The translations under genes were made by a program, and so were the position numbers. The notes under the pieces were generated by a model that did no database searches, was not told the origin of the DNA, and saw nothing but the letters and a program-made list of their open reading frames with translations. From positions 682,001-746,000 of the forward strand of contig LJCX01000027.1 in NCBI GenBank assembly GCA_001298545.1: DNA of 64,000 bases, read 5' to 3'. This DNA is from Actinobacteria bacterium OV320 (GTDB taxonomy: Bacteria > Actinomycetota > Actinomycetes > Streptomycetales > Streptomycetaceae). Of the stretch, positions 1 to 64,000 are shown piece after piece (positions within the stretch are counted from its first letter, which is position 1; every line of letters begins with the position of its first letter).

Positions 1-801
1 CTTCCGCCGCTGGAAGATCAGCGCCGAATTGCAGACTTCCTTGACTTCGAGACCAGCCACATTGACCGGCTAGCTCAGCTTTTCAACAGGTTGTCCGACC
101 TCGCGATCAACCGTGCGCGTGCAGTAATTGATGACGCCTTCGCGCAATACCCGAGCGAGTCCATGGTGCCCGTATCGACCACCTGCAGCGCCATCTTTGA
201 CTGTGTCAACAAGACGGCTCCAGCCTCTGACGAGGCAACTGGCTATACAATGATTCGCACTTCGAATATTCGACACGGCGTCGTGGACCTCACGGATGCC
301 CTTTCGGTGGAACATTCTGTCTTCGCCGAGTGGAATCGCCGGGGCGCTCCCAGAGTAGGAGATGTCCTCTTCACTCGTGAGGCGCCACTAGGTCAGGCGG
401 GGATTCTGCGCAGCGACGCTCGAGTGTTCCTTGGGCAGCGCATTATGCTCTACCGCGCCAATGACCAAAGAATTAATAATGAGCTGCTACTTTTCAACTT
501 CCTTGCGTCGCACATGGATAGACAGTTGCGACTGCTTGGCGCAGGCTCATTGCACGAACACATGCGAGTCGGTGACGGCCTGAAGCTTCGGGTTTACTGC
601 CCACCGCGCGAAGACCAGGATGCTCTTGTCTCTGAGATCGAATCAGGGAGAAGTCAGAGTTTGCGACTAGCAGATGTCGCACAACGCCAAATCGACCTAC
701 TGGCCGAACGCCGCCAAGCCCTAATCACCGCCGCCGTAACCGGCCAGTTCGACGTGTCCACCGCCAGCGGGCGCAACGTGACCGAAGGAGTCTCCGTATG
801 A
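1..801 (+). CDS. hsdS: Type I restriction-modification specificity subunit HsdS, 5' end outside window
   Basis: Reading frame 1 is open from the first base, so the gene begins upstream; the TTG at 91 is internal. The first residues (PPLEDQRRIADFLD) match the conserved helical spacer that ends the first target-recognition half. A second recognition domain follows (about residues 45-190 of the visible part), then the second conserved segment PPREDQDAL and a long helix with the typical ending LAERRQALITAAVTGQFDV. HsdS selects the DNA target of the type I complex and bridges HsdM and HsdR. The stop overlaps the hsdR start by 4 bases, so the two are translated together. The matching hsdM is presumably just upstream, outside the window. 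The first recognition domain cannot be judged. Confidence 0.9.
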   Translation, partial: LPPLEDQRRIADFLDFETSHIDRLAQLFNRLSDLAINRARAVIDDAFAQYPSESMVPVSTTCSAIFDCVNKTAPASDEATGYTMIRTSNIRHGVVDLTDALSVEHSVFAEWNRRGAPRVGDVLFTREAPLGQAGILRSDARVFLGQRIMLYRANDQRINNELLLFNFLASHMDRQLRLLGAGSLHEHMRVGDGLKLRVYCPPREDQDALVSEIESGRSQSLRLADVAQRQIDLLAERRQALITAAVTGQFDVSTASGRNVTEGVSV

Positions 802-3800
802 GCCCCGTGCACGACGAGTCCGCCTTCGGGGATGCCATCGTCGCCGCTCTCTGCGAGCGGGGGTGGCGTGAGGCCGATCGTAAGGAGTACCGGGCCGATC
901 TCGGTCTGGACACCAAAGAGCTCTTCGCGTTCATACGGGAGACGCAGCTCGACGAGTGGAACGACCTCCTCAGCATCTACGGCGGCAACAAGAGCGAGGC
1001 CGAGCGCGGCTTCGTGCAGCGTCTTGACCGGGCCATCGCCGACGACGGGCTGCTGCACGTCCTGCGGAACGGGGTCAAGGATCGCGGGATCCTCCTCCGC
1101 GTCGCCTATTTCAGGCCGAATCTGGTCGCCGCCGAGAACGTCCTGGACGACTACCGGGCCAACCGCCTGACCGTCGTCCGGGAACTCCCCTATGCCACCA
1201 AGCAGGCCGACTGGGGGCACCTGCTCGACCTGGCCCTGTTCCTGAACGGCATCCCGGTCGCCACGGCCGAGTTGAAGAACCCGCTGACCGGGCAGGGCGT
1301 CGAGCACGCCAAGGAGCAGTACCGGACGGACCGCGACCCGACCGAGCTGATCTTCACGCGCCGGGTCATCGCGAACTTCGCCGTCGACCCGGACCTGGTG
1401 TTCGTGACCACCCAGCTCCGGGGCAAGAGCACGAGGTTCCTGCCGTTCAACACCGGCTCGAACGGCCCCGGCCAGCCCGGCGGCGCAGGCAACCCCGCGC
1501 CCACCGCCTTCGGGACGTACGCGACCTCCTACCTCTGGGAGCAGGTCTGGCACCCCGAGAACTGGCTCGACCTCCTCCACCGCTTCGCGCACCAGCAGAA
1601 GCACAAGACGCCCGGCGGCGGCACCACCAAGTCCACGATCTTCCCCCGCTACCACCAGTGGGACGTCGTCCGGAAGCTCACCGCCCACGCGTCCACCCGG
1701 GGCACCGGCCACAACTACCTGGTCATGGCGTCGGCCGGCTCCGGCAAGTCGAACACCATCGGCTGGCTGGCCCACCGCCTGAGCGACCTGCACGCCCGCA
1801 CCGACCCGCACTCCCTCGAACCGGAAGCCCTCGCCAGTGGCCGCATCAAGCCCGGTGAGCCCGTCTTCGACAAGGTCATCGTCATCACGGACCGCCGCAA
1901 CCTGGACGCCCAACTCCGGGAGACGGTCGGCAGTTTCTCGCAGACCGACGGCCTGGTCGTGAAGGTCGACGAGAGGCACGGCGCGAAGAGCGAGCAGCTC
2001 GCACGTGCCCTCTCGCGGGACACCGGCAAGATCGTGACCGTCACCCTGCACTCGTTCCCGGCGCTGCTCGACTACATCAAGCGGAACCCGACCGAGATCA
2101 AGGGCACGCGCTTCGCGATCGTCATCGACGAGGCGCACTCCTCGCAGTCCGGGGACGCGGCCACGGCCGTCAAGTCCGCGCTGCGGGAACTCGGTCTGGA
2201 CTCCGACTCGGAGGACGAGGGCGCGACGACCGTCACGCTCGGCGCCAAGCTCAAGGGAAAGGCGGTGGAACGGTCCCGGGCCACGAACCTCTCTTACTTC
2301 GCCTTCACCGCCACGCCCAAGGCGAAGACCCTCGAACTCTTCGGCACCGAGAGCACGGAGAACGGCAAGGCGGTCTACCGCCCCTTCCACACGTACTCCA
2401 TGCGCCAGGCCATCGAGGAAGGCTTCATCCTCGATCCGCTGCGCAACTACGTCACGTACGCCACGTACTGGAAGCTGGTGAACCAGAACCCGGATGAGAA
2501 GGAGGTGGACCCCTCCAAGGCCAACAGCCTGCTCGCCCGGTTCGCGCTCACGCACGAGCACACCGTGTCCCAGCACGCGATGGTGATCGTCGAGCACTTC
2601 GTGACGCACACCCGCGGCCGGCTCGGCGGGCGGGCCAAGTCCATGGTGGTCACCGCGTCCCGGCAGTCGGCCGCGCAGATGGCGCGAGCGATCAAGAGCT
2701 ACATCAAGGACCGCGACTACGACACCAAGTACCCCGACCTGGGCGTGCTCGTCGCCTTCTCCGGTTCCCTCACGATCGACGACGAGGAGACCACCGAGAC
2801 CAAGGAGAACGGCGGGCTGTCGGAAGGCGCTCTGCCGAAGGCGTTCGCGTATACCCGCGCCGACGACAAGGCCGTGAAGGCCGGCGGCAAGGGACAGCAG
2901 GAGTACAAGATCCTGGTCGTCGCGGAGAAGTACCAGACCGGCTTCGACCAGCCGCTCCTCACGACGATGTACGTCAACAAGACGCTCACCGGCATCTCCG
3001 CCGTGCAGACCCTGTCCCGCCTCAACCGCACCGCCGAACGCAAGTCCCAGGCCGACCTGGCCGTCCTGGACTTCGTCAACGAGGCCGAGGACATCCAGGA
3101 GGCCTTCCGCCCGTACTTCGAGGAGGCGACGACCCTTCCGTCGGACCCGAACCTCCTGTACACCGCCCAGAGCCGCGTCATGTCCGCGCCCGTCGTCTCC
3201 GAACAGGACATGGACGAGTTCGCCGCCGCGTACTTCGAGGCCAAGGAGAAGGCGGCCGGCTCACAGGCCAAGTGGGAGAAGCTGCACGCCGAGCTGTACC
3301 GGCTCCTGTCCCCGGCCGTCACGCGCTTCACCAAGCTGATGGACAGCGAGGAGGAGGACGAGGTCGAGACCGCGGAGGAGTTCCGCGCCAACCTCAACGA
3401 CTACGTCCGCAAGTACGGCTTTCTGGCGCAGATCGTGCCCTACCAGGACCCCGACCTGGAACGGCTGCACCTCTACGGGCGCTACCTCCTCAACCGCCTC
3501 CCCCGCAACGCCGACGGCGGCGTCGACATAGGCGAAGTCGACCTGAGTCACCTGCGCGTGGCGAAGACCGGCGAGCACGACGTTTCCCTCAACCCGGAGG
3601 GCTCGGCCGAGCTGAAGGGCTTCGGCGACGGCATTGGAGGTGCGAAGGACGCCGAGAAGTCGCTCCTGTCCGAGCTGATCGACAAGTTCAACGCCAAGTT
3701 CGGCACGGAGTTCACGGAGGCCGACGTCCTTCCGGCCTTCAACGCCACGAAGGAGGACCCGAAGGTCCGGGCCGCCGCCGTCGTCAACGACGAGGACAAC

Positions 3801-3980
3801 TTCGCCGTCGTCTTCGACAAGAAGTTCAACGAGTACATGATGGATCACGTGTCCACCATCGACACGCTCGGCAAGCGCTACTTCGGCGCCGACCGCAGCT
3901 TCAAGTCCAACCTGGACCGGAGCGCGCGGCGGGCCGCCTGGCGGATGATCCGCAGCGAAGAGGGTCTGGACGACGTCTGA
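798..3980 (+). CDS. hsdR: Type I restriction endonuclease subunit HsdR
   Basis: This is the motor and nuclease subunit that translocates and cuts unmodified DNA. At 1060 aa it is full length for the family. The N-terminal nuclease domain shows D144 and the E158-L-K160 pair in TAELKNP. The SF2 helicase core has Walker A near 313-318 (SAGSGKS), the DEAH box at 444-447 (IDEAHSS), motif III FTATPKAK and motif VI SRLNRTAERK. A C-terminal helical region for contact with HsdM/HsdS follows. The ATG at 798 overlaps the hsdS stop, and a strong hairpin follows the stop codon at once. All catalytic motifs look intact, so the subunit should be active if hsdM is present. Confidence 0.95.
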   Translation: MSPVHDESAFGDAIVAALCERGWREADRKEYRADLGLDTKELFAFIRETQLDEWNDLLSIYGGNKSEAERGFVQRLDRAIADDGLLHVLRNGVKDRGILLRVAYFRPNLVAAENVLDDYRANRLTVVRELPYATKQADWGHLLDLALFLNGIPVATAELKNPLTGQGVEHAKEQYRTDRDPTELIFTRRVIANFAVDPDLVFVTTQLRGKSTRFLPFNTGSNGPGQPGGAGNPAPTAFGTYATSYLWEQVWHPENWLDLLHRFAHQQKHKTPGGGTTKSTIFPRYHQWDVVRKLTAHASTRGTGHNYLVMASAGSGKSNTIGWLAHRLSDLHARTDPHSLEPEALASGRIKPGEPVFDKVIVITDRRNLDAQLRETVGSFSQTDGLVVKVDERHGAKSEQLARALSRDTGKIVTVTLHSFPALLDYIKRNPTEIKGTRFAIVIDEAHSSQSGDAATAVKSALRELGLDSDSEDEGATTVTLGAKLKGKAVERSRATNLSYFAFTATPKAKTLELFGTESTENGKAVYRPFHTYSMRQAIEEGFILDPLRNYVTYATYWKLVNQNPDEKEVDPSKANSLLARFALTHEHTVSQHAMVIVEHFVTHTRGRLGGRAKSMVVTASRQSAAQMARAIKSYIKDRDYDTKYPDLGVLVAFSGSLTIDDEETTETKENGGLSEGALPKAFAYTRADDKAVKAGGKGQQEYKILVVAEKYQTGFDQPLLTTMYVNKTLTGISAVQTLSRLNRTAERKSQADLAVLDFVNEAEDIQEAFRPYFEEATTLPSDPNLLYTAQSRVMSAPVVSEQDMDEFAAAYFEAKEKAAGSQAKWEKLHAELYRLLSPAVTRFTKLMDSEEEDEVETAEEFRANLNDYVRKYGFLAQIVPYQDPDLERLHLYGRYLLNRLPRNADGGVDIGEVDLSHLRVAKTGEHDVSLNPEGSAELKGFGDGIGGAKDAEKSLLSELIDKFNAKFGTEFTEADVLPAFNATKEDPKVRAAAVVNDEDNFAVVFDKKFNEYMMDHVSTIDTLGKRYFGADRSFKSNLDRSARRAAWRMIRSEEGLDDV

Positions 3981-3982
3981 CG

Positions 3983-4017
3983 CGGTCGGGGCCCGGCGTT
4001 GTGCCGGGCCCCGACCG
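3983..4017. terminator. Hairpin terminator after hsdR
   Basis: A perfect 15-bp stem (CGGTCGGGGCCCGGC at 3983-3997, complement at 4003-4017) encloses a 5-base loop and starts 2 bases after the hsdR stop. It lies between the convergent hsdR and DUF397 genes, so it may end transcripts from both sides. There is no T-tract, which is common in Streptomyces. Confidence 0.8.
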
Positions 4018-4028
4018 TCGTACGTCCC

Positions 4029-4235
4029 TCAGCGGCCGACGCCCAGCCGCACGAACCCGGCCCAGGCGTCGACGCCGACGGCCAGAATCGGGCCACTTGC
4101 CTGCTTCGAGTCTCGGATCAGTACGGCTTCATGTGTCTCGGCAACCTCAAGACACTCGCCGCCCTCCGCACCGCTGTAACTGCTCTTGAACCACGTGTTC
4201 CCTGACGCATGAGCCAACTTCTCGCCGGTGTTCAT
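4029..4235 (-). CDS. DUF397 domain protein
   Basis: A 68-aa protein whose whole length is one DUF397 domain: WFKSSYSG near residues 15-22, GECLEVAE, VLIRDSKQ and a closing W-x-G-F segment. DUF397 proteins are small actinobacterial partners of XRE/DUF5753 regulators, and such pairs are reported to affect development and antibiotic production. The start overlaps the stop of the upstream XRE gene by 4 bases, so the two are co-translated. No enzymatic function is known, and none is claimed here. Confidence 0.9.
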   Translation of the reverse strand: MNTGEKLAHASGNTWFKSSYSGAEGGECLEVAETHEAVLIRDSKQASGPILAVGVDAWAGFVRLGVGR

Positions 4236-5083
4236 AGCTCTCCCAGCAACTTCTCTACGAATCCCAGGGACTCTCGCGGAGTGAGAGCCTGACTTCGAAT
4301 GATCCCATAACGTGCTGAGATGGATCGCACCTCGTCCCGGTCACTGATGAGGATGCTGCGCCCCTGCACCTCAAGGTAGGCGACCTGGTCGCCGCCCTTG
4401 TGTGTGATGAGAGTGAATGGGCCATCTACTCCGGCGTTGTCCTCGCGATCGTTCGGCATCACCTGGATCTCGACATTGCGCTTGTGCCCGATCAACAGGA
4501 TGTTCTCCAGCACCCCACGCAGGACCGCCCCACCCCCGAACGGCCGCCGCAGCACGGCTTCTTCAATCACGAAGCTCATCAGTGGCGCAGGCCAACGGTG
4601 GAGGACTTCCTGGCGCACCAAGCGTGATGCAACGCGCTGTTCGATCGTGTCCTCATCCAGCAGTGGACGCCGCATCCTGAGAAGAGCTCGAACGTACTCC
4701 TCAGTCTGGAGCAGTCCAGGTACCGCCTGCACGGCATACAGAAAGAGCTCCAACGCATCAGCTTCCAGGCGTGCCGCGTCCCGGAAGAACGCCGGATACT
4801 GAGCCCGCCCCACTTCCTCCTTCAGCGCCCTCAACACGCCCCCGGCGTCCAGCACTTCGTCCGCGCGGTCGATGAACCGGGCCTGCGGGATCCGCCGCCC
4901 CTGCTCGATCGACGCCACCGTGTCCGCCGCGTACCCGACCCGGCTGCCGAACTCGGCGCGCTCCAGCCCGGCCCGCATCCGCAGAAGCTTCAACTGCCGT
5001 CCGAACGCGGTCACGACGCCGCTCCCCGGGTCGTCCTCCGGGCGCTGCTGCCGCTGTCCGTCTTCCTCGTCCCGCATGGTCAC
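4232..5083 (-). CDS. XRE-family helix-turn-helix regulator with DUF5753
   Basis: A 283-aa regulator. Residues about 24-80 form the XRE helix-turn-helix (FGRQLKLLRMRAGLERAEFG, then DTVASIEQGRRIP). The remainder is the DUF5753 domain, with AVPGLLQTEEYVRALL, the conserved VIEEAVLRRPFGG stretch and VAYLEVQGRSILI. This is the WhiJ/Scr1-like class of Streptomyces regulator. It is paired downstream with DUF397 (4-base overlap) and faces a divergent RsbW-like ATPase across 121 bp, a trio that recurs in actinomycetes. GTG 5083 is used; ATG 5077, two codons later, is equally possible. The target operator was not identified. Confidence 0.92.
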   Translation of the reverse strand: MTMRDEEDGQRQQRPEDDPGSGVVTAFGRQLKLLRMRAGLERAEFGSRVGYAADTVASIEQGRRIPQARFIDRADEVLDAGGVLRALKEEVGRAQYPAFFRDAARLEADALELFLYAVQAVPGLLQTEEYVRALLRMRRPLLDEDTIEQRVASRLVRQEVLHRWPAPLMSFVIEEAVLRRPFGGGAVLRGVLENILLIGHKRNVEIQVMPNDREDNAGVDGPFTLITHKGGDQVAYLEVQGRSILISDRDEVRSISARYGIIRSQALTPRESLGFVEKLLGEL

Positions 5084-5204
5084 CGTCCTGCCGCCTCTCC
5101 CCCGCGTACCGCCACGTACAGCGCCCGGTCCCGCCCCGTACGAAGGGCCGGAGTCAGCGCGTCACCACTGGTCACGCTACGCCACGAGAGGCCACCGTGA
5201 GTAC

Positions 5205-5645
5205 ATGACCGCAACACAACCACCCCTCACGACGCACCGGTTCGCCATGCGCTTCAGCTCCACCCCGCGCGGCGCGCGCCTCGCCCGGCGGATGTGCGGG
5301 CATCGGCTCGACGCCTGGGGGATCCCGTACGGCAGCGCCGCGCACGACGCCCTCATCCTCGTCGCCGCCGAGTTGTGCGCGAACGCCGTACGGCACGGGC
5401 ATGTCGCCGGACGGGACTTCCACGTCCTGCTCGGCGCGGATCCGGCCACCGGCACCGTACGGATCGAGGTAAGCGACACCCGCGGCGAACGTCTCCCCCA
5501 GGTCCGCACCACCGCACCGGACGACGGCGGGCGCGGCCTGCTCCTCGTCGAGGCGCTCGCCGACCGCTGGGGCTGCACGCCACGCGTGGACGGGCCCGGT
5601 AAGACGGTGTGGGCGGAGTACGTCGTGCCTGGCGGGAACCGGTAG
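5205..5645 (+). CDS. RsbW-like ATP-binding protein (HATPase_c fold)
   Basis: A 146-aa single-domain GHKL ATPase of the anti-sigma-factor/serine-kinase type. The N-box is AAELCANAVRHG (about residues 61-72), the G1-like motif is VSDTRGE, and GGRGLLLVEALADRWG is the G2-like region. ATG 5205 is chosen because the protein from there matches family length; the frame stays open upstream without family sequence. It is divergent from the XRE/DUF397 pair. Proteins of this class bind sigma factors or phosphorylate anti-anti-sigma partners, and which partner this one has cannot be told from the window. Confidence 0.85.
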   Translation: MTATQPPLTTHRFAMRFSSTPRGARLARRMCGHRLDAWGIPYGSAAHDALILVAAELCANAVRHGHVAGRDFHVLLGADPATGTVRIEVSDTRGERLPQVRTTAPDDGGRGLLLVEALADRWGCTPRVDGPGKTVWAEYVVPGGNR

Positions 5646-5724
5646 TCCGGCTGGACTCGGGAATCCCGCAGGCGCGAAACTGACCCCCTGACCACAGCGG
5701 ACGCTCACGGGGGGCGGGGGACGG

Positions 5725-7323
5725 GTGCCGGAAGAACCGATCGCGGGGCGGTACGAGCTGCTCGAACAGTTCGGCCACGGCGGCATGGGGGACGTGTGGC
5801 GCGGCTATGACGCCGTACTGGACCGGCCCGTCGCCGTGAAACGCATCCGGCCCCAGTCGGTGACGTCACCGCACCTGGCGGAGGAGTTCGAGAAGCGGTT
5901 CAGGCGGGAGGCGAGGATCACCGCGCGGATCCAGCACCCTGGGGTGCCCCAGGTGTACGACGCGGTGCTCGACGAGACGTACGAGCAGCTGTACCTCGTC
6001 ATGGAGCTGGTGGACGGGGTGCCGTTGCCCGCCTACATCCATCCGCAGCGCCTCCTGCCCGTCAGCTGGGCGGTGGCCGTGGCGGCGCAGGTGGCGACCG
6101 TGCTGTCGTACGCGCACGACGTGCCGGTGGTGCACCGGGACCTGAAGCCGGGGAACATCCTCGTCGCGCGGGACGGGACGGTGAAGGTGCTGGACTTCGG
6201 CATCGCGGCCATCCTGCGCTCGGACGTCACCAAGCTGACCGCGACCGGCAGTCCCATCGGCACGTACCAGTACATGGCGCCGGAGCAGGTGCGCGGCGCG
6301 CGGGTCACGCCGCACACCGACCTGTACGCCCTCGGGTGTGTCCTGCACGAGCTGCTGTGCGGGCGGACGCTGTTCAGCGGGGACAGTGAGTGGCAGCTGA
6401 TGACGCAGCACGTCCAGGCGGCGCCCACGCCCCTGCGGCAGCTGCGCGCAGACGTGCCGTCCGCGCTGGAGGAACTGGTCCTGCACCTGCTGCGCAAGGC
6501 GCCCGAGGCGCGTCCCGGGGACGTGCAGGAGGTGTACGAGCGGCTGCGGCCCTTCCTGCCCGCGCCCGGTGAGCCGTCCACGGCGGAGGAGGCCGGGCCC
6601 GCCGGTGCTCCGGACCCGACCGGGATCTTCCGCCGCCCGTACGCGCCCCGCGCGCGGGCCGGCGCGGGAGCGACCGCCCGCACCGGCTCGGCGCAGGCGC
6701 CGGGCGCCGTCGCGCCCGCGCCGCTTCCCGAAGCGCTGCGCGACCAGGTGCGGGAGGTGCACGCCCACTACGCCGCTCTCATGGAGGAGGAGCGGTACTC
6801 GCAGGCCGCGGAGGTGGTCGGTGAGCTGATCGAGTCGGCGGCGCGCTCTCTCGGCTCCGAGAACAAGGTGGTGCTCGGGCTGCGCAGGCGGCGGGCCTTC
6901 AGCCGACAACTGGCGGGTGACTACCGGGCGGCGCTGCCCGAGTTCGAGGCGCTTGCCGAGGCCTACGGCAGGATCAGCGGTCCGGCCAGCGAGTCCGCTC
7001 TCGACAGCCGGGCGCAGGCGGCCCGCTGCCGGGGCGAACTCGGGCAGGTGACCGAGGCGTTGGCCGGTCTTCAGGACGTCCTGGAGCTGGTGCGGGCCAT
7101 CGGCGGCGACATGAGCGAGGACGCCGTGGAACTGCGCCGGGACATCGGCATGCTGCTGCTCGCGCAGGGCCGGACGGCGGACGCGTTCCACGTCCTGGAC
7201 CCGCTGCACTCCGACCTGTGCATGGTGCTCGGCCCGGACGACGAACTCACCGCCGAGGTGGCCGAGACCCTGGCGGTGATCCGTCTGGATCTCGACGGCG
7301 GCCCGGCCGGTTCACCCACCTGA
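5725..7323 (+). CDS. Serine/threonine protein kinase with C-terminal TPR-like region
   Basis: A 532-aa Hanks-type kinase. The glycine loop GHGGMGDV is at residues 17-24, the invariant lysine is K39 (VAVKRI), the catalytic loop HRDLKPGN starts at H137 with D139, DFG is at 157-159, and APEQVRG forms the activation segment end. The kinase domain runs to about residue 275. A Pro/Ala-rich linker follows, then about 200 residues of helical pairs (YSQAAEVVGELIESAARSLG, YRAALPEFEALAEAYG, TEALAGLQDVLELVR) that look like tetratricopeptide repeats. No transmembrane helix or PASTA domains are seen, so it is predicted to be cytosolic. The start is GTG 5725. Its substrate is unknown. Confidence 0.93.
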   Translation: MPEEPIAGRYELLEQFGHGGMGDVWRGYDAVLDRPVAVKRIRPQSVTSPHLAEEFEKRFRREARITARIQHPGVPQVYDAVLDETYEQLYLVMELVDGVPLPAYIHPQRLLPVSWAVAVAAQVATVLSYAHDVPVVHRDLKPGNILVARDGTVKVLDFGIAAILRSDVTKLTATGSPIGTYQYMAPEQVRGARVTPHTDLYALGCVLHELLCGRTLFSGDSEWQLMTQHVQAAPTPLRQLRADVPSALEELVLHLLRKAPEARPGDVQEVYERLRPFLPAPGEPSTAEEAGPAGAPDPTGIFRRPYAPRARAGAGATARTGSAQAPGAVAPAPLPEALRDQVREVHAHYAALMEEERYSQAAEVVGELIESAARSLGSENKVVLGLRRRRAFSRQLAGDYRAALPEFEALAEAYGRISGPASESALDSRAQAARCRGELGQVTEALAGLQDVLELVRAIGGDMSEDAVELRRDIGMLLLAQGRTADAFHVLDPLHSDLCMVLGPDDELTAEVAETLAVIRLDLDGGPAGSPT

Positions 7324-7382
7324 CCTGGTCGTTCTTCCTCACCGCAGCCCGCCGCAGTCCGCCAGGCCCTTAGGATCGCCCC

Positions 7383-9539
7383 ATGCCGCAGCTCGCCTTC
7401 GACATCGCGTTCTTCGCCGAACTCCCCAAGCTCCAGCCCCCGGTCAGGAAGGGCGTGCTGGACGCCTGGGAGAAGTTCAGCCGGCTCACCCTCGACCAGC
7501 TCTTCAAGGATCCGGGGCTGAAGCTGGAGAGCCTGACAAACGCCAAGGACAAGCAGATCCGGACGATCCGCATCGACCAGTTCTGGCGCGGTGTCGTCCT
7601 CGCGCCGCCCACCGGGGACACCTTTGTCCTGCTCCGGGTCATGCAGCACGACAAGGCCATCGCCTGGGCGAAGAAACAGAAGTCCAGCATCAACGAGGTG
7701 ACACGGGCCGTCGAGATCCGGGACGCGGCGACTCTGGACGAGCTCACGCCGGCGTACGAGCGGGTGGCGCGGACCTCTCCGAAGGCGCGGCTGTTCGCGA
7801 AGTTCTCCGACGGCGACCTGGCCGCCCTCGGCATCGACGCCGAGACGCTGCGGCAGGCCCGGTCGCTCGTCGACAAGGAGCAGCTGGAGATCTTCGCGCC
7901 GCTGCTGCCGCAGGACCAGCGGGAGGTGCTCCAGTACCTCGCGGAGGGCTGCACGGTGGAGGAGGTCTGGCAGGACATCGTCGCGCCGGCCCTGCAGGCG
8001 TCGTCGCAGCCGGTGGACACCCAGGACTACGAGACGGCGATCCGGCACAGCCGGGCCCGCATCGCGCTGGTCACTGCCTCCGAGGAGCTGCGGGACATCC
8101 TGGAGAAGCCCTTCGCGGCCTGGCGGGTGTTCCTGCACCCCTCTCAGCGCAAGGTCGCCTACCGGGCGTCCTACTCGGGGCCCGCCCAGGTCACCGGCGG
8201 GCCGGGAACCGGCAAGACCGTCGTGGCCCTGCACCGGGTCAAACACCTGCTCGGACACCTGCGCGACGGCGACCGCATCCTGCTGACGACATACACGAAC
8301 GCGCTCGTCAACGCCCTCCGTTCCGGCCTGGAGTCCCTGGTGGAGGACCCGGAGCTGCGCGGTCGGGTGGACATCTCGACGGTGGACGGCTTCGCGAGCC
8401 GTGTCGTTGCCGAGGCTTCGAATGCGGTGGCCCTGCGGCCGCTGATGAACAACGAGGAGGAGAGCCGCTGGGGCAAGGCCGCCAAGGCCACGGGCTTTCC
8501 CGGCAGCCCGCAGTTCCTCGCCCAGGAGTACCGGCACGTGATTCTGGCCCAGGGCATCAGGACCCTGGCCGAGTACGAGGCGGCGGACCGGCGCGGCCGC
8601 GGAAGCCGGCTGGTGGCGGCCGAGCGGCCCCTGGTGTGGGAAACGGTCGAGCGGTTCATGGCCGCTCTGGCCGCGGACGGAGCCCGTACCTGGCTGCAGA
8701 CGTGCGCGGAGGCGGCCCGGCTGCTGGAGGAGAAGGGCCCGCAATACCGGCACGTGGTGGTGGACGAGGCGCAGGATCTGCACCCGGCGCAGTGGCGTCT
8801 CCTGCGTGCGGCCGCTCCCGCCCGCCCGGATGACCTGTTCATCGCGGGCGATCCGCATCAGCGCATCTATGACTCGAAGGTGTCGCTGAAGTCGCTCGGC
8901 ATCAAGGTGACCGGGCGGTCGGTGAAGCTCCGCAAGAACTACCGCAGCACACAGGAGATCCTGCGCTGGTCCACGGCACTGCTCGTCGGCCGCCCCATCG
9001 CGCAGCTGGAGGACGAGGGCCGCGACGACACGCTGCTCGGGTATCGCTCCGCCCTGCACGGCGACGGACCCGGCGTGCACGCGGCGGCTGCCGAGGAGGC
9101 CGAACTCGACGCGCTGGTCGTCCAGGTGCGGGCGTGGATGGACGCGGGCGTGGGCGCCGGGGACATAGGCGTCAGCACCCGGTTCAACAAGACGTGCGCG
9201 AAGACGGTGGCGCGATTGAAGGACGCCGGCATCCCCGCCACGACGCTGCGGGCCGCCGGCACGGCAGGGGACGCGGAAGCCGTCCGCGTCGGGACCATGC
9301 ACTCGTTCAAGGGGCTCGAGTTCCGCTGCGTCGCCGTGGTCGGCGTCAACGAGGACGCGCTGCCCTTCCTGAAGGCGGTCACGTCGGCCGACCTGGACCC
9401 CAAGCAGCACGAGACGGACATGATGTCCGAACGCTGCCTGCTGTTCGTCGCCTGCACGAGGGCCAGGGACAGCCTGTACGTGTCCTGGTCCGGCGAACCG
9501 AGCCCCTTCCTGACTCAGGCGGAAGCGGCCCCTCAGTGA
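7383..9539 (+). CDS. UvrD/Rep-type superfamily 1 helicase with RelE/ParE-like N-terminal domain
   Basis: A 718-aa protein. Residues about 270-700 form an SF1 helicase: Walker A GGPGTGKT (K278), motif II DEAQD at 461-465, motif III IAGDPHQRIYD, motif IV KLRKNYRST, motif V MHSFKGLEFR, and a closing FVACTRARDSLYVS motif VI. Residues 1-120 resemble the RelE/ParE toxin fold (DPGLKLESLTNAKDKQIRTIRI, then LRVMQHDKAIAWAKK), where the HDKA segment matches the C-terminal strand of such RNases. The start ATG 7383 is the first in frame. It sits 155 bp before a GmrSD-type nuclease on the same strand, which suggests a DNA or phage-defence role; that role is inference. Confidence 0.85.
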   Translation: MPQLAFDIAFFAELPKLQPPVRKGVLDAWEKFSRLTLDQLFKDPGLKLESLTNAKDKQIRTIRIDQFWRGVVLAPPTGDTFVLLRVMQHDKAIAWAKKQKSSINEVTRAVEIRDAATLDELTPAYERVARTSPKARLFAKFSDGDLAALGIDAETLRQARSLVDKEQLEIFAPLLPQDQREVLQYLAEGCTVEEVWQDIVAPALQASSQPVDTQDYETAIRHSRARIALVTASEELRDILEKPFAAWRVFLHPSQRKVAYRASYSGPAQVTGGPGTGKTVVALHRVKHLLGHLRDGDRILLTTYTNALVNALRSGLESLVEDPELRGRVDISTVDGFASRVVAEASNAVALRPLMNNEEESRWGKAAKATGFPGSPQFLAQEYRHVILAQGIRTLAEYEAADRRGRGSRLVAAERPLVWETVERFMAALAADGARTWLQTCAEAARLLEEKGPQYRHVVVDEAQDLHPAQWRLLRAAAPARPDDLFIAGDPHQRIYDSKVSLKSLGIKVTGRSVKLRKNYRSTQEILRWSTALLVGRPIAQLEDEGRDDTLLGYRSALHGDGPGVHAAAAEEAELDALVVQVRAWMDAGVGAGDIGVSTRFNKTCAKTVARLKDAGIPATTLRAAGTAGDAEAVRVGTMHSFKGLEFRCVAVVGVNEDALPFLKAVTSADLDPKQHETDMMSERCLLFVACTRARDSLYVSWSGEPSPFLTQAEAAPQ

Positions 9540-9694
9540 AACTGAGGCTTCGCCAACCGAGTTGAAGAGGCCAACCGACTCGAAGTCTTCGGAGCCGCAC
9601 ACACTCCCAGTAACGACTGATAACTTCAGGCAATCGCTATGACACGTTCTGGTGCGAGAAGCCGCCAGGACCGGACGGACAGGCTTCGAAGACG

Positions 9695-11647
9695 GTGCAG
9701 ATTTCACAGGTTCTGGACAAGGTCGACGCAGGAGACATCGCGTTGCCGGAGTTCCAGCGTGGGTACGTCTGGACGCGTGACCAGGTGCGCGGGTTCTTCC
9801 AGTCCCTCTATCGCGGCTATCCGATCGGGGGGTTCCTTACATGGAGCACCAAGGCGGAGTGCGTTCAGACACGCGGTGAAACCTCGGGCCGCGACGGTAC
9901 GATCCATCTCCTGCTCGACGGCCAGCAGCGCGTCACCACTCTCTACGGCGTCACCCGCGGCCGGGCCCCAAGTTTCTTCGAGGGCAACGCGTCGGCACTT
10001 ACCGGTCTCCACTTCAACCTGCAGACGGAGTCGTTCGAGTTCTACGCTCCGGCGAAGATGAAGGACAACGCGGCCTGGGTGGACGTCACCGCGCTTTTCA
10101 AGGGCGGACTGGCCAGCCAGCTCATGCCCGCAACCCAGTTGGCGAACGGCGACGCCCAACTGCAGGTGGCCTACATCGAACGCCTCAATCGCATCACACA
10201 GATAAGAGACCGCAGCGTCCACATCGATGAGGTGACCGGTGAGGACAAGACCATTGATGTGGTGGTGGAGATCTTCAACCGGGTCAATTCGGGTGGCACA
10301 AAGCTCTCCAAGGGTGACCTGGCGCTGGCCGCGATCTGTGCGGCCTGGCCCGCCGCCCGGCCCACCATGAACCAGGCTCTTGCAGACTGGTCGGCCGCCG
10401 GTTTCGGCTTCAAACTCGACTGGCTTCTGCGCAATGTCAATGCAGTCGTCACCGGCGAAGCACAGTTCTCGAAGCTGGCTGACGTGCCCGTTGCGACCTT
10501 CCAGTCAGGGCTCGCCCAGACCATCGACTCCGTCGCCCATCTGCTCAACGCGCTAGGCGGGCGTCTGGGACTCGACCACGGCGCTGTCCTCAGTGGTCGC
10601 GGTGCCTTCCCGGTGATGAGTCGACTGCTCCATCGTCACGGCGGCTCATTCCCCGACGCCATGACGCGTGACCGCCTCTTCTACTGGTATGTGCACAGCT
10701 TTCTCTGGGGTCGGCACGCGGGTGCCACGGAAACGGTCCTCAATCAGGACCTGCAGGCTCTCGACGACGACGGAGTCAACCAGTTGATCAGCGTGCTGCG
10801 ACGCAGCCGCGGCGGCCATCTCGAAGTGGGAGCCGACGACTTCGTCGGCTCCACGATGGGATCCCGCTTCTACCCTCTGCTGTACATGCTGACCCGGGTC
10901 TACGGCGCGGAGGACTTCGTCAGCGGCGTCCCTCTCAAGGACGGGATGCTGGGGCGGCTCAGCTCGCTCCAGGTGCACCACATCTTCCCCAAGGCGCTGC
11001 TCCACAAGCACAACTACAGCCGGGCCGAGGTCAATGCCGTGGCCAATTTCTGCTTCCTCACCCAGGACAGCAATCTCAAGATCGGGGCCAAGGAGCCGGC
11101 CGAGTACCTCGAGGAAATCGAGTCGCGCATGCCGGGGGCGCTGGCATCTCAATGGATCCCCATGGACCGCGACCTGTGGAAGGTGTCGAACTACCCCGAT
11201 TTTCTCGCCGCCCGCCGCGACCTCTTGGCACGCGCCGCGAACGAGTTCCTCCGTGGGCTGCACGACGGCCCGTCTCCTGTGGCCCTCACGGATGGCCGTC
11301 CAGCCCTGACCACATCCTCTTCCGCCGTCGCGCCCGGCATGGTGAAGGCCGACAGTGCAACTGACGAAGTCCCCGGCCTCCGACAGCTGTTGTCCGAGGT
11401 GCGCGAGGCCGACCTGGCCGAGCCAGAACTCGACAGCGAGGTCTGCGACCCTCGCACCGGGGCTGCCGTCACCGTGGCAGCCGCATTCTGGCCGCACGGG
11501 CTACGGGCGGAAGGCGGCGTGCCTGTCGTGCTGGCACCTGACGCCTCTGAGGAAGAGCAGTCCGCACTCGAAGCCGCCGACTACCGCATCTTCCACAGTC
11601 CGGCCGCGCTGCATGGCTACCTCCACAATCTGCGTATCGAGCAGTGA
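9695..11647 (+). CDS. GmrSD-type DUF262/DUF1524 nuclease
   Basis: A 650-aa protein. The N-terminal DUF262 (ParB/sulfiredoxin-like) domain starts at residue 1 with SQVLDKVDAGDIALPEFQRG and carries the nucleotide-binding motif DGQQR at 75-79. A DUF1524 His-Me finger nuclease follows, with LQVHHIFPKALL (H428/H429) and an N-rich FCFLTQDSNLKIG. This is the architecture of type IV GmrSD enzymes that cut glucosylated-hydroxymethylcytosine phage DNA, and of BrxU and similar defence proteins. About 110 residues at the C-terminus (from about 540) are an unrecognised extension. GTG 9695 is chosen because family members begin exactly at this motif. Target modification is unknown. Confidence 0.88.
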   Translation: MQISQVLDKVDAGDIALPEFQRGYVWTRDQVRGFFQSLYRGYPIGGFLTWSTKAECVQTRGETSGRDGTIHLLLDGQQRVTTLYGVTRGRAPSFFEGNASALTGLHFNLQTESFEFYAPAKMKDNAAWVDVTALFKGGLASQLMPATQLANGDAQLQVAYIERLNRITQIRDRSVHIDEVTGEDKTIDVVVEIFNRVNSGGTKLSKGDLALAAICAAWPAARPTMNQALADWSAAGFGFKLDWLLRNVNAVVTGEAQFSKLADVPVATFQSGLAQTIDSVAHLLNALGGRLGLDHGAVLSGRGAFPVMSRLLHRHGGSFPDAMTRDRLFYWYVHSFLWGRHAGATETVLNQDLQALDDDGVNQLISVLRRSRGGHLEVGADDFVGSTMGSRFYPLLYMLTRVYGAEDFVSGVPLKDGMLGRLSSLQVHHIFPKALLHKHNYSRAEVNAVANFCFLTQDSNLKIGAKEPAEYLEEIESRMPGALASQWIPMDRDLWKVSNYPDFLAARRDLLARAANEFLRGLHDGPSPVALTDGRPALTTSSSAVAPGMVKADSATDEVPGLRQLLSEVREADLAEPELDSEVCDPRTGAAVTVAAAFWPHGLRAEGGVPVVLAPDASEEEQSALEAADYRIFHSPAALHGYLHNLRIEQ

Positions 11648-11806
11648 GTGTGACGGTCTGCAGCCCCTCGGTGAGCGTGGTGCCATAGGGAGAGCGATGA
11701 CCGCAGGCCGCGGATTCCGGGTGTACGGACCTGAGAGTTTCTGGCCGCATGCCGGGGCCCTCGTCCTCCGGCAAGAAGCCGCACGGTCCTGATCAAGCCG
11801 CTGCTC

Positions 11807-13699
11807 CTACCCCTTCTGCTCCACCCGCACCCAGTCCACCTCCGCCTGCACTCCCCCGCCTGCGATCCGGTCCACGCTCGACTGCGGCAGGCCCCAGTAC
11901 GGGGTCGTGGCCTGGTTCCAGCCGGCCGGGTAGGCGCCGCCGAGGGCGAGGTTGAGGATCACGTACTGGTTGTGGCCGTAGACCCATTGGCCTCGGGTGG
12001 ACTCCAGCTTGTTGCGGGTCGTCTCCTGGACGAGACGGTCGTCGACGTAGAAGCGCATGCCGGTCGGCGTCCACTCCACGGCGTACGTGTGCCAGGCGTC
12101 CGCCCGGCCGCCGTTCGGGTAGGTCTGGCGGGCACCGATGTTGCCGTCCGCGGAGTAGCCGGGGCCGTGCAGGGCGGAGCTGGTCCAGTCGGCGTAGCCG
12201 ATGTTCTCCATGATGTCGGTCTCGCCGGAGGCGGGCCAGGACACGGCAGGGTCGTCGACATTGCTGCCCAACAGCCAGAAGGCGGGCCAGAATCCGTCGC
12301 CGACAGGCAGCTTCATCCGGGCGCCGACCCGGCCGTAGGTGAAGTCGAACCGGGTGTTGGTGTCCACGCGGCCGGAGGTGAAGTCGTAGGTGCCGCCGCC
12401 CGCCTGGGTGCAGCCCTTGCAGTACTTGGCCCGCAGGACCAGGGCGCCGTTCTCGGTGCGGAGGTTCTCGGTCGAGTCGACGTACGCCTGCGCCTCTCCG
12501 TTGACGGAGCCCATCTCCGTCCCGGTGCGTACGACACGCCACTTGGAGCGGTCGAGGGAGGCGGTGGTGAAGTCGTCGAAGAACGTCGTCCGGTAGGTGC
12601 CCTGTTGCTCGCCGGGGAGGACGGGATAGGCGGCCAAGGCGCTGCCGCCGGTGCCCCAGACCTCGAACTCGTAGAGGGAGTAGCCGAACTGCGCGGTGGC
12701 GGGGGCCGGGTTGTAGAAGGAGCGGCGTTCCTTGCCGAGCATCCGGACGTAGCGCCCGGTCGCCGGCTGGGGCAGTCGCACGCTGTCGTGCACGCCGACC
12801 GCCTCGGACGGGGATTTCACGTTCGCCCGGCGCGTGGCGACCTCGGCGGGGGACGGCTGGTACACGGTTCGCCAGGTGCGGTTGTCGTCGGAGACCTGGA
12901 GTTGGTAGTCGACGGCGTAGGCCGCCTCCCAGTACAGGTCGACCGTGTCGATCGTCGACGTCGCGCCGAGGTCGACACCGACCCAGCGGTCCGCGTTCCA
13001 GTCGCTCGACCAACGGGTGGCGTCGTCCTTCAGGTTGGCCGGGTGGCCGCCGTCCGTGACGAACGCCGGTGAGTTTCCCGCGTGTTGGTAGTAGTTCGTG
13101 TAGGCGGGGTGGTTCAGGGCCAGGTTGGAACGCGCGGTGGAGGCGGAGGCCGGTTCGCCGCCGTAGACCTTGAGGGAGTAGAGCGAGTAGCCGTACGGCG
13201 TGGCGCGTTCCAGGCCGCGCAGGCGGAGGTACCGGCCCGTCGCCTCCTGGGGATAGGTGTGCGCGGTGACCGTGCCTCCGGTGCCCGCGGTCTCCGTGTA
13301 GAAGGGCGTCCAGTCGGTGCCGTTCCTCGACACCTCCAGGACGTAGCGCTTGCCGTAGGCGGCCTCCCAGTCCAGGACGACCCGGTCGACCCTAAGGGTC
13401 GTGCCGAGATCGAGGCGGATCCAGGCGTCGTCGGCGAAGTTGCTGGACCAGCGGGTGGCGGCGTTGCCGTCGAAGGCGAGGCCGGGGGCGGTACCGCCGT
13501 TCTCAGCTCCGGAGGCGGTGACGGCCGCCGGGCTCGCGGCGTACGCGGCTGCGGCGCGGTCGGCGTCCCAGGCGGGTGCGTCGGCGGCGGGCGCGGCGGC
13601 CGCGACCGGCGCCCCGAGGGCGGGTCCCGCGCCCAGCAGGGCCAGGGCGGCGACGGCGGTCAGGAGGATGCGGGGAGTGCGAGCGGTGCGTGATGACAT
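11807..13699 (-). CDS. Secreted GH16 beta-glucanase with two F5/8 type C (discoidin) domains
   Basis: A 630-aa exported protein. A Sec signal peptide covers residues 1 to about 36 (RILLTAVAALALLGAG, then ALGAPVAAAA). Two discoidin-like carbohydrate-binding domains follow, at about 50-180 (NAATRWSSNFADDAWIRLDLG) and 190-345 (DATRWSSDWNADRWVGVDLG). The GH16 catalytic domain is at about 375-628 with the ExDxxE motif in GETDIMENIGY, giving nucleophile E493 and acid/base E498. GH16 of this type usually cleaves beta-1,3-glucan (laminarin) internally. The nearby GH1, GH55 and ABC importer fit that substrate. The binding domains are N-terminal, the reverse of the commoner order. Confidence 0.92.
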   Translation of the reverse strand: MSSRTARTPRILLTAVAALALLGAGPALGAPVAAAAPAADAPAWDADRAAAAYAASPAAVTASGAENGGTAPGLAFDGNAATRWSSNFADDAWIRLDLGTTLRVDRVVLDWEAAYGKRYVLEVSRNGTDWTPFYTETAGTGGTVTAHTYPQEATGRYLRLRGLERATPYGYSLYSLKVYGGEPASASTARSNLALNHPAYTNYYQHAGNSPAFVTDGGHPANLKDDATRWSSDWNADRWVGVDLGATSTIDTVDLYWEAAYAVDYQLQVSDDNRTWRTVYQPSPAEVATRRANVKSPSEAVGVHDSVRLPQPATGRYVRMLGKERRSFYNPAPATAQFGYSLYEFEVWGTGGSALAAYPVLPGEQQGTYRTTFFDDFTTASLDRSKWRVVRTGTEMGSVNGEAQAYVDSTENLRTENGALVLRAKYCKGCTQAGGGTYDFTSGRVDTNTRFDFTYGRVGARMKLPVGDGFWPAFWLLGSNVDDPAVSWPASGETDIMENIGYADWTSSALHGPGYSADGNIGARQTYPNGGRADAWHTYAVEWTPTGMRFYVDDRLVQETTRNKLESTRGQWVYGHNQYVILNLALGGAYPAGWNQATTPYWGLPQSSVDRIAGGGVQAEVDWVRVEQKG

Positions 13700-14037
13700 G
13701 CGGCTCTCCTCGGTGACAGACGGTTTCCTCGGTAGAAGTCAGGTCTCCTCGGTGGACGACAGGTGGCAGGAGCGCCGCCCGGACTGTCGTGCTCATGACA
13801 CTCAGGGACCCGGGGCGTGGCGGGGGGGGGCCCCCCCCCCCCCCCCCCCCCCGGCCCCCCCCCCCCCCCGGGCCCCCCCCCCCCCCCCCCCCGCGCGTCT
13901 CCCATGCTCCCGCAGGGGCGGCCCGCCGCGCTCATCCTTGCGGGGAGCGCCGCCCGGACGGCCGTGCGCAGGACCGCGGGGCCCGGGGGCGTGGCGGGCG
14001 CCCGCCCCCCCCCCCGCGCTCGCCGTGCCCCGCGCCC
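13700..14037. other. Intergenic region with suspect sequence between GH16 and GH1 genes
   Basis: No gene is supported in this 338-bp gap. It must hold the GH16 promoter (leftward) and the end of the GH1 operon. A 13-base block GCGCCGCCCGGAC occurs near 13771 and again near 13948, and GGCGTGGCGGG also recurs in both copies, so the segment may be a partly duplicated or mis-assembled hairpin terminator. The middle is a G/C homopolymer tract. Open frames crossing the tract encode only Pro/Gly runs and are rejected. Confidence 0.6.
13822..13892. repeat. Long G and C homopolymer tract, probable assembly artefact
   Basis: A run of 9 G is followed by about 22 C, GG, 15 C, GGG and 20 C. A shorter run of C lies near 14004-14015. 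Such runs are rare in Streptomyces DNA and typical of failed sequencing through strong GC hairpins. The base count here is unreliable. Confidence 0.8.
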
Positions 14038-15425
<1,388 letters not shown>

Positions 15426-15429
<4 letters not shown>

Positions 15430-16283
15430 TTCACGGCTCCGGCCGTCAGTCCGGCGACGAGATAGCGCTGGAGCAGCAGGAAGCCGGCCACCACCGGCAC
15501 ACTGACCACCAGCGAGGCGGCCATGATCTGGTTCCAGTACACGTCGTTGAGGGTGGAGTAGCCCTGGAGTCCGACGGCGAGCGTGCGGGTGGTGTCGTTG
15601 GTCATGACGGAGGCGAACAGCACCTCGCCCCAGGCGGTCATGAAGGCGTAGACGGCGACCGCCACGATGCCGGGGATCGCGGCCGGTACGACGATCCGGA
15701 AGAGCGCGCCGAGCGGACCGCAGCCGTCCACCAGCGCCGCCTCGTCGAGGTCGCGCGGCACCGAGTCGAAGTAACCGATCAGCATCCAGATGGAGAAGGG
15801 GAGGGAGAAGGTCAGATACGTCAGGATCAGGCCGCCGCGCGAGCCGAACAGCGCGATGCCGGTGGTGTTGCCGATGTTGACGTAGAGCAGGAACAGCGGG
15901 AGGAGGAAGAGGATGCCGGGAAACATCTGCGTCGACAGCACGGTGACCGTGAAGACCCGTTTCCCACGGAAGTCGTAACGGCTTACCGCGTAGGCGCTGA
16001 ACACGGCGATCACCACGGAGCAGACCGTGGCCGCGCCCGCCACCACCAGCGAGTTCACGAAGTACCTGGCCAGCGGGACCGTCGACCAGATGTCGATGTA
16101 CGGGCGGATCGTCAGACCGCTGGGCAGCCAGCGGAACTTGCCCGTGACGTCGGCAAGCGGCTTCAGGGAGCTGGAGACCATCACGTACACAGGCAACAGC
16201 ACGAAACCGGTGAGCAGGGTGAGGAAGATCCGCCGGGACCAGAGGAACGAACGCGGTGGTGCCATGGGGGAGTCAGCGCGCAT
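15426..16283 (-). CDS. Carbohydrate ABC transporter permease, MalG type
   Basis: An inner-membrane permease of about 285 aa with six predicted helices (for example [20 protein letters not shown] near the N-terminus). The EAA loop is [20 protein letters not shown], which docks to the ATPase. The start is set at ATG 16283 because GGAGGG sits 6 bases before it; the frame is open further upstream. It overlaps the preceding permease by 11 bases and the GH1 gene by 4. No ATPase gene is present, as is usual in Streptomyces, where a shared MsiK-type ATPase serves many sugar importers. Confidence 0.93.
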
Positions 16284-17268
16284 GTGAAGCCCTCCGTCCG
16301 CGCGAGGTGACCGCCAGGTAGACACCCGTCACGGCCAGCAGGAAGAGCAGCAGCAGGACCGACATCGCCGAACCCGTGCCGAAGTTCCAGGTCACGAAGG
16401 AGGCCTGGTAGATGTGGACCGAGATGAGGTCCGCGGCCTCCGGGGCGGCCCTGCCGAACAGGACGAACGGCGTGTTGAAGTCGTTGAAGGTCCACAGGAA
16501 CAGGACGAGGAGCAGGACCTGGTTGACCGCGCCCAGGGACGGAAGGGTGATGCGGCGGATCTGCTGCCACCTGCCCGCGCCGTCCAGTGCGGCCGCCTCG
16601 TACAGCTCGCCGGGAATGTTCTGGAGGCCGGCCATCACGATGAGGAAGGCGAACGGCCAGCCCTTCCACACCGACACGGTGAGCAACGCGTAGAAACTGT
16701 TGTCGCCGATCAGCCAGAAGGAGGGCTTGTCGGTGAGGTGCAGCTGGTCGTGCAGGACATGGTTCACCAGGCCGTTGTCGTGCTGGAACATGAAGACCCA
16801 GGTGATCACGGCCGCGTAGACCGGCAGGGCGTAGGGCACCAGGAAGAGCGCTCTCAGCAGCCCCCGGCCGCGGAAGGTGTCCTGCATGAAGATCGCCGCC
16901 GCGGTGCCGATGAGCCAGCACAGCCCCACCGAGAGCAGGGTGAAGCCGACGGTGACGAGGAACGAGTGCAGCAGGGCCTCGCCGACCGGGGCGTCGAAGT
17001 CCACCGACACCTTGTAGTTGTCGAGGCCGGACCAGGGCGCCGTGCCCCAGTCACGGATGTAGAACTGGGTGAGCTCCTTGAAACTCATCACGATGCCGAT
17101 CACCATCGGCACCAGATGGACGAGGAGTTCGAGCACCAGGGCGGGCAGGAGCAGCAGGTAGGGCAGTCCGATGCGGCGGATCCGGCCGGGACGCGGGCGC
17201 GGGGCCCGCTCGGATCCAGGATCGGTCCGAGGCTTTTCGACCTCGGCTGTGGTGGTCATCTGGCTCAC
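16273..17268 (-). CDS. Carbohydrate ABC transporter permease, MalF type
   Basis: A 331-aa integral membrane protein. A charged, disordered N-terminus of about 30 residues precedes the first helix (GLPYLLLLPALVLELLVHLVPM). The EAA loop is EAAALDGAGRWQQIRRITLP near residue 240. It pairs with the MalG-type permease encoded next. It starts 10 bases after the solute-binding protein gene ends. Together the two form the membrane channel of the sugar importer. Substrate cannot be read from the permease, and the beta-glucan assignment comes from the adjacent glycosidases. Confidence 0.93.
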   Translation of the reverse strand: MSQMTTTAEVEKPRTDPGSERAPRPRPGRIRRIGLPYLLLLPALVLELLVHLVPMVIGIVMSFKELTQFYIRDWGTAPWSGLDNYKVSVDFDAPVGEALLHSFLVTVGFTLLSVGLCWLIGTAAAIFMQDTFRGRGLLRALFLVPYALPVYAAVITWVFMFQHDNGLVNHVLHDQLHLTDKPSFWLIGDNSFYALLTVSVWKGWPFAFLIVMAGLQNIPGELYEAAALDGAGRWQQIRRITLPSLGAVNQVLLLVLFLWTFNDFNTPFVLFGRAAPEAADLISVHIYQASFVTWNFGTGSAMSVLLLLFLLAVTGVYLAVTSRGRRASHAR

Positions 17269-17278
17269 TTCGTCCGGC

Positions 17279-18598
17279 TCACTTCGTCGGCATCTGCTGC
17301 TGGGCCTTGGCGAGCTTGGCCTTCACCGACTCGGTGGTCACCGCACGGCCGGCCGCCGCGTCGGCGAACAGCTCCTTGACGGCCGTACCGATCACCGTCT
17401 CGAACTGCGACTCGTCGGCGACCTGCGGCAGCGCTGCGGCGCTCTTGGCGAGGGTGTCCTTCAGGACCGCGTTCGCGGGGGAGTTGAACCCGGGGTCCGA
17501 CTGGGCGGAGGCGACCGGCGGGATGGTGCTGTACGCCTTGTTGAGGATCTTCTGCTCTTCGTCGCCGGTCATGAACTTCACGAACTCGGTGGCGCCCTCG
17601 AGGTTGTCGGTGTTCTTGAAGACCGCCAGGTTGATACCCGCGACCATCGAGTTGACCTGGGCGCCGGGGCCGGGGGTGCCGGACTGCACGGGCACCGGGG
17701 CGATGCCGTACTTGTCCTCGCTCATGCCCTGGGACTTGAGGTTGGCGGACGCGGTCTGCCACAGCAGCATCGCCGTCTTCCCCTTGGCGAAGTCGCTCAC
17801 GGACTGGTTCTGCGCGTACTCGGCGTTGCCCTGCGGGATGGCCTTGTCCTTCGCCATCAGGTCGACGTACTGCTTGACCGCCGAGACCGCACCGTCCGAC
17901 GTGAAGTCGGGCTTTCCGTCGGCGGTGAAGAAGTCGGCGCCGTGCTGCTTGGCGAAGACGAAGACGTGATGGACGTTTTCCGAGACGTTCGCGCCCTCGG
18001 CGCCCAGGACCTGCTTGCCCTTCGCCTGGATCTTCTTGCCGTCGGCCACCAACTCGGCCCAGGTGGCGGGCGGTTGGGCTATGCCCGCGTCGGCGAAGAT
18101 CTGCTTGTTGTAGTACAGGGCGTAGGCCATCGAGTACAGCGGCACCGCGGCCGGGTCCTTGCCCTGCGCCCCGGTCGAGCCGAGCGCAGACTCGACGAAA
18201 CGGTTTCTGCCGCCGATCTTCGCGAGGTTCGCCTCGTCCCAGGGCAGCAGCGCGCCCGTCGCCTGGAGCGAGGCCGACCAGGTGTTTCCGATGTTGAGGA
18301 CGTCGGGGCCCTGGCCGGACGTGGTCGCCGTGAGGATCCGGTTGAGCAGGTCCGACCAGGGGACGACCTCCAGCTTCACCTTGATCCCGGTCTGCTTCTC
18401 GAACTTGTCGAGTTCCGGCTGGAGGACCTTCTTGTCCACCTCGATGCTCGCGCCCTGGTTCGAGGCCCAGTACGTGAGGGTCTTCGGCGAGTCGTTGGAG
18501 CCTTCGCCGTCCGTCGAGGTGCCGCCGCCACAGGCCGTGGCCGCGAGGGCGAGTGACATGACGACGGCGCCTGTGGCCGCGGCTCGGATGGTGCGCAT
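17279..18598 (-). CDS. Sugar ABC transporter solute-binding lipoprotein
   Basis: A 439-aa extracellular binding protein of the cluster B (MalE-like) type. The lipobox LAATAC places the lipidated cysteine at C23, followed by a Gly/Ser/Asp linker. Family features include TLTYWASNQGASIEV at the mature start, WSDLLNRILTATTSGQGPDVLNIGNTW and FMTGDEEQKILN. It captures the oligosaccharide outside the membrane and delivers it to the two permeases. It is the first gene of a four-gene operon (binding protein, two permeases, GH1). Its upstream region holds a LacI-type palindrome and an A/T-rich element. Confidence 0.94.
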   Translation of the reverse strand: MRTIRAAATGAVVMSLALAATACGGGTSTDGEGSNDSPKTLTYWASNQGASIEVDKKVLQPELDKFEKQTGIKVKLEVVPWSDLLNRILTATTSGQGPDVLNIGNTWSASLQATGALLPWDEANLAKIGGRNRFVESALGSTGAQGKDPAAVPLYSMAYALYYNKQIFADAGIAQPPATWAELVADGKKIQAKGKQVLGAEGANVSENVHHVFVFAKQHGADFFTADGKPDFTSDGAVSAVKQYVDLMAKDKAIPQGNAEYAQNQSVSDFAKGKTAMLLWQTASANLKSQGMSEDKYGIAPVPVQSGTPGPGAQVNSMVAGINLAVFKNTDNLEGATEFVKFMTGDEEQKILNKAYSTIPPVASAQSDPGFNSPANAVLKDTLAKSAAALPQVADESQFETVIGTAVKELFADAAAGRAVTTESVKAKLAKAQQQMPTK

Positions 18599-18622
18599 GG
18601 GTCGGCTCCCGGTGTCATCAGG

Positions 18623-18647
18623 ACTTAATTTAGGACGTGAGTTAAAC
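18623..18647. promoter_or_regulatory. A/T-rich candidate operator or promoter upstream of the sugar-binding protein gene
   Basis: The stretch ACTTAATTTAGG...GTGAGTTAAAC begins 25 bases before the binding-protein start. It is strongly A/T rich in an otherwise GC-rich region and has TTAA on both sides. It could be a regulator site (for example ROK type) or part of the leftward promoter. No regulator gene is nearby, so this is a position of interest rather than a firm call. Confidence 0.35.
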
Positions 18648-18746
18648 CTCGGAAAGGGGCCGCGTCAAGTGTTCCGGCACAGTCCGGGGAACTCCGGTCC
18701 CACCACTTGACGCGCACGTTCAGGTAGTTGAAGCATTCAGCGCTGA

Positions 18747-18758
18747 GAGAGCGCTCTC
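18747..18758. promoter_or_regulatory. LacI-family operator palindrome GAGAGCGCTCTC
   Basis: A perfect 12-bp palindrome with the central GCGC typical of LacI-family sites. It resembles the CebR and BglR operators of Streptomyces (TGGGAGCGCTCCCA). It lies in the 230-bp divergent region between the ABC/GH1 operon and the GH55 gene, so one repressor could control both. No lacI-type gene is in the window, so the regulator is encoded elsewhere. Confidence 0.7.
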
Positions 18759-18828
18759 AACCCAGCGACCGTTCACTTCCTTAAATCAGCCGTTCCCTTG
18801 GAGCGGCCTGGACCGAGGAGAGCCGCCC

Positions 18829-20625
18829 GTGCCCCACACTCCGTCGTCGCAGCCGCCCGCCGTGCGCCGCAGAACAGTCCTCGCCGCAGCCGCCACGGCC
18901 GCCGCAGCCCCCGCCCTCGCCGGACTCACCGCCGCGCCGGCCTCCGCCGCCGCGCGTGGAAAGCGGTTGCGCGCCCTTCCGGGCGGTGGTGACCTCGGAC
19001 CGAACGTCCTGGTCTTCGACCCGTCGACCCCGGACATCCAGGCCCGGCTGGACGCCGTGTTCCGGCAGCAGGAGTCGGCCCAGTTCGGCACCGGCCGCTA
19101 CGCGTTGCTGTTCCGGCCCGGCGCCTACCACGGCCTCAACGCCCAACTCGGCTTCTACACCTCGATCGCCGGCCTCGGCCTCTCCCCCGACGACACGACC
19201 ATCAACGGGGACGTGACCGTCGACGCGGGCTGGTTCGGCGGCAACGCCACGCAGAACTTCTGGCGTTCGGCGGAGAACCTCGCGCTCGTACCGGTCAGCG
19301 GCACCAACCGGTGGGCCGTCGCGCAGGCCGCCCCCTTCCGCCGGATGCACATCCGCGGCGGCCTCAACCTCGCCCCGTCCGGCTACGGTTGGGCCAGCGG
19401 CGGCTACATCGCCGACAGCCGCATCGACGGCGAGATCGGCCCCTACTCGCAGCAGCAGTGGTACACCCGCGACAGCGCGATCGGCAGTTGGCTCAACGGC
19501 GTCTGGAACATGGTGTTCTCGGGGGTCGAGGGCGCGCCCGCCCAGAGCTTCCCCAACCCGCCGTACACCACGCTCGACACGACCCCGGTCTCGCGTGAGA
19601 AGCCTTTCCTGTACGTCGACGGCGCCGGCGCCTTCCGCGTCTTCCTGCCCGCCAAGCGCACCAACGCGCGCGGGGTCACCTGGGGCAACGGCACACCGCG
19701 CGGCAGCTCACTGCCCCTGTCGCGGTTCTACGTCGCCAAGCCGGGCGTCTCCGCCGCCACGCTCAACCAGGCGCTCGCGCAGGGCCTGAACCTGCTGCTG
19801 ACGCCGGGGATCTACCACCTCGACCGGCCGATCCAGGTGAACCGCGCCGACACCGTCGTGCTGGGCCTGGGTTACGCCACCCTGATCCCGGACAACGGCG
19901 TCGGCGCGCTGAAGGTGGCCGACGTCGACGGGGTCCGGCTGGCCGGCTTCCTCGTCGACGCCGGACCGGTCAACTCCCCGGTCCTGCTGGAGGTCGGGCC
20001 GTCCGGCGCGTCGCGCGACCACTCCGCCAATCCCACCACCGTCCAGGACGTGTTCGTCCGGATCGGCGGGGCGGGCGCCGGCAAGGCCACCACCAGCATG
20101 GTGATCAACAACCGTCACACGATCGTCGACCACACCTGGGTGTGGCGCGCCGACCACGGCGAGGGCGTCGGCTGGGAGACCAACCGGGCCGACTACGGCG
20201 TCGTCGTCAACGGCCACGACGTGCTGGCCACGGGCCTGTTCGTGGAGCACTTCAACAAGTACGACGTGCAGTGGAACGGCCAGCGCGGCCGCACGATCTT
20301 CTTCCAGAACGAGAAGGCCTACGACGCGCCGAACCAGGCGGCGATCCAGAACGGGTCGGTAAAGGGTTACGCCGCCTACAAGGTCGGTGCCCACGTCACC
20401 GCGCACGAGGGCTGGGGGCTGGGCAGCTACTGCTACTACAACGTCGACCCGACGATCGTCCAGCACCACGGCTTCGCGGCTCCGAACGTACCGGGCGTGA
20501 AGTTCCATGACCTGCTGGTGGTCTCCCTGGGCGGACAGGGCCAGTACGAGCACGTCATCAACGACCTCGGGGCGCCCACCTCCGGTACGTCGACGGTGCC
20601 GTCGACCGTGGTGTCGTATCCCTGA
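18829..20625 (+). CDS. Secreted GH55-type exo-beta-1,3-glucanase
   Basis: A 598-aa protein with a twin-arginine signal (RRRTVLAAAATAAAA, cleavage near ASA at about residue 40). The body matches, segment by segment, the bacterial GH55 laminarinase of Streptomyces sp. SirexAA-E as I recall it (for example DAVFRQQESAQFGTGRYA, SIAGLGLSPDDTTINGDVTV, WVWRADHGEGVGWETNRADY, FVEHFNKYDVQW). Such proteins are often mislabelled as coagulation factor 5/8 or adenylyl cyclase. GH55 enzymes are two-lobed beta-helices that release glucose from beta-1,3-glucan ends. The conserved NEKAYD and HEGWGLGSY segments of the active-site region are intact. It is transcribed divergently from the importer operon under a shared operator region. 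Confidence 0.9.
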   Translation: MPHTPSSQPPAVRRRTVLAAAATAAAAPALAGLTAAPASAAARGKRLRALPGGGDLGPNVLVFDPSTPDIQARLDAVFRQQESAQFGTGRYALLFRPGAYHGLNAQLGFYTSIAGLGLSPDDTTINGDVTVDAGWFGGNATQNFWRSAENLALVPVSGTNRWAVAQAAPFRRMHIRGGLNLAPSGYGWASGGYIADSRIDGEIGPYSQQQWYTRDSAIGSWLNGVWNMVFSGVEGAPAQSFPNPPYTTLDTTPVSREKPFLYVDGAGAFRVFLPAKRTNARGVTWGNGTPRGSSLPLSRFYVAKPGVSAATLNQALAQGLNLLLTPGIYHLDRPIQVNRADTVVLGLGYATLIPDNGVGALKVADVDGVRLAGFLVDAGPVNSPVLLEVGPSGASRDHSANPTTVQDVFVRIGGAGAGKATTSMVINNRHTIVDHTWVWRADHGEGVGWETNRADYGVVVNGHDVLATGLFVEHFNKYDVQWNGQRGRTIFFQNEKAYDAPNQAAIQNGSVKGYAAYKVGAHVTAHEGWGLGSYCYYNVDPTIVQHHGFAAPNVPGVKFHDLLVVSLGGQGQYEHVINDLGAPTSGTSTVPSTVVSYP

Positions 20626-20700
20626 CCTGCCCGTGCGGCGTGGACGACCCTGACGGGACACGGCCCGCGCCGCACCCACCGCAGGGGTGACCTGCGCCTT

Positions 20701-20741
20701 CGGTCCGTGCCACGAACGTCAGGTGTTCGTGGCACGGACCG
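20701..20741. terminator. Bidirectional hairpin terminator
   Basis: A perfect 17-bp stem (CGGTCCGTGCCACGAAC at 20701-20717, complement at 20725-20741) with a 7-base loop. It lies between the convergent GH55 gene and the EF-G paralogue and probably ends both transcripts. Confidence 0.85.
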
Positions 20742-20783
20742 CCGAGGCGGCCTGTGCCTGCGACCTCGCGGGGAGGCGCGGGC

Positions 20784-23039
20784 CTACCGCGTCGTCGCTG
20801 GCGCCGGCGCCGGCGCCGGGGCCGGGGCGTACCCCGTCGGCCGGGCCGAGAAGGTGCCCCGGCCCTGGGTCCGGCTGCGCAGCCGGGTCGCGTAGCCGAA
20901 CAGTTCGGCCAGCGGTACCGTGGCGGTGACCACCGCCGAACCGCCGCGCACAGCCGAGTCGGTGACCCGCCCGCGCCGTGCCGCCAGGTCGCCGAGGACC
21001 CCGCCGACGGCGTCCTCGGGGACGGTCACCGTGACCTCGACGACGGGTTCCAGCACGACCATCGCACAGCCGCGCAGGGCTTCCCGCAGCCCGAGCCGAC
21101 CGGCCGTGCGGAAGGCCATCTCCGAGGAGTCCTTCACATGGGTCGCCCCGTCGGACAGGGTGACCCGCAGCCCGGTGACCGGATGCCCGCCCACGGGACC
21201 CTCGGCGAGGGCGTCCCGGCAGCCGGCCTCGACCGCGCGGACGTACTCCTGCGGCACCCGTCCCCCGACGACGGTCGACCGGAACGTGAAACCGGTTTCG
21301 GCACCGTCTCCCGCTTCCTCCGCGTCGAGCGGCTCGACATCGAGCACGATCTGCGCGAACTGCCCGGCCCCACCGTCCTGTTTGACATGCCGGAAGACCA
21401 CACCGGACACCCCACGGGCGACCGTCTCACGGTAGGTCACCCTCGGGCGACCCACGTTGACCTCCAGACCGAGGCTGCGCCGGATCTTCTCCACCGCCAC
21501 CTCCAGGTGCAGTTCACCCATGCCGGACAGCACCGTCTGACCGGTCTCCGGATCGGTCCGGACGACCAGCGAGGGGTCCTCCTCGGCCAGCCGGGCAAGC
21601 GCCGAGACCAGCCGGTCGGCGTCGGTGCCCGTGCGTGCCTCGACCGCCACGGAGACGACCGGGTCGGCGACCCCCGGCGGTTCCAGCACGATGGGCGCCC
21701 CCGGCGCGCTCAGCGTCGAACCGGCACGGGCCGACTTCAGCCCGATCACGGCCACGATGTCCCCGGCGACCGCGCGCTCCAGCTGGGCGTGCCGGTCGGC
21801 CTGCACCCGCAGGATCCGGCCGATCCGCTCGATACGCCGCGCGCCGGACTCCCATACCGTGTCTCCTTTCTCGATCGTGCCCGAGTACACCCGCAGATAG
21901 GTGAGCCGGCCCGTGGGGGTCGCGGCGACCTTGAACGCGAGCGCCGCGAACGGTGCGGCGGGGTCGGCGGGGCGTTGTTCGCCTACGGCATCCTGCATAC
22001 GGTCGGCGGTTTCGTGCCGACGGTCGGCGGTCTTGTGCTGACGGTCGGCACTCTCGTGCTGACGGTCGGCGGTCTCGTGCATACCGTGGACCGTGCCGTG
22101 CATACCGTCGGCAGTGTCACGCATACCGCCCTTGGTATTTCGCATACCGGCGACGCCACCCGCCATACCGCATACCGGCGGCACGTCCGACGGCGACGGC
22201 AGATAGGCGACGACGGCGTCGAGCAGCGGTTCGATCCCGCGGTTGCGGTAGGCCGAGCCGCACAGCACGACCACCGCGTCGCCCGTCCGGGTCAGCTCGC
22301 GCAGGGCACCGGAGAGCGTCTCGGCGGAGAGTGTCTCCCGGTCGCAGAACTCCTCCAGCGCGGCCGGGTGCCGCTCCGCCACGGCTTCCTCCAGCAGCCG
22401 GCGCCGACGCAGCGCCTCCTCCCGGAGGCCCTCCGGCACGACGTCCTCGACCGCCGTCTCACCGCCGTCGTCGCTCCAGGTCAGCGCGCGCATGCGCAGC
22501 AGGTCGACGACGCCGGTGAAGCCGTCCTCCGTGCCGATCGGCAGTTGCACGACCAGCGGGACCGGATGGAGCCGTTCCCGGATCGAGGCCACCGCGGCAT
22601 CGAGGTCGGCGCCCACCCGGTCCAGCTTGTTGACGAACGCGATCCTCGGTACGCCGTGCCGGTCGGCCTGCCGCCACACGGACTCGCTCTGCGGTTCCAC
22701 GCCCGCGACGGCGTCGAACACCGCCACCGCCCCGTCGAGCACCCGCAGGGATCGCTCCACCTCGTCGGCGAAGTCGACGTGCCCGGGGGTGTCGATCAGG
22801 TTGATGCGGTGACCCTCCCAGTCGCAGCTGACGGCCGCGGCGAAGATGGTGATGCCGCGGTCGCGCTCCTGGGGGTCGAAGTCGGTGATGGTCGTGCCGT
22901 CGTGGACCTCGCCGCGCTTGTGCGTGGTCCCGGTGGCATACAGGATCCGCTCCGTGACGGTGGTCTTGCCGGCGTCGACGTGGGCGAGGATGCCCAGGTT
23001 GCGCACGGCGGAGAGATGACGGTCGAGGTGGTTGCGCAC
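20784..23039 (-). CDS. Elongation factor G paralogue (EF-G2-like)
   Basis: A 751-aa translational GTPase. G1 is AHVDAGKTT (residues 19-27), G3 DTPGH (83-87) and G4 NKLD (137-140); domain II begins near 363 ([10 protein letters not shown]). The C-terminal EF-G domains IV-V are recognisable ([41 protein letters not shown]). It lies apart from ribosomal protein genes, so it is not the housekeeping fusA. Two features are odd: nine tandem heptads inserted at residues 291-353, and an Ala-Pro tail. The GTG start has only a weak AAGG-like site, and a leader ORF with a hairpin lies upstream. A role in ribosome recycling, ribosome protection or stress translation is possible; which one is not shown. 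Confidence 0.88.
21981..22169 (-). repeat. Nine 21-bp in-frame repeats within the EF-G paralogue
   Basis: The segment encodes nine heptads (such as [35 protein letters not shown]), exactly 189 bp. It falls in the linker between the G domain and domain II, where ordinary EF-G has a much shorter spacer. The units are imperfect, so the expansion is not brand new. The frame is kept on both sides. Confidence 0.85.
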
Positions 23040-23131
23040 GGCCCTTGGCCTTTCGGGGTGTTTCCGAGAACGGGCAGCGCGATTTCCGGACGTACGTCGG
23101 GACAGGTGAGGAACGTGCCGATGCGCACATG

Positions 23132-23164
23132 CGCTGATGTGCCGTCAGATACGGCACATCAGCG
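23132..23164. promoter_or_regulatory. Perfect inverted repeat in the EF-G paralogue leader, candidate attenuator
   Basis: A 14-bp perfect stem (CGCTGATGTGCCGT at 23132-23145 and its complement at 23151-23164) with a 5-base loop. It sits 93 bases upstream of the EF-G start and 25 bases after the stop of a small ORF. The position fits an attenuator hairpin in the 5' leader. A dimeric repressor site is the alternative reading. Confidence 0.6.
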
Positions 23165-23189
23165 GCGCATGGTCGAACTCAGACGTTCG

Positions 23190-23294
23190 TCAGGACATCC
23201 GGTGCCGGCCGCGCAGCGAGCACCGGACGAACGGAGACACGAGGATCACCTCGTAGCGGGAGCGGGGAGCGACGACAGCGGTGTGGTCACGCAT
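23190..23294 (-). CDS. Candidate 34-aa leader peptide upstream of EF-G paralogue
   Basis: A small ORF in the 427-bp gap between the nucleotidyltransferase gene and the EF-G paralogue. ATG 23294 is preceded by a GAGGGGAG purine run about 9 bases upstream. The product is basic and has no known domain (starts MRDHTAVVAPRSRYEV, ends RGRHRMS). It ends 25 bases before a 14-bp perfect hairpin, the layout of translation-sensing attenuators such as those of erm, tetM and whiB7 leaders. Coding status rests only on the start site, the position and the hairpin, so it may be chance. The rest of the gap shows no other gene. Confidence 0.35.
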   Translation of the reverse strand: MRDHTAVVAPRSRYEVILVSPFVRCSLRGRHRMS

Positions 23295-23466
23295 GGCCGG
23301 GCTCCCCTCGTTCGTCTCGGTACCGCGCCGCCCGTGTCGTGGGCCGCGTTCGGTTCCGGCGAGTGTAGGGGTGAACGGGCCCGCGCCGCACGCCATTTGT
23401 CGCGCGCGTCCCGCGGCTGTGCCGGCGCGGCGCCGCCTCCCGGCGTGAGGCGGACGCGTCCGTCGG

Positions 23467-24204
23467 TCACCCGGGCGTGGCCTGCGTCGCCGGGTAGAAC
23501 TGCCTGCGCACCCGGCGCAGCCATGCGGCGGCGGCCGTCTCGTCGGGCTGTTCGGGCAGCACGCTGCGCGTCTCGGCGAACGCCTCCTCGAAGCCCCGCA
23601 GCAGCGGCAGCGCGGCTTCGGGATCGGCCGCGACCTGCTCACCGAACGCGTGGTAGCTGTCGGGATCGTCGACGCGGATCGTCAACCGCCCGGTGGCGTA
23701 CAGCTCGTAGCCCTGGGTGCACAGTCGCTTCAGGTGACGGGCGTGCTTGGCGGTCCGCTTGCGGGTCTCCCCGGCGAGGGGGCCTTGGCTGCGGTTCTGC
23801 AGTTTCCGGAACTGCTGTGTGGCGTAGCCGAGATAGGCGTCGCGGACCCGGCGGGCGCTGAGCAACGTGGCACGGAGGTCGATGAGTTCGTCACCGAGCG
23901 GGGTCCGCACCTCGTACAACTCGTCCGGCAGCCAGACGAGTTCCATCACCGTCGGGTTGCCGCCGAGGGCGAGTCGGCACCACTTCGCCGCCTCGTGCAG
24001 GGTGCGGTCGGGCGCCGTGCTGACGTGCGACTCCTTCGGCTGGCGCAGGCCGTGCAGATCCTCGGTGGGGGCGGCGAACATGCCGAGGCGGTCCACGTCG
24101 GAGCCTTCGTGGGCTAGCCCGTAGGCGGTCGAGCCGACGATTCCGGACAGCAGGAGATTGGTGACGGTCACAGGAGCCCCCGGTCGTTCCCTGGTGGTGA
24201 TCAC
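23467..24204 (-). CDS. Nucleotidyltransferase of the RlaP/DNA polymerase beta-like superfamily
   Basis: A 245-aa protein. The signature GSTAYGLAHEGSDVDRLGMF (about residues 24-43) has the G-S motif and the paired acidic residues D37 and D39 of the nucleotidyltransferase active site. Other conserved stretches are ELVWLPDELYEV and a basic helix KRTAKHARHLKRLCTQGYEL. Relatives are annotated as DNA polymerase beta superfamily or RlaP-like nucleotidyltransferases, and the natural substrate is unknown. GTG 24204 is used; a GTG 11 codons later is also plausible. Gene is transcribed in the same direction as the EF-G paralogue but 427 bp away, so no operon is implied. Confidence 0.8.
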   Translation of the reverse strand: MITTRERPGAPVTVTNLLLSGIVGSTAYGLAHEGSDVDRLGMFAAPTEDLHGLRQPKESHVSTAPDRTLHEAAKWCRLALGGNPTVMELVWLPDELYEVRTPLGDELIDLRATLLSARRVRDAYLGYATQQFRKLQNRSQGPLAGETRKRTAKHARHLKRLCTQGYELYATGRLTIRVDDPDSYHAFGEQVAADPEAALPLLRGFEEAFAETRSVLPEQPDETAAAAWLRRVRRQFYPATQATPG

Positions 24205-24533
24205 CTGCCCCCGTGGCCGGGCGGCAGAACCGCCATGATGCCCCGGCCCCTGACCGGCCCACCTCGTATTTTCCGGCCGCCCGGCCAGCTCCGTCCGCGC
24301 TCGGCCCGGTGGCCCCTCCCGCCGGCCGCTTCACCCGTACGGATCAGTGCGCTGGTCGAGCGGCCCGGCCGGTGGTGCCGTGTAGGGGGAGAGGCAGCAC
24401 CACAAGAGCCCACAGGGTGCCTGGGAAGCACCCAGGTCGACGAGAGGAATCCCTCGGGAGCCCGACCGGGGCGCGCCCACGCGGGGACCGGCCCCGCCCC
24501 GCCCCGTCCCCGAACCGTCCTCAGGAGGTATTC
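24205..24533. other. Divergent intergenic region, no gene seen
   Basis: This 329-bp gap separates the leftward nucleotidyltransferase from the rightward lipoprotein. It should contain both promoters. The only clear element is the AGGAGG ribosome site at 24523-24528 for the lipoprotein. A weak 6-bp hairpin (GGGTGC/GCACCC) lies near 24415-24433. Confidence 0.5.
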
Positions 24534-25427
24534 GTGACCAGCCCTCGCCTGTCGTCCCGCCCGTCCACCCCACCCCGTCCCGCCGGGCCGGCCGGTCCGG
24601 CCGGGCCGACGCGTCCCGGTCGTCCGGTCCGTGTGCTGGCCGTCGCCCTGGCCGTCGGAACGCTGCTGGCCACGGCGGCCTGCTCCGACGACGGGGACGA
24701 CAGCGCGTCGACCGACTCGAGCACCGCGACCTCGTCCGCCGGCGGGCGGACCGCCACCCCGTCCCCCACCATCACGCCGCTCACCTCGGCCGGCGCGCAG
24801 ACGGCACTGATCACCGCGGGAGACCTCGAGGACAACTGGACGCAGGTCAAGACCGCGGCCAGTTGGCGGAACCGGATGCTCATCGGCACGGTCGACGCCG
24901 CGCAGTTCCTCACCGGCAAGACGCAGGCCGCCGACTGCCAGCGCCTGCTCGACGGGCTCTACGACGAAGACCTCCTGGGGCCTCCGCCCGGCCCGTCGGC
25001 GCTCACCGGTTTCACCGAGGGAAACTCCCGGCTGCTCTACCAGGTCGCCGCCTACCAACCGACGAGCCTGGACCAGTCGTTCGACTGGCTCAAGACCCTG
25101 CCGACCGCTTGCGACCAGTTCAACGCGGTCGCCTCCGACGGCTCGACCCGTACCGTGCAGGTCGTCGAGGCCTCGCTGCCCAAGTCTGGCGACGCCCGGC
25201 AGGGCCTCACCGTGACGGTGGCGGGCCCCTCCGGCGGCACCCCGGTCACCCTCACCATGGACGTCGCCGTCGTACGGGTCGGGGACGACGCGATCACGGT
25301 CACCAACGGCGGTACCGACGGTGCGGACCACGACAGCACCGAGGACGCGGTCAGCCACGGCACCACCCGGCTCAAGGACGTACGGGAGGGCCGCACGCCG
25401 GCGCCGGAGCCCAGCGAGTTCGACTGA
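24534..25427 (+). CDS. Secreted lipoprotein of unknown function
   Basis: A 297-aa protein with a Pro/Gly/Ala-rich cytosolic leader, a hydrophobic stretch (VLAVALAVGTLLATAAC) and a lipobox cysteine at C50. A Ser/Thr/Asp linker follows. The mature domain (about 85-295) begins ITAGDLEDNWTQVK and has two cysteines (contexts AADCQRL and PTACDQF) that may form a disulfide. It resembles sensor or PknH-like extracellular domains of actinobacterial lipoproteins only in general layout, and I do not recognise a specific family. GTG 24534 is set by AGGAGG five bases upstream. It stands alone. Confidence 0.75.
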   Translation: MTSPRLSSRPSTPPRPAGPAGPAGPTRPGRPVRVLAVALAVGTLLATAACSDDGDDSASTDSSTATSSAGGRTATPSPTITPLTSAGAQTALITAGDLEDNWTQVKTAASWRNRMLIGTVDAAQFLTGKTQAADCQRLLDGLYDEDLLGPPPGPSALTGFTEGNSRLLYQVAAYQPTSLDQSFDWLKTLPTACDQFNAVASDGSTRTVQVVEASLPKSGDARQGLTVTVAGPSGGTPVTLTMDVAVVRVGDDAITVTNGGTDGADHDSTEDAVSHGTTRLKDVREGRTPAPEPSEFD

Positions 25428-25488
25428 GCGAGCCGGTTCGGCCGGGCGTGTCCCGCTGCTCCGGCCTTCTTCCCCGCCTCTGCACCAT

Positions 25489-25500
25489 GTGACATATTAC
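25489..25500. promoter_or_regulatory. Operator-like site 1 (GTGACATATTAC) of the hydroxyproline cluster
   Basis: One of three related sites in this cluster; the extended form ATGTGACATATTACTG matches the complement of site 2 in 14 of 16 positions. The half sites are GTGA and TnAC. It ends 4 bases before the GTG start of the FAD oxidoreductase and overlaps a possible -10 element (CATATT), which suggests a leaderless transcript blocked by the bound regulator. Confidence 0.6.
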
Positions 25501-25504
25501 TGGC

Positions 25505-26695
25505 GTGACCAAGCGACCGAGCGGTGACGTCGTGGTCGTCGGCGCCGGCATGGTGGGCGCCGCCTGCGCGCTGTACGCGGCCCGTGCCGGACTGGACGTG
25601 ATCCTGGTCGACCGGGGTCCGGTGGCCGGCGGCACGACCGGCGCGGGCGAGGGCAATCTCCTGGTCTCCGACAAGGAGCCGGGACCCGAACTCCAACTGG
25701 CTCTGCTGTCCGCGAAATTGTGGGGCGAGCTGGCGCAAGAGATGGGCGCGGCCGTCGAGTACGAGCCCAAGGGCGGTCTCGTCGTCGCCTCCACACCCGC
25801 ATCGCTCACCGCCCTCGCGGAGCTGGCGGCCGGTCAGCGCGCGGCCGGGGTGTCGGCGGTCCGTGTCGGCGCGGATCAACTCCACGAGCTGGAACCGTAT
25901 TTGGCACGCGGCCTCGCGGGCGGGGTGCTGTACCCGCAGGACGCCCAGGTGATGCCCACCCTGGCCGCGGCCCACCTCGTACGTGCCTCGGGCGCACGCC
26001 TGCAGACGGGTCGCACGGTGGTACAGGTGCTGCTGGACACCGCGGGCGCCGTGCGGGGCGTACGCACCGACCGGGGCGACATCCTGGCGCCGGCCGTGGT
26101 GAACGCGGCCGGGACCTGGGGGTCCGAGGTGGCCGCGCTGGCGGGGGTCCGGCTGCCCGTACTCCCCCGCCGCGGCTTCGTCCTGGTCACCGAGCCGCTG
26201 CCGCGCCGGGTACGGCACAAGGTGTACGCCGCCGACTATGTGGCCGACGTGGCGAGCGACTCCGCCGCCCTGCAGACCTCACCGGTCGTCGAGGGGACCG
26301 CCGCCGGGCCCGTGCTGATCGGCGCGAGCCGTGAGCGGGTGGGCTTCGACCGGTCCTTCTCGCTGCCGGTCGTACGCGCGCTGGCGGCGGGCGCGACGCG
26401 CCTGTTCCCGTTCCTGGAACAGGTACGGGCGATGCGCACCTACCTCGGCTTCCGCCCCTACCTGCCCGACCATCTGCCCGCCGTCGGGCCCGACCCTCGT
26501 GTGCCCGGGCTGTTCCACGCCTGCGGGCACGAGGGCGCGGGCATCGGACTCGCCACCGGCACCGGCCACCTCATCGCGCAGACACTCACCGGCCGACGCC
26601 CGGAACTGGACCTGGCGCCGTTCCGCCCCGACCGTTTCGACCGTGCCGACCCCCTTGACCGCTTCGCCGAGGAGGCCCCGCCATGGATCCCCTGA
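25505..26695 (+). CDS. FAD-dependent D-amino acid (D-hydroxyproline) dehydrogenase, catalytic subunit
   Basis: A 396-aa DAO-fold flavoprotein. The dinucleotide site is VVGAGMVGAACALYAA (about residues 11-26), with the acidic D36 of VDRG after it. The C-terminal FAD loop is GLFHACGHEGAGIGLATGTG. It resembles the LhpB/HcnC/SoxB-like subunits of multi-subunit D-hydroxyproline, glycine or opine dehydrogenases. The next two genes encode the matching [2Fe-2S] and FAD/BFD subunits, and the cluster also has an epimerase and a DapA-type deaminase. Together these point to oxidation of cis-4-hydroxy-D-proline. GTG 25505 has no ribosome site, so the mRNA may be leaderless. Confidence 0.85.
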   Translation: MTKRPSGDVVVVGAGMVGAACALYAARAGLDVILVDRGPVAGGTTGAGEGNLLVSDKEPGPELQLALLSAKLWGELAQEMGAAVEYEPKGGLVVASTPASLTALAELAAGQRAAGVSAVRVGADQLHELEPYLARGLAGGVLYPQDAQVMPTLAAAHLVRASGARLQTGRTVVQVLLDTAGAVRGVRTDRGDILAPAVVNAAGTWGSEVAALAGVRLPVLPRRGFVLVTEPLPRRVRHKVYAADYVADVASDSAALQTSPVVEGTAAGPVLIGASRERVGFDRSFSLPVVRALAAGATRLFPFLEQVRAMRTYLGFRPYLPDHLPAVGPDPRVPGLFHACGHEGAGIGLATGTGHLIAQTLTGRRPELDLAPFRPDRFDRADPLDRFAEEAPPWIP

Positions 26696-27039
26696 AGCTG
26701 ACCCGCGCCCGCCCCGGCGCGCCGTTCACCGTGACCTTCGACGGCCGGGAGATCGAGGCGCTGCCCGGTCAGACGATCGCCGCCGCACTGTGGGCGTCCG
26801 GCGTCACGGCCTGGCGCACCACGCGGGGCGAGGGACGTGCGCGCGGGGTCTTCTGCGGGATCGGCGTGTGCTTCGACTGCCTGGTGACCGTCGACGGCCG
26901 ACCCGGCCGACGGGCCTGCCTGGTGGCGGCGTTGCCGGGCGCGGACATCCGAACGCAGGTGGGGACGGGCCACGGGGAAGCGGGTCACGAGGGGGCGGGT
27001 CCCGAGGAAGCGAGTCACGAGAGGGTGGAGCCACGATGA
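26683..27039 (+). CDS. [2Fe-2S] subunit of D-hydroxyproline dehydrogenase (HcnA-like)
   Basis: A 118-aa plant-ferredoxin-type iron-sulfur protein with cluster ligands C58, C63, C66 and C79 (GVFCGIGVCFDCLVTV, then RRACL). Such small subunits transfer electrons between the two flavoproteins of the complex. The start overlaps the upstream dehydrogenase gene by 13 bases and the stop overlaps the next gene by 4, so a fixed ratio is likely. The last 25 residues are a low-complexity tail (HGEAGHEGAGPEEASHE) from 15-bp DNA repeats, not seen in usual family members of about 90-100 aa. Confidence 0.88.
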   Translation: MDPLKLTRARPGAPFTVTFDGREIEALPGQTIAAALWASGVTAWRTTRGEGRARGVFCGIGVCFDCLVTVDGRPGRRACLVAALPGADIRTQVGTGHGEAGHEGAGPEEASHERVEPR

Positions 27040-28442
27040 CCGCGCATCGCCCGGTGCTTGCGGTGATCGGCGCCGGCCCGGCCGGCCTCGCCGGCGCCCT
27101 GGCGGCCGCTGCCCGTGGCGTACGCGTGGTCCTGGTCGACTCCGCCGCCGAGGCGGGCGGACAGTTCTACCGGCAGCCCGCGCGGGGACTCGGCGCGCGG
27201 CGCCCTCAGGCCCTCCATCACCAGTGGCGCACCTGGGAGCGACTGCGTACCGGACTCGACACCCACCTTGCCGCCGCTCGCGTCACTCACCTGAGTGATC
27301 GTCATGTGTGGTGCGTGGAGAGGCAGTCGGACGGCCTTACCGTGCACGCACTGATCGGTCCGGAGCAGGAGGAGTCGGTAGCGGTCCACGCCGACGGGGT
27401 GTTGCTGGCGACCGGCGGCTACGAGAAGGTTCTGCCGTTCCCCGGCTGGACACTGCCCGGCGTGGTCACCGCGGGCGGCGCCCAGGCGCTGCTGAAGGGC
27501 GGACTCGTACTGCCCGGCCGTACGGCCGTCGTCGCCGGCACCGGGCCCCTGCTGCTTCCCGTCGCCACCGGCCTCGCGGCTGCGGGCGCCCAGGTCGTCG
27601 CGCTGGTGGAGTCGGCCGGACCGGCGGATTTCACACGTCGGGCGCGGACCTGGGCCGGCGCTCCCACGAAGCTCGCCGAGGGAGCCGTGTACGCGGCCCG
27701 ACTCCTGCGTCACCGCGTCGCGGTGACGCTCCGTCATGCCGTGCTGGAGGCACACGGGACCGAGCGGCTGGAGTCCGTCACCGTCGCCGCGCTGGACCCG
27801 GAAGGCCGGCCGGTGCCCGGCACGGAACGACGTGTCGTCTGCGACACCCTCGCCGTGGGCCACGGTCTGCTGCCGCACACCGATCTCGCGGAGGGGCTCG
27901 GCTGCAGGCTCGACGGACCGGGCGTGAGCGTCGACGACGAACAGCGCACCGACGTCCCCGGCGTCTGGGCCGCCGGCGAGACCACGGGGATCGGCGGCTC
28001 GGCGCTGTCGCTCGCCGAGGGGCACATCGCCGGACGGTCGGCGGCGGCCAGGCTGACGGGCACGGTCCCCGACCCTCGGGAGTGGGCCCCCGCCGCGCGG
28101 GCCCGTACCGGGCTGCGGTCGTTCTTCGCGGCACTGGACGCCGCGTATGCCGCCCGGCCCGCCCGGTGGACGGAGCAGGTCACCGACGAGACGGTCGTGT
28201 GCCGCTGCGAGGAGGTCACCGCCGGCGCCGTCCGCGAGGCCGTCGGCACGCTCGGCGCGGGTGACCTGCGCACCGTGAAACTGCTGACCCGGGCCGGCAT
28301 GGGCTGGTGCCAGGGCCGCATGTGCGAGCCCGGAGTGGCCGGGGTCGCGGGCTGCGCCCTCACTCCGGCACGACGGTCGCTGGCCCGCCCCGTGCCCTTG
28401 GGTGTGCTGGCTGCTCCGGCCGATCCCTCGACACCTCAGTGA
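27036..28442 (+). CDS. FAD/NAD(P)-binding subunit with BFD-type [2Fe-2S] domain (HcnB-like)
   Basis: A 468-aa protein. The N-terminal dinucleotide fold is VIGAGPAGLAGALAAAARG, and a second one occurs near residue 166 (TAVVAGTGPLLLPVATGLAAAG). The GVWAAGETTGIGG segment is the FAD-binding C-motif. The BFD-like cluster ligands are C389, C391, C425 and C430 (CRCEE, then WCQGRMC). ATG 27036 is chosen because it overlaps the upstream stop (ATGA); the frame runs on upstream without meaning. This subunit completes the three-part D-hydroxyproline dehydrogenase. The electron acceptor is not evident. Confidence 0.87.
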   Translation: MTAHRPVLAVIGAGPAGLAGALAAAARGVRVVLVDSAAEAGGQFYRQPARGLGARRPQALHHQWRTWERLRTGLDTHLAAARVTHLSDRHVWCVERQSDGLTVHALIGPEQEESVAVHADGVLLATGGYEKVLPFPGWTLPGVVTAGGAQALLKGGLVLPGRTAVVAGTGPLLLPVATGLAAAGAQVVALVESAGPADFTRRARTWAGAPTKLAEGAVYAARLLRHRVAVTLRHAVLEAHGTERLESVTVAALDPEGRPVPGTERRVVCDTLAVGHGLLPHTDLAEGLGCRLDGPGVSVDDEQRTDVPGVWAAGETTGIGGSALSLAEGHIAGRSAAARLTGTVPDPREWAPAARARTGLRSFFAALDAAYAARPARWTEQVTDETVVCRCEEVTAGAVREAVGTLGAGDLRTVKLLTRAGMGWCQGRMCEPGVAGVAGCALTPARRSLARPVPLGVLAAPADPSTPQ

Positions 28443-28450
28443 TATGTCAC
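28439..28450. promoter_or_regulatory. Operator-like site 2 (GTGATATGTCAC) of the hydroxyproline cluster
   Basis: On the reverse strand it reads GTGACATATCAC, nearly identical to site 1. It overlaps the stop codon of the third dehydrogenase subunit and lies 31 bases before the deaminase start, so it probably marks a second promoter inside the cluster. Confidence 0.6.
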
Positions 28451-28480
28451 ACGGCACCTTCGGAAGGGATGACTCACCGT

Positions 28481-29413
28481 ATGTCCGACTCCACCGCCCC
28501 CGCCGCTCCCTCTGCTCCCGTCACCTCTCCTCACCGCCCCTGGCGTGGCGTCCTCGTCGCCACCGCGCTTCCGCTGCGCGAGGACCTCTGCGTCGACTAC
28601 GACCGGTACGCCGAGCACTGCGCCTGGCTGGTGGCGAACGGCTGTGACGGCGTCGTGCCCAACGGCTCCCTGGGCGAGTACCAGGTGCTCACGCCCGAGG
28701 AACGCGCCAGGGTGGTGGAGACGGCGGTGACCGCGATCGGCGGGGGGCGGGTGATGCCCGGTGTCGCCGCGTACGGCTCGGCGGGGGCCCGCCGTTGGAC
28801 CGAGCAGGCGGCCGAGGCAGGCTGCGCGGCGGTGATGCTGCTCCCGCCCAACGCCTACCGCGCGGACGAGCGTGCCGTCGTGGCCCACTACGCGGAGGTC
28901 GCCGCGACGGGCCTGCCGGTCGTGGCGTACAACAACCCGATCGACACCAAGGTCGACCTCGTGCCCGAACTGCTGGCCCGGCTGCACGGCGAGGGTCACA
29001 TCCACGGCGTCAAGGAGTTCTCGGGCGACGTCCGCCGCGCCTACCGGATCGCCGAACTCGCCCCGGATCTCGATCTGTTGATCGGCGCGGACGATGTGCT
29101 GCTGGAGCTGGCCGTGGCGGGCGCCAAGGGCTGGGTGGCCGGTTACCCCAACGCCCTTCCCAAGTCGTCGGTGGAGCTGTACAGGGCGGCGGTCGCCGGT
29201 GATCTCACCGCCGCGCTGCCCCTCTACCGTCAGCTTCATCCGCTGCTGCGCTGGGACTCCCGCGTCGAGTTCGTCCAGGCGATCAAACTGTCGATGGACA
29301 TCGTGGGCCGCCACGGCGGTGGCTGCCGCCCACCTCGGGTCCCCCTGTCACCGGGCCAGGAGGCGACCGTCCGCGCGGCCACCGAGAAGGCCGTCGCGGC
29401 GGGCCTGGCGTAA
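28481..29413 (+). CDS. DapA-family aldolase/deaminase, probable pyrroline-4-hydroxy-2-carboxylate deaminase
   Basis: A 310-aa TIM-barrel enzyme of the dihydrodipicolinate synthase family. The Schiff-base lysine is K178 in HGVKEFSGD, and the catalytic tyrosine is Y150 in VVAYNNPID. The substrate-loop residues NGSLGEYQ replace the usual GTTGE of DapA, so lysine synthesis is unlikely. Next to a hydroxyproline epimerase and the dehydrogenase, the best match is conversion of pyrroline-4-hydroxy-2-carboxylate to 2-oxoglutarate semialdehyde. ATG 28481 is chosen; ATG 28469 lies too close to the GGAAGGG site. No dehydrogenase for the semialdehyde is in the cluster. Confidence 0.85.
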   Translation: MSDSTAPAAPSAPVTSPHRPWRGVLVATALPLREDLCVDYDRYAEHCAWLVANGCDGVVPNGSLGEYQVLTPEERARVVETAVTAIGGGRVMPGVAAYGSAGARRWTEQAAEAGCAAVMLLPPNAYRADERAVVAHYAEVAATGLPVVAYNNPIDTKVDLVPELLARLHGEGHIHGVKEFSGDVRRAYRIAELAPDLDLLIGADDVLLELAVAGAKGWVAGYPNALPKSSVELYRAAVAGDLTAALPLYRQLHPLLRWDSRVEFVQAIKLSMDIVGRHGGGCRPPRVPLSPGQEATVRAATEKAVAAGLA

Positions 29414-29454
29414 CCACAGGCACAACGCAACTCGGCACATCGAGAGGGCATTTC

Positions 29455-30456
29455 ATGCGCAGCAAGCTCGTCCTGCACGCCGTCGACTCGCACACCGAGG
29501 GCATGCCCACCCGTGTGATCACCGGCGGGATCGGCACCATCCCCGGCGCGACGATGAACGAGCGGCGACTGTACTTCCGCGAACACCGCGACGACGTCAA
29601 GCAGTTGCTGATGAACGAGCCGCGGGGGCACTCCGCCATGAGCGGCGCGATCCTCCAGCCGTCCACCCGGCCGGACTGCGACTGGGGCGTCCTCTACATC
29701 GAGGTCTCGGGCTATCTGCCGATGTGCGGGCACGGCACCATCGGGGTGGCGACGGTGCTCGTCGAGACGGGCATGGTCGAGGTCGTCGAACCGGTCACCA
29801 CCATCCGGCTGGACACCCCGGCCGGGCCCGTCGTCACCGAGGTGACGGTCGAGGACGGCGCGGCCACGTCCGTCACCTTGCGGAACGTCCCCTCCTTCGC
29901 GGTCGCCCTGGATCGCAGGGCGACGCTGCCCGACGGCCGTACCGTGACGTACGACCTGGCGTACGGCGGCAACTTCTACGCGATCCTGCCGCTGGAGGAG
30001 TTCGGGCTGCCCTTCGACCGCGCGCGCAAGGACGACATCCTGCGGGCCGGCCTGTCACTGATGGAGGTGATCAACTCCGAGGCAGAGCCGGTCCACCCCG
30101 AAGACCCGTCCATCCATGGCTGTCATCACGTCCACCTGTACGCGCCGGGCGCCACCGCCCGCCACTCCCGGCACGCGATGGCCATCCACCCGGGCTGGTT
30201 CGACCGCTCACCCTGCGGTACGGGGACGAGCGCGCGCATGGCGCAACTGCACGCGCGGGGCGAACTGCCTTTGCACACCGAGTTCGTGAACGAGTCGTTC
30301 ATCGGCACCAGGTTCACGGGCCGACTGCTCGCCACGACCGAAGTGGCGGGCCGTCCGGCAGTGTTGCCCAGCTTCACGGGCCGAGCCTGGATCACCGGCA
30401 CGGCCCAGTACCTGCTCGACCCGACGGACCCGTTCCCCGCGGGCTTCGTGCTGTGA
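29455..30456 (+). CDS. 4-Hydroxyproline epimerase (proline racemase family)
   Basis: A 333-aa cofactor-free epimerase. Both catalytic cysteines are present, C91 in MCGHGTIG and C254 in SPCGTGTSA. This separates it from the hydroxyproline dehydratases of the family, in which one cysteine is replaced. It interconverts trans-4-hydroxy-L-proline and cis-4-hydroxy-D-proline, the first step of the pathway. It follows the deaminase by 41 bases on the same strand. A proline racemase activity is the alternative, but the neighbours favour hydroxyproline. Confidence 0.9.
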   Translation: MRSKLVLHAVDSHTEGMPTRVITGGIGTIPGATMNERRLYFREHRDDVKQLLMNEPRGHSAMSGAILQPSTRPDCDWGVLYIEVSGYLPMCGHGTIGVATVLVETGMVEVVEPVTTIRLDTPAGPVVTEVTVEDGAATSVTLRNVPSFAVALDRRATLPDGRTVTYDLAYGGNFYAILPLEEFGLPFDRARKDDILRAGLSLMEVINSEAEPVHPEDPSIHGCHHVHLYAPGATARHSRHAMAIHPGWFDRSPCGTGTSARMAQLHARGELPLHTEFVNESFIGTRFTGRLLATTEVAGRPAVLPSFTGRAWITGTAQYLLDPTDPFPAGFVL

Positions 30457-30508
30457 CGCCCACCGCGGCGGCCACGGCCCGATGGATACTGACGGTGCAC
30501 AGAGATAC

Positions 30509-30520
30509 GTGACATGGCAC
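30509..30520. promoter_or_regulatory. Operator-like site 3 (GTGACATGGCAC) of the hydroxyproline cluster
   Basis: It shares GTGACAT and the closing CAC with sites 1 and 2. It lies 37 bases before the GntR start, so it fits autoregulation. Confidence 0.5.
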
Positions 30521-30556
30521 AGCAGTTTCCGTGCCCCCCGTTTCCAGGAGATCCCC

Positions 30557-31255
30557 ATGGCCGCCCCGCACGACAGCAGCCCGGCAGCCGCCGTGCCCTC
30601 CCTTCCTTCACTCGGCGGCCGGCGGAGCAGCTACCGCGAGCGGGTGGCCGATGCCCTGCGGGCCGCGTTGATCGCGGGTGAACTGCTGCCCGGCGAGGTG
30701 TACTCGGCGCCGGCCCTGGCCGCACGCTTCGGTGTCTCGGCGACCCCGGTGCGCGAGGCGATGCTGGACCTCGCCAAGGAGGGCCTGGTGGACGCGGTGC
30801 CCAACAAGGGGTTCCGGGTCACCGAGGTCTCCGACCGACAGCTCGACGAGTACACCCATGTCCGCGCGCTCATCGAGATCCCGACCGTGGCGGCGCTGGC
30901 GACGACCGCCGATCCGGTGTCACTGGAGGCGCTGCGCCCGGCCGCCCTGGAGATCGTCACCGCCGCGGTCGCGGGCGATCTCATCGCCTACGTCGAGGCC
31001 GACACCCGCTTCCACCTGGGCCTGCTCGCTCTCGCCGGCAACTCGCACCTGGTCGAGGTGGTGCGCGGGCTGCGCGCCCGGGCCCGTCTCTACGGTCTGA
31101 CCGCACTGGCCACCTCGGGCCGACTGCTGGCCTCCGCCGAGGAGCACCTGGAACTCCTGGACGCCCTGCTGGCCCGCGACGAGCGGGCCGTGCACGAGGT
31201 CATGACCCGACATCTCGGACATGTGCGGGGGCTGTGGGCATCCGCCCCGGAGTGA
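30557..31255 (+). CDS. GntR-family (FadR/FCD) transcriptional regulator of the hydroxyproline cluster
   Basis: A 232-aa regulator. The winged helix is at about residues 20-85 (YRERVADALRAALIAGELLPG, ARFGVSATPVREAM, NKGFRVTEV). An FCD ligand-binding domain follows (HVRALIEIPTVAAL, then EADTRFHLGLLALAGNSHL with the conserved D and H residues). ATG 30557 is set by CCAGGAG six bases upstream. Its place at the end of the cluster and the three similar palindromes at 25489, 28439 and 30509 suggest it is the pathway regulator. The effector is probably a hydroxyproline or a pathway product. Confidence 0.9.
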   Translation: MAAPHDSSPAAAVPSLPSLGGRRSSYRERVADALRAALIAGELLPGEVYSAPALAARFGVSATPVREAMLDLAKEGLVDAVPNKGFRVTEVSDRQLDEYTHVRALIEIPTVAALATTADPVSLEALRPAALEIVTAAVAGDLIAYVEADTRFHLGLLALAGNSHLVEVVRGLRARARLYGLTALATSGRLLASAEEHLELLDALLARDERAVHEVMTRHLGHVRGLWASAPE

Positions 31256-31369
31256 ACAGCCGGGATTCGACAACCGGGAGTCAACAACCGTGCGGGAACA
31301 GCCGAAGTGACCTGCCGGAAGTCACACCTCCCGCCCCAGCCGTTCGCCCCCCCCTGCCTCGTCCTCGCC

Positions 31370-31446
31370 GTACACATACACGTACACGTACACGTACTCG
31401 TCCCCGCACTCGTCCTCGTCCCCGTCCCCGTCCCCATACTCGTAGC
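31370..31446. repeat. Degenerate hexamer repeats (CGTACA / CGTCCC)
   Basis: About twelve imperfect 6-bp units, first TACACG-like and then CGTCCC-like, in the 256-bp gap between the GntR and monooxygenase genes. It is a simple-sequence tract with no visible function. Nothing else in the gap is recognisable apart from the GGAGG site at 31502. Confidence 0.6.
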
Positions 31447-31511
31447 TCCGTACTTTCCCTCCCCCGCTCCTCCCCCTCTCCCCCGGTGCCCGGCCGCCCC
31501 CGGAGGTCGCT

Positions 31512-32897
31512 GTGATCCTCGTCGCTGGCGGTCGAAGCGTGAGAGGAACGCCGGATGGGCAGTCACCTGCCCGTGCGCGAAAAGATGGTGTCTCACCTGT
31601 GGGGGAATCCGTGCGTCTGTGTCTGATCGGTGCGGGCTTGTCGGGGCTGGCGACGGCACACGCCCTGAAGACAGCCGGTGTCGACTTCGTCTGTCTGGAG
31701 CAGGCGAGCGATGTCGGCGGGATCTGGCGTCGGCCGCAGGCGGGCGAGCGCGGCCCCGGCTATCTGTCGCTGCATCTCAACACCGCCAAGCAGCTGACGG
31801 GTTACTCCGCCTACCCGATGCCCGCTTCCTACCCGCTCTACCCCCGGCACAGCCAGATCGCCGACTATCTGCGTTCGTTCGCGGAGTGGGCCGGCGTGCT
31901 GGAACACATCGAGCTGGGGACGACCGTGGAGTCCGTGCGCCAGGAGGCCGACGGTGGGTGGACGGTCGTCAGCCGGGATGCCGACGGCACGCTCTCGTCC
32001 CGGCATTTCACGCACGTTATCGTCGCCTCCGGGCACAACTCGGAGCCGTCGATGCCCGCCCTGCCGCGGGGCAGCGAGACGTTCACAGGAACGATTCAGC
32101 ATTCCTTCGACTACCGCGACGGCAGCGACTACGCCGGACAGCGTGTCGTCGTGGTGGGGCTCGGCGCCTCGGCTGTGGACATCGCCGCGGACCTCTCCAG
32201 ATACGCCGAACAGACGGTCCTCTCGGTGCGCCGGGGGCTGCACATCGTGCCCAAGCAGTTGTTCGGCATGGCCCTCGACACGATCGCCGACGCGCCGTGG
32301 TGGATCAGTATGTCGCTGTCCGAGCAGCGCCGTTTCGTCGAACAGGCTCTGCTGGTGGCCCGCGGCAAGCTCGGCGACTACGGTCTGCCCGAGCCGGACC
32401 ACCCGATCTTCGCGTCGGCGATCACCATCTCCGACGAGATCCTCAGCCGTATCCGCCACGGCGCGGTCACGCCGAGACCCGCGATCGACGCCCTCGACGG
32501 CGACCGGGTCTCCTTCACCGACGGCACATCGGTGAAGGCCGACGCGATCGTGTACTGCACCGGCTACCAGATGGGTTTCCCCTTCCTGCAGCCCGGCAGT
32601 CCGGTCGGCGCGCAGGGCACGGTCGAGCTCTACAAGCGGGTCGTCGCCCCCGACCGTCCCGGGATGTTCTTCGTCGGTCTGGTCCGCCCGGTCGGTTCGA
32701 TCACCCGGATGGTGGAGGCCCAGGCGCAGTGGGTGGCGCGGCTCGTCACGGGCGAAGCGGTGCTGCCGGACGCGGAGGTCATGCGCAAGGAGATAGCGAC
32801 GTATCTGAGCGGGATCGCCGGTCAGTACGGGCAGCGGGAGGGCGCATCGATCCAGGTCGACGTGGCGCCGTATCTGGAACAACTGCGCGGGGCGTGA
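31512..32897 (+). CDS. Flavin-containing monooxygenase family protein
   Basis: A 461-aa flavoprotein. The FAD site is GAGLSG (G40, G42, G45), and the FMO-type signature [12 protein letters not shown] precedes the NADPH site [15 protein letters not shown]. The closing [11 protein letters not shown] is also typical. Such enzymes oxygenate N, S or ketone groups. The start is uncertain: GTG 31512 has GGAGG five bases upstream but adds 29 unusual residues, while GTG 31599 begins just before the FAD fold and has no clear ribosome site. It is followed by a hairpin and stands convergent to the conservon, so no pathway can be assigned. Confidence 0.85.
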
Positions 32898-32971
32898 GGT
32901 GTGGCGGGCAGGTGAGCGGCGGGGAACGCCGGTCCACCCCCGGCAAACGCTTCCGAAACACCTCGGACAGG

Positions 32972-33003
32972 CAGATACCCGCCCTGGGGCGGGCGGGTAT
33001 CTG
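32972..33003. terminator. Hairpin terminator between monooxygenase and conservon P450
   Basis: A perfect 13-bp stem (CAGATACCCGCCC at 32972-32984, complement at 32991-33003) with a 6-base loop. It lies between convergent genes, so it can serve both. Confidence 0.8.
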
Positions 33004-33116
33004 GCCTTCCTGCCTGCGAACTCGACTCTGGGGGGGGCGGGTTCGGGACGTCAGCCGGAGGATCGTGCGGCGCAAATTTCACACGATTGACGTGAAGGCT
33101 GCGAGATGCCGGCGCA

Positions 33117-34460
33117 TCACTTGGTCAGCCAGTTGAGAAACTTGCTCCACACACCCGTCTGTTCGGCCTGGCGGGGTGCTGCGGCACCCTCACGCGCCGG
33201 GGCTTGGGTGGGGGTCCGCCGGGCCGGTCGGCTCACCGGCTTGACCGGGGTGAACCGCGCGGGGAGCGTGACGAGACCGCGGCTGAAGGGTCCCGGACGC
33301 CAGGTCAGGCTCTCCTCGGGGACGCTGAGCTCGACGTCGGGCAGCCGGTTGAGGAGGTTCTCGATGGCCGTCACGGCGATCTGCCGGGCGGGTTCCTTCG
33401 AGGGGCAGGCGTGCGGACCGGCGCTCCAGGCGAGATGCGCCCGGTTGCTGCCGGCCTTGCGGGCCGCCGACAGCGCGGGGCCGGTGTTGGCTGCGGCGAT
33501 GCTGACCAGCATCAGGTCACCGGCGGTGAGCTTCTGACCGGCGAACTCCATGTCCGCGACCGGGTAGTGGGCGGCGAAGTTCGTCATGGGCGGGTTCTCC
33601 CACAGCGTGTCGTCCATCGCCTCGTCGATCAGCCCGCCCTCGTGGGCGTACCGGTCGTCGGTGAGCAGCCGGTGCAGGGTGTTGCCGATGAGATTGACCA
33701 GCGCCTCGGCACCCGCGCCCAGCAGCAGGGCGACCTGGTGCAGCATCTCCTCGTCGCTGAGGCCCGTGTGATGCTGCATCAGCCAGGACGTGACGTCCTC
33801 GCCGGGATTGCGCCGCTTGAGGGCGACCAGCTCGCCGACGGCCTGGAACAGCACCTCGATGGCTTTGTCGGCGTTGACTCCGTCGAACATGCCGGAGATG
33901 CCGAAGAAGACGCGGTCGCCGATGTCGGCGGTGCAGCCGAAGAGCTCGTTGAACACGAACAGCGGAAGCTGCTTGGCGTAGGAGCCGATCAGGTCGGCCG
34001 AACCTCGCTCGGAGAACTGGGAGATGAGGAAGTCGGAGATCTTCTCGACACTCTGGCTCAGCTGCATCGGGTCGACGCGCGCCATGCTGTCCGTGATGGA
34101 CTGACGGAGCCTCAGGTGCTCGGCGCCGTCGGTGTACATGCAGTTGGGCCGGTGAGCGAGCACGGGCAGGACGGGACTGTCGGGGGCGATCCGGCCCTCG
34201 TTGAAGTCCCGCCAGCGGCGCGCGTCCTTGCGGAAGGAGCCGGAGTCCTGCAGGAGTTGGAGGGCGCTGGCGTAGTCGGTGACGAGGGTGGCCTCGACTC
34301 CGGGGGTGATCTCCACGGGTGCGGTGGGCCCGTAGTGCCGCAGGTACGTGTAGTAGGCCTGCGGGTCGGCTGCGAACTCCGGTCCGTACAGCGGAACTCT
34401 GCCGCCGGCCTGATGCGCCGGGCACCCGGGCGGGGGCACGGGTGCGGTGGGTTGGTCCAT
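33117..34460 (-). CDS. Conservon-associated cytochrome P450 (CYP157-like) lacking ExxR
   Basis: A 447-aa P450. The heme ligand is C352 in WSAGPHACPSKEPAR. The K-helix ExxR motif is absent: the segment reads DDTLW at 283-287, recalling the EQSLW variant of Streptomyces CYP157. The I-helix also departs from the norm (LLGAGAEALVNLIGN, with no Thr at the oxygen-activation position). A basic and Ala-rich tail of about 45 residues ends the protein. It starts 8 bases after cvnD, as in S. coelicolor conservons, where P450s are the fifth and sixth genes. A classical monooxygenase activity is doubtful; a signalling or structural role is possible. Confidence 0.9.
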   Translation of the reverse strand: MDQPTAPVPPPGCPAHQAGGRVPLYGPEFAADPQAYYTYLRHYGPTAPVEITPGVEATLVTDYASALQLLQDSGSFRKDARRWRDFNEGRIAPDSPVLPVLAHRPNCMYTDGAEHLRLRQSITDSMARVDPMQLSQSVEKISDFLISQFSERGSADLIGSYAKQLPLFVFNELFGCTADIGDRVFFGISGMFDGVNADKAIEVLFQAVGELVALKRRNPGEDVTSWLMQHHTGLSDEEMLHQVALLLGAGAEALVNLIGNTLHRLLTDDRYAHEGGLIDEAMDDTLWENPPMTNFAAHYPVADMEFAGQKLTAGDLMLVSIAAANTGPALSAARKAGSNRAHLAWSAGPHACPSKEPARQIAVTAIENLLNRLPDVELSVPEESLTWRPGPFSRGLVTLPARFTPVKPVSRPARRTPTQAPAREGAAAPRQAEQTGVWSKFLNWLTK

Positions 34461-34468
34461 GTCTGCTC

Positions 34469-35062
34469 CTAGTGTGCACGGTCCTGGAGATGGCGGACGA
34501 GGGTGATCAGCGCGTCGGCCGACGACCGCTCGTCTCGCGCGTCACAGGTGACGACGGGGGTGTCGTCGAGCAGATCCAGTGCGTCGCGCAGAGCCATCTC
34601 GTCCCGCAGGGGGGCACCGTCGAAGTGGTTGACGGCGATGGCGTAGTCGAGTCCGTACTGCTCGATCAGGTCGATCACAGCGAAGGAGTCCGCGAGCCGC
34701 TCGGGGTCGACGAGCACCAGTGCGCCGAGGGCGCCCCGCGCCATGTCCTCCCACATCTGGACGAAACGCTGCTGACCCGGCGTTCCGAACAGGTACAGCA
34801 CGACACGTTCGCTGATGGTCAGCCGGCCGAAGTCCATGGCGACCGTGGTGGTGGTCTTGCCCTGGACTCCCTTGAGGTCGTCGACCGACTCGGCTGCCCG
34901 CGTCATCGTCTCCTCGGTGGTCAGCGGCTCGATCTCGGAGATCGCTCCGATGAACGTGGTCTTGCCGACCGCGAAGTGACCCACGACGAGGATCTTCACC
35001 GCCGTCTGCGTCGCCCCGTCACGGACGTAGGCCTGCTCATCCAAACTTGGCCCTGAGACCAT
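34469..35062 (-). CDS. cvnD: Conservon Ras-like GTPase CvnD
   Basis: A 197-aa small GTPase of the MglA/conservon type. G1 is GHFAVGKTT (G28 to T36), G3 is FGTPGQQRF, and the G4-like motif is NHFD. It ends the four-part CvnA-B-C-D module that resembles eukaryotic G-protein signalling. Its start lies inside cvnC (26-base overlap). The adjacent P450 is the likely downstream partner. Input signal unknown. Confidence 0.93.
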   Translation of the reverse strand: MVSGPSLDEQAYVRDGATQTAVKILVVGHFAVGKTTFIGAISEIEPLTTEETMTRAAESVDDLKGVQGKTTTTVAMDFGRLTISERVVLYLFGTPGQQRFVQMWEDMARGALGALVLVDPERLADSFAVIDLIEQYGLDYAIAVNHFDGAPLRDEMALRDALDLLDDTPVVTCDARDERSSADALITLVRHLQDRAH

Positions 35063-35414
35063 TCAGCACCTCCTCCAGGATGTCCCGGTCGGCGAGCGGA
35101 GCCCGCTGTACCGGCGGGCGCGTGATGAGGTAGCCGCCTTCGGTGAGGGCGGCGAGGAGGATCTTCACCACGCCCAGAGGCAGTTGGGTGTGCCCGGCGA
35201 TCTCGGCGACCGACAGGTAGCCGGCCGAGCACAGGTCCAACAGGTTCTGTTCCTCGGGGGACAGCCGGGTCGGCCGCTGCTCGTGATCGGCGGCCGCCGT
35301 GACCAGGGTGATGAGGGAGAGCTGCCCCTCGTCGGGCAGCCCACGCCCCTTGGTGATGACGTACGGACGCACTAACTCCGGCGTCTGCGGCTCCAGTTCG
35401 TCGAAGCCGTTCAT
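35037..35414 (-). CDS. cvnC: Conservon DUF742 protein CvnC
   Basis: A 125-aa DUF742 protein with the conserved RPYVITKGR near residue 16 and a winged-helix-like core (NLLDLCSAGYLSVAEIAGHTQLPLGVVKILLAAL). In conservons it binds the other components and may bind DNA through this fold. It overlaps cvnB by 4 bases and cvnD by 26, so translation is coupled. Confidence 0.92.
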   Translation of the reverse strand: MNGFDELEPQTPELVRPYVITKGRGLPDEGQLSLITLVTAAADHEQRPTRLSPEEQNLLDLCSAGYLSVAEIAGHTQLPLGVVKILLAALTEGGYLITRPPVQRAPLADRDILEEVLNGLRAKFG

Positions 35415-35812
35415 GACCGCGCGCCGAGGTTCTCGCGCGGCGGTGTCGTCAGCGCCTTGCCGAGCTGGCCGACGAGCTGCTGCATCCGGAAGGTGATGTC
35501 CGCCATGTCGACGTCCGGCGAGGCGGAGACACCGAGGTAGGCACCCTCACCGGCGGAGATCAGGAAGACCCATCCCCCGTCGAACTCGACCAACGTCTGC
35601 CGCCACCCCATCTGCGGGTCCTCGCAGAAGAACGCGAGCGAGCGGCTGAGCGACTGCACACCGCTCATCGCGGCGGCCACCCGGTCCGCGTCGTCCTTGT
35701 CGAAGTCCTGCGTCCGCGCCATCAGCAGGCCGTCCGCGGAGATGAGGACCGCGTGCAGGGCCCCAGGTATCTCCAAGGCGCTGTCAAGCATCCATGACAG
35801 ATCGTCGTTCAC
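35411..35812 (-). CDS. cvnB: Conservon roadblock/LC7 protein CvnB
   Basis: A 133-aa roadblock/LC7-fold protein (SWMLDSALEIPGALHAVLISADGLLMA at the N-terminus, then GVQSLSRSLAFF). Roadblock proteins act as regulators of Ras-like GTPases, here CvnD. It overlaps cvnA and cvnC by 4 bases each. Confidence 0.92.
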   Translation of the reverse strand: MNDDLSWMLDSALEIPGALHAVLISADGLLMARTQDFDKDDADRVAAAMSGVQSLSRSLAFFCEDPQMGWRQTLVEFDGGWVFLISAGEGAYLGVSASPDVDMADITFRMQQLVGQLGKALTTPPRENLGARS

Positions 35813-36975
35813 GAGACCTCATGCCCTTCGCTGCCAGCACCACGGGTGCTGCTCGACTTTTCCGCGGGACTCGCAGGCGTGGCCCGGCCCGACTGGGTGC
35901 CCCGCTGGAAGGCGCCCATGATCGCCGCCGTCTCGGCGCCCGAGCGGGCGGGAGTGGACGCGGACGCACTGCCGGGCACGATGGCCATGGGCCGCTTGCG
36001 ACGCCGCTTCGGCAGGCCGTCGGCGGTGGTGCTGCTGGAAAGCCCGCCTTCGGGGCCGCTGCGGGCCGGGGCGGCGACGGCGGGAACGACCGGAGTCGGC
36101 TCCTTCTGCTCGGGCGCGTTGGTGAGCAGGTCGTGCGGCAGGAGGAGGACCGCCCGGACGCCTCCGTAGGGGGAGGTGGAGTCCACCGACACCTCGAAGC
36201 CGAAACGCTCACTGAGCACGCCGATCACCGCGAATCCGAACTGCGGCGGGTTGCCGAGCGCGGAAACACCCGAGACGCGCTGACTCGACAGGAGTTTGTC
36301 GGCACGGGCGCGCTCTTCGTCGTTCATACCGACACCCGCGTCGTCGACGACGATGCAAATACCCTTGGGCACGGTACGAATATTGATTTCGACGACGGTG
36401 TCCGGGCTGGAATAGCTCGTCGCGTTGTCGAGCAGTTCGGCGAGGGCCAGTGCCACCGGTTCGACCGCACGGCTCGTGATGCCGAAGTCGACCTGCGAGA
36501 GAATTTCCACCCGCCGGTAATGGCGAACCCTGCCCTGCGCGCTGCGTACCACGTCGTACACGGACGCGACATCTCGTGCGCGCCCCAGCCAGCCGTCGCA
36601 GAGAACGGCGATGGACTGGGCCCGCCGACCGAACTGCGAATTCGTGTGGTCGATCTCCAGAAGGTCCTGGAGGATAACCGACTCGCCGTATTTGTTCTGC
36701 AGCCGGGAGACAATCAACTGCTGTTCCGCGGCGAGGCCCTGAAGGGTCCGCATCGCGGACTTGAGGACCGTTTTCGTAGCCTCTTCGGCTTGTTCCTGAG
36801 CTGCCTCGACGGATTGCGCGTACTCGTTTTCCAACGCGGAGTAGTGAGACCTGAGGCCCGCTATCTCCTGCCTCAAGACACGCGCCGCCCTGCGCTGGCG
36901 AACAATGAGGGCGACGGCGGCGAGTACGGCCACGAGGAGAGCCCAGAGTACCGGGTTCTGTATGTAATGCGTCAT
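35809..36975 (-). CDS. cvnA: Conservon sensor histidine-kinase-like protein CvnA
   Basis: A 388-aa protein. A transmembrane helix at about residues 7-24 (NPVLWALLVAVLAAVALI) is followed by a coiled-coil rich segment and a GHKL ATPase domain with the N-box LALAELLDNATSYSSPD, G1 VDDAGVGM and a G2-like GFAVIGVLSERFG. The C-terminal 90 residues are Pro/Ala/Arg rich. ATG 36975 is chosen because the transmembrane helix follows at once; the frame is open 60 codons further upstream with no family sequence. It is the membrane-bound input of the cvn module and the first gene of its operon. Confidence 0.9.
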   Translation of the reverse strand: MTHYIQNPVLWALLVAVLAAVALIVRQRRAARVLRQEIAGLRSHYSALENEYAQSVEAAQEQAEEATKTVLKSAMRTLQGLAAEQQLIVSRLQNKYGESVILQDLLEIDHTNSQFGRRAQSIAVLCDGWLGRARDVASVYDVVRSAQGRVRHYRRVEILSQVDFGITSRAVEPVALALAELLDNATSYSSPDTVVEINIRTVPKGICIVVDDAGVGMNDEERARADKLLSSQRVSGVSALGNPPQFGFAVIGVLSERFGFEVSVDSTSPYGGVRAVLLLPHDLLTNAPEQKEPTPVVPAVAAPARSGPEGGLSSSTTADGLPKRRRKRPMAIVPGSASASTPARSGAETAAIMGAFQRGTQSGRATPASPAEKSSSTRGAGSEGHEVS

Positions 36976-37330
36976 AAGACTCTCTTCAGGCGACTGACGG
37001 CCAGTTGCTGAATTCCCGTCAACGCGGGTGGACCGGCGGACCGCCCGCATCGACGGGTGACCGCCCGGACTGTCCCCGTAGTCGGAGATGTCGTCTTGCA
37101 CCCATCCGCCCGCTCTACAAGCGAGCGTGATCGTATCACCACAAGATGGAGTCACAGACCGTCAATATGCCTACGGAGGTGAACATTGACGGATCGTCAG
37201 CGGGGGCTGCGAGCAACGGCGGGGTGACCGGGAAGTGCCCCCGGGAGCGAGATGGCGCACAGCCTTGCAGGACAACCGATAAACGGGCTTCCGCGACATT
37301 CCGGAGGCAAGGGATACGGAAACAACAAAA
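36976..37330. other. Upstream region of the conservon operon, no gene seen
   Basis: This 355-bp gap lies between the cvnA start and the tRNA-Leu terminator. It should hold the cvn promoter. An 8-bp inverted repeat (CCGTCAAT/ATTGACGG) at 37159-37192 is the only element I could pick out; short open frames here lack ribosome sites and homology. Confidence 0.5.
37159..37192. promoter_or_regulatory. Inverted repeat CCGTCAAT-n18-ATTGACGG upstream of the conservon
   Basis: Two perfect 8-bp arms are separated by 18 bases, about 190 bases before the cvnA start. Spacing of about 2.5 helix turns allows a dimer on one DNA face. It could also be chance in a moderately sized gap. Confidence 0.25.
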
Positions 37331-37359
37331 CCCGCATCCGGCAGAACGCCGAATGCGGG
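37331..37359 (-). terminator. Rho-independent terminator of tRNA-Leu
   Basis: A 12-bp stem with one mismatch (CCCGCATTCGGC ... GCCGGATGCGGG on the reverse strand), followed on that strand by TTTTGTTGTTT. It lies 49 bases after the 3' end of the tRNA and is a textbook terminator for it. Confidence 0.88.
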
Positions 37360-37407
37360 CAATTGACCGTTCACCGAGCGGAGGCCGCTCGATACGGAGA
37401 GTGAGAG

Positions 37408-37492
37408 TGTCCGAGGGGGGACTTGAACCCCCACGCCCGATAAAGGGCACTAGCACCTCAAGCTAGCGCGTCTGCCATTCCGCCACCCGGAC
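37408..37492 (-). tRNA. tRNA-Leu (anticodon GAG)
   Basis: The 85-base class II tRNA reads GTCCGGGTGGCGGAATGGCA from its 5' end. The acceptor stem GTCCGGG pairs with CTCGGAC (one G-U), discriminator A. The anticodon stem CTAGC/GCTAG holds the loop TTGAGGT, giving anticodon GAG for CUC codons. The long variable arm (TGCCC...GGGC) and the T arm with GGTTCAAGTCC are clear. CCA is not encoded. A terminator follows. Confidence 0.95.
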
Positions 37493-37562
37493 CAGGTGTT
37501 GCCGCTGCGTGAGTTCTCCCCGCGGCGACAGGCACAACAATACCAAGGTTTCGGAGTGGGTC

Positions 37563-38093
37563 TCACCTGCATATCCGCTGGCCGCACGGGTGACGGGACC
37601 GCCATGCGGGCACCTCGCACCGGGTGACCGGGCGATCACTTCGACGTCGGTTCCTCGACGACGAGCATCCGCAGCGCCCGCAGCAGCGCGGCCGCCGCCC
37701 GATCGTCCAGCGGGGCGAGGAAGCGGCGCTCAGCGGCCCGCGGCGCGCCGCCTCGGCCCGCTCCAGGCAGACCAGGCCGGCGTCCGTGAGCCGGACGATG
37801 TTCCGGCGGCGGTCCCGAGGGCTGCGCCGCCGTTCCACCAGACCGTGATCCTCCAGACCGTCGACGAGGACCGCCATCGTGGTGCGATCGACGCCGAGCC
37901 GCCCCGCCGCCTCGGCCTGCGACAACGTTTCTTCATCGGCGAGCACGACCAGGACGGCCAGCTCGCGGCCGTCCACCCCGTACGGGACGAGCGCCTCCGC
38001 CGACTTCCTGGCCAGTTCGGCCTGTGCGTGCTGGAGGAGGTGGCCGAGCCGGTACTCCTGGGGCCCGGACGGCGCTTCGCGATCACTCACCAT
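37563..38093 (-). CDS. MarR-family transcriptional regulator, probably frameshifted near its 3' end
   Basis: The first about 120 residues are a clear MarR winged helix (GRELAVLVVLADEETLSQAEAA, RLGVDRTTMAVLVDGLEDHG, RSPRDRRRNIVRLTDAG). After ERAEAARR the frame gives Arg/Ser/Cys-rich sequence with no family match. The -1 frame from about 37735-37750 instead encodes AERRFLAPLDDRAAAALLRALRMLVVEEP, the expected MarR C-terminal helix, and stops at 37636. One missing base in the GCGCGCCGCGGG run explains this. The change may be a real mutation or a sequencing error. Intact, the gene would span 37636-38093. Its target is unknown. Confidence 0.8.
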   Translation of the reverse strand: MVSDREAPSGPQEYRLGHLLQHAQAELARKSAEALVPYGVDGRELAVLVVLADEETLSQAEAAGRLGVDRTTMAVLVDGLEDHGLVERRRSPRDRRRNIVRLTDAGLVCLERAEAARRGPLSAASSPRWTIGRRPRCCGRCGCSSSRNRRRSDRPVTRCEVPAWRSRHPCGQRICR

Positions 38094-38172
38094 GCCCCGA
38101 GAGTATCGGTCCGTACCAATCAGCGATCGTTTGCTGCGATGGTGATCGATCCGAGGCGAAATGCCCCCTGTG

Positions 38173-38216
38173 CGGCCGGACGGCCGAGGCGCCGTCGCGG
38201 CCTCGCCGTCCGGCCG
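38173..38216. terminator. Hairpin terminator downstream of the aldehyde dehydrogenase gene
   Basis: CGGCCGGACGG-C-CGAGGC pairs with GCCTCG-CCGTCCGGCCG (17 bp, one bulge). It begins 12 bases after the end of the leftward aldehyde dehydrogenase gene and upstream of marR. Confidence 0.75.
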
Positions 38217-38228
38217 TCCGGTGCATGG

Positions 38229-39770
38229 TCAGGGCATCAGCTGGTAGTCCGGGAAGTTCCCGGGCAGCCTCTCCCCCGTCGGCCCCTGGGTCACCGCGCG
38301 CACCAGCAGCTCCCCGCCGACGAACGCGCCACGCCAGGACGCGCCGAAGCCGCCGAAGAGCTCGTCGCGGTCGCCTCGGGAACGGGCGGTGCCATGACCG
38401 ACCTTGAACGCGCGGATCTGCGGAGCCAGGCGTTCGTAGGTGCTCCGGTCGTCGGTGGACAGCGTGGCGACGAGTGCGCCGTTGGACGCGTTCATGGCGG
38501 CCAGCAGCTCCGCCTCGGTGTCGACCAGGACGATGGTGTCGACCGGGCCGAACGGCTCCGCGTGGTACAGCGGCGAGGACGGCGGCGGTCCGAGGAGCGT
38601 GACGGGCTGGACGTAGGCCGAGGTGTCCTGGCCGGGCAGGAAGCGGGCGTCGGCCGGCCTGCCGCGGTGCAGCGGGACCGCGCCCCGGTCGACGGCCTCG
38701 GCGATCTGGTCGTGCAGCTCCTTGGCCTTGGCCGCGTTGATCACCGGTCCGAAGTCCAGTCGGGGATACGGATCGTCGCGCTTCTCCACGGCCAGCGGGT
38801 GCCCGAGGGTCAGCGTGCGCACCGCCGGGAGGTAGGCCGCCAGGAACTCGTCGAACAGGGCTCGCTGGACGACGAATCGCGGATACGCGGTGCACCGTTG
38901 TTTGCCGTAGTCGAAGAGCTTGGGCACGACCGCGGAGAGGGTGTCCCAGTCCGAGTGGTTCCAGATGCCCCAGGTGTTGAGTCCTTCCTGTTCGAGTACG
39001 TGTCGCTTGCCGAGGTCGGCGACGGCCGTGGCCACCGCGGCGCCGGTGTCGCGGCCGCCGACGAAGGAGACGCAGCCGATCTCGGGCGCCCGGACCAGCG
39101 CCCGGGACAGCTCGCCGCCGCTGCCGCTGACGAGGGTGATCGGGACGCCCTCGCGTGCGGCGAGCGCACAGGCCAGCGTCAGACAGGCGACACCGCCGTC
39201 GGTCGGGCTCTTGGCGATGACCGCGTTGCCTGCCAGTGCCTGGACCAGCAATGCGTGAACGAGCACGCTCATCGGGTAGTTCCAGCTCGCGATGTTGGAC
39301 ACCGGACCGTCCAGTGGTGCCCGCCCGTCCAGCATGGGTTCGATGCCGTCGACGTACCAGCGCACGCCGTCGACGGCCCGGTCGACATCGGCCTGCGCGA
39401 GCCGCCAGGGCTTGCCTATCTCCCAGACGAGGAGGAGGGCGAGGAGTTCCCGGTGTTCGGCGAGGGCGTCGAGGGTGGCGGCGATGCGGGCGCGCCGCTC
39501 CCCCAGCGGGACGTGCCGCCAGGCGCGGTGCTGATCCAGACCGGCGCGGACGGCTCGGTGGGCGGTGACCCCGTCCAGCCGCGGCGGGCCGGCGATCGGG
39601 GCGCCGTCGACCGGGCTGGTGGCCGGCAGCGTCCGGCCGTCGGCCTGCCAGGAGGCGTTCCAGAGGTTGAGGACACGGTCCTCACGGAAGGCCTCGGGGG
39701 CGACGGCGAGGCACCGCTGCCAGGCGTCGGGCCAGGACGTGCCGGATTTGAGGGTGAGGGTGGTTGCCAT
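38229..39770 (-). CDS. Aldehyde dehydrogenase superfamily protein
   Basis: A 513-aa ALDH-fold enzyme. The oxyanion/cofactor segment SNIASWNYPMSVLVHALLVQALAGNAVIAKSP and CVSFVGGRDTGAAVA are the NAD-binding parts, the general-base Glu lies in VLEQEGLN, and the nucleophile cysteine is in DYGKQRCTAYPRFVV. The latter differs from the usual GQxC context, as in PaaN-like and CoA-linked relatives. It lies 104 bp after sucD on the same strand in an oxalate/formyl-CoA region. A CoA-dependent oxidation such as glyoxylate to oxalyl-CoA is an attractive idea but only inference. A general aldehyde role cannot be excluded. Confidence 0.82.
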   Translation of the reverse strand: MATTLTLKSGTSWPDAWQRCLAVAPEAFREDRVLNLWNASWQADGRTLPATSPVDGAPIAGPPRLDGVTAHRAVRAGLDQHRAWRHVPLGERRARIAATLDALAEHRELLALLLVWEIGKPWRLAQADVDRAVDGVRWYVDGIEPMLDGRAPLDGPVSNIASWNYPMSVLVHALLVQALAGNAVIAKSPTDGGVACLTLACALAAREGVPITLVSGSGGELSRALVRAPEIGCVSFVGGRDTGAAVATAVADLGKRHVLEQEGLNTWGIWNHSDWDTLSAVVPKLFDYGKQRCTAYPRFVVQRALFDEFLAAYLPAVRTLTLGHPLAVEKRDDPYPRLDFGPVINAAKAKELHDQIAEAVDRGAVPLHRGRPADARFLPGQDTSAYVQPVTLLGPPPSSPLYHAEPFGPVDTIVLVDTEAELLAAMNASNGALVATLSTDDRSTYERLAPQIRAFKVGHGTARSRGDRDELFGGFGASWRGAFVGGELLVRAVTQGPTGERLPGNFPDYQLMP

Positions 39771-39874
39771 GTGGGCTGCTCCGCTCTCGGTGCACAGTCG
39801 GGGGCGGGACGGTGCGTGGCCACGGAGGACGCCGGCCAGGCACCCGGCTCCGTCAGGTGACGAGCCGTCATGTT

Positions 39875-40768
39875 TCAGCGGCGTCGGGCCCCTTCGGCCA
39901 GGAGGGCGAGTGCGAGACGCGCGGTCTCGGTCGGTGTGGCGCCCACCCGTACCCCCGCCGCTTCCAGCGCCGCCTTCTTGGCCTGCGCGGTCCCCGAGGA
40001 ACCGGAGACGATCGCGCCCGCGTGTCCCATGGTCTTGCCCTCGGGCGCGGTGAACCCTGCGATGTAGCCGACGACGGGTTTGGTGACGTGCTCGCGGATG
40101 TGGGCGGCCGCTCGCTCCTCCGCGTCGCCGCCGATCTCTCCGATGAGGACGACGAGTTCGGTGTCGGGGTCCTCCTCGAAGGCGGCCAGGCAGTCGATGT
40201 GGCTGGTGCCGACGACCGGGTCTCCGCCGATGCCGACGCAGGTCGAGAAGCCGATGTCACGCAGCTCGTACATGAGTTGGTAGGTGAGCGTGCCGGACTT
40301 GGAGACCAGGCCGATGCGGCCCGGCTTGGTGATGTCGGCCGGGATGATGCCCGCGTTGGCCTGGCCGGGGGTGATCAGGCCGGGACAGTTGGGGCCGATG
40401 ACGCGCGTTCCGCGTGCGGCGGCATGGGTGGTGAAGGCGACGGTGTCATGGACCGGGACGCCCTCGGTGATGACGACGGTGAGACCGATCCCCGCGTCGG
40501 CTGCCTCGATGACGGCGGCCTTGGTGAAGGCGGGCGGTACGAAGACGACGGTGACATCGGCGCCGGTCGACTGCATACCGTCGACGACCGACCGGAAGAC
40601 GGGCACCGCCCGGTCGTCGATGTCGACGGCCCGGCCCGCCTTGCGCGGGTTGACGCCGCCGACGATGTTCGTGCCGGCCGCGAGCATGCGCCGGGTGTGC
40701 TTCATGCCCTCGGCGCCGGTCATGCCCTGGACGAGGACCCTGCTCTCCTCGGTGAGGTAAATGGCCAT
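39875..40768 (-). CDS. sucD: Succinyl-CoA synthetase alpha-type subunit
   Basis: A 297-aa acyl-CoA ligase alpha subunit. The CoA-binding Rossmann fold starts [16 protein letters not shown], and the phosphorylated histidine is H249 in [12 protein letters not shown]. It forms a heterodimer with the SucC-type protein encoded 12 bases upstream. The gene lies in an oxalate cluster, not with TCA-cycle genes, so it may use oxalate, malate or formate rather than succinate. The family sequence alone does not settle substrate. Confidence 0.9.
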
Positions 40769-40780
40769 GGCGTCGTCTCC

Positions 40781-41911
40781 TCAGACTGCGGTGGCGAGTT
40801 CGGCGGCACGGCGGGCGGCGCCGTCCATGGTGGTGGCCTGCTGGACCAGCGGATGCCGGTGGGTGTCGAGGATCGCCCGCCCCCGGGTCGCGTTGTTCCC
40901 GTCGAGCCGGACGACGAGCGGCTTGGTCAGCCGTACGGTGTCCAGGGCGCGCACGATGCCCTCGGCGACCGCGTCGCACGCGGTGATGCCGCCGAAGACG
41001 TTGACGAAGACCGACTTCACGGCCGGGTCGGAGAGGATCACCGACAGCCCGTCGGCCATGATCTCGGCGGACGCGCCGCCTCCGATGTCGAGGAAGTTGG
41101 CGGGGCGGGCGCCGCAGCCCGCGACGACGTCGAGGGTCGACATGACGAGTCCGGCGCCGTTGCCGATGATGCCGACCTCGCCGTCGAGTTTCACGTAGTT
41201 GAGGCCCTTGGCCGCGGCCGCCGCCTCCAGCGGGTCGCCGTGCCCGGCGGACTCCGCTCCCCAACGCGACTGCCGGAATGACGCGTTGTCGTCGAGGGTG
41301 ACCTTGCCGTCGAGGGCGAGGATCTCCCCCTGCCGGGTGCGGACCAGCGGGTTGACCTCGACGAGGAGGGCGTCCTCCCGGATCATCACCTGCCACAGCC
41401 GGACGAGGACGTCCGTGGCCTGCGCGGGCAGTCCGGCCGCGGCGGCGATCTCGCCTGCCCTCGCCGAGGTGACGCCCTCCGCCGGGTCGACGGGGATACG
41501 GGCGACCGCCGCGGGCCGGGTGGCGGCGACCTCCTCGATCTCCATACCGCCCTCGGCGGAAGCGATCGCGAGGAATCGGCCGGCCGCACGGTCCAGCACA
41601 TAGGAGACGTAGAACTCCGTCTCGACGTCGACGGGTTGGGCCAGCATCACCGTGCCGACCGTGTGCCCCTTGATGTCCATGCCGAGGATCTGCCGTGCCG
41701 TCAGTTCTGCCGCGGCCGGGTCGGCGACGATCCTGACGCCACCCGCCTTGCCTCGGCCACCCGTCTTGACCTGGGCTTTCACTACCGCCCGGCCACCGAG
41801 CCGACGAGCGATCCGGCGTGCTTCCTCGGGCGAGTCGGTGACCTCGGCCCGCGGGACCGGGATGCCGTGCTCCGCGAAGAGTTCCCTTGCCTGGTGTTCG
41901 TACAGGTCCAT
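40781..41911 (-). CDS. sucC: Succinyl-CoA synthetase beta-type subunit (ATP-grasp)
   Basis: A 376-aa subunit. The ATP-grasp N-terminus begins [20 protein letters not shown], the nucleotide loop has [15 protein letters not shown], and LVEVNPL and the CoA-ligase domain [28 protein letters not shown] follow. ATG 41911 is fixed by AGGAG six bases upstream and by family length. It is the first gene of the leftward sucC-sucD-ALDH unit and faces the TPP decarboxylase gene across a 198-bp region with a palindrome. Confidence 0.92.
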
Positions 41912-42034
41912 CTCGGCTCCTGTCTGTGAAGTCGAATCCCGAAGTCCGCCGAGCCGTCGCGAGGCCGAACTCCGATGACCGAAAGTGCCGCACGCCCCCT
42001 GGACACCACCCACCGGATGCGGGATAACAAGCTT

Positions 42035-42058
42035 CATACAGTATTCGTCGACTGTATG
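42035..42058. promoter_or_regulatory. Palindrome CATACAGT-n8-ACTGTATG in the divergent oxalate-cluster promoter
   Basis: Perfect 8-bp arms, A/T rich against the GC-rich background, in the 198-bp region between sucC and the TPP decarboxylase gene. The ends resemble GntR-family half sites (TGTAT). One regulator could control both directions. No regulator gene is adjacent; the closest is the damaged marR at 37.6 kb. Confidence 0.65.
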
Positions 42059-42109
42059 CAATGTACCGCGAGAGCCTTCCACCCCCCTACGAAGGGACGG
42101 GACTTCGCC

Positions 42110-43792
42110 ATGCCCGACGACACCCAGGACGTGATCTCCGGTGGTCATCTCGTTGCCAAGGCGCTCAAGGCAGAGGGGGTCGACCGCATCTACACCCTGT
42201 GCGGCGGCCACATCATCGACATCTACGACGGCTGCGTCGACGAGGGCATAGAAGTCGTCGACGTACGCCACGAACAAGTCGCGGCCCACGCCGCCGACGG
42301 CTACGCGCGCATCACCGGCAAGCCCGGCTGCGCGGTCGTCACGGCAGGACCCGGCACCACCGACGCCGTCACCGGTGTCGCCAACGCCTTCCGCGCGGAG
42401 TCCCCGATGCTGCTGATCGGCGGCCAGGGAGCGCTCACCCAGCACAAGATGGGGTCCCTCCAGGACCTGCCGCACGTCGACATGATGACGCCGATCACCA
42501 AGTTCGCGGCGGCCGTGCCGGACACGGCGCGCGCGGCGGACATGGTGTCGATGGCGTTCCGTGAGTGCTACCACGGTGCGCCCGGCCCCGCCTTCCTGGA
42601 GATCCCGCGCGATGTCCTCGACGCCAGGGTGCCGGTGGCGAAGGCCCGGGTGCCACGGCCCGGCGCCTATCGCGCCTCGACCCGCTCGGCCGGCGACCCC
42701 GAGGCGGTCGAGAAGCTCGCCGACCTGCTCGTGCACGCCGAGAAGCCCGCGATCCTGCTGGGCAGCCAGGTGTGGACGACCCGGGGCACCGAAGCCGCCA
42801 TCGAGCTGGTGCGCACCCTGAACATCCCCGCCTACATGAACGGCGCCGGCCGCGGCACCCTGCCCCCCGGCGACCCGCACCACTTCCAGCTGTCCCGCCG
42901 CTACGCCTTCTCGGGCGCCGACGTCATCGTGATCGTCGGCACGCCCTTCGACTTCCGCATGGGGTACGGCAAGCGGCTGTCGCCGGACGCGACGGTCGTC
43001 CAGATCGACCTCGACTACCGCACCGTCGGCAAGAACCGCGACATCGACCTCGGGATCGTCGGCGACGCCGCACTGGTACTGAAGTCGGTGACCGAGGCCT
43101 CCTCCGGGCGACTCAACGGGGGCGCGTCCAAGCGCAAGGAGTGGCTCGACGAGCTGCGCGCGGCCGAGCAGAGCGCCCTCGACAAGCGACTGCCGCACCT
43201 GCGGTCGGACGCCTCGCCCATCCACCCCTACCGCCTGGTCAGCGAGATCAACGACTTCCTCACCGAGGACTCGATCTACATCGGCGACGGCGGCGACATC
43301 GTCACCTTCTCCGGTCAGGTCGTGCAGCCCAAGTCGCCGGGCCACTGGATGGACCCGGGGCCGCTGGGCACCCTCGGCGTCGGCGTCCCGTTCGTGCTGG
43401 CGGCCAAGCAGGCACGGCCCGACAAGGAGGTCGTCGCCCTCTTCGGCGACGGCGCGTTCTCGCTCACCGGCTGGGACTTCGAGACCCTCGTGCGCTACGA
43501 CCTCCCCTTCGTCGGCATCGTCGGCAACAACTCCTCCATGAACCAGATCCGTTACGGCCAGGCCGCCAAGTACGGCCCCGAGCGCGAGCGGGTCGGCAAC
43601 ACCCTCGGCGACGTCCACTACGACAAGTTCGCCCAGATGCTGGGCGGTTACGGCGAGGAGGTGCGCGACCCCGCCGACATCGGCCCCGCCCTGCGGCGCG
43701 CCCGTGAGTCCGGGAAGCCCTCGCTGATCAACGTCTGGGTGGACCCCGACGCGTACGCCCCCGGAACGATGAACCAGACGATGTACAAGTGA
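42110..43792 (+). CDS. Thiamine-diphosphate enzyme, probable oxalyl-CoA decarboxylase role
   Basis: A 560-aa three-domain TPP enzyme. The cofactor-activating glutamate is E55 ([13 protein letters not shown]), and the TPP motif is [18 protein letters not shown] through VGNNSS. In sequence it looks more like the acetolactate synthase group than like E. coli Oxc (for example [28 protein letters not shown]). The next gene is a clear formyl-CoA transferase and an OFA transporter follows, so oxalyl-CoA decarboxylation is the likely reaction. Acetolactate synthase or glyoxylate carboligase activity is the alternative. ATG 42110 gives the usual family N-terminus. Confidence 0.82.
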
Positions 43793-43802
43793 GGTGCCCC
43801 CG

Positions 43803-45053
43803 ATGACAGGGATGACAGGAACGGCGACCAAGGCTCTCGAAGGCATTCGCGTCCTCGACATGACGCACGTCCAGTCGGGCCCGTCCGCGACCCAGCTGCT
43901 CGCCTGGCTCGGCGCGGACGTCGTCAAGCTGGAGGCGCCGTCCGGTGACATCACGCGCAAGCAGTTGCGCGACCTCCCGGACGTCGACTCCCTCTACTTC
44001 ACGATGCTCAACTGCAACAAGCGGAGCATCACCCTCAACACCAAGACCGAGCGCGGCAAGGAGATCCTCACCGAGCTGATCCGGCGCTCCGACGTCATGG
44101 TCGAGAACTTCGGTCCGGGCGCGGTCGACCGCATGGGGTTCACCTGGGACCGCATCCAGGAGATCAATCCGCGGATCGTCTATGCCTCCATCAAGGGGTT
44201 CGGGGACGGCCCGTACACCAAATTCAAGGCGTACGAGGTCGTCGCGCAGGCCATGGGCGGGTCGATGTCGACCACCGGTTTCGAGGACGGGCCGCCGCTG
44301 GCGACGGGGGCCCAGATCGGGGACTCGGGGACGGGTGTGCACGCCGTGGCGGGGATCCTCGCGGCGCTGTACCAGCGGGAGAACACCGGGCGCGGGCAGC
44401 GGGTCAACGTGGCCATGCAGCACGCCGTACTCAACCTGTGCCGGGTGAAACTGCGGGACCAGCAACGCCTGGCACACGGACCGCTCGCTGAATATCCCAA
44501 CGACGACTTCGGCGACGAGGTTCCCCGGTCCGGGAACGCGTCCGGCGGCGGCCAGCCCGGCTGGGCGGTCAAGTGCGCGCCGGGCGGTCCCAACGACTAC
44601 GTGTACGTCATCGTGCAGCCCGTCGGCTGGCAGCCGCTCAGCGAGCTGATCGGCCGGCCCGAGCTGGCCGACGATCCCGAGTGGGCGACGCCGGAGGCCC
44701 GGCTGCCCAAACTCGGCAAGATGTTCCAGCTGATCGAGGAATGGTCCTCGACGCTGCCCAAGTGGGAGGTGCTGGAGCGGCTCAACGCCCACAACATCCC
44801 GTGCGGGCCGATCCTGTCCACCAAGGAGATCATCGAGGACGAGTCGCTCGTCGCCAACGAGATGGTGGTCCGCGTTCCGCACCCGCGGCGCGGCGAGTTC
44901 GTGACCGTGGGCAGCCCCCTCAAGCTCTCCGACTCCCCCGTCGAGGTGACCGGCTCACCACTGCTCGGCGAGCACAACGAAGAGGTCTACGTCGGCGAAC
45001 TCGGCCTCGGGGACGAGGAGCTGCGCCTGCTCAAGTCGAACGGGGTGATCTGA
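43803..45053 (+). CDS. frc: Formyl-CoA:oxalate CoA-transferase
   Basis: A 416-aa class III CoA-transferase closely following E. coli Frc in sequence ([69 protein letters not shown]). The aspartate that carries the CoA intermediate is D174 in IGDSGTGVH. It moves CoA from formyl-CoA to oxalate, producing oxalyl-CoA for the decarboxylase encoded 10 bases upstream. The start is ATG 43803, with a GAGGTG site overlapping the upstream stop; GTG 43794 is the alternative. Confidence 0.93.
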
Positions 45054-45054
45054 G

Positions 45055-47202
45055 GTGATGGCCGAGGACCGGATGCTCAGGGTGCGGGCGCTGCTCGACG
45101 CGGTGCGGTCCGAAGGACGGACCGCACTGACCGCGCCCGAGGGCAAGGTGGTCGCCGACGCGTACGGAATCGCCGTACCCGGCGAGGAGCTGGCGAGGGA
45201 CGTCGAGGAGGCCGTCGCGTACGCGGCGCGCTTCGGGGGCCCCGTCGTGATGAAGATCGTCTCGCCGGACATCCTGCACAAGACCGACGCCGGCGGAGTG
45301 ATCGTCGGGGTGGAGGGCGCGACGGACGTACGGGCGGCGTTCCACCGGATCGTCGAGAACGCGCGTGCGTACGACGGCGGGGCCAGGGTCGAGGGCGTAC
45401 AGATCCAGGAACTGCTGCCGCAGGGCCAGGAGGTCATCGTCGGGGCGGTCACGGATCCCACGTTCGGCAAGGTCGTGGCGTTCGGGCTCGGCGGGGTGCT
45501 CGTCGAGGTGCTGGGGGACGTCACCTTCCGGCTGGCTCCGGTGGACGCCGACGAGGCGCTGTCCATGCTGGACTCAATCCGGGCGGCGGAGATCCTGCGC
45601 GGCGTGCGCGGGCAGGCCGGGGTGGACCGGTGGGCGGTCGCCGAGCAGATCCGCCGGGTGTCCGAGCTGGTCGCGGAATTCCCGGAGATCGCCGAGGTGG
45701 ACCTCAACCCGGTGATCGCCACGGCCGAGGGCGCGATCGCCGCGGACATCCGCGTGATCCTGTCCGACACGCCGGTCACGGCGCGCCGCCGCTACACGCG
45801 CGCGGAGATCCTCACCTCGATGCGCCGTCTGATGGAGCCGCGCTCCGTCGCCGTGATCGGTGCCTCCAACGAGCAGGGCAAGATCGGCAACTCGGTGATG
45901 CGCAACCTCGTCGACGGCGGTTTCGCCGGGGACATCCATCCGGTGAATCCCCGGGCCGATGACATCTTGGGCCGCAAGGCGTACAAGAGTGTCACCGACG
46001 TTCCCGGAGAGGTGGATGTGGCGGTCTTCGCGATACCCGCCAAGTTCGTGGCCTCGGCCCTGGAGGAGGTGGGACGCAAGGGGATCCCCAACGCGGTGCT
46101 GATCCCCTCCGGCTTCGCGGAGACCGGCGAACACGCCCTCCAGGAAGAGATCGTGGCCATCGGCGAGCGCTACGGCGTCCGGCTGCTCGGGCCGAACATC
46201 TACGGCTACTACTCGACCTGGCAGGACCTCTGCGCCACCTTCTGCACGCCGTACGACGTCAAGGGCGGGGTCGCGCTGACCTCGCAGTCCGGTGGCATCG
46301 GGATGGCCGTCCTGGGCTTCGCACGCACCACGAAGACGGGCGTGTCGGCGATCGTCGGGCTCGGCAACAAGTCGGACCTCGACGAGGACGACCTGCTGAC
46401 CTGGTTCGGCGAGGACCCGCACACCGACTGCATCGCGATGCATCTGGAGGACCTCAAGGACGGCCGCGCCTTCGTCGAGGCCGCGCGGGCGACCGTACCG
46501 AAGAAGCCGATCGTCGTCCTCAAGGCGGGCCGTACGGCGGCGGGCGCGAAGGCGGCCGGCTCGCACACCGGGGCACTCGCGGGCGACGACGCCGTCTACG
46601 ACGACATCCTCCGCCAGGCGGGTGTCATCAGGGCTCCGGGGCTGAACGACATGCTGGAGTACGCGCGCGGGTTGCCGGTGCTGCCCACCCCGAAGGGCGA
46701 CAACATCGTGATCATCACGGGCGCGGGCGGCAGCGGTGTGCTCCTGTCGGACGCCGTGACCGACAACGGCCTCACCCTGATGGAGATCCCGCCGGACCTC
46801 GACACGGCGTTCCGCGCGTTCATCCCGCCCTTCGGGGCGGCGGGCAACCCGGTCGACATCACCGGGGGCGAGCCGCCCTCGACGTACGAGGCGACCATCC
46901 GGCTGGGGCTCGAGGATCCGCGTATCCACGCGCTGGTGCTCGGCTACTGGCACACGATCGTCACTCCCCCGATGGTCTTCGCGGAGCTCACCGCGCGCGT
47001 GGTGGGCGAGTTCCGCGAACGCGGCGTGGAGAAGCCCGTCGTGGCGTCGCTCGCGGGTGACGTCGAGGTCGAGGAGGCCTGCCGGTACCTCTACGAACGG
47101 GGCGTCGTGGCCTACCCGTACACGACCGAGCAGCCGGTGGCGGTGCTCGGCGCCAAGTACCGGTGGGCGCGTGCGGCGGGGCTGTTGGGGGGCGGTTCAT
47201 GA
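45055..47202 (+). CDS. Fused ADP-forming acyl-CoA synthetase (acetate-CoA ligase type)
   Basis: A 715-aa single-chain acyl-CoA ligase (NDP-forming). An ATP-grasp domain comes first (about 1-235: FGGPVVMKIVSPDILHKTDAGGVIVGV, then EVDLNPV), and the CoA-binding and ligase domains follow (RSVAVIGASNEQGKIGNSVM near 265; SGGIGMAVLGFAR). The phosphohistidine lies in AAGSHTGALAGDDAVYD. This beta-then-alpha order is the reverse of the commoner fusion. It is one base after frc, so it is probably co-translated. Activation of oxalate or formate to the CoA ester is inferred from position. It makes the cluster unusual in having two CoA ligases (with sucCD). Confidence 0.88.
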   Translation: MMAEDRMLRVRALLDAVRSEGRTALTAPEGKVVADAYGIAVPGEELARDVEEAVAYAARFGGPVVMKIVSPDILHKTDAGGVIVGVEGATDVRAAFHRIVENARAYDGGARVEGVQIQELLPQGQEVIVGAVTDPTFGKVVAFGLGGVLVEVLGDVTFRLAPVDADEALSMLDSIRAAEILRGVRGQAGVDRWAVAEQIRRVSELVAEFPEIAEVDLNPVIATAEGAIAADIRVILSDTPVTARRRYTRAEILTSMRRLMEPRSVAVIGASNEQGKIGNSVMRNLVDGGFAGDIHPVNPRADDILGRKAYKSVTDVPGEVDVAVFAIPAKFVASALEEVGRKGIPNAVLIPSGFAETGEHALQEEIVAIGERYGVRLLGPNIYGYYSTWQDLCATFCTPYDVKGGVALTSQSGGIGMAVLGFARTTKTGVSAIVGLGNKSDLDEDDLLTWFGEDPHTDCIAMHLEDLKDGRAFVEAARATVPKKPIVVLKAGRTAAGAKAAGSHTGALAGDDAVYDDILRQAGVIRAPGLNDMLEYARGLPVLPTPKGDNIVIITGAGGSGVLLSDAVTDNGLTLMEIPPDLDTAFRAFIPPFGAAGNPVDITGGEPPSTYEATIRLGLEDPRIHALVLGYWHTIVTPPMVFAELTARVVGEFRERGVEKPVVASLAGDVEVEEACRYLYERGVVAYPYTTEQPVAVLGAKYRWARAAGLLGGGS

Positions 47203-47324
47203 CGTGACCCAGGCGCGGGGCCGGCCGACGGTGCGCGTCGGCCGGCCCGGGTCCCGAGCGCACACGAAAGGCATTGGACAGGGGGCGCTGGCCAGAACTT
47301 TCGACGCAAGGGGTGCTGAGCGAC

Positions 47325-48716
47325 ATGACAACCACCGACTACTCCCCGTCCCTCCCCTACCGGGAGGTGACGGACCGCAACGGCCGTGTGTACCGGATCG
47401 GCGAGAGCGACCGGGACATCATGGGGCGACCACGCTGGACCATGGTGCTCTTTCCCTGGATGGGCATGCTGGGCATCAGCTCCTCGGAGTACGCGTTCAC
47501 GTCCGCCGAGGACACACTGCACGACGCCCACCTGTGGAGCAGTGGGCACATCTTCTGGCTGATGGGCGTCTGGGTGTTCTTCCAGGCGGCCGTGGCCTTC
47601 CCGGCCGGGCAGCTGCGGGAGAGCGGCAGGCTGCCCGCGCGGTACGCGATGATGCTCGGCGCGCTGGGCACGGTCCTCGGCTATCTGTCCCTCGCGTACG
47701 CACCGCATGTCGCCGTCGCCTATCTCGGCTTCGGCATGTGCAGCGGCATCGGCGCCGGCCTCGTCTACGCGACCTGCGTGAACATGGTCGGCAAGTGGTA
47801 CCCGGAGCGTAAGGGCGGCAAGACCGGCATGGTCAACGGCGGTTTCGCCTACGGATCGGTGCCCTTCGTGTTCCTGTTCACGTCGTACATGGACCTGAGC
47901 AACTACAAGGGCGTGCTGGTCGCGGTGGGCCTCGTCTGCTGCAGCGTCGTGGCGTTCGCCGGGTGGTTCTTCAAGGACCCGCCGAAGAACTGGTGGCCCG
48001 CGCACGTGGACCCGCTCAGGCTCACCGACGACCCGAAGATCCGCCGGGCACTGCAGAAGAACCCGCCGGCGGTGAAGCAGTACACCCCCAAGGAGGCGGC
48101 GCGTACCCCCGTCCTGTGGATGATGTGGTTCTGTCTGCTGTGCACGGCCGGGATCAACATCTTCGGTATCGCCTTCCAGGTGCCGTTCGGCAAGGACATG
48201 GGCTTCGCCGGGGGAATCGTGGCCACGGCCATGTCCCTGAAGGCGATCGTCAACGGCACCGGGCGCGGCATCATCGGCTGGATCTCCGACCGTTACGGAC
48301 GCCGCCACACCCTGATCATCGTCTGCCTGGTGCTCGGTACCGCACAGTTCGGGGTGCTGGTCTCCGGTCAGATGGGCAGCATGCCGTTCTTCCTGTTCTG
48401 CTCCATGGTCTCCGGCTTCGGCGGCGGCGCGATCTTCCCGCTGTTCGCCGCGATGACCGCGGACTACTTCGGTGAGAACAACAACGCCAGCAACTACGGC
48501 ATGGTCTACAGCTCCAAGCTCATCTCGGGCCTCGTGGGCTCCGGAGTCGGCTCGATCGTGGTCGGCGCGTGGGACTACGAGGGCGCGTTCGTCCTGGCGG
48601 GCTGCATCGGGCTCGCCTCCTCGGTGCTGGCGCTCTTCCTGAAGGCACCGGGCAGGCCGGCGGCCGGTCGTCGAATCGTCCCCAACCCGCATCCGCTCGG
48701 CGAGGAAACGGCCTGA
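47325..48716 (+). CDS. OFA-family MFS transporter, probable oxalate/formate antiporter
   Basis: A 463-aa integral membrane protein with twelve predicted helices, a long cytosolic N-terminus of about 40 residues, and MFS signatures such as GWISDRYGRRHTL between helices. It contains FGMCSGIGAGLVYATCVNMVGKWYPERKGGKTGMVNGGFAYG, typical of the oxalate:formate antiporter family, in which small-residue-rich helices line the path. It would import oxalate and export formate, closing the cycle of Frc and the decarboxylase. ATG 47325 is chosen over an upstream TTG. It is 122 bp after the CoA ligase gene. Confidence 0.88.
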   Translation: MTTTDYSPSLPYREVTDRNGRVYRIGESDRDIMGRPRWTMVLFPWMGMLGISSSEYAFTSAEDTLHDAHLWSSGHIFWLMGVWVFFQAAVAFPAGQLRESGRLPARYAMMLGALGTVLGYLSLAYAPHVAVAYLGFGMCSGIGAGLVYATCVNMVGKWYPERKGGKTGMVNGGFAYGSVPFVFLFTSYMDLSNYKGVLVAVGLVCCSVVAFAGWFFKDPPKNWWPAHVDPLRLTDDPKIRRALQKNPPAVKQYTPKEAARTPVLWMMWFCLLCTAGINIFGIAFQVPFGKDMGFAGGIVATAMSLKAIVNGTGRGIIGWISDRYGRRHTLIIVCLVLGTAQFGVLVSGQMGSMPFFLFCSMVSGFGGGAIFPLFAAMTADYFGENNNASNYGMVYSSKLISGLVGSGVGSIVVGAWDYEGAFVLAGCIGLASSVLALFLKAPGRPAAGRRIVPNPHPLGEETA

Positions 48717-48758
48717 CGCACGCGCGCGTGCGCCCGGTCGGCGCAGGTGGCGTCAGGC
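48711..48758. terminator. Composite hairpin between convergent transporter and isomerase genes
   Basis: GCCTGACGC (48711-48719) pairs with GCGTCAGGC (48750-48758), enclosing an inner palindrome GCACGCGCGCGTGC. It lies at the ends of the two convergent genes. Confidence 0.5.
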
Positions 48759-48760
48759 GC

Positions 48761-49807
48761 TCAGCACTTCTCGCGCAACGAGTGCAGGTGCGCGCTCGAC
48801 TTCCGTGCGAAGGCGAACGACTCGACCGGATTGTCGTGCTCGGCCTGCCAGTGGTGGGCCGACCGCTTACCGCGCAGCCGGGTCACGGCGGAGATGAACC
48901 GCTGGTAGTCGATGTCGCCGTCCCCGACGTCGGTCATCCGGTACCCGAACTGGTTCGAGGGGTCGCTGACGCCGTCCTTGACGTGGAAGAGCGGATAGCG
49001 ATGCGGCTGCCTCAGTACGTAGTCCAGCGGCTCGAAGGGCGCGGCCGTACCGTCGGCCCGCTTCGAGAAGCGGAACTGTCCGGCGTACGCCCAGAAGATG
49101 TCCATCTCCAGGAACACCAGGTCGGGGTCGGTCTCGGCGAGCAGTACGTCGTAGAGACGGACCTTGGGGTTGTCGGTCGCGAAGCCGAACTCGTCGGAGT
49201 GGTTGTGCTGGTAGAACTTCATGCCGCGGGCCCGCGCCGCCGCTCCGTACGTGTTGAACTCCTCGGCCGCGCGCTTCCACGCGTCGACGGTGGAGCCGTA
49301 GCGGAACGGCCCCGAGGCGGTGCCGATGTGCTTGAGGCCGAGGGCCTGGGCGTCGTCGAGGACCTTGGTGAGGTTCTGGGCGAAGGTGTAGGCGTTCGGG
49401 TCGTCGGCGTAGTAGCCGACGTGGCTGCCGATCGGTGTCAGTCCGTTGTTGCGTGCGAGTCGCTTGAGCTGGGCCAGGGTGATGGGGCCCGCGGAGCCCT
49501 GGGTGTAGCCGGCGAACTCGACCTCGTCGTACCCGTACTTCTTCAACTCGGCGAAGACGGGGGCGAAGCCCAGCGTGGAGACCTTGTCGCGCAGGCTGTA
49601 GAGCTGGATGCCGAGCCGGCCGGGGGGCAGGACGGGACGGCCGCGGCCGGCGGTGGAGGCACCGGTGCCGGTGGCGGGTGCCGCGCCGGCGGGCGAGGCG
49701 GCGGCCCCCAGCAGTGCGGCCGCGGTGGCTCCCGCGGCGACGCCGAGCATGCCTCGTCTGGTCAGGCGGTGGGTGAGTTCGGGGTCGATGTCGGAGATGC
49801 GGCTCAT
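48761..49807 (-). CDS. Tat-exported sugar phosphate isomerase/epimerase-like TIM-barrel protein
   Basis: A 348-aa protein. A twin-arginine signal (LTRRGMLGVAAGATAAALLGAAASPAGA) covers residues 13 to about 43. The xylose-isomerase-like barrel follows, with GIQLYSLRDKV, YGYDEVEFAGYT, MKFYQHNHSDEFGF, VFLEMDIFW and FHVKDG, which carry the Glu, His and Asp metal ligands. ATG 49807 is set by GAGGAG nine bases upstream. It lies 70 bases after eboF on the same strand and may be the last gene of the Ebo operon, or an independent secreted isomerase. Substrate unknown. Confidence 0.85.
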   Translation of the reverse strand: MSRISDIDPELTHRLTRRGMLGVAAGATAAALLGAAASPAGAAPATGTGASTAGRGRPVLPPGRLGIQLYSLRDKVSTLGFAPVFAELKKYGYDEVEFAGYTQGSAGPITLAQLKRLARNNGLTPIGSHVGYYADDPNAYTFAQNLTKVLDDAQALGLKHIGTASGPFRYGSTVDAWKRAAEEFNTYGAAARARGMKFYQHNHSDEFGFATDNPKVRLYDVLLAETDPDLVFLEMDIFWAYAGQFRFSKRADGTAAPFEPLDYVLRQPHRYPLFHVKDGVSDPSNQFGYRMTDVGDGDIDYQRFISAVTRLRGKRSAHHWQAEHDNPVESFAFARKSSAHLHSLREKC

Positions 49808-49877
49808 GTCTGGAACTCCTCGGGATCGGAGGGCGTTGTCAGTGGTGAGTGCTTCACTTGTGACAGTCGGCAACCGG

Positions 49878-51326
49878 TCAGCACAGACCGGCCAGTTGGA
49901 GCAGCAGTGCTTTCACGTCGGTGGCCGCGACACGGTCGCCGAGCGAACGGGGGGTGGAGCAGATGAGGAGCGGACCGTCGTCGTCGCTCGCGGGAAGGCG
50001 GCCGTGGCTGCCGCGAATAGGTGACGGATCGAGGGGCACCACCGCCATGCGGTAGCGCATGCCGAGCTTCTTGCGGGCCAGCGCACCCGCCGCCTTGACC
50101 TTCACGTACGGGTCGAGGGGATCCATGAACAGCTCGGCCGGGTCGTAGCCGGGCTTGCGGTGGATCTCCACCAGCTGCGCGAAGTCGGGTGCGCGGGCGT
50201 CGTCGAGCCAGTAGTAGTACGTGAACCAGGCGTCCGGCTCCGCCACGGCGACGAGTTCGCCGGAGCGCGGGTGGTCGAGACCGTGCTCCTTCTTGCCCTC
50301 GTCACCGAGGAGTTCACCGACCCCGGGCAGTTCCTCCAGCACCTCCCGCACACGGGGCAGGTCCTCGGGACGGCGCACATAGACGTGGGCGAGCTGGTGG
50401 TCGGCGACCGCGAAGGCACGGGACGCCATCGGGTCGAGGTACTCCATCCCGTCCTGGGTGTGCACTTCGAGCAGACCCGCGCGACGCAGCGCACGGTTGA
50501 TGTCGACCGGCCTGCTCACCCGGGTGATGCCGTACTCGGACAGCACGACGACCGTACGGCCCTGGGCCCGGGCGTCGGCCAGAAGGGGGGCCACGGCCGT
50601 GTCCAGGGCGGCGGCCGCCCGGAGCGAGCGGGGGTCGTCGGGGCCGAACCGCTGGAGGTCGTAGTCGAGGTGAGGGAGGTAGCACAGGGCCAGGTCGGGG
50701 TTGCGGGTGCGCAGTATGTGGCGGGTCGCGTCGATGATCCACCGGCTGGAGACCAGGTCCGCGCCCGGTCCCCAGAAGTGGAAGAGGGGGAAGGTGCCGA
50801 GTTTCTCGGCGAGTTCGTCGTGCAGGGCCGCGGGACGGGTGTAGCAGTCGGGTTCCTTGCGGCCGTCGGCGTAGTAGATCGGACGGGGGGTGACGGTGTA
50901 GTCGGTGTCGGCGCCCATGGCGTACCACCAGCAGATGTTGGCGACCGTGTAGCCGGGATACGCCCGCCGGGCGGCGTCCCACAGCTTGTCGCCGGCCACG
51001 AGACCGTTGTGCTGGCGCCACAGCAGGACGTCGCCGAGCTCACGGAAGTACCAGCCGTTACCGACGATGCCGTGCTCCGCGGGCAGCGTGCCGGTCAGGA
51101 AGGTGGACTGCGCTGCACAGGTGACGGCCGGCAGAACGGTCCCGAGCGGTGCGCCGGAGCCCGCCTGGGCGAGGGTCTTGAGGTGGGGCATGTGATCGAG
51201 CAGACGGGGGGTGAGACCGACGACGTCGAGGACGAGGAGGGGCACGGGCGCCTTGGGGGCAGAGGCGTGGGCGTGGGGTCCGGGCGGGTCCTGGGGCCCG
51301 GTGTCGCCGGATGCCGGGCTGCTCAT
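49878..51326 (-). CDS. eboF: Alkaline-phosphatase-superfamily nucleotide pyrophosphatase/phosphodiesterase (EboF-like)
   Basis: A 482-aa protein of the type I phosphodiesterase family. The first metal Asp is D34 in LLVLDVVGL, the nucleophile Thr lies in LPAVTCAAQSTFLTG, and later metal ligands are in PHLDYDLQRFG, VLSEYG and VADHQLAHVYV. No signal peptide is seen. It overlaps eboE by 4 bases. In cyanobacterial and bacterial Ebo operons this protein is the phosphatase member, so it may remove a phosphate or nucleotide group from the pathway intermediate. Symbol is given by cluster context. Confidence 0.82.
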   Translation of the reverse strand: MSSPASGDTGPQDPPGPHAHASAPKAPVPLLVLDVVGLTPRLLDHMPHLKTLAQAGSGAPLGTVLPAVTCAAQSTFLTGTLPAEHGIVGNGWYFRELGDVLLWRQHNGLVAGDKLWDAARRAYPGYTVANICWWYAMGADTDYTVTPRPIYYADGRKEPDCYTRPAALHDELAEKLGTFPLFHFWGPGADLVSSRWIIDATRHILRTRNPDLALCYLPHLDYDLQRFGPDDPRSLRAAAALDTAVAPLLADARAQGRTVVVLSEYGITRVSRPVDINRALRRAGLLEVHTQDGMEYLDPMASRAFAVADHQLAHVYVRRPEDLPRVREVLEELPGVGELLGDEGKKEHGLDHPRSGELVAVAEPDAWFTYYYWLDDARAPDFAQLVEIHRKPGYDPAELFMDPLDPYVKVKAAGALARKKLGMRYRMAVVPLDPSPIRGSHGRLPASDDDGPLLICSTPRSLGDRVAATDVKALLLQLAGLC

Positions 51327-52492
51327 GGGAGCTCCTTGAGGCCGAGGTCGGTCAAGAGGTCGCGAGCCAGGGCGAGTTCGGCGGCTATGCCGTCGGCGAG
51401 CTGGGCTCGGGCGCGAGGTCGCAGTTCGGGTGGGAGGGCCTGCCAGGTGTAGGTCTCGACCTCGAGGTGACGGGTCAGCGGGTGCGGGCCGCCGACCAGG
51501 CGGGTCAGGGCGGCTTTGAGGACGGGAAGCGTGGAGGTGAGGGGCGCGGCGGGGGCCGCGTGCAGGGGGACGTGGAAGTGGGCGCGCCAGGGTCCGGTGT
51601 CCGGCAGAGCGGCGGCGCCGAGTGCCTCGCCGAGGTCGTCGGTGCCGCGCAGGCCGCTGGCCGTGAGGGTGCGGGTCTGGTGCAGGAAGCGGGGTTCGTC
51701 GAACGCGGCGAGGGCGTCGCGGACGGCGGGGAGACGGGGGCGGTCGGCGTGCAGGGCCACGGACAGCTGGGATTTGACGACGGGGACGCCGGCTTCGGCG
51801 AGCGCGTCCAGGGCGGTGTCCGGGTCTTCGAAGGAGGTGGCGAGATGGCAGGTGTCGACGCAGACACCGATACGGGGGTGGCCGACGGCCGCGAGCGGGG
51901 CGAGAGCGTCGGCGGTGGTCTCGACGGTGCAGCCGGGTTCCGGTTCCAGGCCGACCCGGACGGAGCGGCCGGTCAGCTCCTCCAGCGCGTCCAGGCGCTC
52001 GCCGAGGGTGCGCAGGGCGGAGTGTGCCGTCGCGGCGCGTGCCGCGTTCCAGGCGGTGCGCCAGCCGAGCGGGAGGGTGGAGATGGTGCCCTCGGTGACA
52101 TCGTCGGGGAGAAGTCCGGCCAGGACACGGGCCAGTGCGGTGGTGTGCTCCAGGCGTTCAGCGTCTGCCCAATCGGGCTTGTACACGCGGTACTTGACCT
52201 CCTCGGCGCCGAAACCCTCGTACGGGAAGCCATTGAGGGTGACGACCTCGAGCCCCCGCCGATCGAGCGCGGTGCGCAGACCGCGCAAGGCCGACGGGTC
52301 GGCGTCGAGGGACCGGGCGGCATCCCTGGCCAGCCACAGCCCGACACCGAGCCGGTCACGGCCGAGGCGGCGCCGGACGGGTTCGCAGTGATCGCGGAGT
52401 TGCGCGAGAACGCCGTCGAGGGTTTCGGCGGGGTGGACGTTGGTGCAGTAGGCGAGGTGGACGGTCGAGCCGTCGGGGTGACGGAAGCGCAT
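51323..52492 (-). CDS. eboE: Metabolite traffic protein EboE (xylose-isomerase-like TIM barrel)
   Basis: A 389-aa protein beginning with the EboE hallmark LAYCTNVHPAETLDGVL (about residues 13-29). Further barrel segments are VVTLNGFPYEGFGAEEVKYRVYKPDW, VGLEPEPGCTVET, GVCVDTCHLATSFEDP and WRAHFHVPLH. Metal-binding Glu, His and Asp residues lie in these segments. EboE is implicated with other Ebo proteins in moving a precursor across the inner membrane in cyanobacteria; its chemical role is not established. It starts 3 bases after the TatD-like gene and overlaps eboF. Confidence 0.88.
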   Translation of the reverse strand: MRFRHPDGSTVHLAYCTNVHPAETLDGVLAQLRDHCEPVRRRLGRDRLGVGLWLARDAARSLDADPSALRGLRTALDRRGLEVVTLNGFPYEGFGAEEVKYRVYKPDWADAERLEHTTALARVLAGLLPDDVTEGTISTLPLGWRTAWNAARAATAHSALRTLGERLDALEELTGRSVRVGLEPEPGCTVETTADALAPLAAVGHPRIGVCVDTCHLATSFEDPDTALDALAEAGVPVVKSQLSVALHADRPRLPAVRDALAAFDEPRFLHQTRTLTASGLRGTDDLGEALGAAALPDTGPWRAHFHVPLHAAPAAPLTSTLPVLKAALTRLVGGPHPLTRHLEVETYTWQALPPELRPRARAQLADGIAAELALARDLLTDLGLKELP

Positions 52493-52495
52493 CGT

Positions 52496-53344
52496 TCACT
52501 CCCCGCCGCGCAGGATGGAATTGCCTTCGTGGGTGGGGTCGGGGGCGGTCACCTCGAGGGCGAGACGGCCGCTGAGGCCGTAGAAGGCGACGGGGTTGCG
52601 CCACAGGACGAGATCGACGTCGTCCTCGGTGAAGCCCGAGGCGAGCATGAGGTCGGCGACCCTTCGGGTCTTGAGCGGGTCGCTCCTGCCCCAGTCCGCG
52701 GCGCTGTTCACGAGGACCTTCTCCGGCCCGTACAGGCGGAGGATCCCGATCATGCGGGTCTCGTCCATCTTGGTGTCGGGGTAGACGGAGAAGCCCAGCC
52801 AGCAGTCGGCGTCCTTCGCCTCCTTCACGGTGGTCTCGTTGAGGTGGTCGAGCAGGATCCGGTCCGGCGGCAGGGCGGATTCACGGACGACGTCGAGGGT
52901 GCGGCGCAGTCCGGCGAGCTTGTCCCGGTGCGGGGTGTGCACGAGGGCCGGCAGGGCGTGGTCGGCGGCCAGCTGGAGCTGGGCGGCCAGGGCGGTGTCC
53001 TCGGCGGGCGTCATCGAGTCGTACCCGATCTCGCCGACGGCCACGACGTGGTCCTTGACGAGATAGCGCGGCAGCTCCTCCAGGACGGCGGCGCAGCGCG
53101 GGTCGTTGGCCTCCTTGGGGTTGAGGGCGAGCGCGCAGTGATGGGCGATGCCGTACTGCGCGGCCCGGAACGGTTCCCAGCCGAGAAGGGAGTCGAAGTA
53201 GTCGAGGAAGGAGGCGGTCGAGGTACGGGGCTGTCCCAGCCAGAAGGCCGGCTCGACGACGGCGCGGACGCCGGCCGCGTGCATCGCCTCGTAGTCGTCG
53301 GTGGTGCGCGAGGTCATGTGGATGTGGGGGTCGAAGATGCGCAT
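52496..53344 (-). CDS. eboB: TatD-family metal-dependent hydrolase (EboB-like)
   Basis: A 282-aa amidohydrolase-type barrel. The metal site begins with DPHIHM (H7, H9). Further ligands lie in VVAVGEIGYDS, LVHTPHRDK, LLDHLNE and VNSAADWGRSDPL. It shares one base with the eboA stop (TGATG), so translation is coupled. TatD relatives in Ebo clusters are constant members, but no substrate is known. DNase activity is not implied by the context. Confidence 0.87.
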   Translation of the reverse strand: MRIFDPHIHMTSRTTDDYEAMHAAGVRAVVEPAFWLGQPRTSTASFLDYFDSLLGWEPFRAAQYGIAHHCALALNPKEANDPRCAAVLEELPRYLVKDHVVAVGEIGYDSMTPAEDTALAAQLQLAADHALPALVHTPHRDKLAGLRRTLDVVRESALPPDRILLDHLNETTVKEAKDADCWLGFSVYPDTKMDETRMIGILRLYGPEKVLVNSAADWGRSDPLKTRRVADLMLASGFTEDDVDLVLWRNPVAFYGLSGRLALEVTAPDPTHEGNSILRGGE

Positions 53345-54162
53345 CAGGACTCCTTGCCGTGGGGGTGGGCCGGACGGTGGGAACCGCCCGAGCCAGGGGG
53401 GTCCGTGCGGTGGAGGTCCGGGGTGGATCCGCCCGAGTCGGTCGGGGCCACAGCCGTCGGATCGGGCAGAGCCGTCGGGTCGGGCAGAGCCGTCGAGTCG
53501 GGCAGAGCCGTCAGCGTCAGGACGCGGTGCAGATCGCGGGGTACGGGGCGGCCCGCGGCGGTGCGTTCGGTGGCGTAGTCACCGAGCATGCGGGCGAGTT
53601 CGGCGTCGGCGCGGGCGCGCTGTTCGAGGCCCGCCACCTCGTCGACGGGCACTCCGGCGAAGAGGCACTTCAGGACGGCGTGGCGCCAGGCGTGGGCGTC
53701 GAGGTGACGGGCGGCGTAGGGGCCGACGGCGGCCGCGACGAGCCGGGTGTCATGGGTGCGCAGGGCGTCCTCGACGAGCGGGAGGGCGTCGGGTCCGGAC
53801 ACCAGGTGGGGCAGCGCGTGCAGGACCGCGCGACGTTCTTCGGCGGTGCCCTGGGAGTACACGCGGGCCAGGGATTCCGGGTCGGCGCGGGCCGCGCGGA
53901 GGATGAGGACGCGGGCGGCGTCGGCGTAACGACCGCCGCACCGTCGTCCGGCCTCCGCGAGGCGCAACTCCCACACCGAGATGGGCCCATGGGTGCCCGG
54001 ATGGGCGGCGGCCTCGTCGAGAGCTCGGCGGAACCAGACGCGGGCGGTCGCCTCGAGATGGGTGTCGAGGTGGCGGTGCAAGGCGTCGAGGGGTGTGCGG
54101 GCCGGGGTGGTGCCCGCGTGTTCCGCTTCCGGGATTGCCGGGGCGGCGTGGGGGTGGGTCAT
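53344..54162 (-). CDS. eboA: EboA-domain protein
   Basis: A 272-aa protein. The central about 190 residues match the EboA domain, with helical repeats (WFRRALDEAAAHPG, VWELRLAEAGRRCGGRYADAARVLILRAARADPESLARVYSQG, RAVLHALPHLV). The C-terminal about 50 residues are low complexity (TALPDP repeats from 18-bp DNA units, then Gly/Pro/His). The fold suggests a scaffold rather than an enzyme, which is inference. It overlaps the upstream isomerase gene and the downstream TatD gene by 4 and 1 bases. Confidence 0.86.
   Translation of the reverse strand: MTHPHAAPAIPEAEHAGTTPARTPLDALHRHLDTHLEATARVWFRRALDEAAAHPGTHGPISVWELRLAEAGRRCGGRYADAARVLILRAARADPESLARVYSQGTAEERRAVLHALPHLVSGPDALPLVEDALRTHDTRLVAAAVGPYAARHLDAHAWRHAVLKCLFAGVPVDEVAGLEQRARADAELARMLGDYATERTAAGRPVPRDLHRVLTLTALPDSTALPDPTALPDPTAVAPTDSGGSTPDLHRTDPPGSGGSHRPAHPHGKES
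53452..53523 (-). repeat. Four 18-bp in-frame repeats in eboA
   Basis: Units AGCCGTCGGGTCGGGCAG-like start at 53452, 53470, 53488 and 53506 and encode TALPDS/TALPDP near the EboA C-terminus. Confidence 0.85.
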
Positions 54163-55436
54163 GGAGTACTCCCTTCTGGGGTGGCGGAGGGCTCGCCAGG
54201 TGGCGCGACGGGCAGGTTCGCTGCCCGGGACGGGCGGCTCGGGAGCGGGACGACGGCAGGTGGCCGCTGCCGACCGGAAGGCCCGACGGCAAGGCCGTTG
54301 GCCGGCAAGGCGGTTGGGCCGACCGTTGGACCGGCAGTTGGACCGTCGGTGGTGGGTGCGGTCGTGCCGGCGATCGGGACCGGGGAGCAGGGCGACTTCG
54401 GATCGGCGTGGTCGGTGACGGTGACTTGAGCGGATGCCGCCGCCTGGCGGAGGAACGGGAGGGAGGCTTCGGCGTGGTGGGGGCCGGCGTGGGAGTGGCG
54501 GGGCAGTTCGACGACCGTCAGCCCGCGGTAGCCGGTGTCGGCGAGAGCGGCCAGGACGGGCGGGAAGTCGATCTCGCCCTCCCCGAAGGGAAGGTGTTCG
54601 TGGACATCACGGCGCATGTCCTCGATCTGGACGTGGCGCAGCCATGGGGCCGCTGCGCTTACGCAGTCGGCGGGCGGGAGCGGCTCGAGGCACTGACAGT
54701 GGCCGATGTCGAGCGTGAGGCCGAGGAACGCCGGGTCGTCCAGAGCTCGGCGGAGCCGGTGGAAGTCGGCGAGGGTGGCCAGGAGGTGACCGGGTTCGGG
54801 TTCGATGGCGAGGGGGATGCCGGCGGACGCGGCGGCGTCCAGGACGGGGGCGAGAGTCTCGGCGAGGCGCTGCCATGCGGTCTCCGGCGCTGTACCTGGC
54901 GGGAGGGTTCCGCTGAAGCAGTGGACGGCGTGCGCGCCGAGGTCACCGGCGATCCGGACGGCGCGGAGCAGCAGGTCGACTCGGCGGGCGCGATCATCCG
55001 GCTCCGGGTCCAGGAGGGAGGGGCCGTGCTTGCGACGCGCGTCCAGGACATAGCGGGCGCCGGTCTCGAGGGTGACGTCCAGCCCGAGGGCGTCCAGTCG
55101 GTGCGCGAGGTGTCGGACGCGGACGGCGAGGTCCGGGGCGAACGGGTCGAGGTGCATGTGGTCGAGCGTCAGCCCGACACCGTCGTAGCCGAGGTCGGAG
55201 AGCAGGGCGAGGGCGTCGTCGAGGCGGAGATCGGCGAGGCCGTTCGTGCCGTAGCCGAAACGGAGCGGGAGCGAAGGAGGGGGCGAGGGCGAAGGAGGGG
55301 GCGAAGGAGGGGGCGAAGGCGGGGGCGGGGGCGAAGGCAGCGATGCCAGGGGCCGCGGCGAGGGTGGGAGCGGGGTGATCGCGTTCGGGGTCTTCTCGTC
55401 GGGGCCGCTCTCGCGGCTCGTAGGTCCGAGGCTCAC
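54159..55436 (-). CDS. Sugar phosphate isomerase/epimerase with Pro-rich N-terminus, Ebo cluster
   Basis: A 425-aa protein. GTG 55436 overlaps the stop of the prenyltransferase gene (GTGA), which sets the start; the frame runs on upstream without sense. Residues 21-58 are nearly all Pro and Ser. The TIM barrel occupies about 59-335: RFGYGTNGLADLRLDDALALL, VGLTLDHMHLDPF, LETGARYVLD, HCFSGTL, AIEPEPGHLLATLADF, TLDIGHCQCL, HVQIEDMRRDVHEHLPFGEGEIDF. The acidic and His metal ligands of the xylose-isomerase fold are all present. The last 70 residues are low complexity. It probably acts on the cyclitol or sugar intermediate of the cluster. Confidence 0.85.
   Translation of the reverse strand: MSLGPTSRESGPDEKTPNAITPLPPSPRPLASLPSPPPPPSPPPSPPPSPSPPPSLPLRFGYGTNGLADLRLDDALALLSDLGYDGVGLTLDHMHLDPFAPDLAVRVRHLAHRLDALGLDVTLETGARYVLDARRKHGPSLLDPEPDDRARRVDLLLRAVRIAGDLGAHAVHCFSGTLPPGTAPETAWQRLAETLAPVLDAAASAGIPLAIEPEPGHLLATLADFHRLRRALDDPAFLGLTLDIGHCQCLEPLPPADCVSAAAPWLRHVQIEDMRRDVHEHLPFGEGEIDFPPVLAALADTGYRGLTVVELPRHSHAGPHHAEASLPFLRQAAASAQVTVTDHADPKSPCSPVPIAGTTAPTTDGPTAGPTVGPTALPANGLAVGPSGRQRPPAVVPLPSRPSRAANLPVAPPGEPSATPEGSTP
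55263..55376 (-). repeat. Pro-Ser simple repeat in the Ebo-cluster isomerase
   Basis: Purine-rich GGGGGCGAAGGAGG-like units encode (PPSPP)n at residues 21-58. Imperfect units of 12-15 bp are visible. Confidence 0.75.
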
Positions 55437-56719
55437 GTGATGCTCACCCGCCTCGCGAGGCGCCGGGCGACCGGTGCCAGGGCGGCCGTGAGCAGCGCGG
55501 TGGCAGTGGCAGCGGTACCTCCCGAGCGAGCGAGGAGAGCGGCCTGGAGGGGAATGGTGCCGCGAATGCCGGCGCCGACGGCTTGTTGGGTGAGAGGAGG
55601 GGACGGGTTGAGGGAGGCGTGCAGGTAGGAGCGGGCCGTGGTGCCGGCGTAGGTGGCGGCGAGCGCTGCGGTCAGCGGCGCGGGCGAGCGGTGCGCGGAT
55701 CCCGGCTCCGGCCTCCCACGACGACCGTGCACCTGCCCGTCGGGGGACCGTCGGTCCGGTGACGGCCCGAGTGCCGGACGACGCTGCACCAGCCAGGTCA
55801 GTGCGCCTGTCGTGGCCAGGGCGGCCAGGGCTGCCGTGGGCGTGCCCTCGCGGGTCTCCTGGCGGGACAGGGCCGTGACCGCGAGCGTGTGCGTGGCCAG
55901 AAGTGCGGCGGAGGGGAGGGCCGGGCGTGCTCGCCCGCCGGTGGCGGCGGCACCGAGGAGGAGGTCCAGGCCGCGGGCGACGGCCATGGCGAACGGGCCT
56001 GCGGGCGTGTGCTTCAGGGCCAGGTCGTAGGACCAGACGGTGGCTGCGAGCGGAGCCGCGATCGTCAGGGCCGGGCGGCCCGCCCGGGCGGCCAGGGCGA
56101 GACCGGCGGCGGTGAGGGCGCAGGCCGCCGTGAAGGCGGCGGCGGGGCTCACGCGGCCGGAGGGGAGAGGGCGGTGGGGGCGATCGGCGGCGTCCTCCGC
56201 TCGGTCGGCCCAGTCGTTGAGAACCATGCCGGCCTCGTACAGGCAGCAGGAGGAGCCGATGGCGAGCAGGGTCCGGTGGTCGGGGCGCCGGGTGAGCGCG
56301 GCGGCACCCGCCAGCGCGTCGCCGGGGACGGTGAACAGGGCCGGCAGCCGCAGCAGTTCTGCCCAGGCCCGCACGCGAGCGCGGCTCCGCTCGGAGGCAC
56401 CGGTCACCGCACCGACCGGCCCGCCCGGCGTACCGGCCTCCGCAGCCGCCCACCCGTCCGATGTGCCGGACCCCGAAGCCACCTTCCCGTCCGACGTGTC
56501 GGCCTCCGAACCCGCCTTCCCCTCCAAGACACCGGTCTCCGGAGTCGCCCACCCGTCCGAGACACCGGCCTCCGAACCCACCCTCCGGTCCGACATACCG
56601 GTCTCGGGAGCCACACAACGGCCCGACGCACCGGCCTCCGCAGACATCTCCCCGTCCGGTACGGTGGCCGACGCGTCCGCTCGCCTCTGGACTCCGCGCA
56701 CCGCGTCGCCCCCGCTCAT
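55433..56719 (-). CDS. eboC: UbiA-family prenyltransferase (EboC-like, SCO3242 type)
   Basis: A 428-aa protein. The membrane domain starts near residue 112 (WAELLRLPALFTVPGDALAGAAAL), and the first prenyl-diphosphate Asp motif is NDWADRAEDAADRPHRPLPSG. The second site is the YDLALKHTPAGP to ARGLDLLLG region. About eight helices are predicted. It attaches an isoprenoid chain to an acceptor at the membrane. Residues 28-104 are seven 11-residue repeats unknown in the family. The ATG at 56719 overlaps the inositol synthase stop (ATGA) and has GAGGAG before it; a longer start is rejected. Confidence 0.87.
   Translation of the reverse strand: MSGGDAVRGVQRRADASATVPDGEMSAEAGASGRCVAPETGMSDRRVGSEAGVSDGWATPETGVLEGKAGSEADTSDGKVASGSGTSDGWAAAEAGTPGGPVGAVTGASERSRARVRAWAELLRLPALFTVPGDALAGAAALTRRPDHRTLLAIGSSCCLYEAGMVLNDWADRAEDAADRPHRPLPSGRVSPAAAFTAACALTAAGLALAARAGRPALTIAAPLAATVWSYDLALKHTPAGPFAMAVARGLDLLLGAAATGGRARPALPSAALLATHTLAVTALSRQETREGTPTAALAALATTGALTWLVQRRPALGPSPDRRSPDGQVHGRRGRPEPGSAHRSPAPLTAALAATYAGTTARSYLHASLNPSPPLTQQAVGAGIRGTIPLQAALLARSGGTAATATALLTAALAPVARRLARRVSIT
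56408..56638 (-). repeat. Seven 33-bp in-frame repeats at the 5' end of the prenyltransferase gene
   Basis: Exactly 231 bp encoding seven 11-residue units (EAGASGRCVAP, ETGMSDRRVGS, EAGVSDGWATP, ETGVLEGKAGS and so on). An eighth degenerate unit runs into the membrane domain. Confidence 0.85.
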
Positions 56720-57930
56720 CCCGCCTCCTCGCCCGACCCCGTCGTGTGATCGCGCCGTGCCCCGGGCGTCTCGCATTCGTCGGTCTCGCCACTCCCATAG
56801 CCCCCTCCCCCGCCGCCCCTCAGCCGTCGGGCGAACCGCTCCAGTTGCGCGTGCTGCTCCGCCAGGGCCGACGGCGCTTCGCCCACCGGGTCCTTGAAGA
56901 AGAAGGCGAGTTCGCCGAGCGGGCCGGACAGCCCGGCTTCGTGGGCCCGGGCGGTGAGGCGGGCAAGGTCGAGGACGAGCGGTGCCGCGAGCGCGGAGTC
57001 GCAGCCCTGCCAGATGGTCTGGAGGATCATGCGGGTGCCCAGGAAGCCGTCGAAGGCGACGTGGTCCCAGGCCGTCTTCCAGTCCCCCAGGACCGGAACG
57101 TCGTCGATGTGGACGCGGCCCTCGGGAGTGGTCCCGAGGGTGTCGGCGAGGACGCGTTCCTTGCCCGCGTTCTTCGCCTCGGCGGCGGCCGGGTCGGCCA
57201 GGGCGGCTCCGTCACCGCCGCCCAGGAGGTTGGTGCCGGACCAGGCCCGGACGGCCAGTGCCCGCTGGGCGAACATCGGCCCGAGGACGGAACGCAGCAG
57301 CGTCTGCCCGGTCTTGCCGTCACGGCCGGCGTACGGCAGCCCGCTCGACTCCGCCACGGGCACCAGCGCAGGGTGGTGCAGTCCCGTGGACGGGGTGAAG
57401 TTCACATACGGGCAGCCGGCTCGCAGGGCCGCGGCCGCGTAGAGGGAGCTCGGCGGCAGCTCGTGGCCGGTCGCCGCCGGTTCGGTCGAGGCCACGTTCA
57501 CCACCACCGCACGGGCGAGACCGTGCCGCCGTACGAAGTCGCGTATGTCGGCGGCGAACTCGCCGATCAGCCGCTCGTCGCTGCGGGTGTCTCCCGGAAC
57601 AGGGCCTCCGGGTCTGATCTCCTCATCGGCAAGGGTGAGTTCGGCCTCGACTGCCGCGGGGAGGCCCGCCGGGAGGACTCCTCCGGCCGCCAGTTGCTCG
57701 GCGCGCTTGGGCAGAGGGCAGCCGGTCGTGTCGTGCCCGCCGAAGACGAGGGAGGACAAGGTGGGCAAGCCGCTGTCGGCGAACGTGGGCATCTCGGTGA
57801 CCAGGCCCGTCGGCGGGCGCAGGCCTGCCGTGACGGCGGCGCACCCCGCGACCACGGTGGTGGCCACGGAACCGCGGGCCCCGATCAGCCAGACGCCGAC
57901 GCGCGGGGGACGGGAAAGGGACGCGGACAT
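56716..57930 (-). CDS. ino1: myo-Inositol-1-phosphate synthase in Ebo cluster
   Basis: A 404-aa NAD-dependent cyclase. The NAD site is GVWLIGARGSVATTVV (about 12-27), with further family motifs VNVASTEPA, NFTPSTG, YAGRDGKTGQTLLRSVL, WSGTNLLGG and ILQTIWQGCDSALAAPL. It turns glucose 6-phosphate into 1L-myo-inositol 1-phosphate. It is the first gene of the Ebo operon; ATG 57930 is fixed by AAGGAGG seven bases upstream. Residues at the extreme C-terminus are Gly-rich and variable. Since it heads the operon, its product is probably the cyclitol head group of the unknown metabolite. Confidence 0.92.
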   Translation of the reverse strand: MSASLSRPPRVGVWLIGARGSVATTVVAGCAAVTAGLRPPTGLVTEMPTFADSGLPTLSSLVFGGHDTTGCPLPKRAEQLAAGGVLPAGLPAAVEAELTLADEEIRPGGPVPGDTRSDERLIGEFAADIRDFVRRHGLARAVVVNVASTEPAATGHELPPSSLYAAAALRAGCPYVNFTPSTGLHHPALVPVAESSGLPYAGRDGKTGQTLLRSVLGPMFAQRALAVRAWSGTNLLGGGDGAALADPAAAEAKNAGKERVLADTLGTTPEGRVHIDDVPVLGDWKTAWDHVAFDGFLGTRMILQTIWQGCDSALAAPLVLDLARLTARAHEAGLSGPLGELAFFFKDPVGEAPSALAEQHAQLERFARRLRGGGGGGYGSGETDECETPGARRDHTTGSGEEAG

Positions 57931-58072
57931 GGACAGCCTCCTTGTCGTGCGCGAACCTCGGAGTACGAGGCGGGAGGAAAGGAGAAGAAGGGAGACGAAG
58001 GGAGAAGGACGGAGAGTCGGACGAACAGGCCGCAACTGCTGGGAAGTTCGGCGCGGCGAAGGCCTGGGCGGT

Positions 58073-58252
58073 GACGGCCGGGGTGATGACGGCCGGAGTG
58101 GCGACGGCCGGGGTGGTGACGGCCGGAGTGGTGACGGCCGGAGTGGTGACGGCCGGAGTGGTGACGGCCGGGGTGGTGACGGCCGGAGTGGTGACGGCCG
58201 GAGTGGTGACGGCCGGGGTGGTGACGGCCGGGGTGGTGACGGCCGGCGGGGG
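58073..58252. repeat. Twelve 15-bp tandem repeats (GACGGCCGGNGTGGT)
   Basis: GAC occurs every 15 bases from 58073 to 58238, with G or A at the variable position and one GTGAT and one GTGGC variant. Units are directly joined with no spacers, so it is a minisatellite, not a CRISPR. Confidence 0.9.
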
Positions 58253-58452
58253 GGCGGCGTGCCCCCCCCCCCCCCCGGTCGCGGGCCCGGCCCGGCCCCG
58301 CGGTGGTCGCCCCGAGGGCGCGGGCGGAGGGGGGGGGGGGGGAGGTGGGGGGGGCCGGCGGGGGGAGGGGCGGGGCCGGCGGGGGGGGGGGGGGCGGCGG
58401 GGGGGGGGGCGGCGGGGGTGGGGGGGGGGGGGGGGGGTAGGGGGCCCCCCGC
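58253..58452. repeat. G/C homopolymer tract, probable assembly artefact
   Basis: It contains runs of 15 C and many runs of 6 to 14 G with scattered T and A. It ends 10 bases before the stop of the ThuA gene. Sequence quality is doubtful and may hide a terminator. Confidence 0.75.
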
Positions 58453-58462
58453 CCGCCGCCGT

Positions 58463-59845
58463 TCAGTGGCCCTGGCCGGGCAGTTCCCTGATCCGGACGT
58501 CACGGAAGGACACCTGGTCGTCGGCTCCGTGGTTCTGCAGGCCGAGGTGGCCGTCGCGCAGACTCCGCGCCGGATCGGTGTTGGTGAAGTCGTTGATCTT
58601 CACGCCGTTGAGCCAGACGCGCAGACGCTCGCCCTCCACCCGGATCTCGTACGTGTTCCACTCCCCCGGCGGGTTCAGCGCGCGGTCCCGCTTCTTCAGG
58701 TCGGCGGACCGGAAGCCGTAGACCGACCCGGTGGTCTTCTCGGGGACGTCGGTGGCGTCGATCTGGATCTCGTAGCCGTTGTTCACCGCGGACCACGGGT
58801 CGTCCGAGGGCGGGAAGCCCACGAACACACCGGAGTTGTCGTCGCCGGGGTCGCTCGGGCCGGCGGCTGTGGTCCTCCAGTCGAGCTTCACGGAGTACGC
58901 CCCGAAGCTACGACCGGCATACCAGAGCAGACCCATGCCGCCCGTGGACGTCAGCGTGCCGTCGTCGGAGAGGGTGAAGGAGCCGGGTCCGGCCTGCTGC
59001 CAGCCGTCCAGGGACGTGCCGTCGAAGAGTGGACGGTATCCGTTCTCCGGTCGGCAGTCGGCCTGCACATCGGAGACCGCATACAGTATCCCGCCCAGTA
59101 GGTGTCTACGGAATGCAGGATCCGCGTACGACTCCTTCGTGTGACCGCCCCCGGTGTAGAAGGCGCGGCCGCCCTGATAGTTCTGACACCAGGCGATCGG
59201 ATGGTCGCCGTTCATGGTGCCGCCCGTGTACGACTGCTCGTCGAGCGAGGCCAGGACGTGCGCCCGCTCGCGCGGGTTGGAGCGGTAGTTGTACCACTCG
59301 TCGGTGCGGTTCCAGGTGCGGGCGAGCGCCGAGGTCGCCGGGTGGGCCCGGTCCTCGACCTCGACCGTCGCCGGCTGGATGGCCGGATGCGACTGGAACA
59401 AGGCGCCGGCGAGGCCGCCGTAGAACTCCCAGTCGTACTCGGTGTCGGCCGCCGCGTGCACCCCGACATAGCCGCCGCCGTGCCGGATGTAGCCCTCGAA
59501 AGCGGCCTGCTGTGCGGAATCCAGGACGTCCCCGGTCGTCGACAGGAAGACGACGGCCTCGTAGTGCCGCAGGTTCCCCGGTGTGAAGGCGCCCGCGTCC
59601 TCGGTGGCGTCGACCCCGAAACCGCCCGCCGCGCCGAGCTCTCGCACCGCGGCGACGCCGTCCGGGATCGAGTCGTGCCGGAAGCCGGCCGTCTTGGAGA
59701 AGACCAGTACCCGTTTCCCGCTGTTTCCCTTCCCCATGCCCTTGCTCCCGCTGTCCTCGGAGTGCGAGGCAGCCGGGCCCGAGACACTGCCGAGGAGCAG
59801 CGCCGCGCCCACGACGACGGTGGCCAGTCGGCGGGTTGCATACAT
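58463..59845 (-). CDS. Secreted ThuA-domain protein fused to DUF1080 (3-keto-disaccharide hydrolase)
   Basis: A 460-aa exported protein. The signal peptide is residues 1 to about 28 (RRLATVVVGAALLLGSVSGPAAS). ThuA (class I glutamine-amidotransferase fold) spans about 44-260, with VLVFSKTAGFRHDSI, GGGYVGVHAAADTEYDWEFYGGL and PIAWCQNYQGGRAFYTGGGH. DUF1080 follows from about 270 (YRPLFDGTSLDGWQQAG, then DDNSGVFVGFPPSDDPW and NPPGEWNTYEIRVEG). DUF1080 proteins include hydrolases of 3-keto-glycosides. ATG 59845 has GGAGGG six bases upstream; the GTG before it is too close. It is 14 bases after the sorbosone-dehydrogenase-like gene and so in its operon. Confidence 0.88.
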   Translation of the reverse strand: MYATRRLATVVVGAALLLGSVSGPAASHSEDSGSKGMGKGNSGKRVLVFSKTAGFRHDSIPDGVAAVRELGAAGGFGVDATEDAGAFTPGNLRHYEAVVFLSTTGDVLDSAQQAAFEGYIRHGGGYVGVHAAADTEYDWEFYGGLAGALFQSHPAIQPATVEVEDRAHPATSALARTWNRTDEWYNYRSNPRERAHVLASLDEQSYTGGTMNGDHPIAWCQNYQGGRAFYTGGGHTKESYADPAFRRHLLGGILYAVSDVQADCRPENGYRPLFDGTSLDGWQQAGPGSFTLSDDGTLTSTGGMGLLWYAGRSFGAYSVKLDWRTTAAGPSDPGDDNSGVFVGFPPSDDPWSAVNNGYEIQIDATDVPEKTTGSVYGFRSADLKKRDRALNPPGEWNTYEIRVEGERLRVWLNGVKINDFTNTDPARSLRDGHLGLQNHGADDQVSFRDVRIRELPGQGH

Positions 59846-59859
59846 CACGTGCCCTCCTC

Positions 59860-62358
59860 TCAGCCGGTCGTGAAGGTGAAGTCGTCCACGTCGAAGAGGG
59901 CGCCGGAGCCGCCCTTGAAGACGAGGTGGAGCGTGGTGGTACCGCGCGGGGTGCGGGACAGGTCGGCGCTGACGTCCTGGAAGGTCTCCCAGCCGCCGGT
60001 CACCGGGACGGTGGCCTTGCCGAGCAGGGTGCCGGTCGGCGAGCCGGCGCGGATCTCCAGCGTTCCGCCCGCGCCGCCCGAGGAGACACGTGCGGTGACC
60101 TTCGTGGCGTTGCCGAGGACGTACGGCGTGAAGGAGATCCAGTCACCGTTGTCGATGTCGCCGACCGTCCTGCCGCCGTGGGCGACGTCCTTGGTGATGA
60201 CCGTGACACCGGACGAGTCACCGAAGTGCTCGGCCTGGCGGTGGCGTGGCTGAAGGACGTTCTGGTCGTGCGAGGTGAGCGGGGCCTGGCCGCCACCTCC
60301 GCCGTCGGTGTACTCGGCGTCGAGAACTCCGAAGATGTTGGCGTCCTCGTCGTGGCCACCGTCGGCGCTGGTCTGCAGGGTGCCGCTGCAACCGGTTGCC
60401 GACGTTACCGGGTGACCGTGACTGTCGTGGCCGAGGACGAACGTGACCTCGACCTTGGAGCAGTCGATCGCCTTGCCGTCCTCGGGGTCGGTGACCCGCA
60501 CCTTGAACGGGATCGCGTCACCGAAACTGAACAACTGGCCGTCTCTCGGCGTTTCCAGCACCACCTTCGGCGCCGTGTTCCCCACCACGATCTGCACACT
60601 CGCGCTGCCGGTCCGGCCGGAGCCGTCCTCGGCTGTCAGGGTCGCGGTGTACGTGCCGTTCTTCTTGTACTTGTGCGTGGGGTCGGTCGCCGTCGAGGTG
60701 CCGCCGTCGCCGAAGTCCCAGTGGTAGGTGAGCGCGTCGCCGTCCTGGTCGGTCGTTCCGGCGGAGGAGAAACGTACCTTCAGAGGGGCCTGTCCCGACG
60801 TGCGGTCGGCTGCGGCCTGGGCTACCGGGGAGTGGCCGTCGGTGGCGTTCTCGATGCGGTACAGACCGGAGTGCTCGTCGCCGCCGAACCAGGCGGTGCC
60901 GTAGTCGAGGACGTACAGCGCCCCGTCGGGCCCGAACGCCATGTCCATCACCTGGGTGCCGGTCCACGGGACGCTGTTGATCGACTGCACGGCGCCGTTC
61001 GCATCGCCGACGATGCGCTTGATCCAGCGCCGTCCGAACTCACCGGCGAAGAAGTTCCCGTCGTAGGCCTCCGGGAACTTCACCGGCGAGTCGAGCGAGG
61101 CGTCGTAGTGGTAGACGGGGCCGCCCATCGGGGACTCGGAACCGTCGCCGAACTCGGGTACCGACGGGCCGTCGTACGCAATCCAGGCGGGCTGGGCCGG
61201 GGGCAGGTCGGTGAGGCCGGTGTTGTGCGGCGAGGTGTTCTTCGGGGCGGCGCAGTCGAAGGGCGCACCGGATACACCGGTCGCGAAATCGTATGCGATA
61301 TACGGGTCATTGTCGCCCGTGCAGAACGGCCACCCGAAGTTCCCGGGCCCGGTGACCCGTGCGAACTCGACCTGACCGGCCGGTCCGCGGGCCGGGTCGG
61401 CCGCGCCGGCATCGGGGCCGTAGTCGCCGACGTAGAGGATGCCGGTGGCCTTGTCGACGCTGAAGCGGAACGGGTTGCGGAAACCCATCGCGTAGATCTC
61501 GGGCCGCGTCCTGTCCGTACCGGGCGCGAACAGGTTGCCGTCCGGAACGGCGTAGGAACCGTCGGCGTTCACCTTGATGCGCAGGATCTTGCCGCGCAGG
61601 TCGTTGGTGTTGCCGGAGGAACGGCGGGCGTCGAACGCGGGATTGCGGTTGTCGCGCTCGTCGATGGGCGTGAAGCCGTCCGACTGGAAGGGGTTGCTGT
61701 CGTCGCCGGTGGACAGGTAGAGGTTCCCCGCCGCGTCGAAGTCGATGTCGCCGCCGACATGGCAGCACAGGCCGCGCGAGGCCGGTATGTCGAGGATCTT
61801 CGTCTCGCTCGAGACGTCGAGCGTGCCGTCCGTCCCGAGCACGAAGCGGGAAAGGCGGTTGACGCCGTCGAAGGGAGCGAAGTCGGCGGCCGTTCCGGTC
61901 TCGGGAGCATCGCCCGCCGGGGTGTTCAACGGCGGTGCGTAGTAGAGGTAGATGAAGCGGTTGGCCGCGAACTCCGGGTCCACTCCGATGCCTTGAAGGC
62001 CCTCCTCGTCGTGGGAGTAGACGTCGAGCTTGCCGGCCAGTCGGGTGTTGCCGGCGGCGTCGGTGAGCCGGAGTTCGCCGTCGCGTGAGGTGTGCAGGAC
62101 GGAGCGGTCGGGCAGCACGGCGAGCGACATGGGCTCGCCTACCTCCGCCTCCCCCTTGGCGAGGGTGACCTGCTGGAAGTCCTCGGCTGCCGAGACCACC
62201 GGGTCGGCGACGGCTGCGCCGGCCTGGGGTGCGGTGAGGGTGAGCGACGCGCCGGCCAGCAGGGCGCCGCTCAGCAGGGCGACGGCTCTGCGCAGCGATG
62301 GACGTCGTCGGCGGGTCTCGGCTCTGCGGGTGCCGGTGGTGGGGTCGTTCCCGTGCAC
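59860..62358 (-). CDS. Secreted glucose/sorbosone dehydrogenase-like protein with PKD and CBM6 domains
   Basis: An 832-aa exported protein. A signal peptide ends near residue 49 (LLSGALLAGASLTLTAPQAGA). The beta-propeller (about 65-485) resembles PQQ-dependent sugar dehydrogenases (SLAVLPDRSVLHTSRDGELRL, GLCCHVGGDIDFDAAGNLYLSTGDD, IYAMGFRNPFRFSVD). A PKD domain (YHWDFGDGGTSTATDPTHKYKKNGTY) and a CBM6-like domain at the end (about 690-832) follow. It may oxidise sugars at the cell surface or polysaccharide. GTG 62358 is set by GGAGG five bases upstream. PQQ synthesis genes are not in the window, so cofactor use is untested. Confidence 0.87.
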   Translation of the reverse strand: MHGNDPTTGTRRAETRRRRPSLRRAVALLSGALLAGASLTLTAPQAGAAVADPVVSAAEDFQQVTLAKGEAEVGEPMSLAVLPDRSVLHTSRDGELRLTDAAGNTRLAGKLDVYSHDEEGLQGIGVDPEFAANRFIYLYYAPPLNTPAGDAPETGTAADFAPFDGVNRLSRFVLGTDGTLDVSSETKILDIPASRGLCCHVGGDIDFDAAGNLYLSTGDDSNPFQSDGFTPIDERDNRNPAFDARRSSGNTNDLRGKILRIKVNADGSYAVPDGNLFAPGTDRTRPEIYAMGFRNPFRFSVDKATGILYVGDYGPDAGAADPARGPAGQVEFARVTGPGNFGWPFCTGDNDPYIAYDFATGVSGAPFDCAAPKNTSPHNTGLTDLPPAQPAWIAYDGPSVPEFGDGSESPMGGPVYHYDASLDSPVKFPEAYDGNFFAGEFGRRWIKRIVGDANGAVQSINSVPWTGTQVMDMAFGPDGALYVLDYGTAWFGGDEHSGLYRIENATDGHSPVAQAAADRTSGQAPLKVRFSSAGTTDQDGDALTYHWDFGDGGTSTATDPTHKYKKNGTYTATLTAEDGSGRTGSASVQIVVGNTAPKVVLETPRDGQLFSFGDAIPFKVRVTDPEDGKAIDCSKVEVTFVLGHDSHGHPVTSATGCSGTLQTSADGGHDEDANIFGVLDAEYTDGGGGGQAPLTSHDQNVLQPRHRQAEHFGDSSGVTVITKDVAHGGRTVGDIDNGDWISFTPYVLGNATKVTARVSSGGAGGTLEIRAGSPTGTLLGKATVPVTGGWETFQDVSADLSRTPRGTTTLHLVFKGGSGALFDVDDFTFTTG

Positions 62359-62486
62359 GGATGCCTCCAGGGTGGGGCTGGTTGTACGGGCGGGTGCGTA
62401 TGCCGGGATGCGCCGTCATCCCGGTGGCGGATGAACAGTCGGGTGAGCCTGTGGGGGGCTCGGTCGCCGTGCCTCGCTCAGTCGGC

Positions 62487-63485
62487 TCAGTTGCCGAACG
62501 CCGCGTCGAAGGACGCGGAGGGCGGCTCGAAGTCGAACGCCTTGAGGCGGGCGAGGGCTTCGGGGGCGCCCTGCAGCCGGTCCATTCCGGCGTCCTCCCA
62601 CTCGACGGAGATCGGGCCCTGGTAGTCGATGGAGCGCAGCATGCGGAAGACGTCCTCCCAGGGGACGTCGCCGTGGCCGGCGGAGACGAAGTCCCAGCCG
62701 CGTCGCGGGTCGCCCCAGGGCAGATGGGAGCCGAGGCGCCCGTTGCGGCCATCCAGCCGCTTGCGGGCCTCCTTGCAGTCCACGTGGTAGATGCGGTCGC
62801 GGAAGTCCCACAGGAAGCCGACCGGGTCGAGGTCCTGCCACACGAAGTGGCTCGGGTCAAAGTTGAGACCGAAGGCCGGTCGGCGGTCGACCGCCTCCAA
62901 TGTGCGTACGGTCGTCCAGTAGTCGTAGGCGATCTCGCTGGGGTGGACCTCGTGCGCGAACCGCACCCCCTGCGCGTCGAAGACGTCGAGAATGGGGTTC
63001 CAGCGCTCGGCGAAGTCCTCGTAGCCCCGCTCGATCATCGACTCGGGCGCGGGCGGGAACATGGCGACCAGATGCCAGATGGCGGAGCCGGTGAAGCCGA
63101 TCACCGTGTCGACGCCGAAGGCGGCCGCGGCCCTGGCGGTGTCGGCGATCTCGGCGGCGGCTCGCCGCCGGACGCCCTCCGGTTCGCCGTCGCCCCAGAT
63201 ACGGGCGGGCAGGATGGCCTGGTGGCGTTCGTCGATGATGGCGTCGCAGACGGCCTGCCCCACAAGGTGGTTGGAGATGGCCCAGCACTTCAGCCCGTAC
63301 TTGTCGAGGATTTGGTGGCGGGACTCCACGTACCCGGGATCCGCGAGGGCCTTGTCGACCTCGAAGTGGTCTCCCCAGCAGGCGAGTTCGAGCCCGTCGT
63401 AACCGAAGTCACGGGCGAGGCGGCAGACCTCCTCCAGGGGCAGGTCGGCCCACTGGCCGGTGAACAGTGTGAACGTACGCGGCAT
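62487..63485 (-). CDS. Sugar phosphate isomerase/epimerase (xylose-isomerase-like TIM barrel)
   Basis: A 332-aa cytosolic protein with no signal peptide. Barrel motifs are [81 protein letters not shown] and [12 protein letters not shown], giving the Glu, Asp, His and Glu metal ligands of the family. Relatives next to Gfo/Idh oxidoreductases act on inositols, keto-sugars or 3-keto-glycosides. It follows the oxidoreductase gene by 21 bases, so the two are one operon, and it lies 128 bp before the sorbosone-dehydrogenase-like gene. Its exact substrate is unknown. Confidence 0.88.
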
Positions 63486-63506
63486 GCTCCAGGCCCTCCT
63501 CGGTCC

Positions 63507-64000
63507 TCAGTCCGCTATCGGGGTGTAGACGGAGTTCTTCTCGGCGCTCTCCTCGACCGCCGCCAGGACGCGCTGAACCTGCAGCCCGTCGGCGAAGGAG
63601 GGTTCGGGGCGGCTGCCCTCGGCGACGGCGTGCACCAGGTCGCGGACCTGGTGGACGAAGGTGTGCTCGTAGCCGAGCCCATGGCCCGGCGGCCACCAGG
63701 CGTTCAGGTAGGGGTGGTCGGGTTCGGTGACGAGGATGCGGCGGAAGCCGGCGTGGATGCTCGGTTCGGTGGCGTCGTGGAACCAGAGCTCGTTGAGGCG
63801 TTCCAGATCGAAGGCCAACGAGCCGCGCTCACCGTTGAGTTCGAGACGCAGGGCGTTCTTGCGTCCGGTGGCGAACCGGGTCGCCTCGAAGGAGGCGAGC
63901 GCGCCGGAGGTGAAGCGAGCGGTGAACAGTGCAGCGTCGTCCACGGTGACCGTTCCGGTGCCGTGGGCGGAGACCGCGCTCAGGCCGCTCGTCGGACCGC
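63507..64000 (-). CDS. Gfo/Idh/MocA-family oxidoreductase, 5' part outside window
   Basis: The frame is open to the right edge, so the NAD-binding N-terminus lies beyond it. The visible about 164 residues are the C-terminal substrate domain, with DDAALFTARFTSGALASFEATRF, KNALRLELNGERGSLAFDLERLNEL, WPPGHGLGYEHTFVHQVRDL and PSFADGLQVQRVLAAVEES, which are typical of the family. Such enzymes oxidise or reduce sugars and cyclitols with NAD(P). It is the first visible gene of a leftward unit with the isomerase. The GTG at 63944 is internal. Confidence 0.9.
   Translation of the reverse strand, partial: GPTSGLSAVSAHGTGTVTVDDAALFTARFTSGALASFEATRFATGRKNALRLELNGERGSLAFDLERLNELWFHDATEPSIHAGFRRILVTEPDHPYLNAWWPPGHGLGYEHTFVHQVRDLVHAVAEGSRPEPSFADGLQVQRVLAAVEESAEKNSVYTPIAD

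Follow-up and report, generated by a model that had tools for sequence, protein, structure and literature searches.

Among the described systems closest to the locus reported here are two forms of ebo. The first is the ebo operon (eboABCDEF), for which an isoprenoid-cyclitol product was proposed (Yurchenko et al., 2016; PMC5133447), so that the question of the ebo product dates from 2016. The second is the ebo cluster of Nostoc punctiforme, which belongs to scytonemin synthesis and whose role is the movement of the scytonemin monomer to the periplasm (PMC6282210). Both share with our locus the homologues of EboA, EboB, EboE and EboF and a prenyltransferase, which in the ebo operon of PMC5133447 is likewise a member of the UbiA superfamily encoded in the same operon. 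The two forms differ in the ring-forming part. In cyanobacterial ebo loci, EboD is the linked cyclase and no tim was present in those examined, whereas the operon described below is without EboD and contains ino1 and tim, in the fixed order ino1-ubiA-tim-eboA-eboB-eboE-eboF. Actinobacterial proteins in which a xylose-isomerase-like part is fused to EboA were mentioned previously and would correspond to tim-eboA, while the words "inositol" and "Ino1" do not occur in the main text of the same paper (PMC5133447). No description of the Ino1 form of ebo was found in the literature searched.

Genes of this form have been listed in another context. In the CDA cluster of Streptomyces coelicolor (SCO3210-SCO3249), SCO3242 is given as a "putative transferase" and SCO3243 as a "myo-inositol phosphate synthase" (PMC3610822). 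The SCO3242 family includes the UbiA protein of our locus, and our survey places such genes in a genus-wide operon. Judging from the gene numbering, SCO3237-3241 may be the remaining ebo genes. Our findings also raise the possibility that some S. coelicolor genes listed at present under CDA antibiotic synthesis form part of another pathway.

The ino1-tim-ebo operon of Actinobacteria bacterium OV320

The window analysed was a 64,000-nucleotide stretch of contig LJCX01000027.1 of Actinobacteria bacterium OV320. Its minus strand carries a seven-gene operon at 49878-57930, which begins with ino1 (56716-57930; a 404-residue myo-inositol-phosphate-synthase-like protein), followed by ubiA (55433-56719; a prenyltransferase of the SCO3242 family whose N terminus is extended by about 110 residues of low complexity), tim (54159-55436, GTG start; a xylose-isomerase-like TIM barrel), eboA (53344-54162; an all-helical protein), eboB (52496-53344; a TatD-like metal-dependent hydrolase), eboE (51323-52492; a TIM-barrel "metabolite traffic protein") and eboF (49878-51326; a type I phosphodiesterase/alkaline-phosphatase-like hydrolase). 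Going from ino1 to eboF, the first four junctions overlap by 4, 4, 4 and 1 bases, eboB and eboE are separated by 3 bases, and eboE overlaps eboF by 4 bases. An earlier note, made from the sequence of the window, had described seven genes that overlap or lie at most 3 bases apart; this proved exact to the base, and the identities given there are backed by Pfam and NCBIfam matches. The layout is beyond chance, because the same order was found again in other genera and families. A second ino1-ebo operon is present in the OV320 genome on contig C2.

The four Ebo proteins were assigned as follows. EboA matched the EboA domain model NF035938 (164.9 bits, cut-off 50), scored below the cut-off of the narrower EboA_family model NF035937 (65.3 bits, cut-off 320), and its predicted structure (53515-54090) comprised 13 helices with a pLDDT of 94.7. 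EboB matched TatD_DNase (PF01026; 45.5 bits, cut-off 27), EboE matched NF035939 (420.9 bits, cut-off 250) and EboF matched Phosphodiest (PF01663; 230 bits). After iteration, models built from EboB and EboF of the window matched the EboD-type locus L044 with 408 and 722 bits, respectively, and they also matched most of 80 loci outside the phylum.

Distribution of ino1-tim and eboD

The earlier note had proposed that Ino1 holds the position of EboD and that the two be counted across actinobacterial neighbourhoods. When 396 genomes of the phylum were surveyed, 20 full EboE loci were obtained, of which 18 start with ino1 and share a single gene order; one locus contained eboD and one neither, so that eboD was not found in 19 of the 20. 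Outside the phylum, 586 EboE loci were obtained; among the best 80 of these, all of them named, eboD was present in 76, and neither ino1 nor tim was detected at 40 bits or more. In addition to the phylum survey, 40 further Streptomyces loci were selected by us; ino1 and tim were both present in 36 of them and eboD in none. The ino1-tim form is a widespread gene cluster in Streptomyces and other actinobacteria, and by position the ino1-tim pair very probably replaces eboD in actinobacterial ebo loci. Finding two unrelated ring-forming enzymes at the same operon place gives independent support for a carbocycle in the ebo product.

A true EboD encoded elsewhere, which the earlier note had named as a finding that would speak against its reading, was not found in the OV320 genome either. 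Three dehydroquinate-synthase (DHQS)-like proteins of this genome scored 175-207 bits on the EboD model, compared to 541-617 bits for the top-scoring EboD protein in each of the EboD-type loci (one truncated at a contig end excluded), and three DHQS-like cases from loci of other genomes scored 156-203 bits. The fourth DHQS-like match in the OV320 genome (21.9 bits, under the Pfam cut-off) was outside the three scored on this model.

The interpretation of the earlier note thus held in part. The positional swap stood, while replacement by Ino1 alone did not, since ino1 and tim come together: tim, like ino1, was not detected in the 80 loci outside the phylum, and the two form a separable pair, as in genome G279, in which a two-gene ino1-tim unit lies on a contig separate from ubiA-eboA-eboB-eboE-eboF. 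Likewise, Ino1 is the candidate cyclase in most actinobacterial ebo loci but not in all: eboD is present in one locus, and several Streptomyces loci of the second type are without both ino1 and eboD. An inositol-monophosphatase-family gene was found upstream in 5 of the 8 Streptomyces loci that have ubiA without ino1, which counts for the pathway proposed below.

The operon Ino1

Ino1 of the window matched both Pfam domains of the family above cut-off (NAD_binding_5, 132.9 bits; Inos-1-P_synth, 99.1 bits), and its best solved relative is the archaeal-type myo-inositol-phosphate synthase (mIPS) of Archaeoglobus fulgidus (1u1i; 204 bits), with which it shares its domain make-up. In an alignment of 20 operon rows, which represent 19 different genes, D225, N255, K274, K278, K306, D332 and K367 (A. 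fulgidus numbers, with residue letters taken from 1u1i) were kept in all 20; we take these to be catalytic positions of mIPS. They are seven of the nine positions checked and are common to all Ino1 rows, whatever the type, which argues for activity and not for a particular product. Position 310 was Asp in 18 operon rows and Asn in two. Position 259 was Gly in all 20, whereas the other bacterial rows, 21 in number, have Asn there and A. fulgidus has Asp; hence the substrate or product may differ. In addition to Gly259, the ebo operon context sets the operon Ino1 apart from the A. fulgidus enzyme. From homology and these residues, the operon Ino1 would make inositol phosphate from glucose 6-phosphate, and the ino1 form therefore names a likely substrate and an inositol-type ring that are open to labelling.

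Ino1 is a common enzyme of primary metabolism, and it could be argued that inositol for phosphatidylinositol or mycothiol is all that it provides here, its place before the ebo genes being incidental. In two genomes, G268 (100% complete) and G318 (82% complete), the operon copy was the only Ino1 found, and there it may also serve a housekeeping role. We nevertheless consider incidental supply very improbable. The gene order is fixed, with overlapping junctions before eboB in the window; a further Ino1 was present elsewhere in 15 of the 17 phylum-survey genomes with an ino1-ebo operon; and a mycothiol type can be rejected for the operon Ino1, which scored 28.1 bits on TIGR03450 (cut-off 638) and is only remotely related to the copy of that type in its own genome (split 100/100). 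Of the 150 genomes examined within the genus, 107 were positive for EboE (104 of them above the cut-off), and a second or further Ino1 gene was present in 104 of these 107 compared to 3 of the 43 others. A sole housekeeping copy without a link to ebo, the other adverse finding named in the earlier note, is thus not what was seen: the OV320 genome has three Ino1 copies, and across the genus an additional copy goes with the ebo genes. Given that EboE is so widespread in the genus, easily cultured strains should exist for study.

A different question is whether the ring is inositol. The operon Ino1 homologue could replace EboD and yet form some other carbocycle in place of myo-inositol phosphate, its substrate being, for instance, a sugar phosphate that the TIM barrel has first epimerised. 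This is unlikely, though it deserves attention for several reasons: the uniform Gly259, the greater frequency of tim than of ino1 in the 40 Streptomyces loci (40 and 36, respectively), the presence of sugar-phosphate 3-epimerase folds among the best matches of tim, and the existence in the superfamily of a solved synthase of a five-membered cyclitol phosphate, 6k96. The latter is Ari2, which makes this cyclitol phosphate in a Streptomyces secondary-metabolite pathway and is likewise a specialised Ino1 paralogue. It is, however, kin to the mycothiol type (212 bits with the housekeeping Ino1) and not to the operon type, as Ino1 of the window scored 204 bits with A. fulgidus mIPS and 46 bits with 6k96. 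All four lysines checked are also kept in the operon Ino1.

The TIM barrel and the prenyltransferase

The tim product (PF01261, 153 bits) has the conserved residues E156, D187 and H190, plus E254 in at least 90% of the sequences (alignment numbering). Its AlphaFold model (pLDDT 94) matched 3wqo best (Z 32.9, rmsd 1.9, 263 aligned residues), and its closest folds are sugar and sugar-phosphate 3-epimerases and xylose isomerases. Among the loci examined, tim was confined to the actinobacterial ebo form. Assignment as IolE (33 bits, cut-off 290), hydroxypyruvate isomerase (45.5, cut-off 353) or UlaE was rejected, as the equivalog scores were below the cut-offs; the scores were also low for IolO (40.7, cut-off 300) and the ribulose-5-phosphate epimerase models (26-33, cut-offs 200-317).

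UbiA of the window belongs to the UbiA superfamily (PF01040, 77.8 bits), with a first Asp-rich motif NDWADxxxD..RPxRPLPSG in the alignment. It matched the NCBIfam SCO3242 family (NF045897; 381 bits, cut-off 260) and was below the cut-off of the EboC model (NF035940; 121.6 bits, cut-off 250). Among solved structures, the family alignment is closest to digeranylgeranylglyceryl-phosphate (DGGGP) synthase 6m31 (54.5 bits), and because this is the best solved match, UbiA may work like DGGGP synthase, an enzyme that prenylates a glycerol-phosphate ether. Membership of the DGGGP synthase equivalog itself was rejected (NF009521, geranylgeranylglycerol-phosphate geranylgeranyltransferase; 59.7 bits, cut-off 296).

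EboC enzymes of three Bacteroidota farnesylated aromatic quinolines, including 8-hydroxyquinoline-2-carboxylic acid (PMC9235831), and Nostoc ebo mutants retain the scytonemin monomer in the cytoplasm (PMC6282210). Both observations are consistent with an aromatic prenyl acceptor, the cyclitol having another use, such as that of a head group or export regulator. All 14 acceptors tried with EboC were, however, aromatic (PMC9235831). Together with the kinship of UbiA to an enzyme acting on a glycerol-phosphate ether, this makes an aromatic acceptor improbable.

Proposed pathway and product

We slightly favour the reading that the locus is an actinobacterial ebo variant, with ino1-tim for eboD, whose product would be a prenylated C6 cyclitol with a possible part in metabolite traffic; for a prenylated cyclitol as such, the chances appear about even. 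The earlier note had suggested a prenylated cyclitol, free or phosphorylated, that the phosphodiesterase would process. In this scheme, Ino1 would close glucose 6-phosphate to inositol phosphate, the TIM-barrel enzyme would set the stereochemistry or oxidation pattern of the ring, membrane-bound UbiA would put a prenyl chain on a hydroxyl of the polyol phosphate, EboF would take off the phosphate, and EboA, EboB and EboE would complete the product or see to its handling. For EboD-type operons, the corresponding product would be a prenylated C7 cyclitol. Both the enzyme order and the operon role are inferred, and the likely use would be as for ebo in Nostoc, passing metabolites or precursors across the membrane.

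Several observations count against this scheme. Inositol phosphate offers a TIM-barrel isomerase no evident keto substrate, the characterised EboC enzymes act on aromatic quinolines, and three genomes of the genus have a second Ino1 without EboE. Moreover, mIPS yields a phosphorylated C6 ring and the class of EboD a phosphate-free ring, so one identical enzyme would not be fed by both without an extra step. More speculatively, an undescribed class of prenylated inositols or related C6 cyclitols might serve as a membrane carrier that moves metabolites to extracytoplasmic tailoring enzymes; Ino1 plus the TIM barrel would then be convergent with EboD of cyanobacteria and Bacteroidota, and the ebo machinery would need a carbocyclic head group, not a given ring.

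Flanking genes

In 4 of the 7 non-Streptomyces loci with flanks, a polyprenyl diphosphate synthase or IPP isomerase gene adjoins the operon (these genomes have only 2-6 and 0-2 matches, respectively), which counts for a prenylated product. With single-sequence actinobacterial queries, no such neighbour was seen in 80 EboD-type loci, which counts against it.

In the window, the operon is followed, 70 bases downstream, by a TIM barrel with a Tat signal (48761-49807, minus strand; PF01261, 58.9 bits), the nearest solved chains of which are 8tcs, 8tcd and 8tct. Directly upstream is a gene for a ThuA plus 3-keto-disaccharide-hydrolase (DUF1080) protein (58463-59848, minus strand; PF06283, 269 bits; PF06439, 157 bits), the N terminus of which resembles a signal peptide by eye. 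Further upstream lie a gene for a glucose/sorbosone-dehydrogenase-like (GSDH) protein that also carries PKD and CBM6 domains (59860-62199, minus strand; PF07995, PF18911 and PF03422 on 59863-61998) and a second upstream TIM barrel of 332 residues, of the sugar-phosphate isomerase/epimerase type (62487-63485, minus strand), a homologue of L172:3867-4871 (PF01261, 147 bits). The start codons of the Tat TIM barrel and GSDH genes are those of a simple gene caller.

The ThuA/DUF1080, GSDH and Tat TIM barrel genes are conserved same-strand neighbours in Streptomyces (ThuA/DUF1080 and the Tat TIM barrel each in 32 of the 40 further loci), where the usual flank also has an ABC permease, a sugar-binding lipoprotein, a TIM barrel and a Gfo/Idh/MocA dehydrogenase resembling levoglucosan dehydrogenase (363 bits, cut-off 650). 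This likeness to a sugar uptake and oxidation locus also counts against the prenylated cyclitol. The whole could instead serve carbohydrate catabolism, with uptake, 3-keto oxidation, lyase and hydratase steps, and the ebo genes would then supply its hydrolases and isomerases. We regard this as quite improbable: prenyltransferases and carbocycle synthases are biosynthetic by type, and the seven genes are also found in places that lack the sugar locus, namely near NRPS and type II PKS genes and next to genes for isoprenoid precursors. At one Streptomyces plasmid locus, a ScyD/ScyE-family gene adjoins ino1.

No Rfam match at gathering scores was obtained within 46000-62000 of the window. A tandem repeat with a 15-base unit (58070-58246; 11.8 copies, TRF score 305) lies between the ThuA gene and ino1.

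The Operon and Its Proteins

The seven-gene operon lay exactly where the earlier note had placed it, on the reverse strand of the window from 57930 down to 49878, with the genes in the order ino1, ubiA, tim (encoding a xylose-isomerase-like TIM barrel), eboA, eboB, eboE and eboF. The first four junctions overlap (by 4, 4, 4 and 1 bases), eboB and eboE lie 3 bases apart, and eboE overlaps eboF by 4 bases. Family searches assigned the UbiA protein to the SCO3242-family prenyltransferases (381 bits; cut-off of 260), found the EboA domain in EboA (165 bits; cut-off of 50) and recovered EboE with 421 bits (cut-off of 250), and the domain matches of the other products were myo-inositol-phosphate synthase, xylose-isomerase-like TIM barrel, TatD-like and type I phosphodiesterase. 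Contig C2 of this 10.1-Mb genome carried another such operon.

The UbiA (55433-56719) and TIM (54159-55436) proteins of the window carried long, repetitive, low-complexity N-terminal extensions that were Glu/Ala/Gly-rich and Pro/Ser-rich, and similar stretches were seen at the C terminus of EboA. The gap ahead of ino1 contained a tandem array (58070-58246; 11.8 copies of a 15-base unit), adjoined by G/C homopolymer-rich sequence at 58329-58437. No Rfam family matched at gathering scores in positions 46000-62000, and an RNA element ahead of ino1 was rejected on this ground, only tandem repeats being found.

Occurrence of ino1, tim and eboD in ebo Loci

Among 396 actinobacterial genomes surveyed across the phylum, EboE was found in 19, 18 of which were above the family cut-off, and 20 full loci were recovered. 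The comparison of ino1 with eboD suggested in the earlier note came out for ino1, which headed 18 of these loci in 17 genomes, including one in which tim and eboA were fused (L038). The two exceptions were L044, with the order eboD-eboB-eboE-ubiA-eboF and no tim, and L028, in which ubiA-tim-eboA-eboB-eboE-eboF lacked ino1. In the nineteenth genome, G279, the locus (L045) was decayed. Of 150 genomes surveyed in the genus of the window, 107 had an EboE match (104 above cut-off). Among 40 Streptomyces loci that were hand-picked for long contigs from the 119 EboE rows above cut-off, and whose genes were called as stop-to-stop frames with thresholds of our own and rough starts, ino1 and tim occurred together in 36, tim without ino1 in four and eboD in none. 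Five further loci (L137, L138, L141, L142 and L143) were chosen for their unusual look and stand outside these 40.

Outside the phylum, 80 EboE loci, by title from Cyanobacteria, Bacteroidota, Acidobacteriota, Chloroflexota and others, were searched with profiles for all genes, a gene being counted when its best-scoring model gave at least 40 bits. The eboD gene was found in 76 of them and ino1 and tim in none, in a set that leans to the EboD type, since it comprises the best 80 of 586 loci retrieved with an EboD-type EboE at the head of the query. One frame of L095 was labeled tim below 40 bits, and the eboD of L102 (93 bits) was a fragment at a contig end. It should be noted that the gene-layout profiles for this set and for the phylum survey were iterated on the same loci. 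Any Ino1 was present in 10 of 29 of these genomes searched whole, for which completeness was not given. Two states of the operon were thus seen, one having eboD and no tim and the other having tim, usually together with ino1.

The earlier note had also considered that EboD might be encoded elsewhere in the genome of the window. Three DHQS-like loci fetched from this genome all scored far below true EboD, a fourth match of 21.9 bits staying outside the scored set, and this explanation was rejected for the three.

Properties of the Operon Ino1

Compared with solved structures, the Ino1 of the window matched the myo-inositol-phosphate synthase of A. fulgidus best (204 bits), followed at a wide distance by 6k96, a five-membered-cyclitol-phosphate synthase (46 bits), and the M. 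tuberculosis enzyme (35 bits). The reverse was true of the housekeeping Ino1 encoded in this genome, with 598 bits to the M. tuberculosis enzyme, 212 to 6k96 and 41 to that of A. fulgidus. An Ari2-type identity for the operon Ino1 was rejected in view of its 46 bits to 6k96 vs. 204 to the A. fulgidus synthase, and survives only as a weaker rival. In a tree of 42 rows, which carried a long-branch warning, the mycothiol-type copies formed one side with full support, and the operon Ino1s stood on the other with the A. fulgidus enzyme, the copy from G279 and a type that is longer, at about 410 residues; the tree did not separate the operon Ino1s from these other archaeal-like rows in a definite branching order.

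Of nine positions examined, seven, including four lysines, were kept in all 20 operon rows (19 different genes, one being represented twice, as L003 and L026) and in every other row. Position 310 was Asp in 18 and Asn in two of the operon rows. At position 259, every operon row had Gly, the 21 other bacterial rows had Asn, and A. fulgidus had Asp. With seven positions kept and Gly at 259, the operon Ino1 should be active, perhaps with a somewhat changed active site.

A further Ino1 was encoded elsewhere in 15 of the 17 operon-bearing genomes of the phylum survey, and none was found in G268 and the 82%-complete G318. In the genus survey, every one of the 150 genomes had at least one Ino1, and at least two were present in 104 of the 107 EboE-matching genomes, compared to three of the 43 EboE-free ones (G461, G484 and G526). 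The three genomes with EboE and a single Ino1 were G408 and G460, whose operons lack ino1 (L138 and L137), and G444, which is 82% complete. The alternative that the operon Ino1 is the housekeeping copy was rejected on account of the extra copies, their tracking with EboE and the separate side of the tree.

Pairing of ino1 with tim

In G279, ubiA, eboA, eboB, a broken eboE and eboF were on one contig (L045), and ino1 directly followed by tim was on another (L160). This split, a single case, is the best sign that ino1 and tim may act together and replace EboD as a pair. The earlier claim that Ino1 holds the place of EboD thus stands for the position of ino1 at the head of the actinobacterial loci and has to be amended in that Ino1 appears not to do so alone. 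Near the free-standing ino1-tim of G279, a frame at 5475-6371 of L160 resembled, by eye, a PIG-L/LmbE-type deacetylase.

The tim gene was more constant than ino1, as it was kept in the second type of Streptomyces operon, which lacks ino1. Eight loci of this second type had ubiA without ino1, a count that omits L141, which lacks ubiA too. Genes for an inositol-monophosphatase-family protein and an FAD oxidoreductase were upstream in five of them (L028, L138, L180, L187 and L191) and not in the other three (L137, L143 and L174). A gene of about 395 amino acids follows the second-type operons (L028, L137, L180, L187 and similar); searches of this gene in two of the loci, L028 and L137, identified a cytochrome P450, and the next gene in L028 encodes a macro-domain protein. 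In three of the 40 Streptomyces loci, L181 (G443), L201 (G496) and L202 (G481), ubiA was absent between ino1 and tim. A second EboE locus was present in all three genomes; the one examined in this respect, L143 of G481, had ubiA and lacked ino1. Nested ebo sets were observed in L141 (G456, contig C78) at 3537-15089, with tim-A1-B1-E1, A2-B2-E2-F2 and then F1 and a Tat TIM barrel; neither ino1 nor ubiA was found in this stretch, which includes 202 N.

Isoprenoid Genes Beside the Operon

Direct neighbors of the operon were a polyprenyl diphosphate synthase gene in three loci (L036, L037 and L040) and an IPP isomerase gene in two (L036 and L041). The synthase gene of L037 overlaps eboF by 4 bases, and the neighbors in L040 and L041 are on the opposite strand. 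These are five matches in 14 direct flanks and concern four of the seven Ino1-type loci outside Streptomyces for which flanking sequence was available. One of the 14 is misplaced because the simple G+C-frame caller, whose starts are rough, missed the ino1 of L042. This adjacency was noticed post hoc, and its only control is the number of genome-wide matches, which was 2 to 6 for polyprenyl synthases and 0 to 2 for IPP isomerases in each of the seven genomes; in G097, the sole IPP isomerase match was the one beside the operon. No such neighbors were found in the 80 EboD-type loci with single-sequence queries, which were perhaps too remote.

Proposed Functions and Product

Digeranylgeranylglyceryl-phosphate synthase, which prenylates a polyol phosphate, was the nearest solved relative of the UbiA family (54.5 bits), and the first Asp-rich motif of UbiA was intact. 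In the TIM enzyme, alignment showed Glu, Asp, His and Glu kept at what we take to be the metal-site positions of this superfamily. Its confident model was fitted best by ketose and sugar-phosphate 3-epimerases (3wqo: Z 32.9, rmsd 1.9, 263 aligned; L-ribulose 3-epimerase 3vyl: Z 29.9, rmsd 2.4, 264 aligned), with xylose isomerases close behind; no equivalog cut-off was reached in the profile search. The EboA model, also confident, was a bundle of 13 helices without clear relative and without a Foldseek match at E 0.001. Its best fold match, to the helical-repeat part of a spliceosome protein (Z 9.4, rmsd 4.9 over 176 residues), was dismissed as a telling fold, as it may mean only a common arrangement. 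The model is compatible with the scaffold role proposed for EboA in PMC6282210. EboE and EboF had only weak matches to solved structures.

At the level of sequence comparison, our analyses showed replacement of EboD, ino1-tim pairing, an extra Ino1 copy, an intact active site and isoprenoid-gene adjacency. In the proposed pathway, Ino1 would convert glucose 6-phosphate to inositol phosphate, the TIM enzyme would make a change at the ring, UbiA would prenylate a hydroxyl, EboF would remove the phosphate, and EboA, EboB and EboE might serve in finishing or traffic of the product. There is a chemical puzzle in that MIPS products keep their phosphate, whereas EboD-class products do not (PMC5133447). 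EboF might even out this difference, or the two operon forms might serve one purpose with different lipids. The EboC enzymes tested took aromatic acceptors, the only kind tried (PMC9235831), and the cyclitol acceptor that the earlier note had suggested is therefore putative.

Among the matches listed, in literature searched mostly outside subscription journals, no paper linked Ino1 with ebo genes. As far as that literature shows, the ebo operon is known and its Ino1 form had not been described before. The 2016 ebo paper noticed actinobacterial TIM-EboA fusions and, in its main text, not Ino1 (PMC5133447), and PMC3610822 counts SCO3242 and SCO3243 of S. coelicolor among the genes of the CDA cluster. 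The names inositol-3-phosphate synthase, SCO3242 family prenyltransferase, EboA domain-containing protein and EboE are already in public records, gene by gene; the novelty lies in the comparison.

Other Genes Around the Operon

In the window, a Tat-signal TIM barrel was encoded at 48761-49807, 70 bases downstream of the operon, and upstream of the operon, within 58463-62199 on the same strand, were genes for two proteins, one of ThuA/DUF1080 and one of GSDH/PKD/CBM6 type. The usual same-strand row in Streptomyces consisted of genes for an ABC sugar permease, a sugar-binding lipoprotein, a levoglucosan-dehydrogenase-like Gfo/Idh/MocA dehydrogenase, a TIM barrel, GSDH and ThuA/DUF1080, followed by ino1 to eboF and then the Tat TIM barrel. 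Of the 40 Streptomyces loci, 32 had ThuA, 32 had GSDH and 32 had the Tat TIM barrel. GSDH was nearby in 11 of the 18 Ino1-type loci of the phylum survey, and a strong match was found in three of the 80 EboD-type loci. The Tat TIM barrel, DUF1080/ThuA and GSDH neighbors resemble an extracytoplasmic 3-keto-sugar pathway, which might act on a product of the operon. A search for literature on 3-keto-glycosides found nothing.

Plasmid records matching the window Ino1 numbered 44, of which three were examined. Copies of the operon were beside NRPS genes in L163 (as annotated) and L184 (by eye) and beside type II PKS genes in L161. In L162, a ScyD/ScyE-family gene (256 bits; cut-off of 80) adjoined the operon, and a multicopper oxidase gene was nearby. 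ScyE is a protein of scytonemin synthesis, and in ebo mutants the monomer of this pathway stays trapped in the cytoplasm (PMC6282210).
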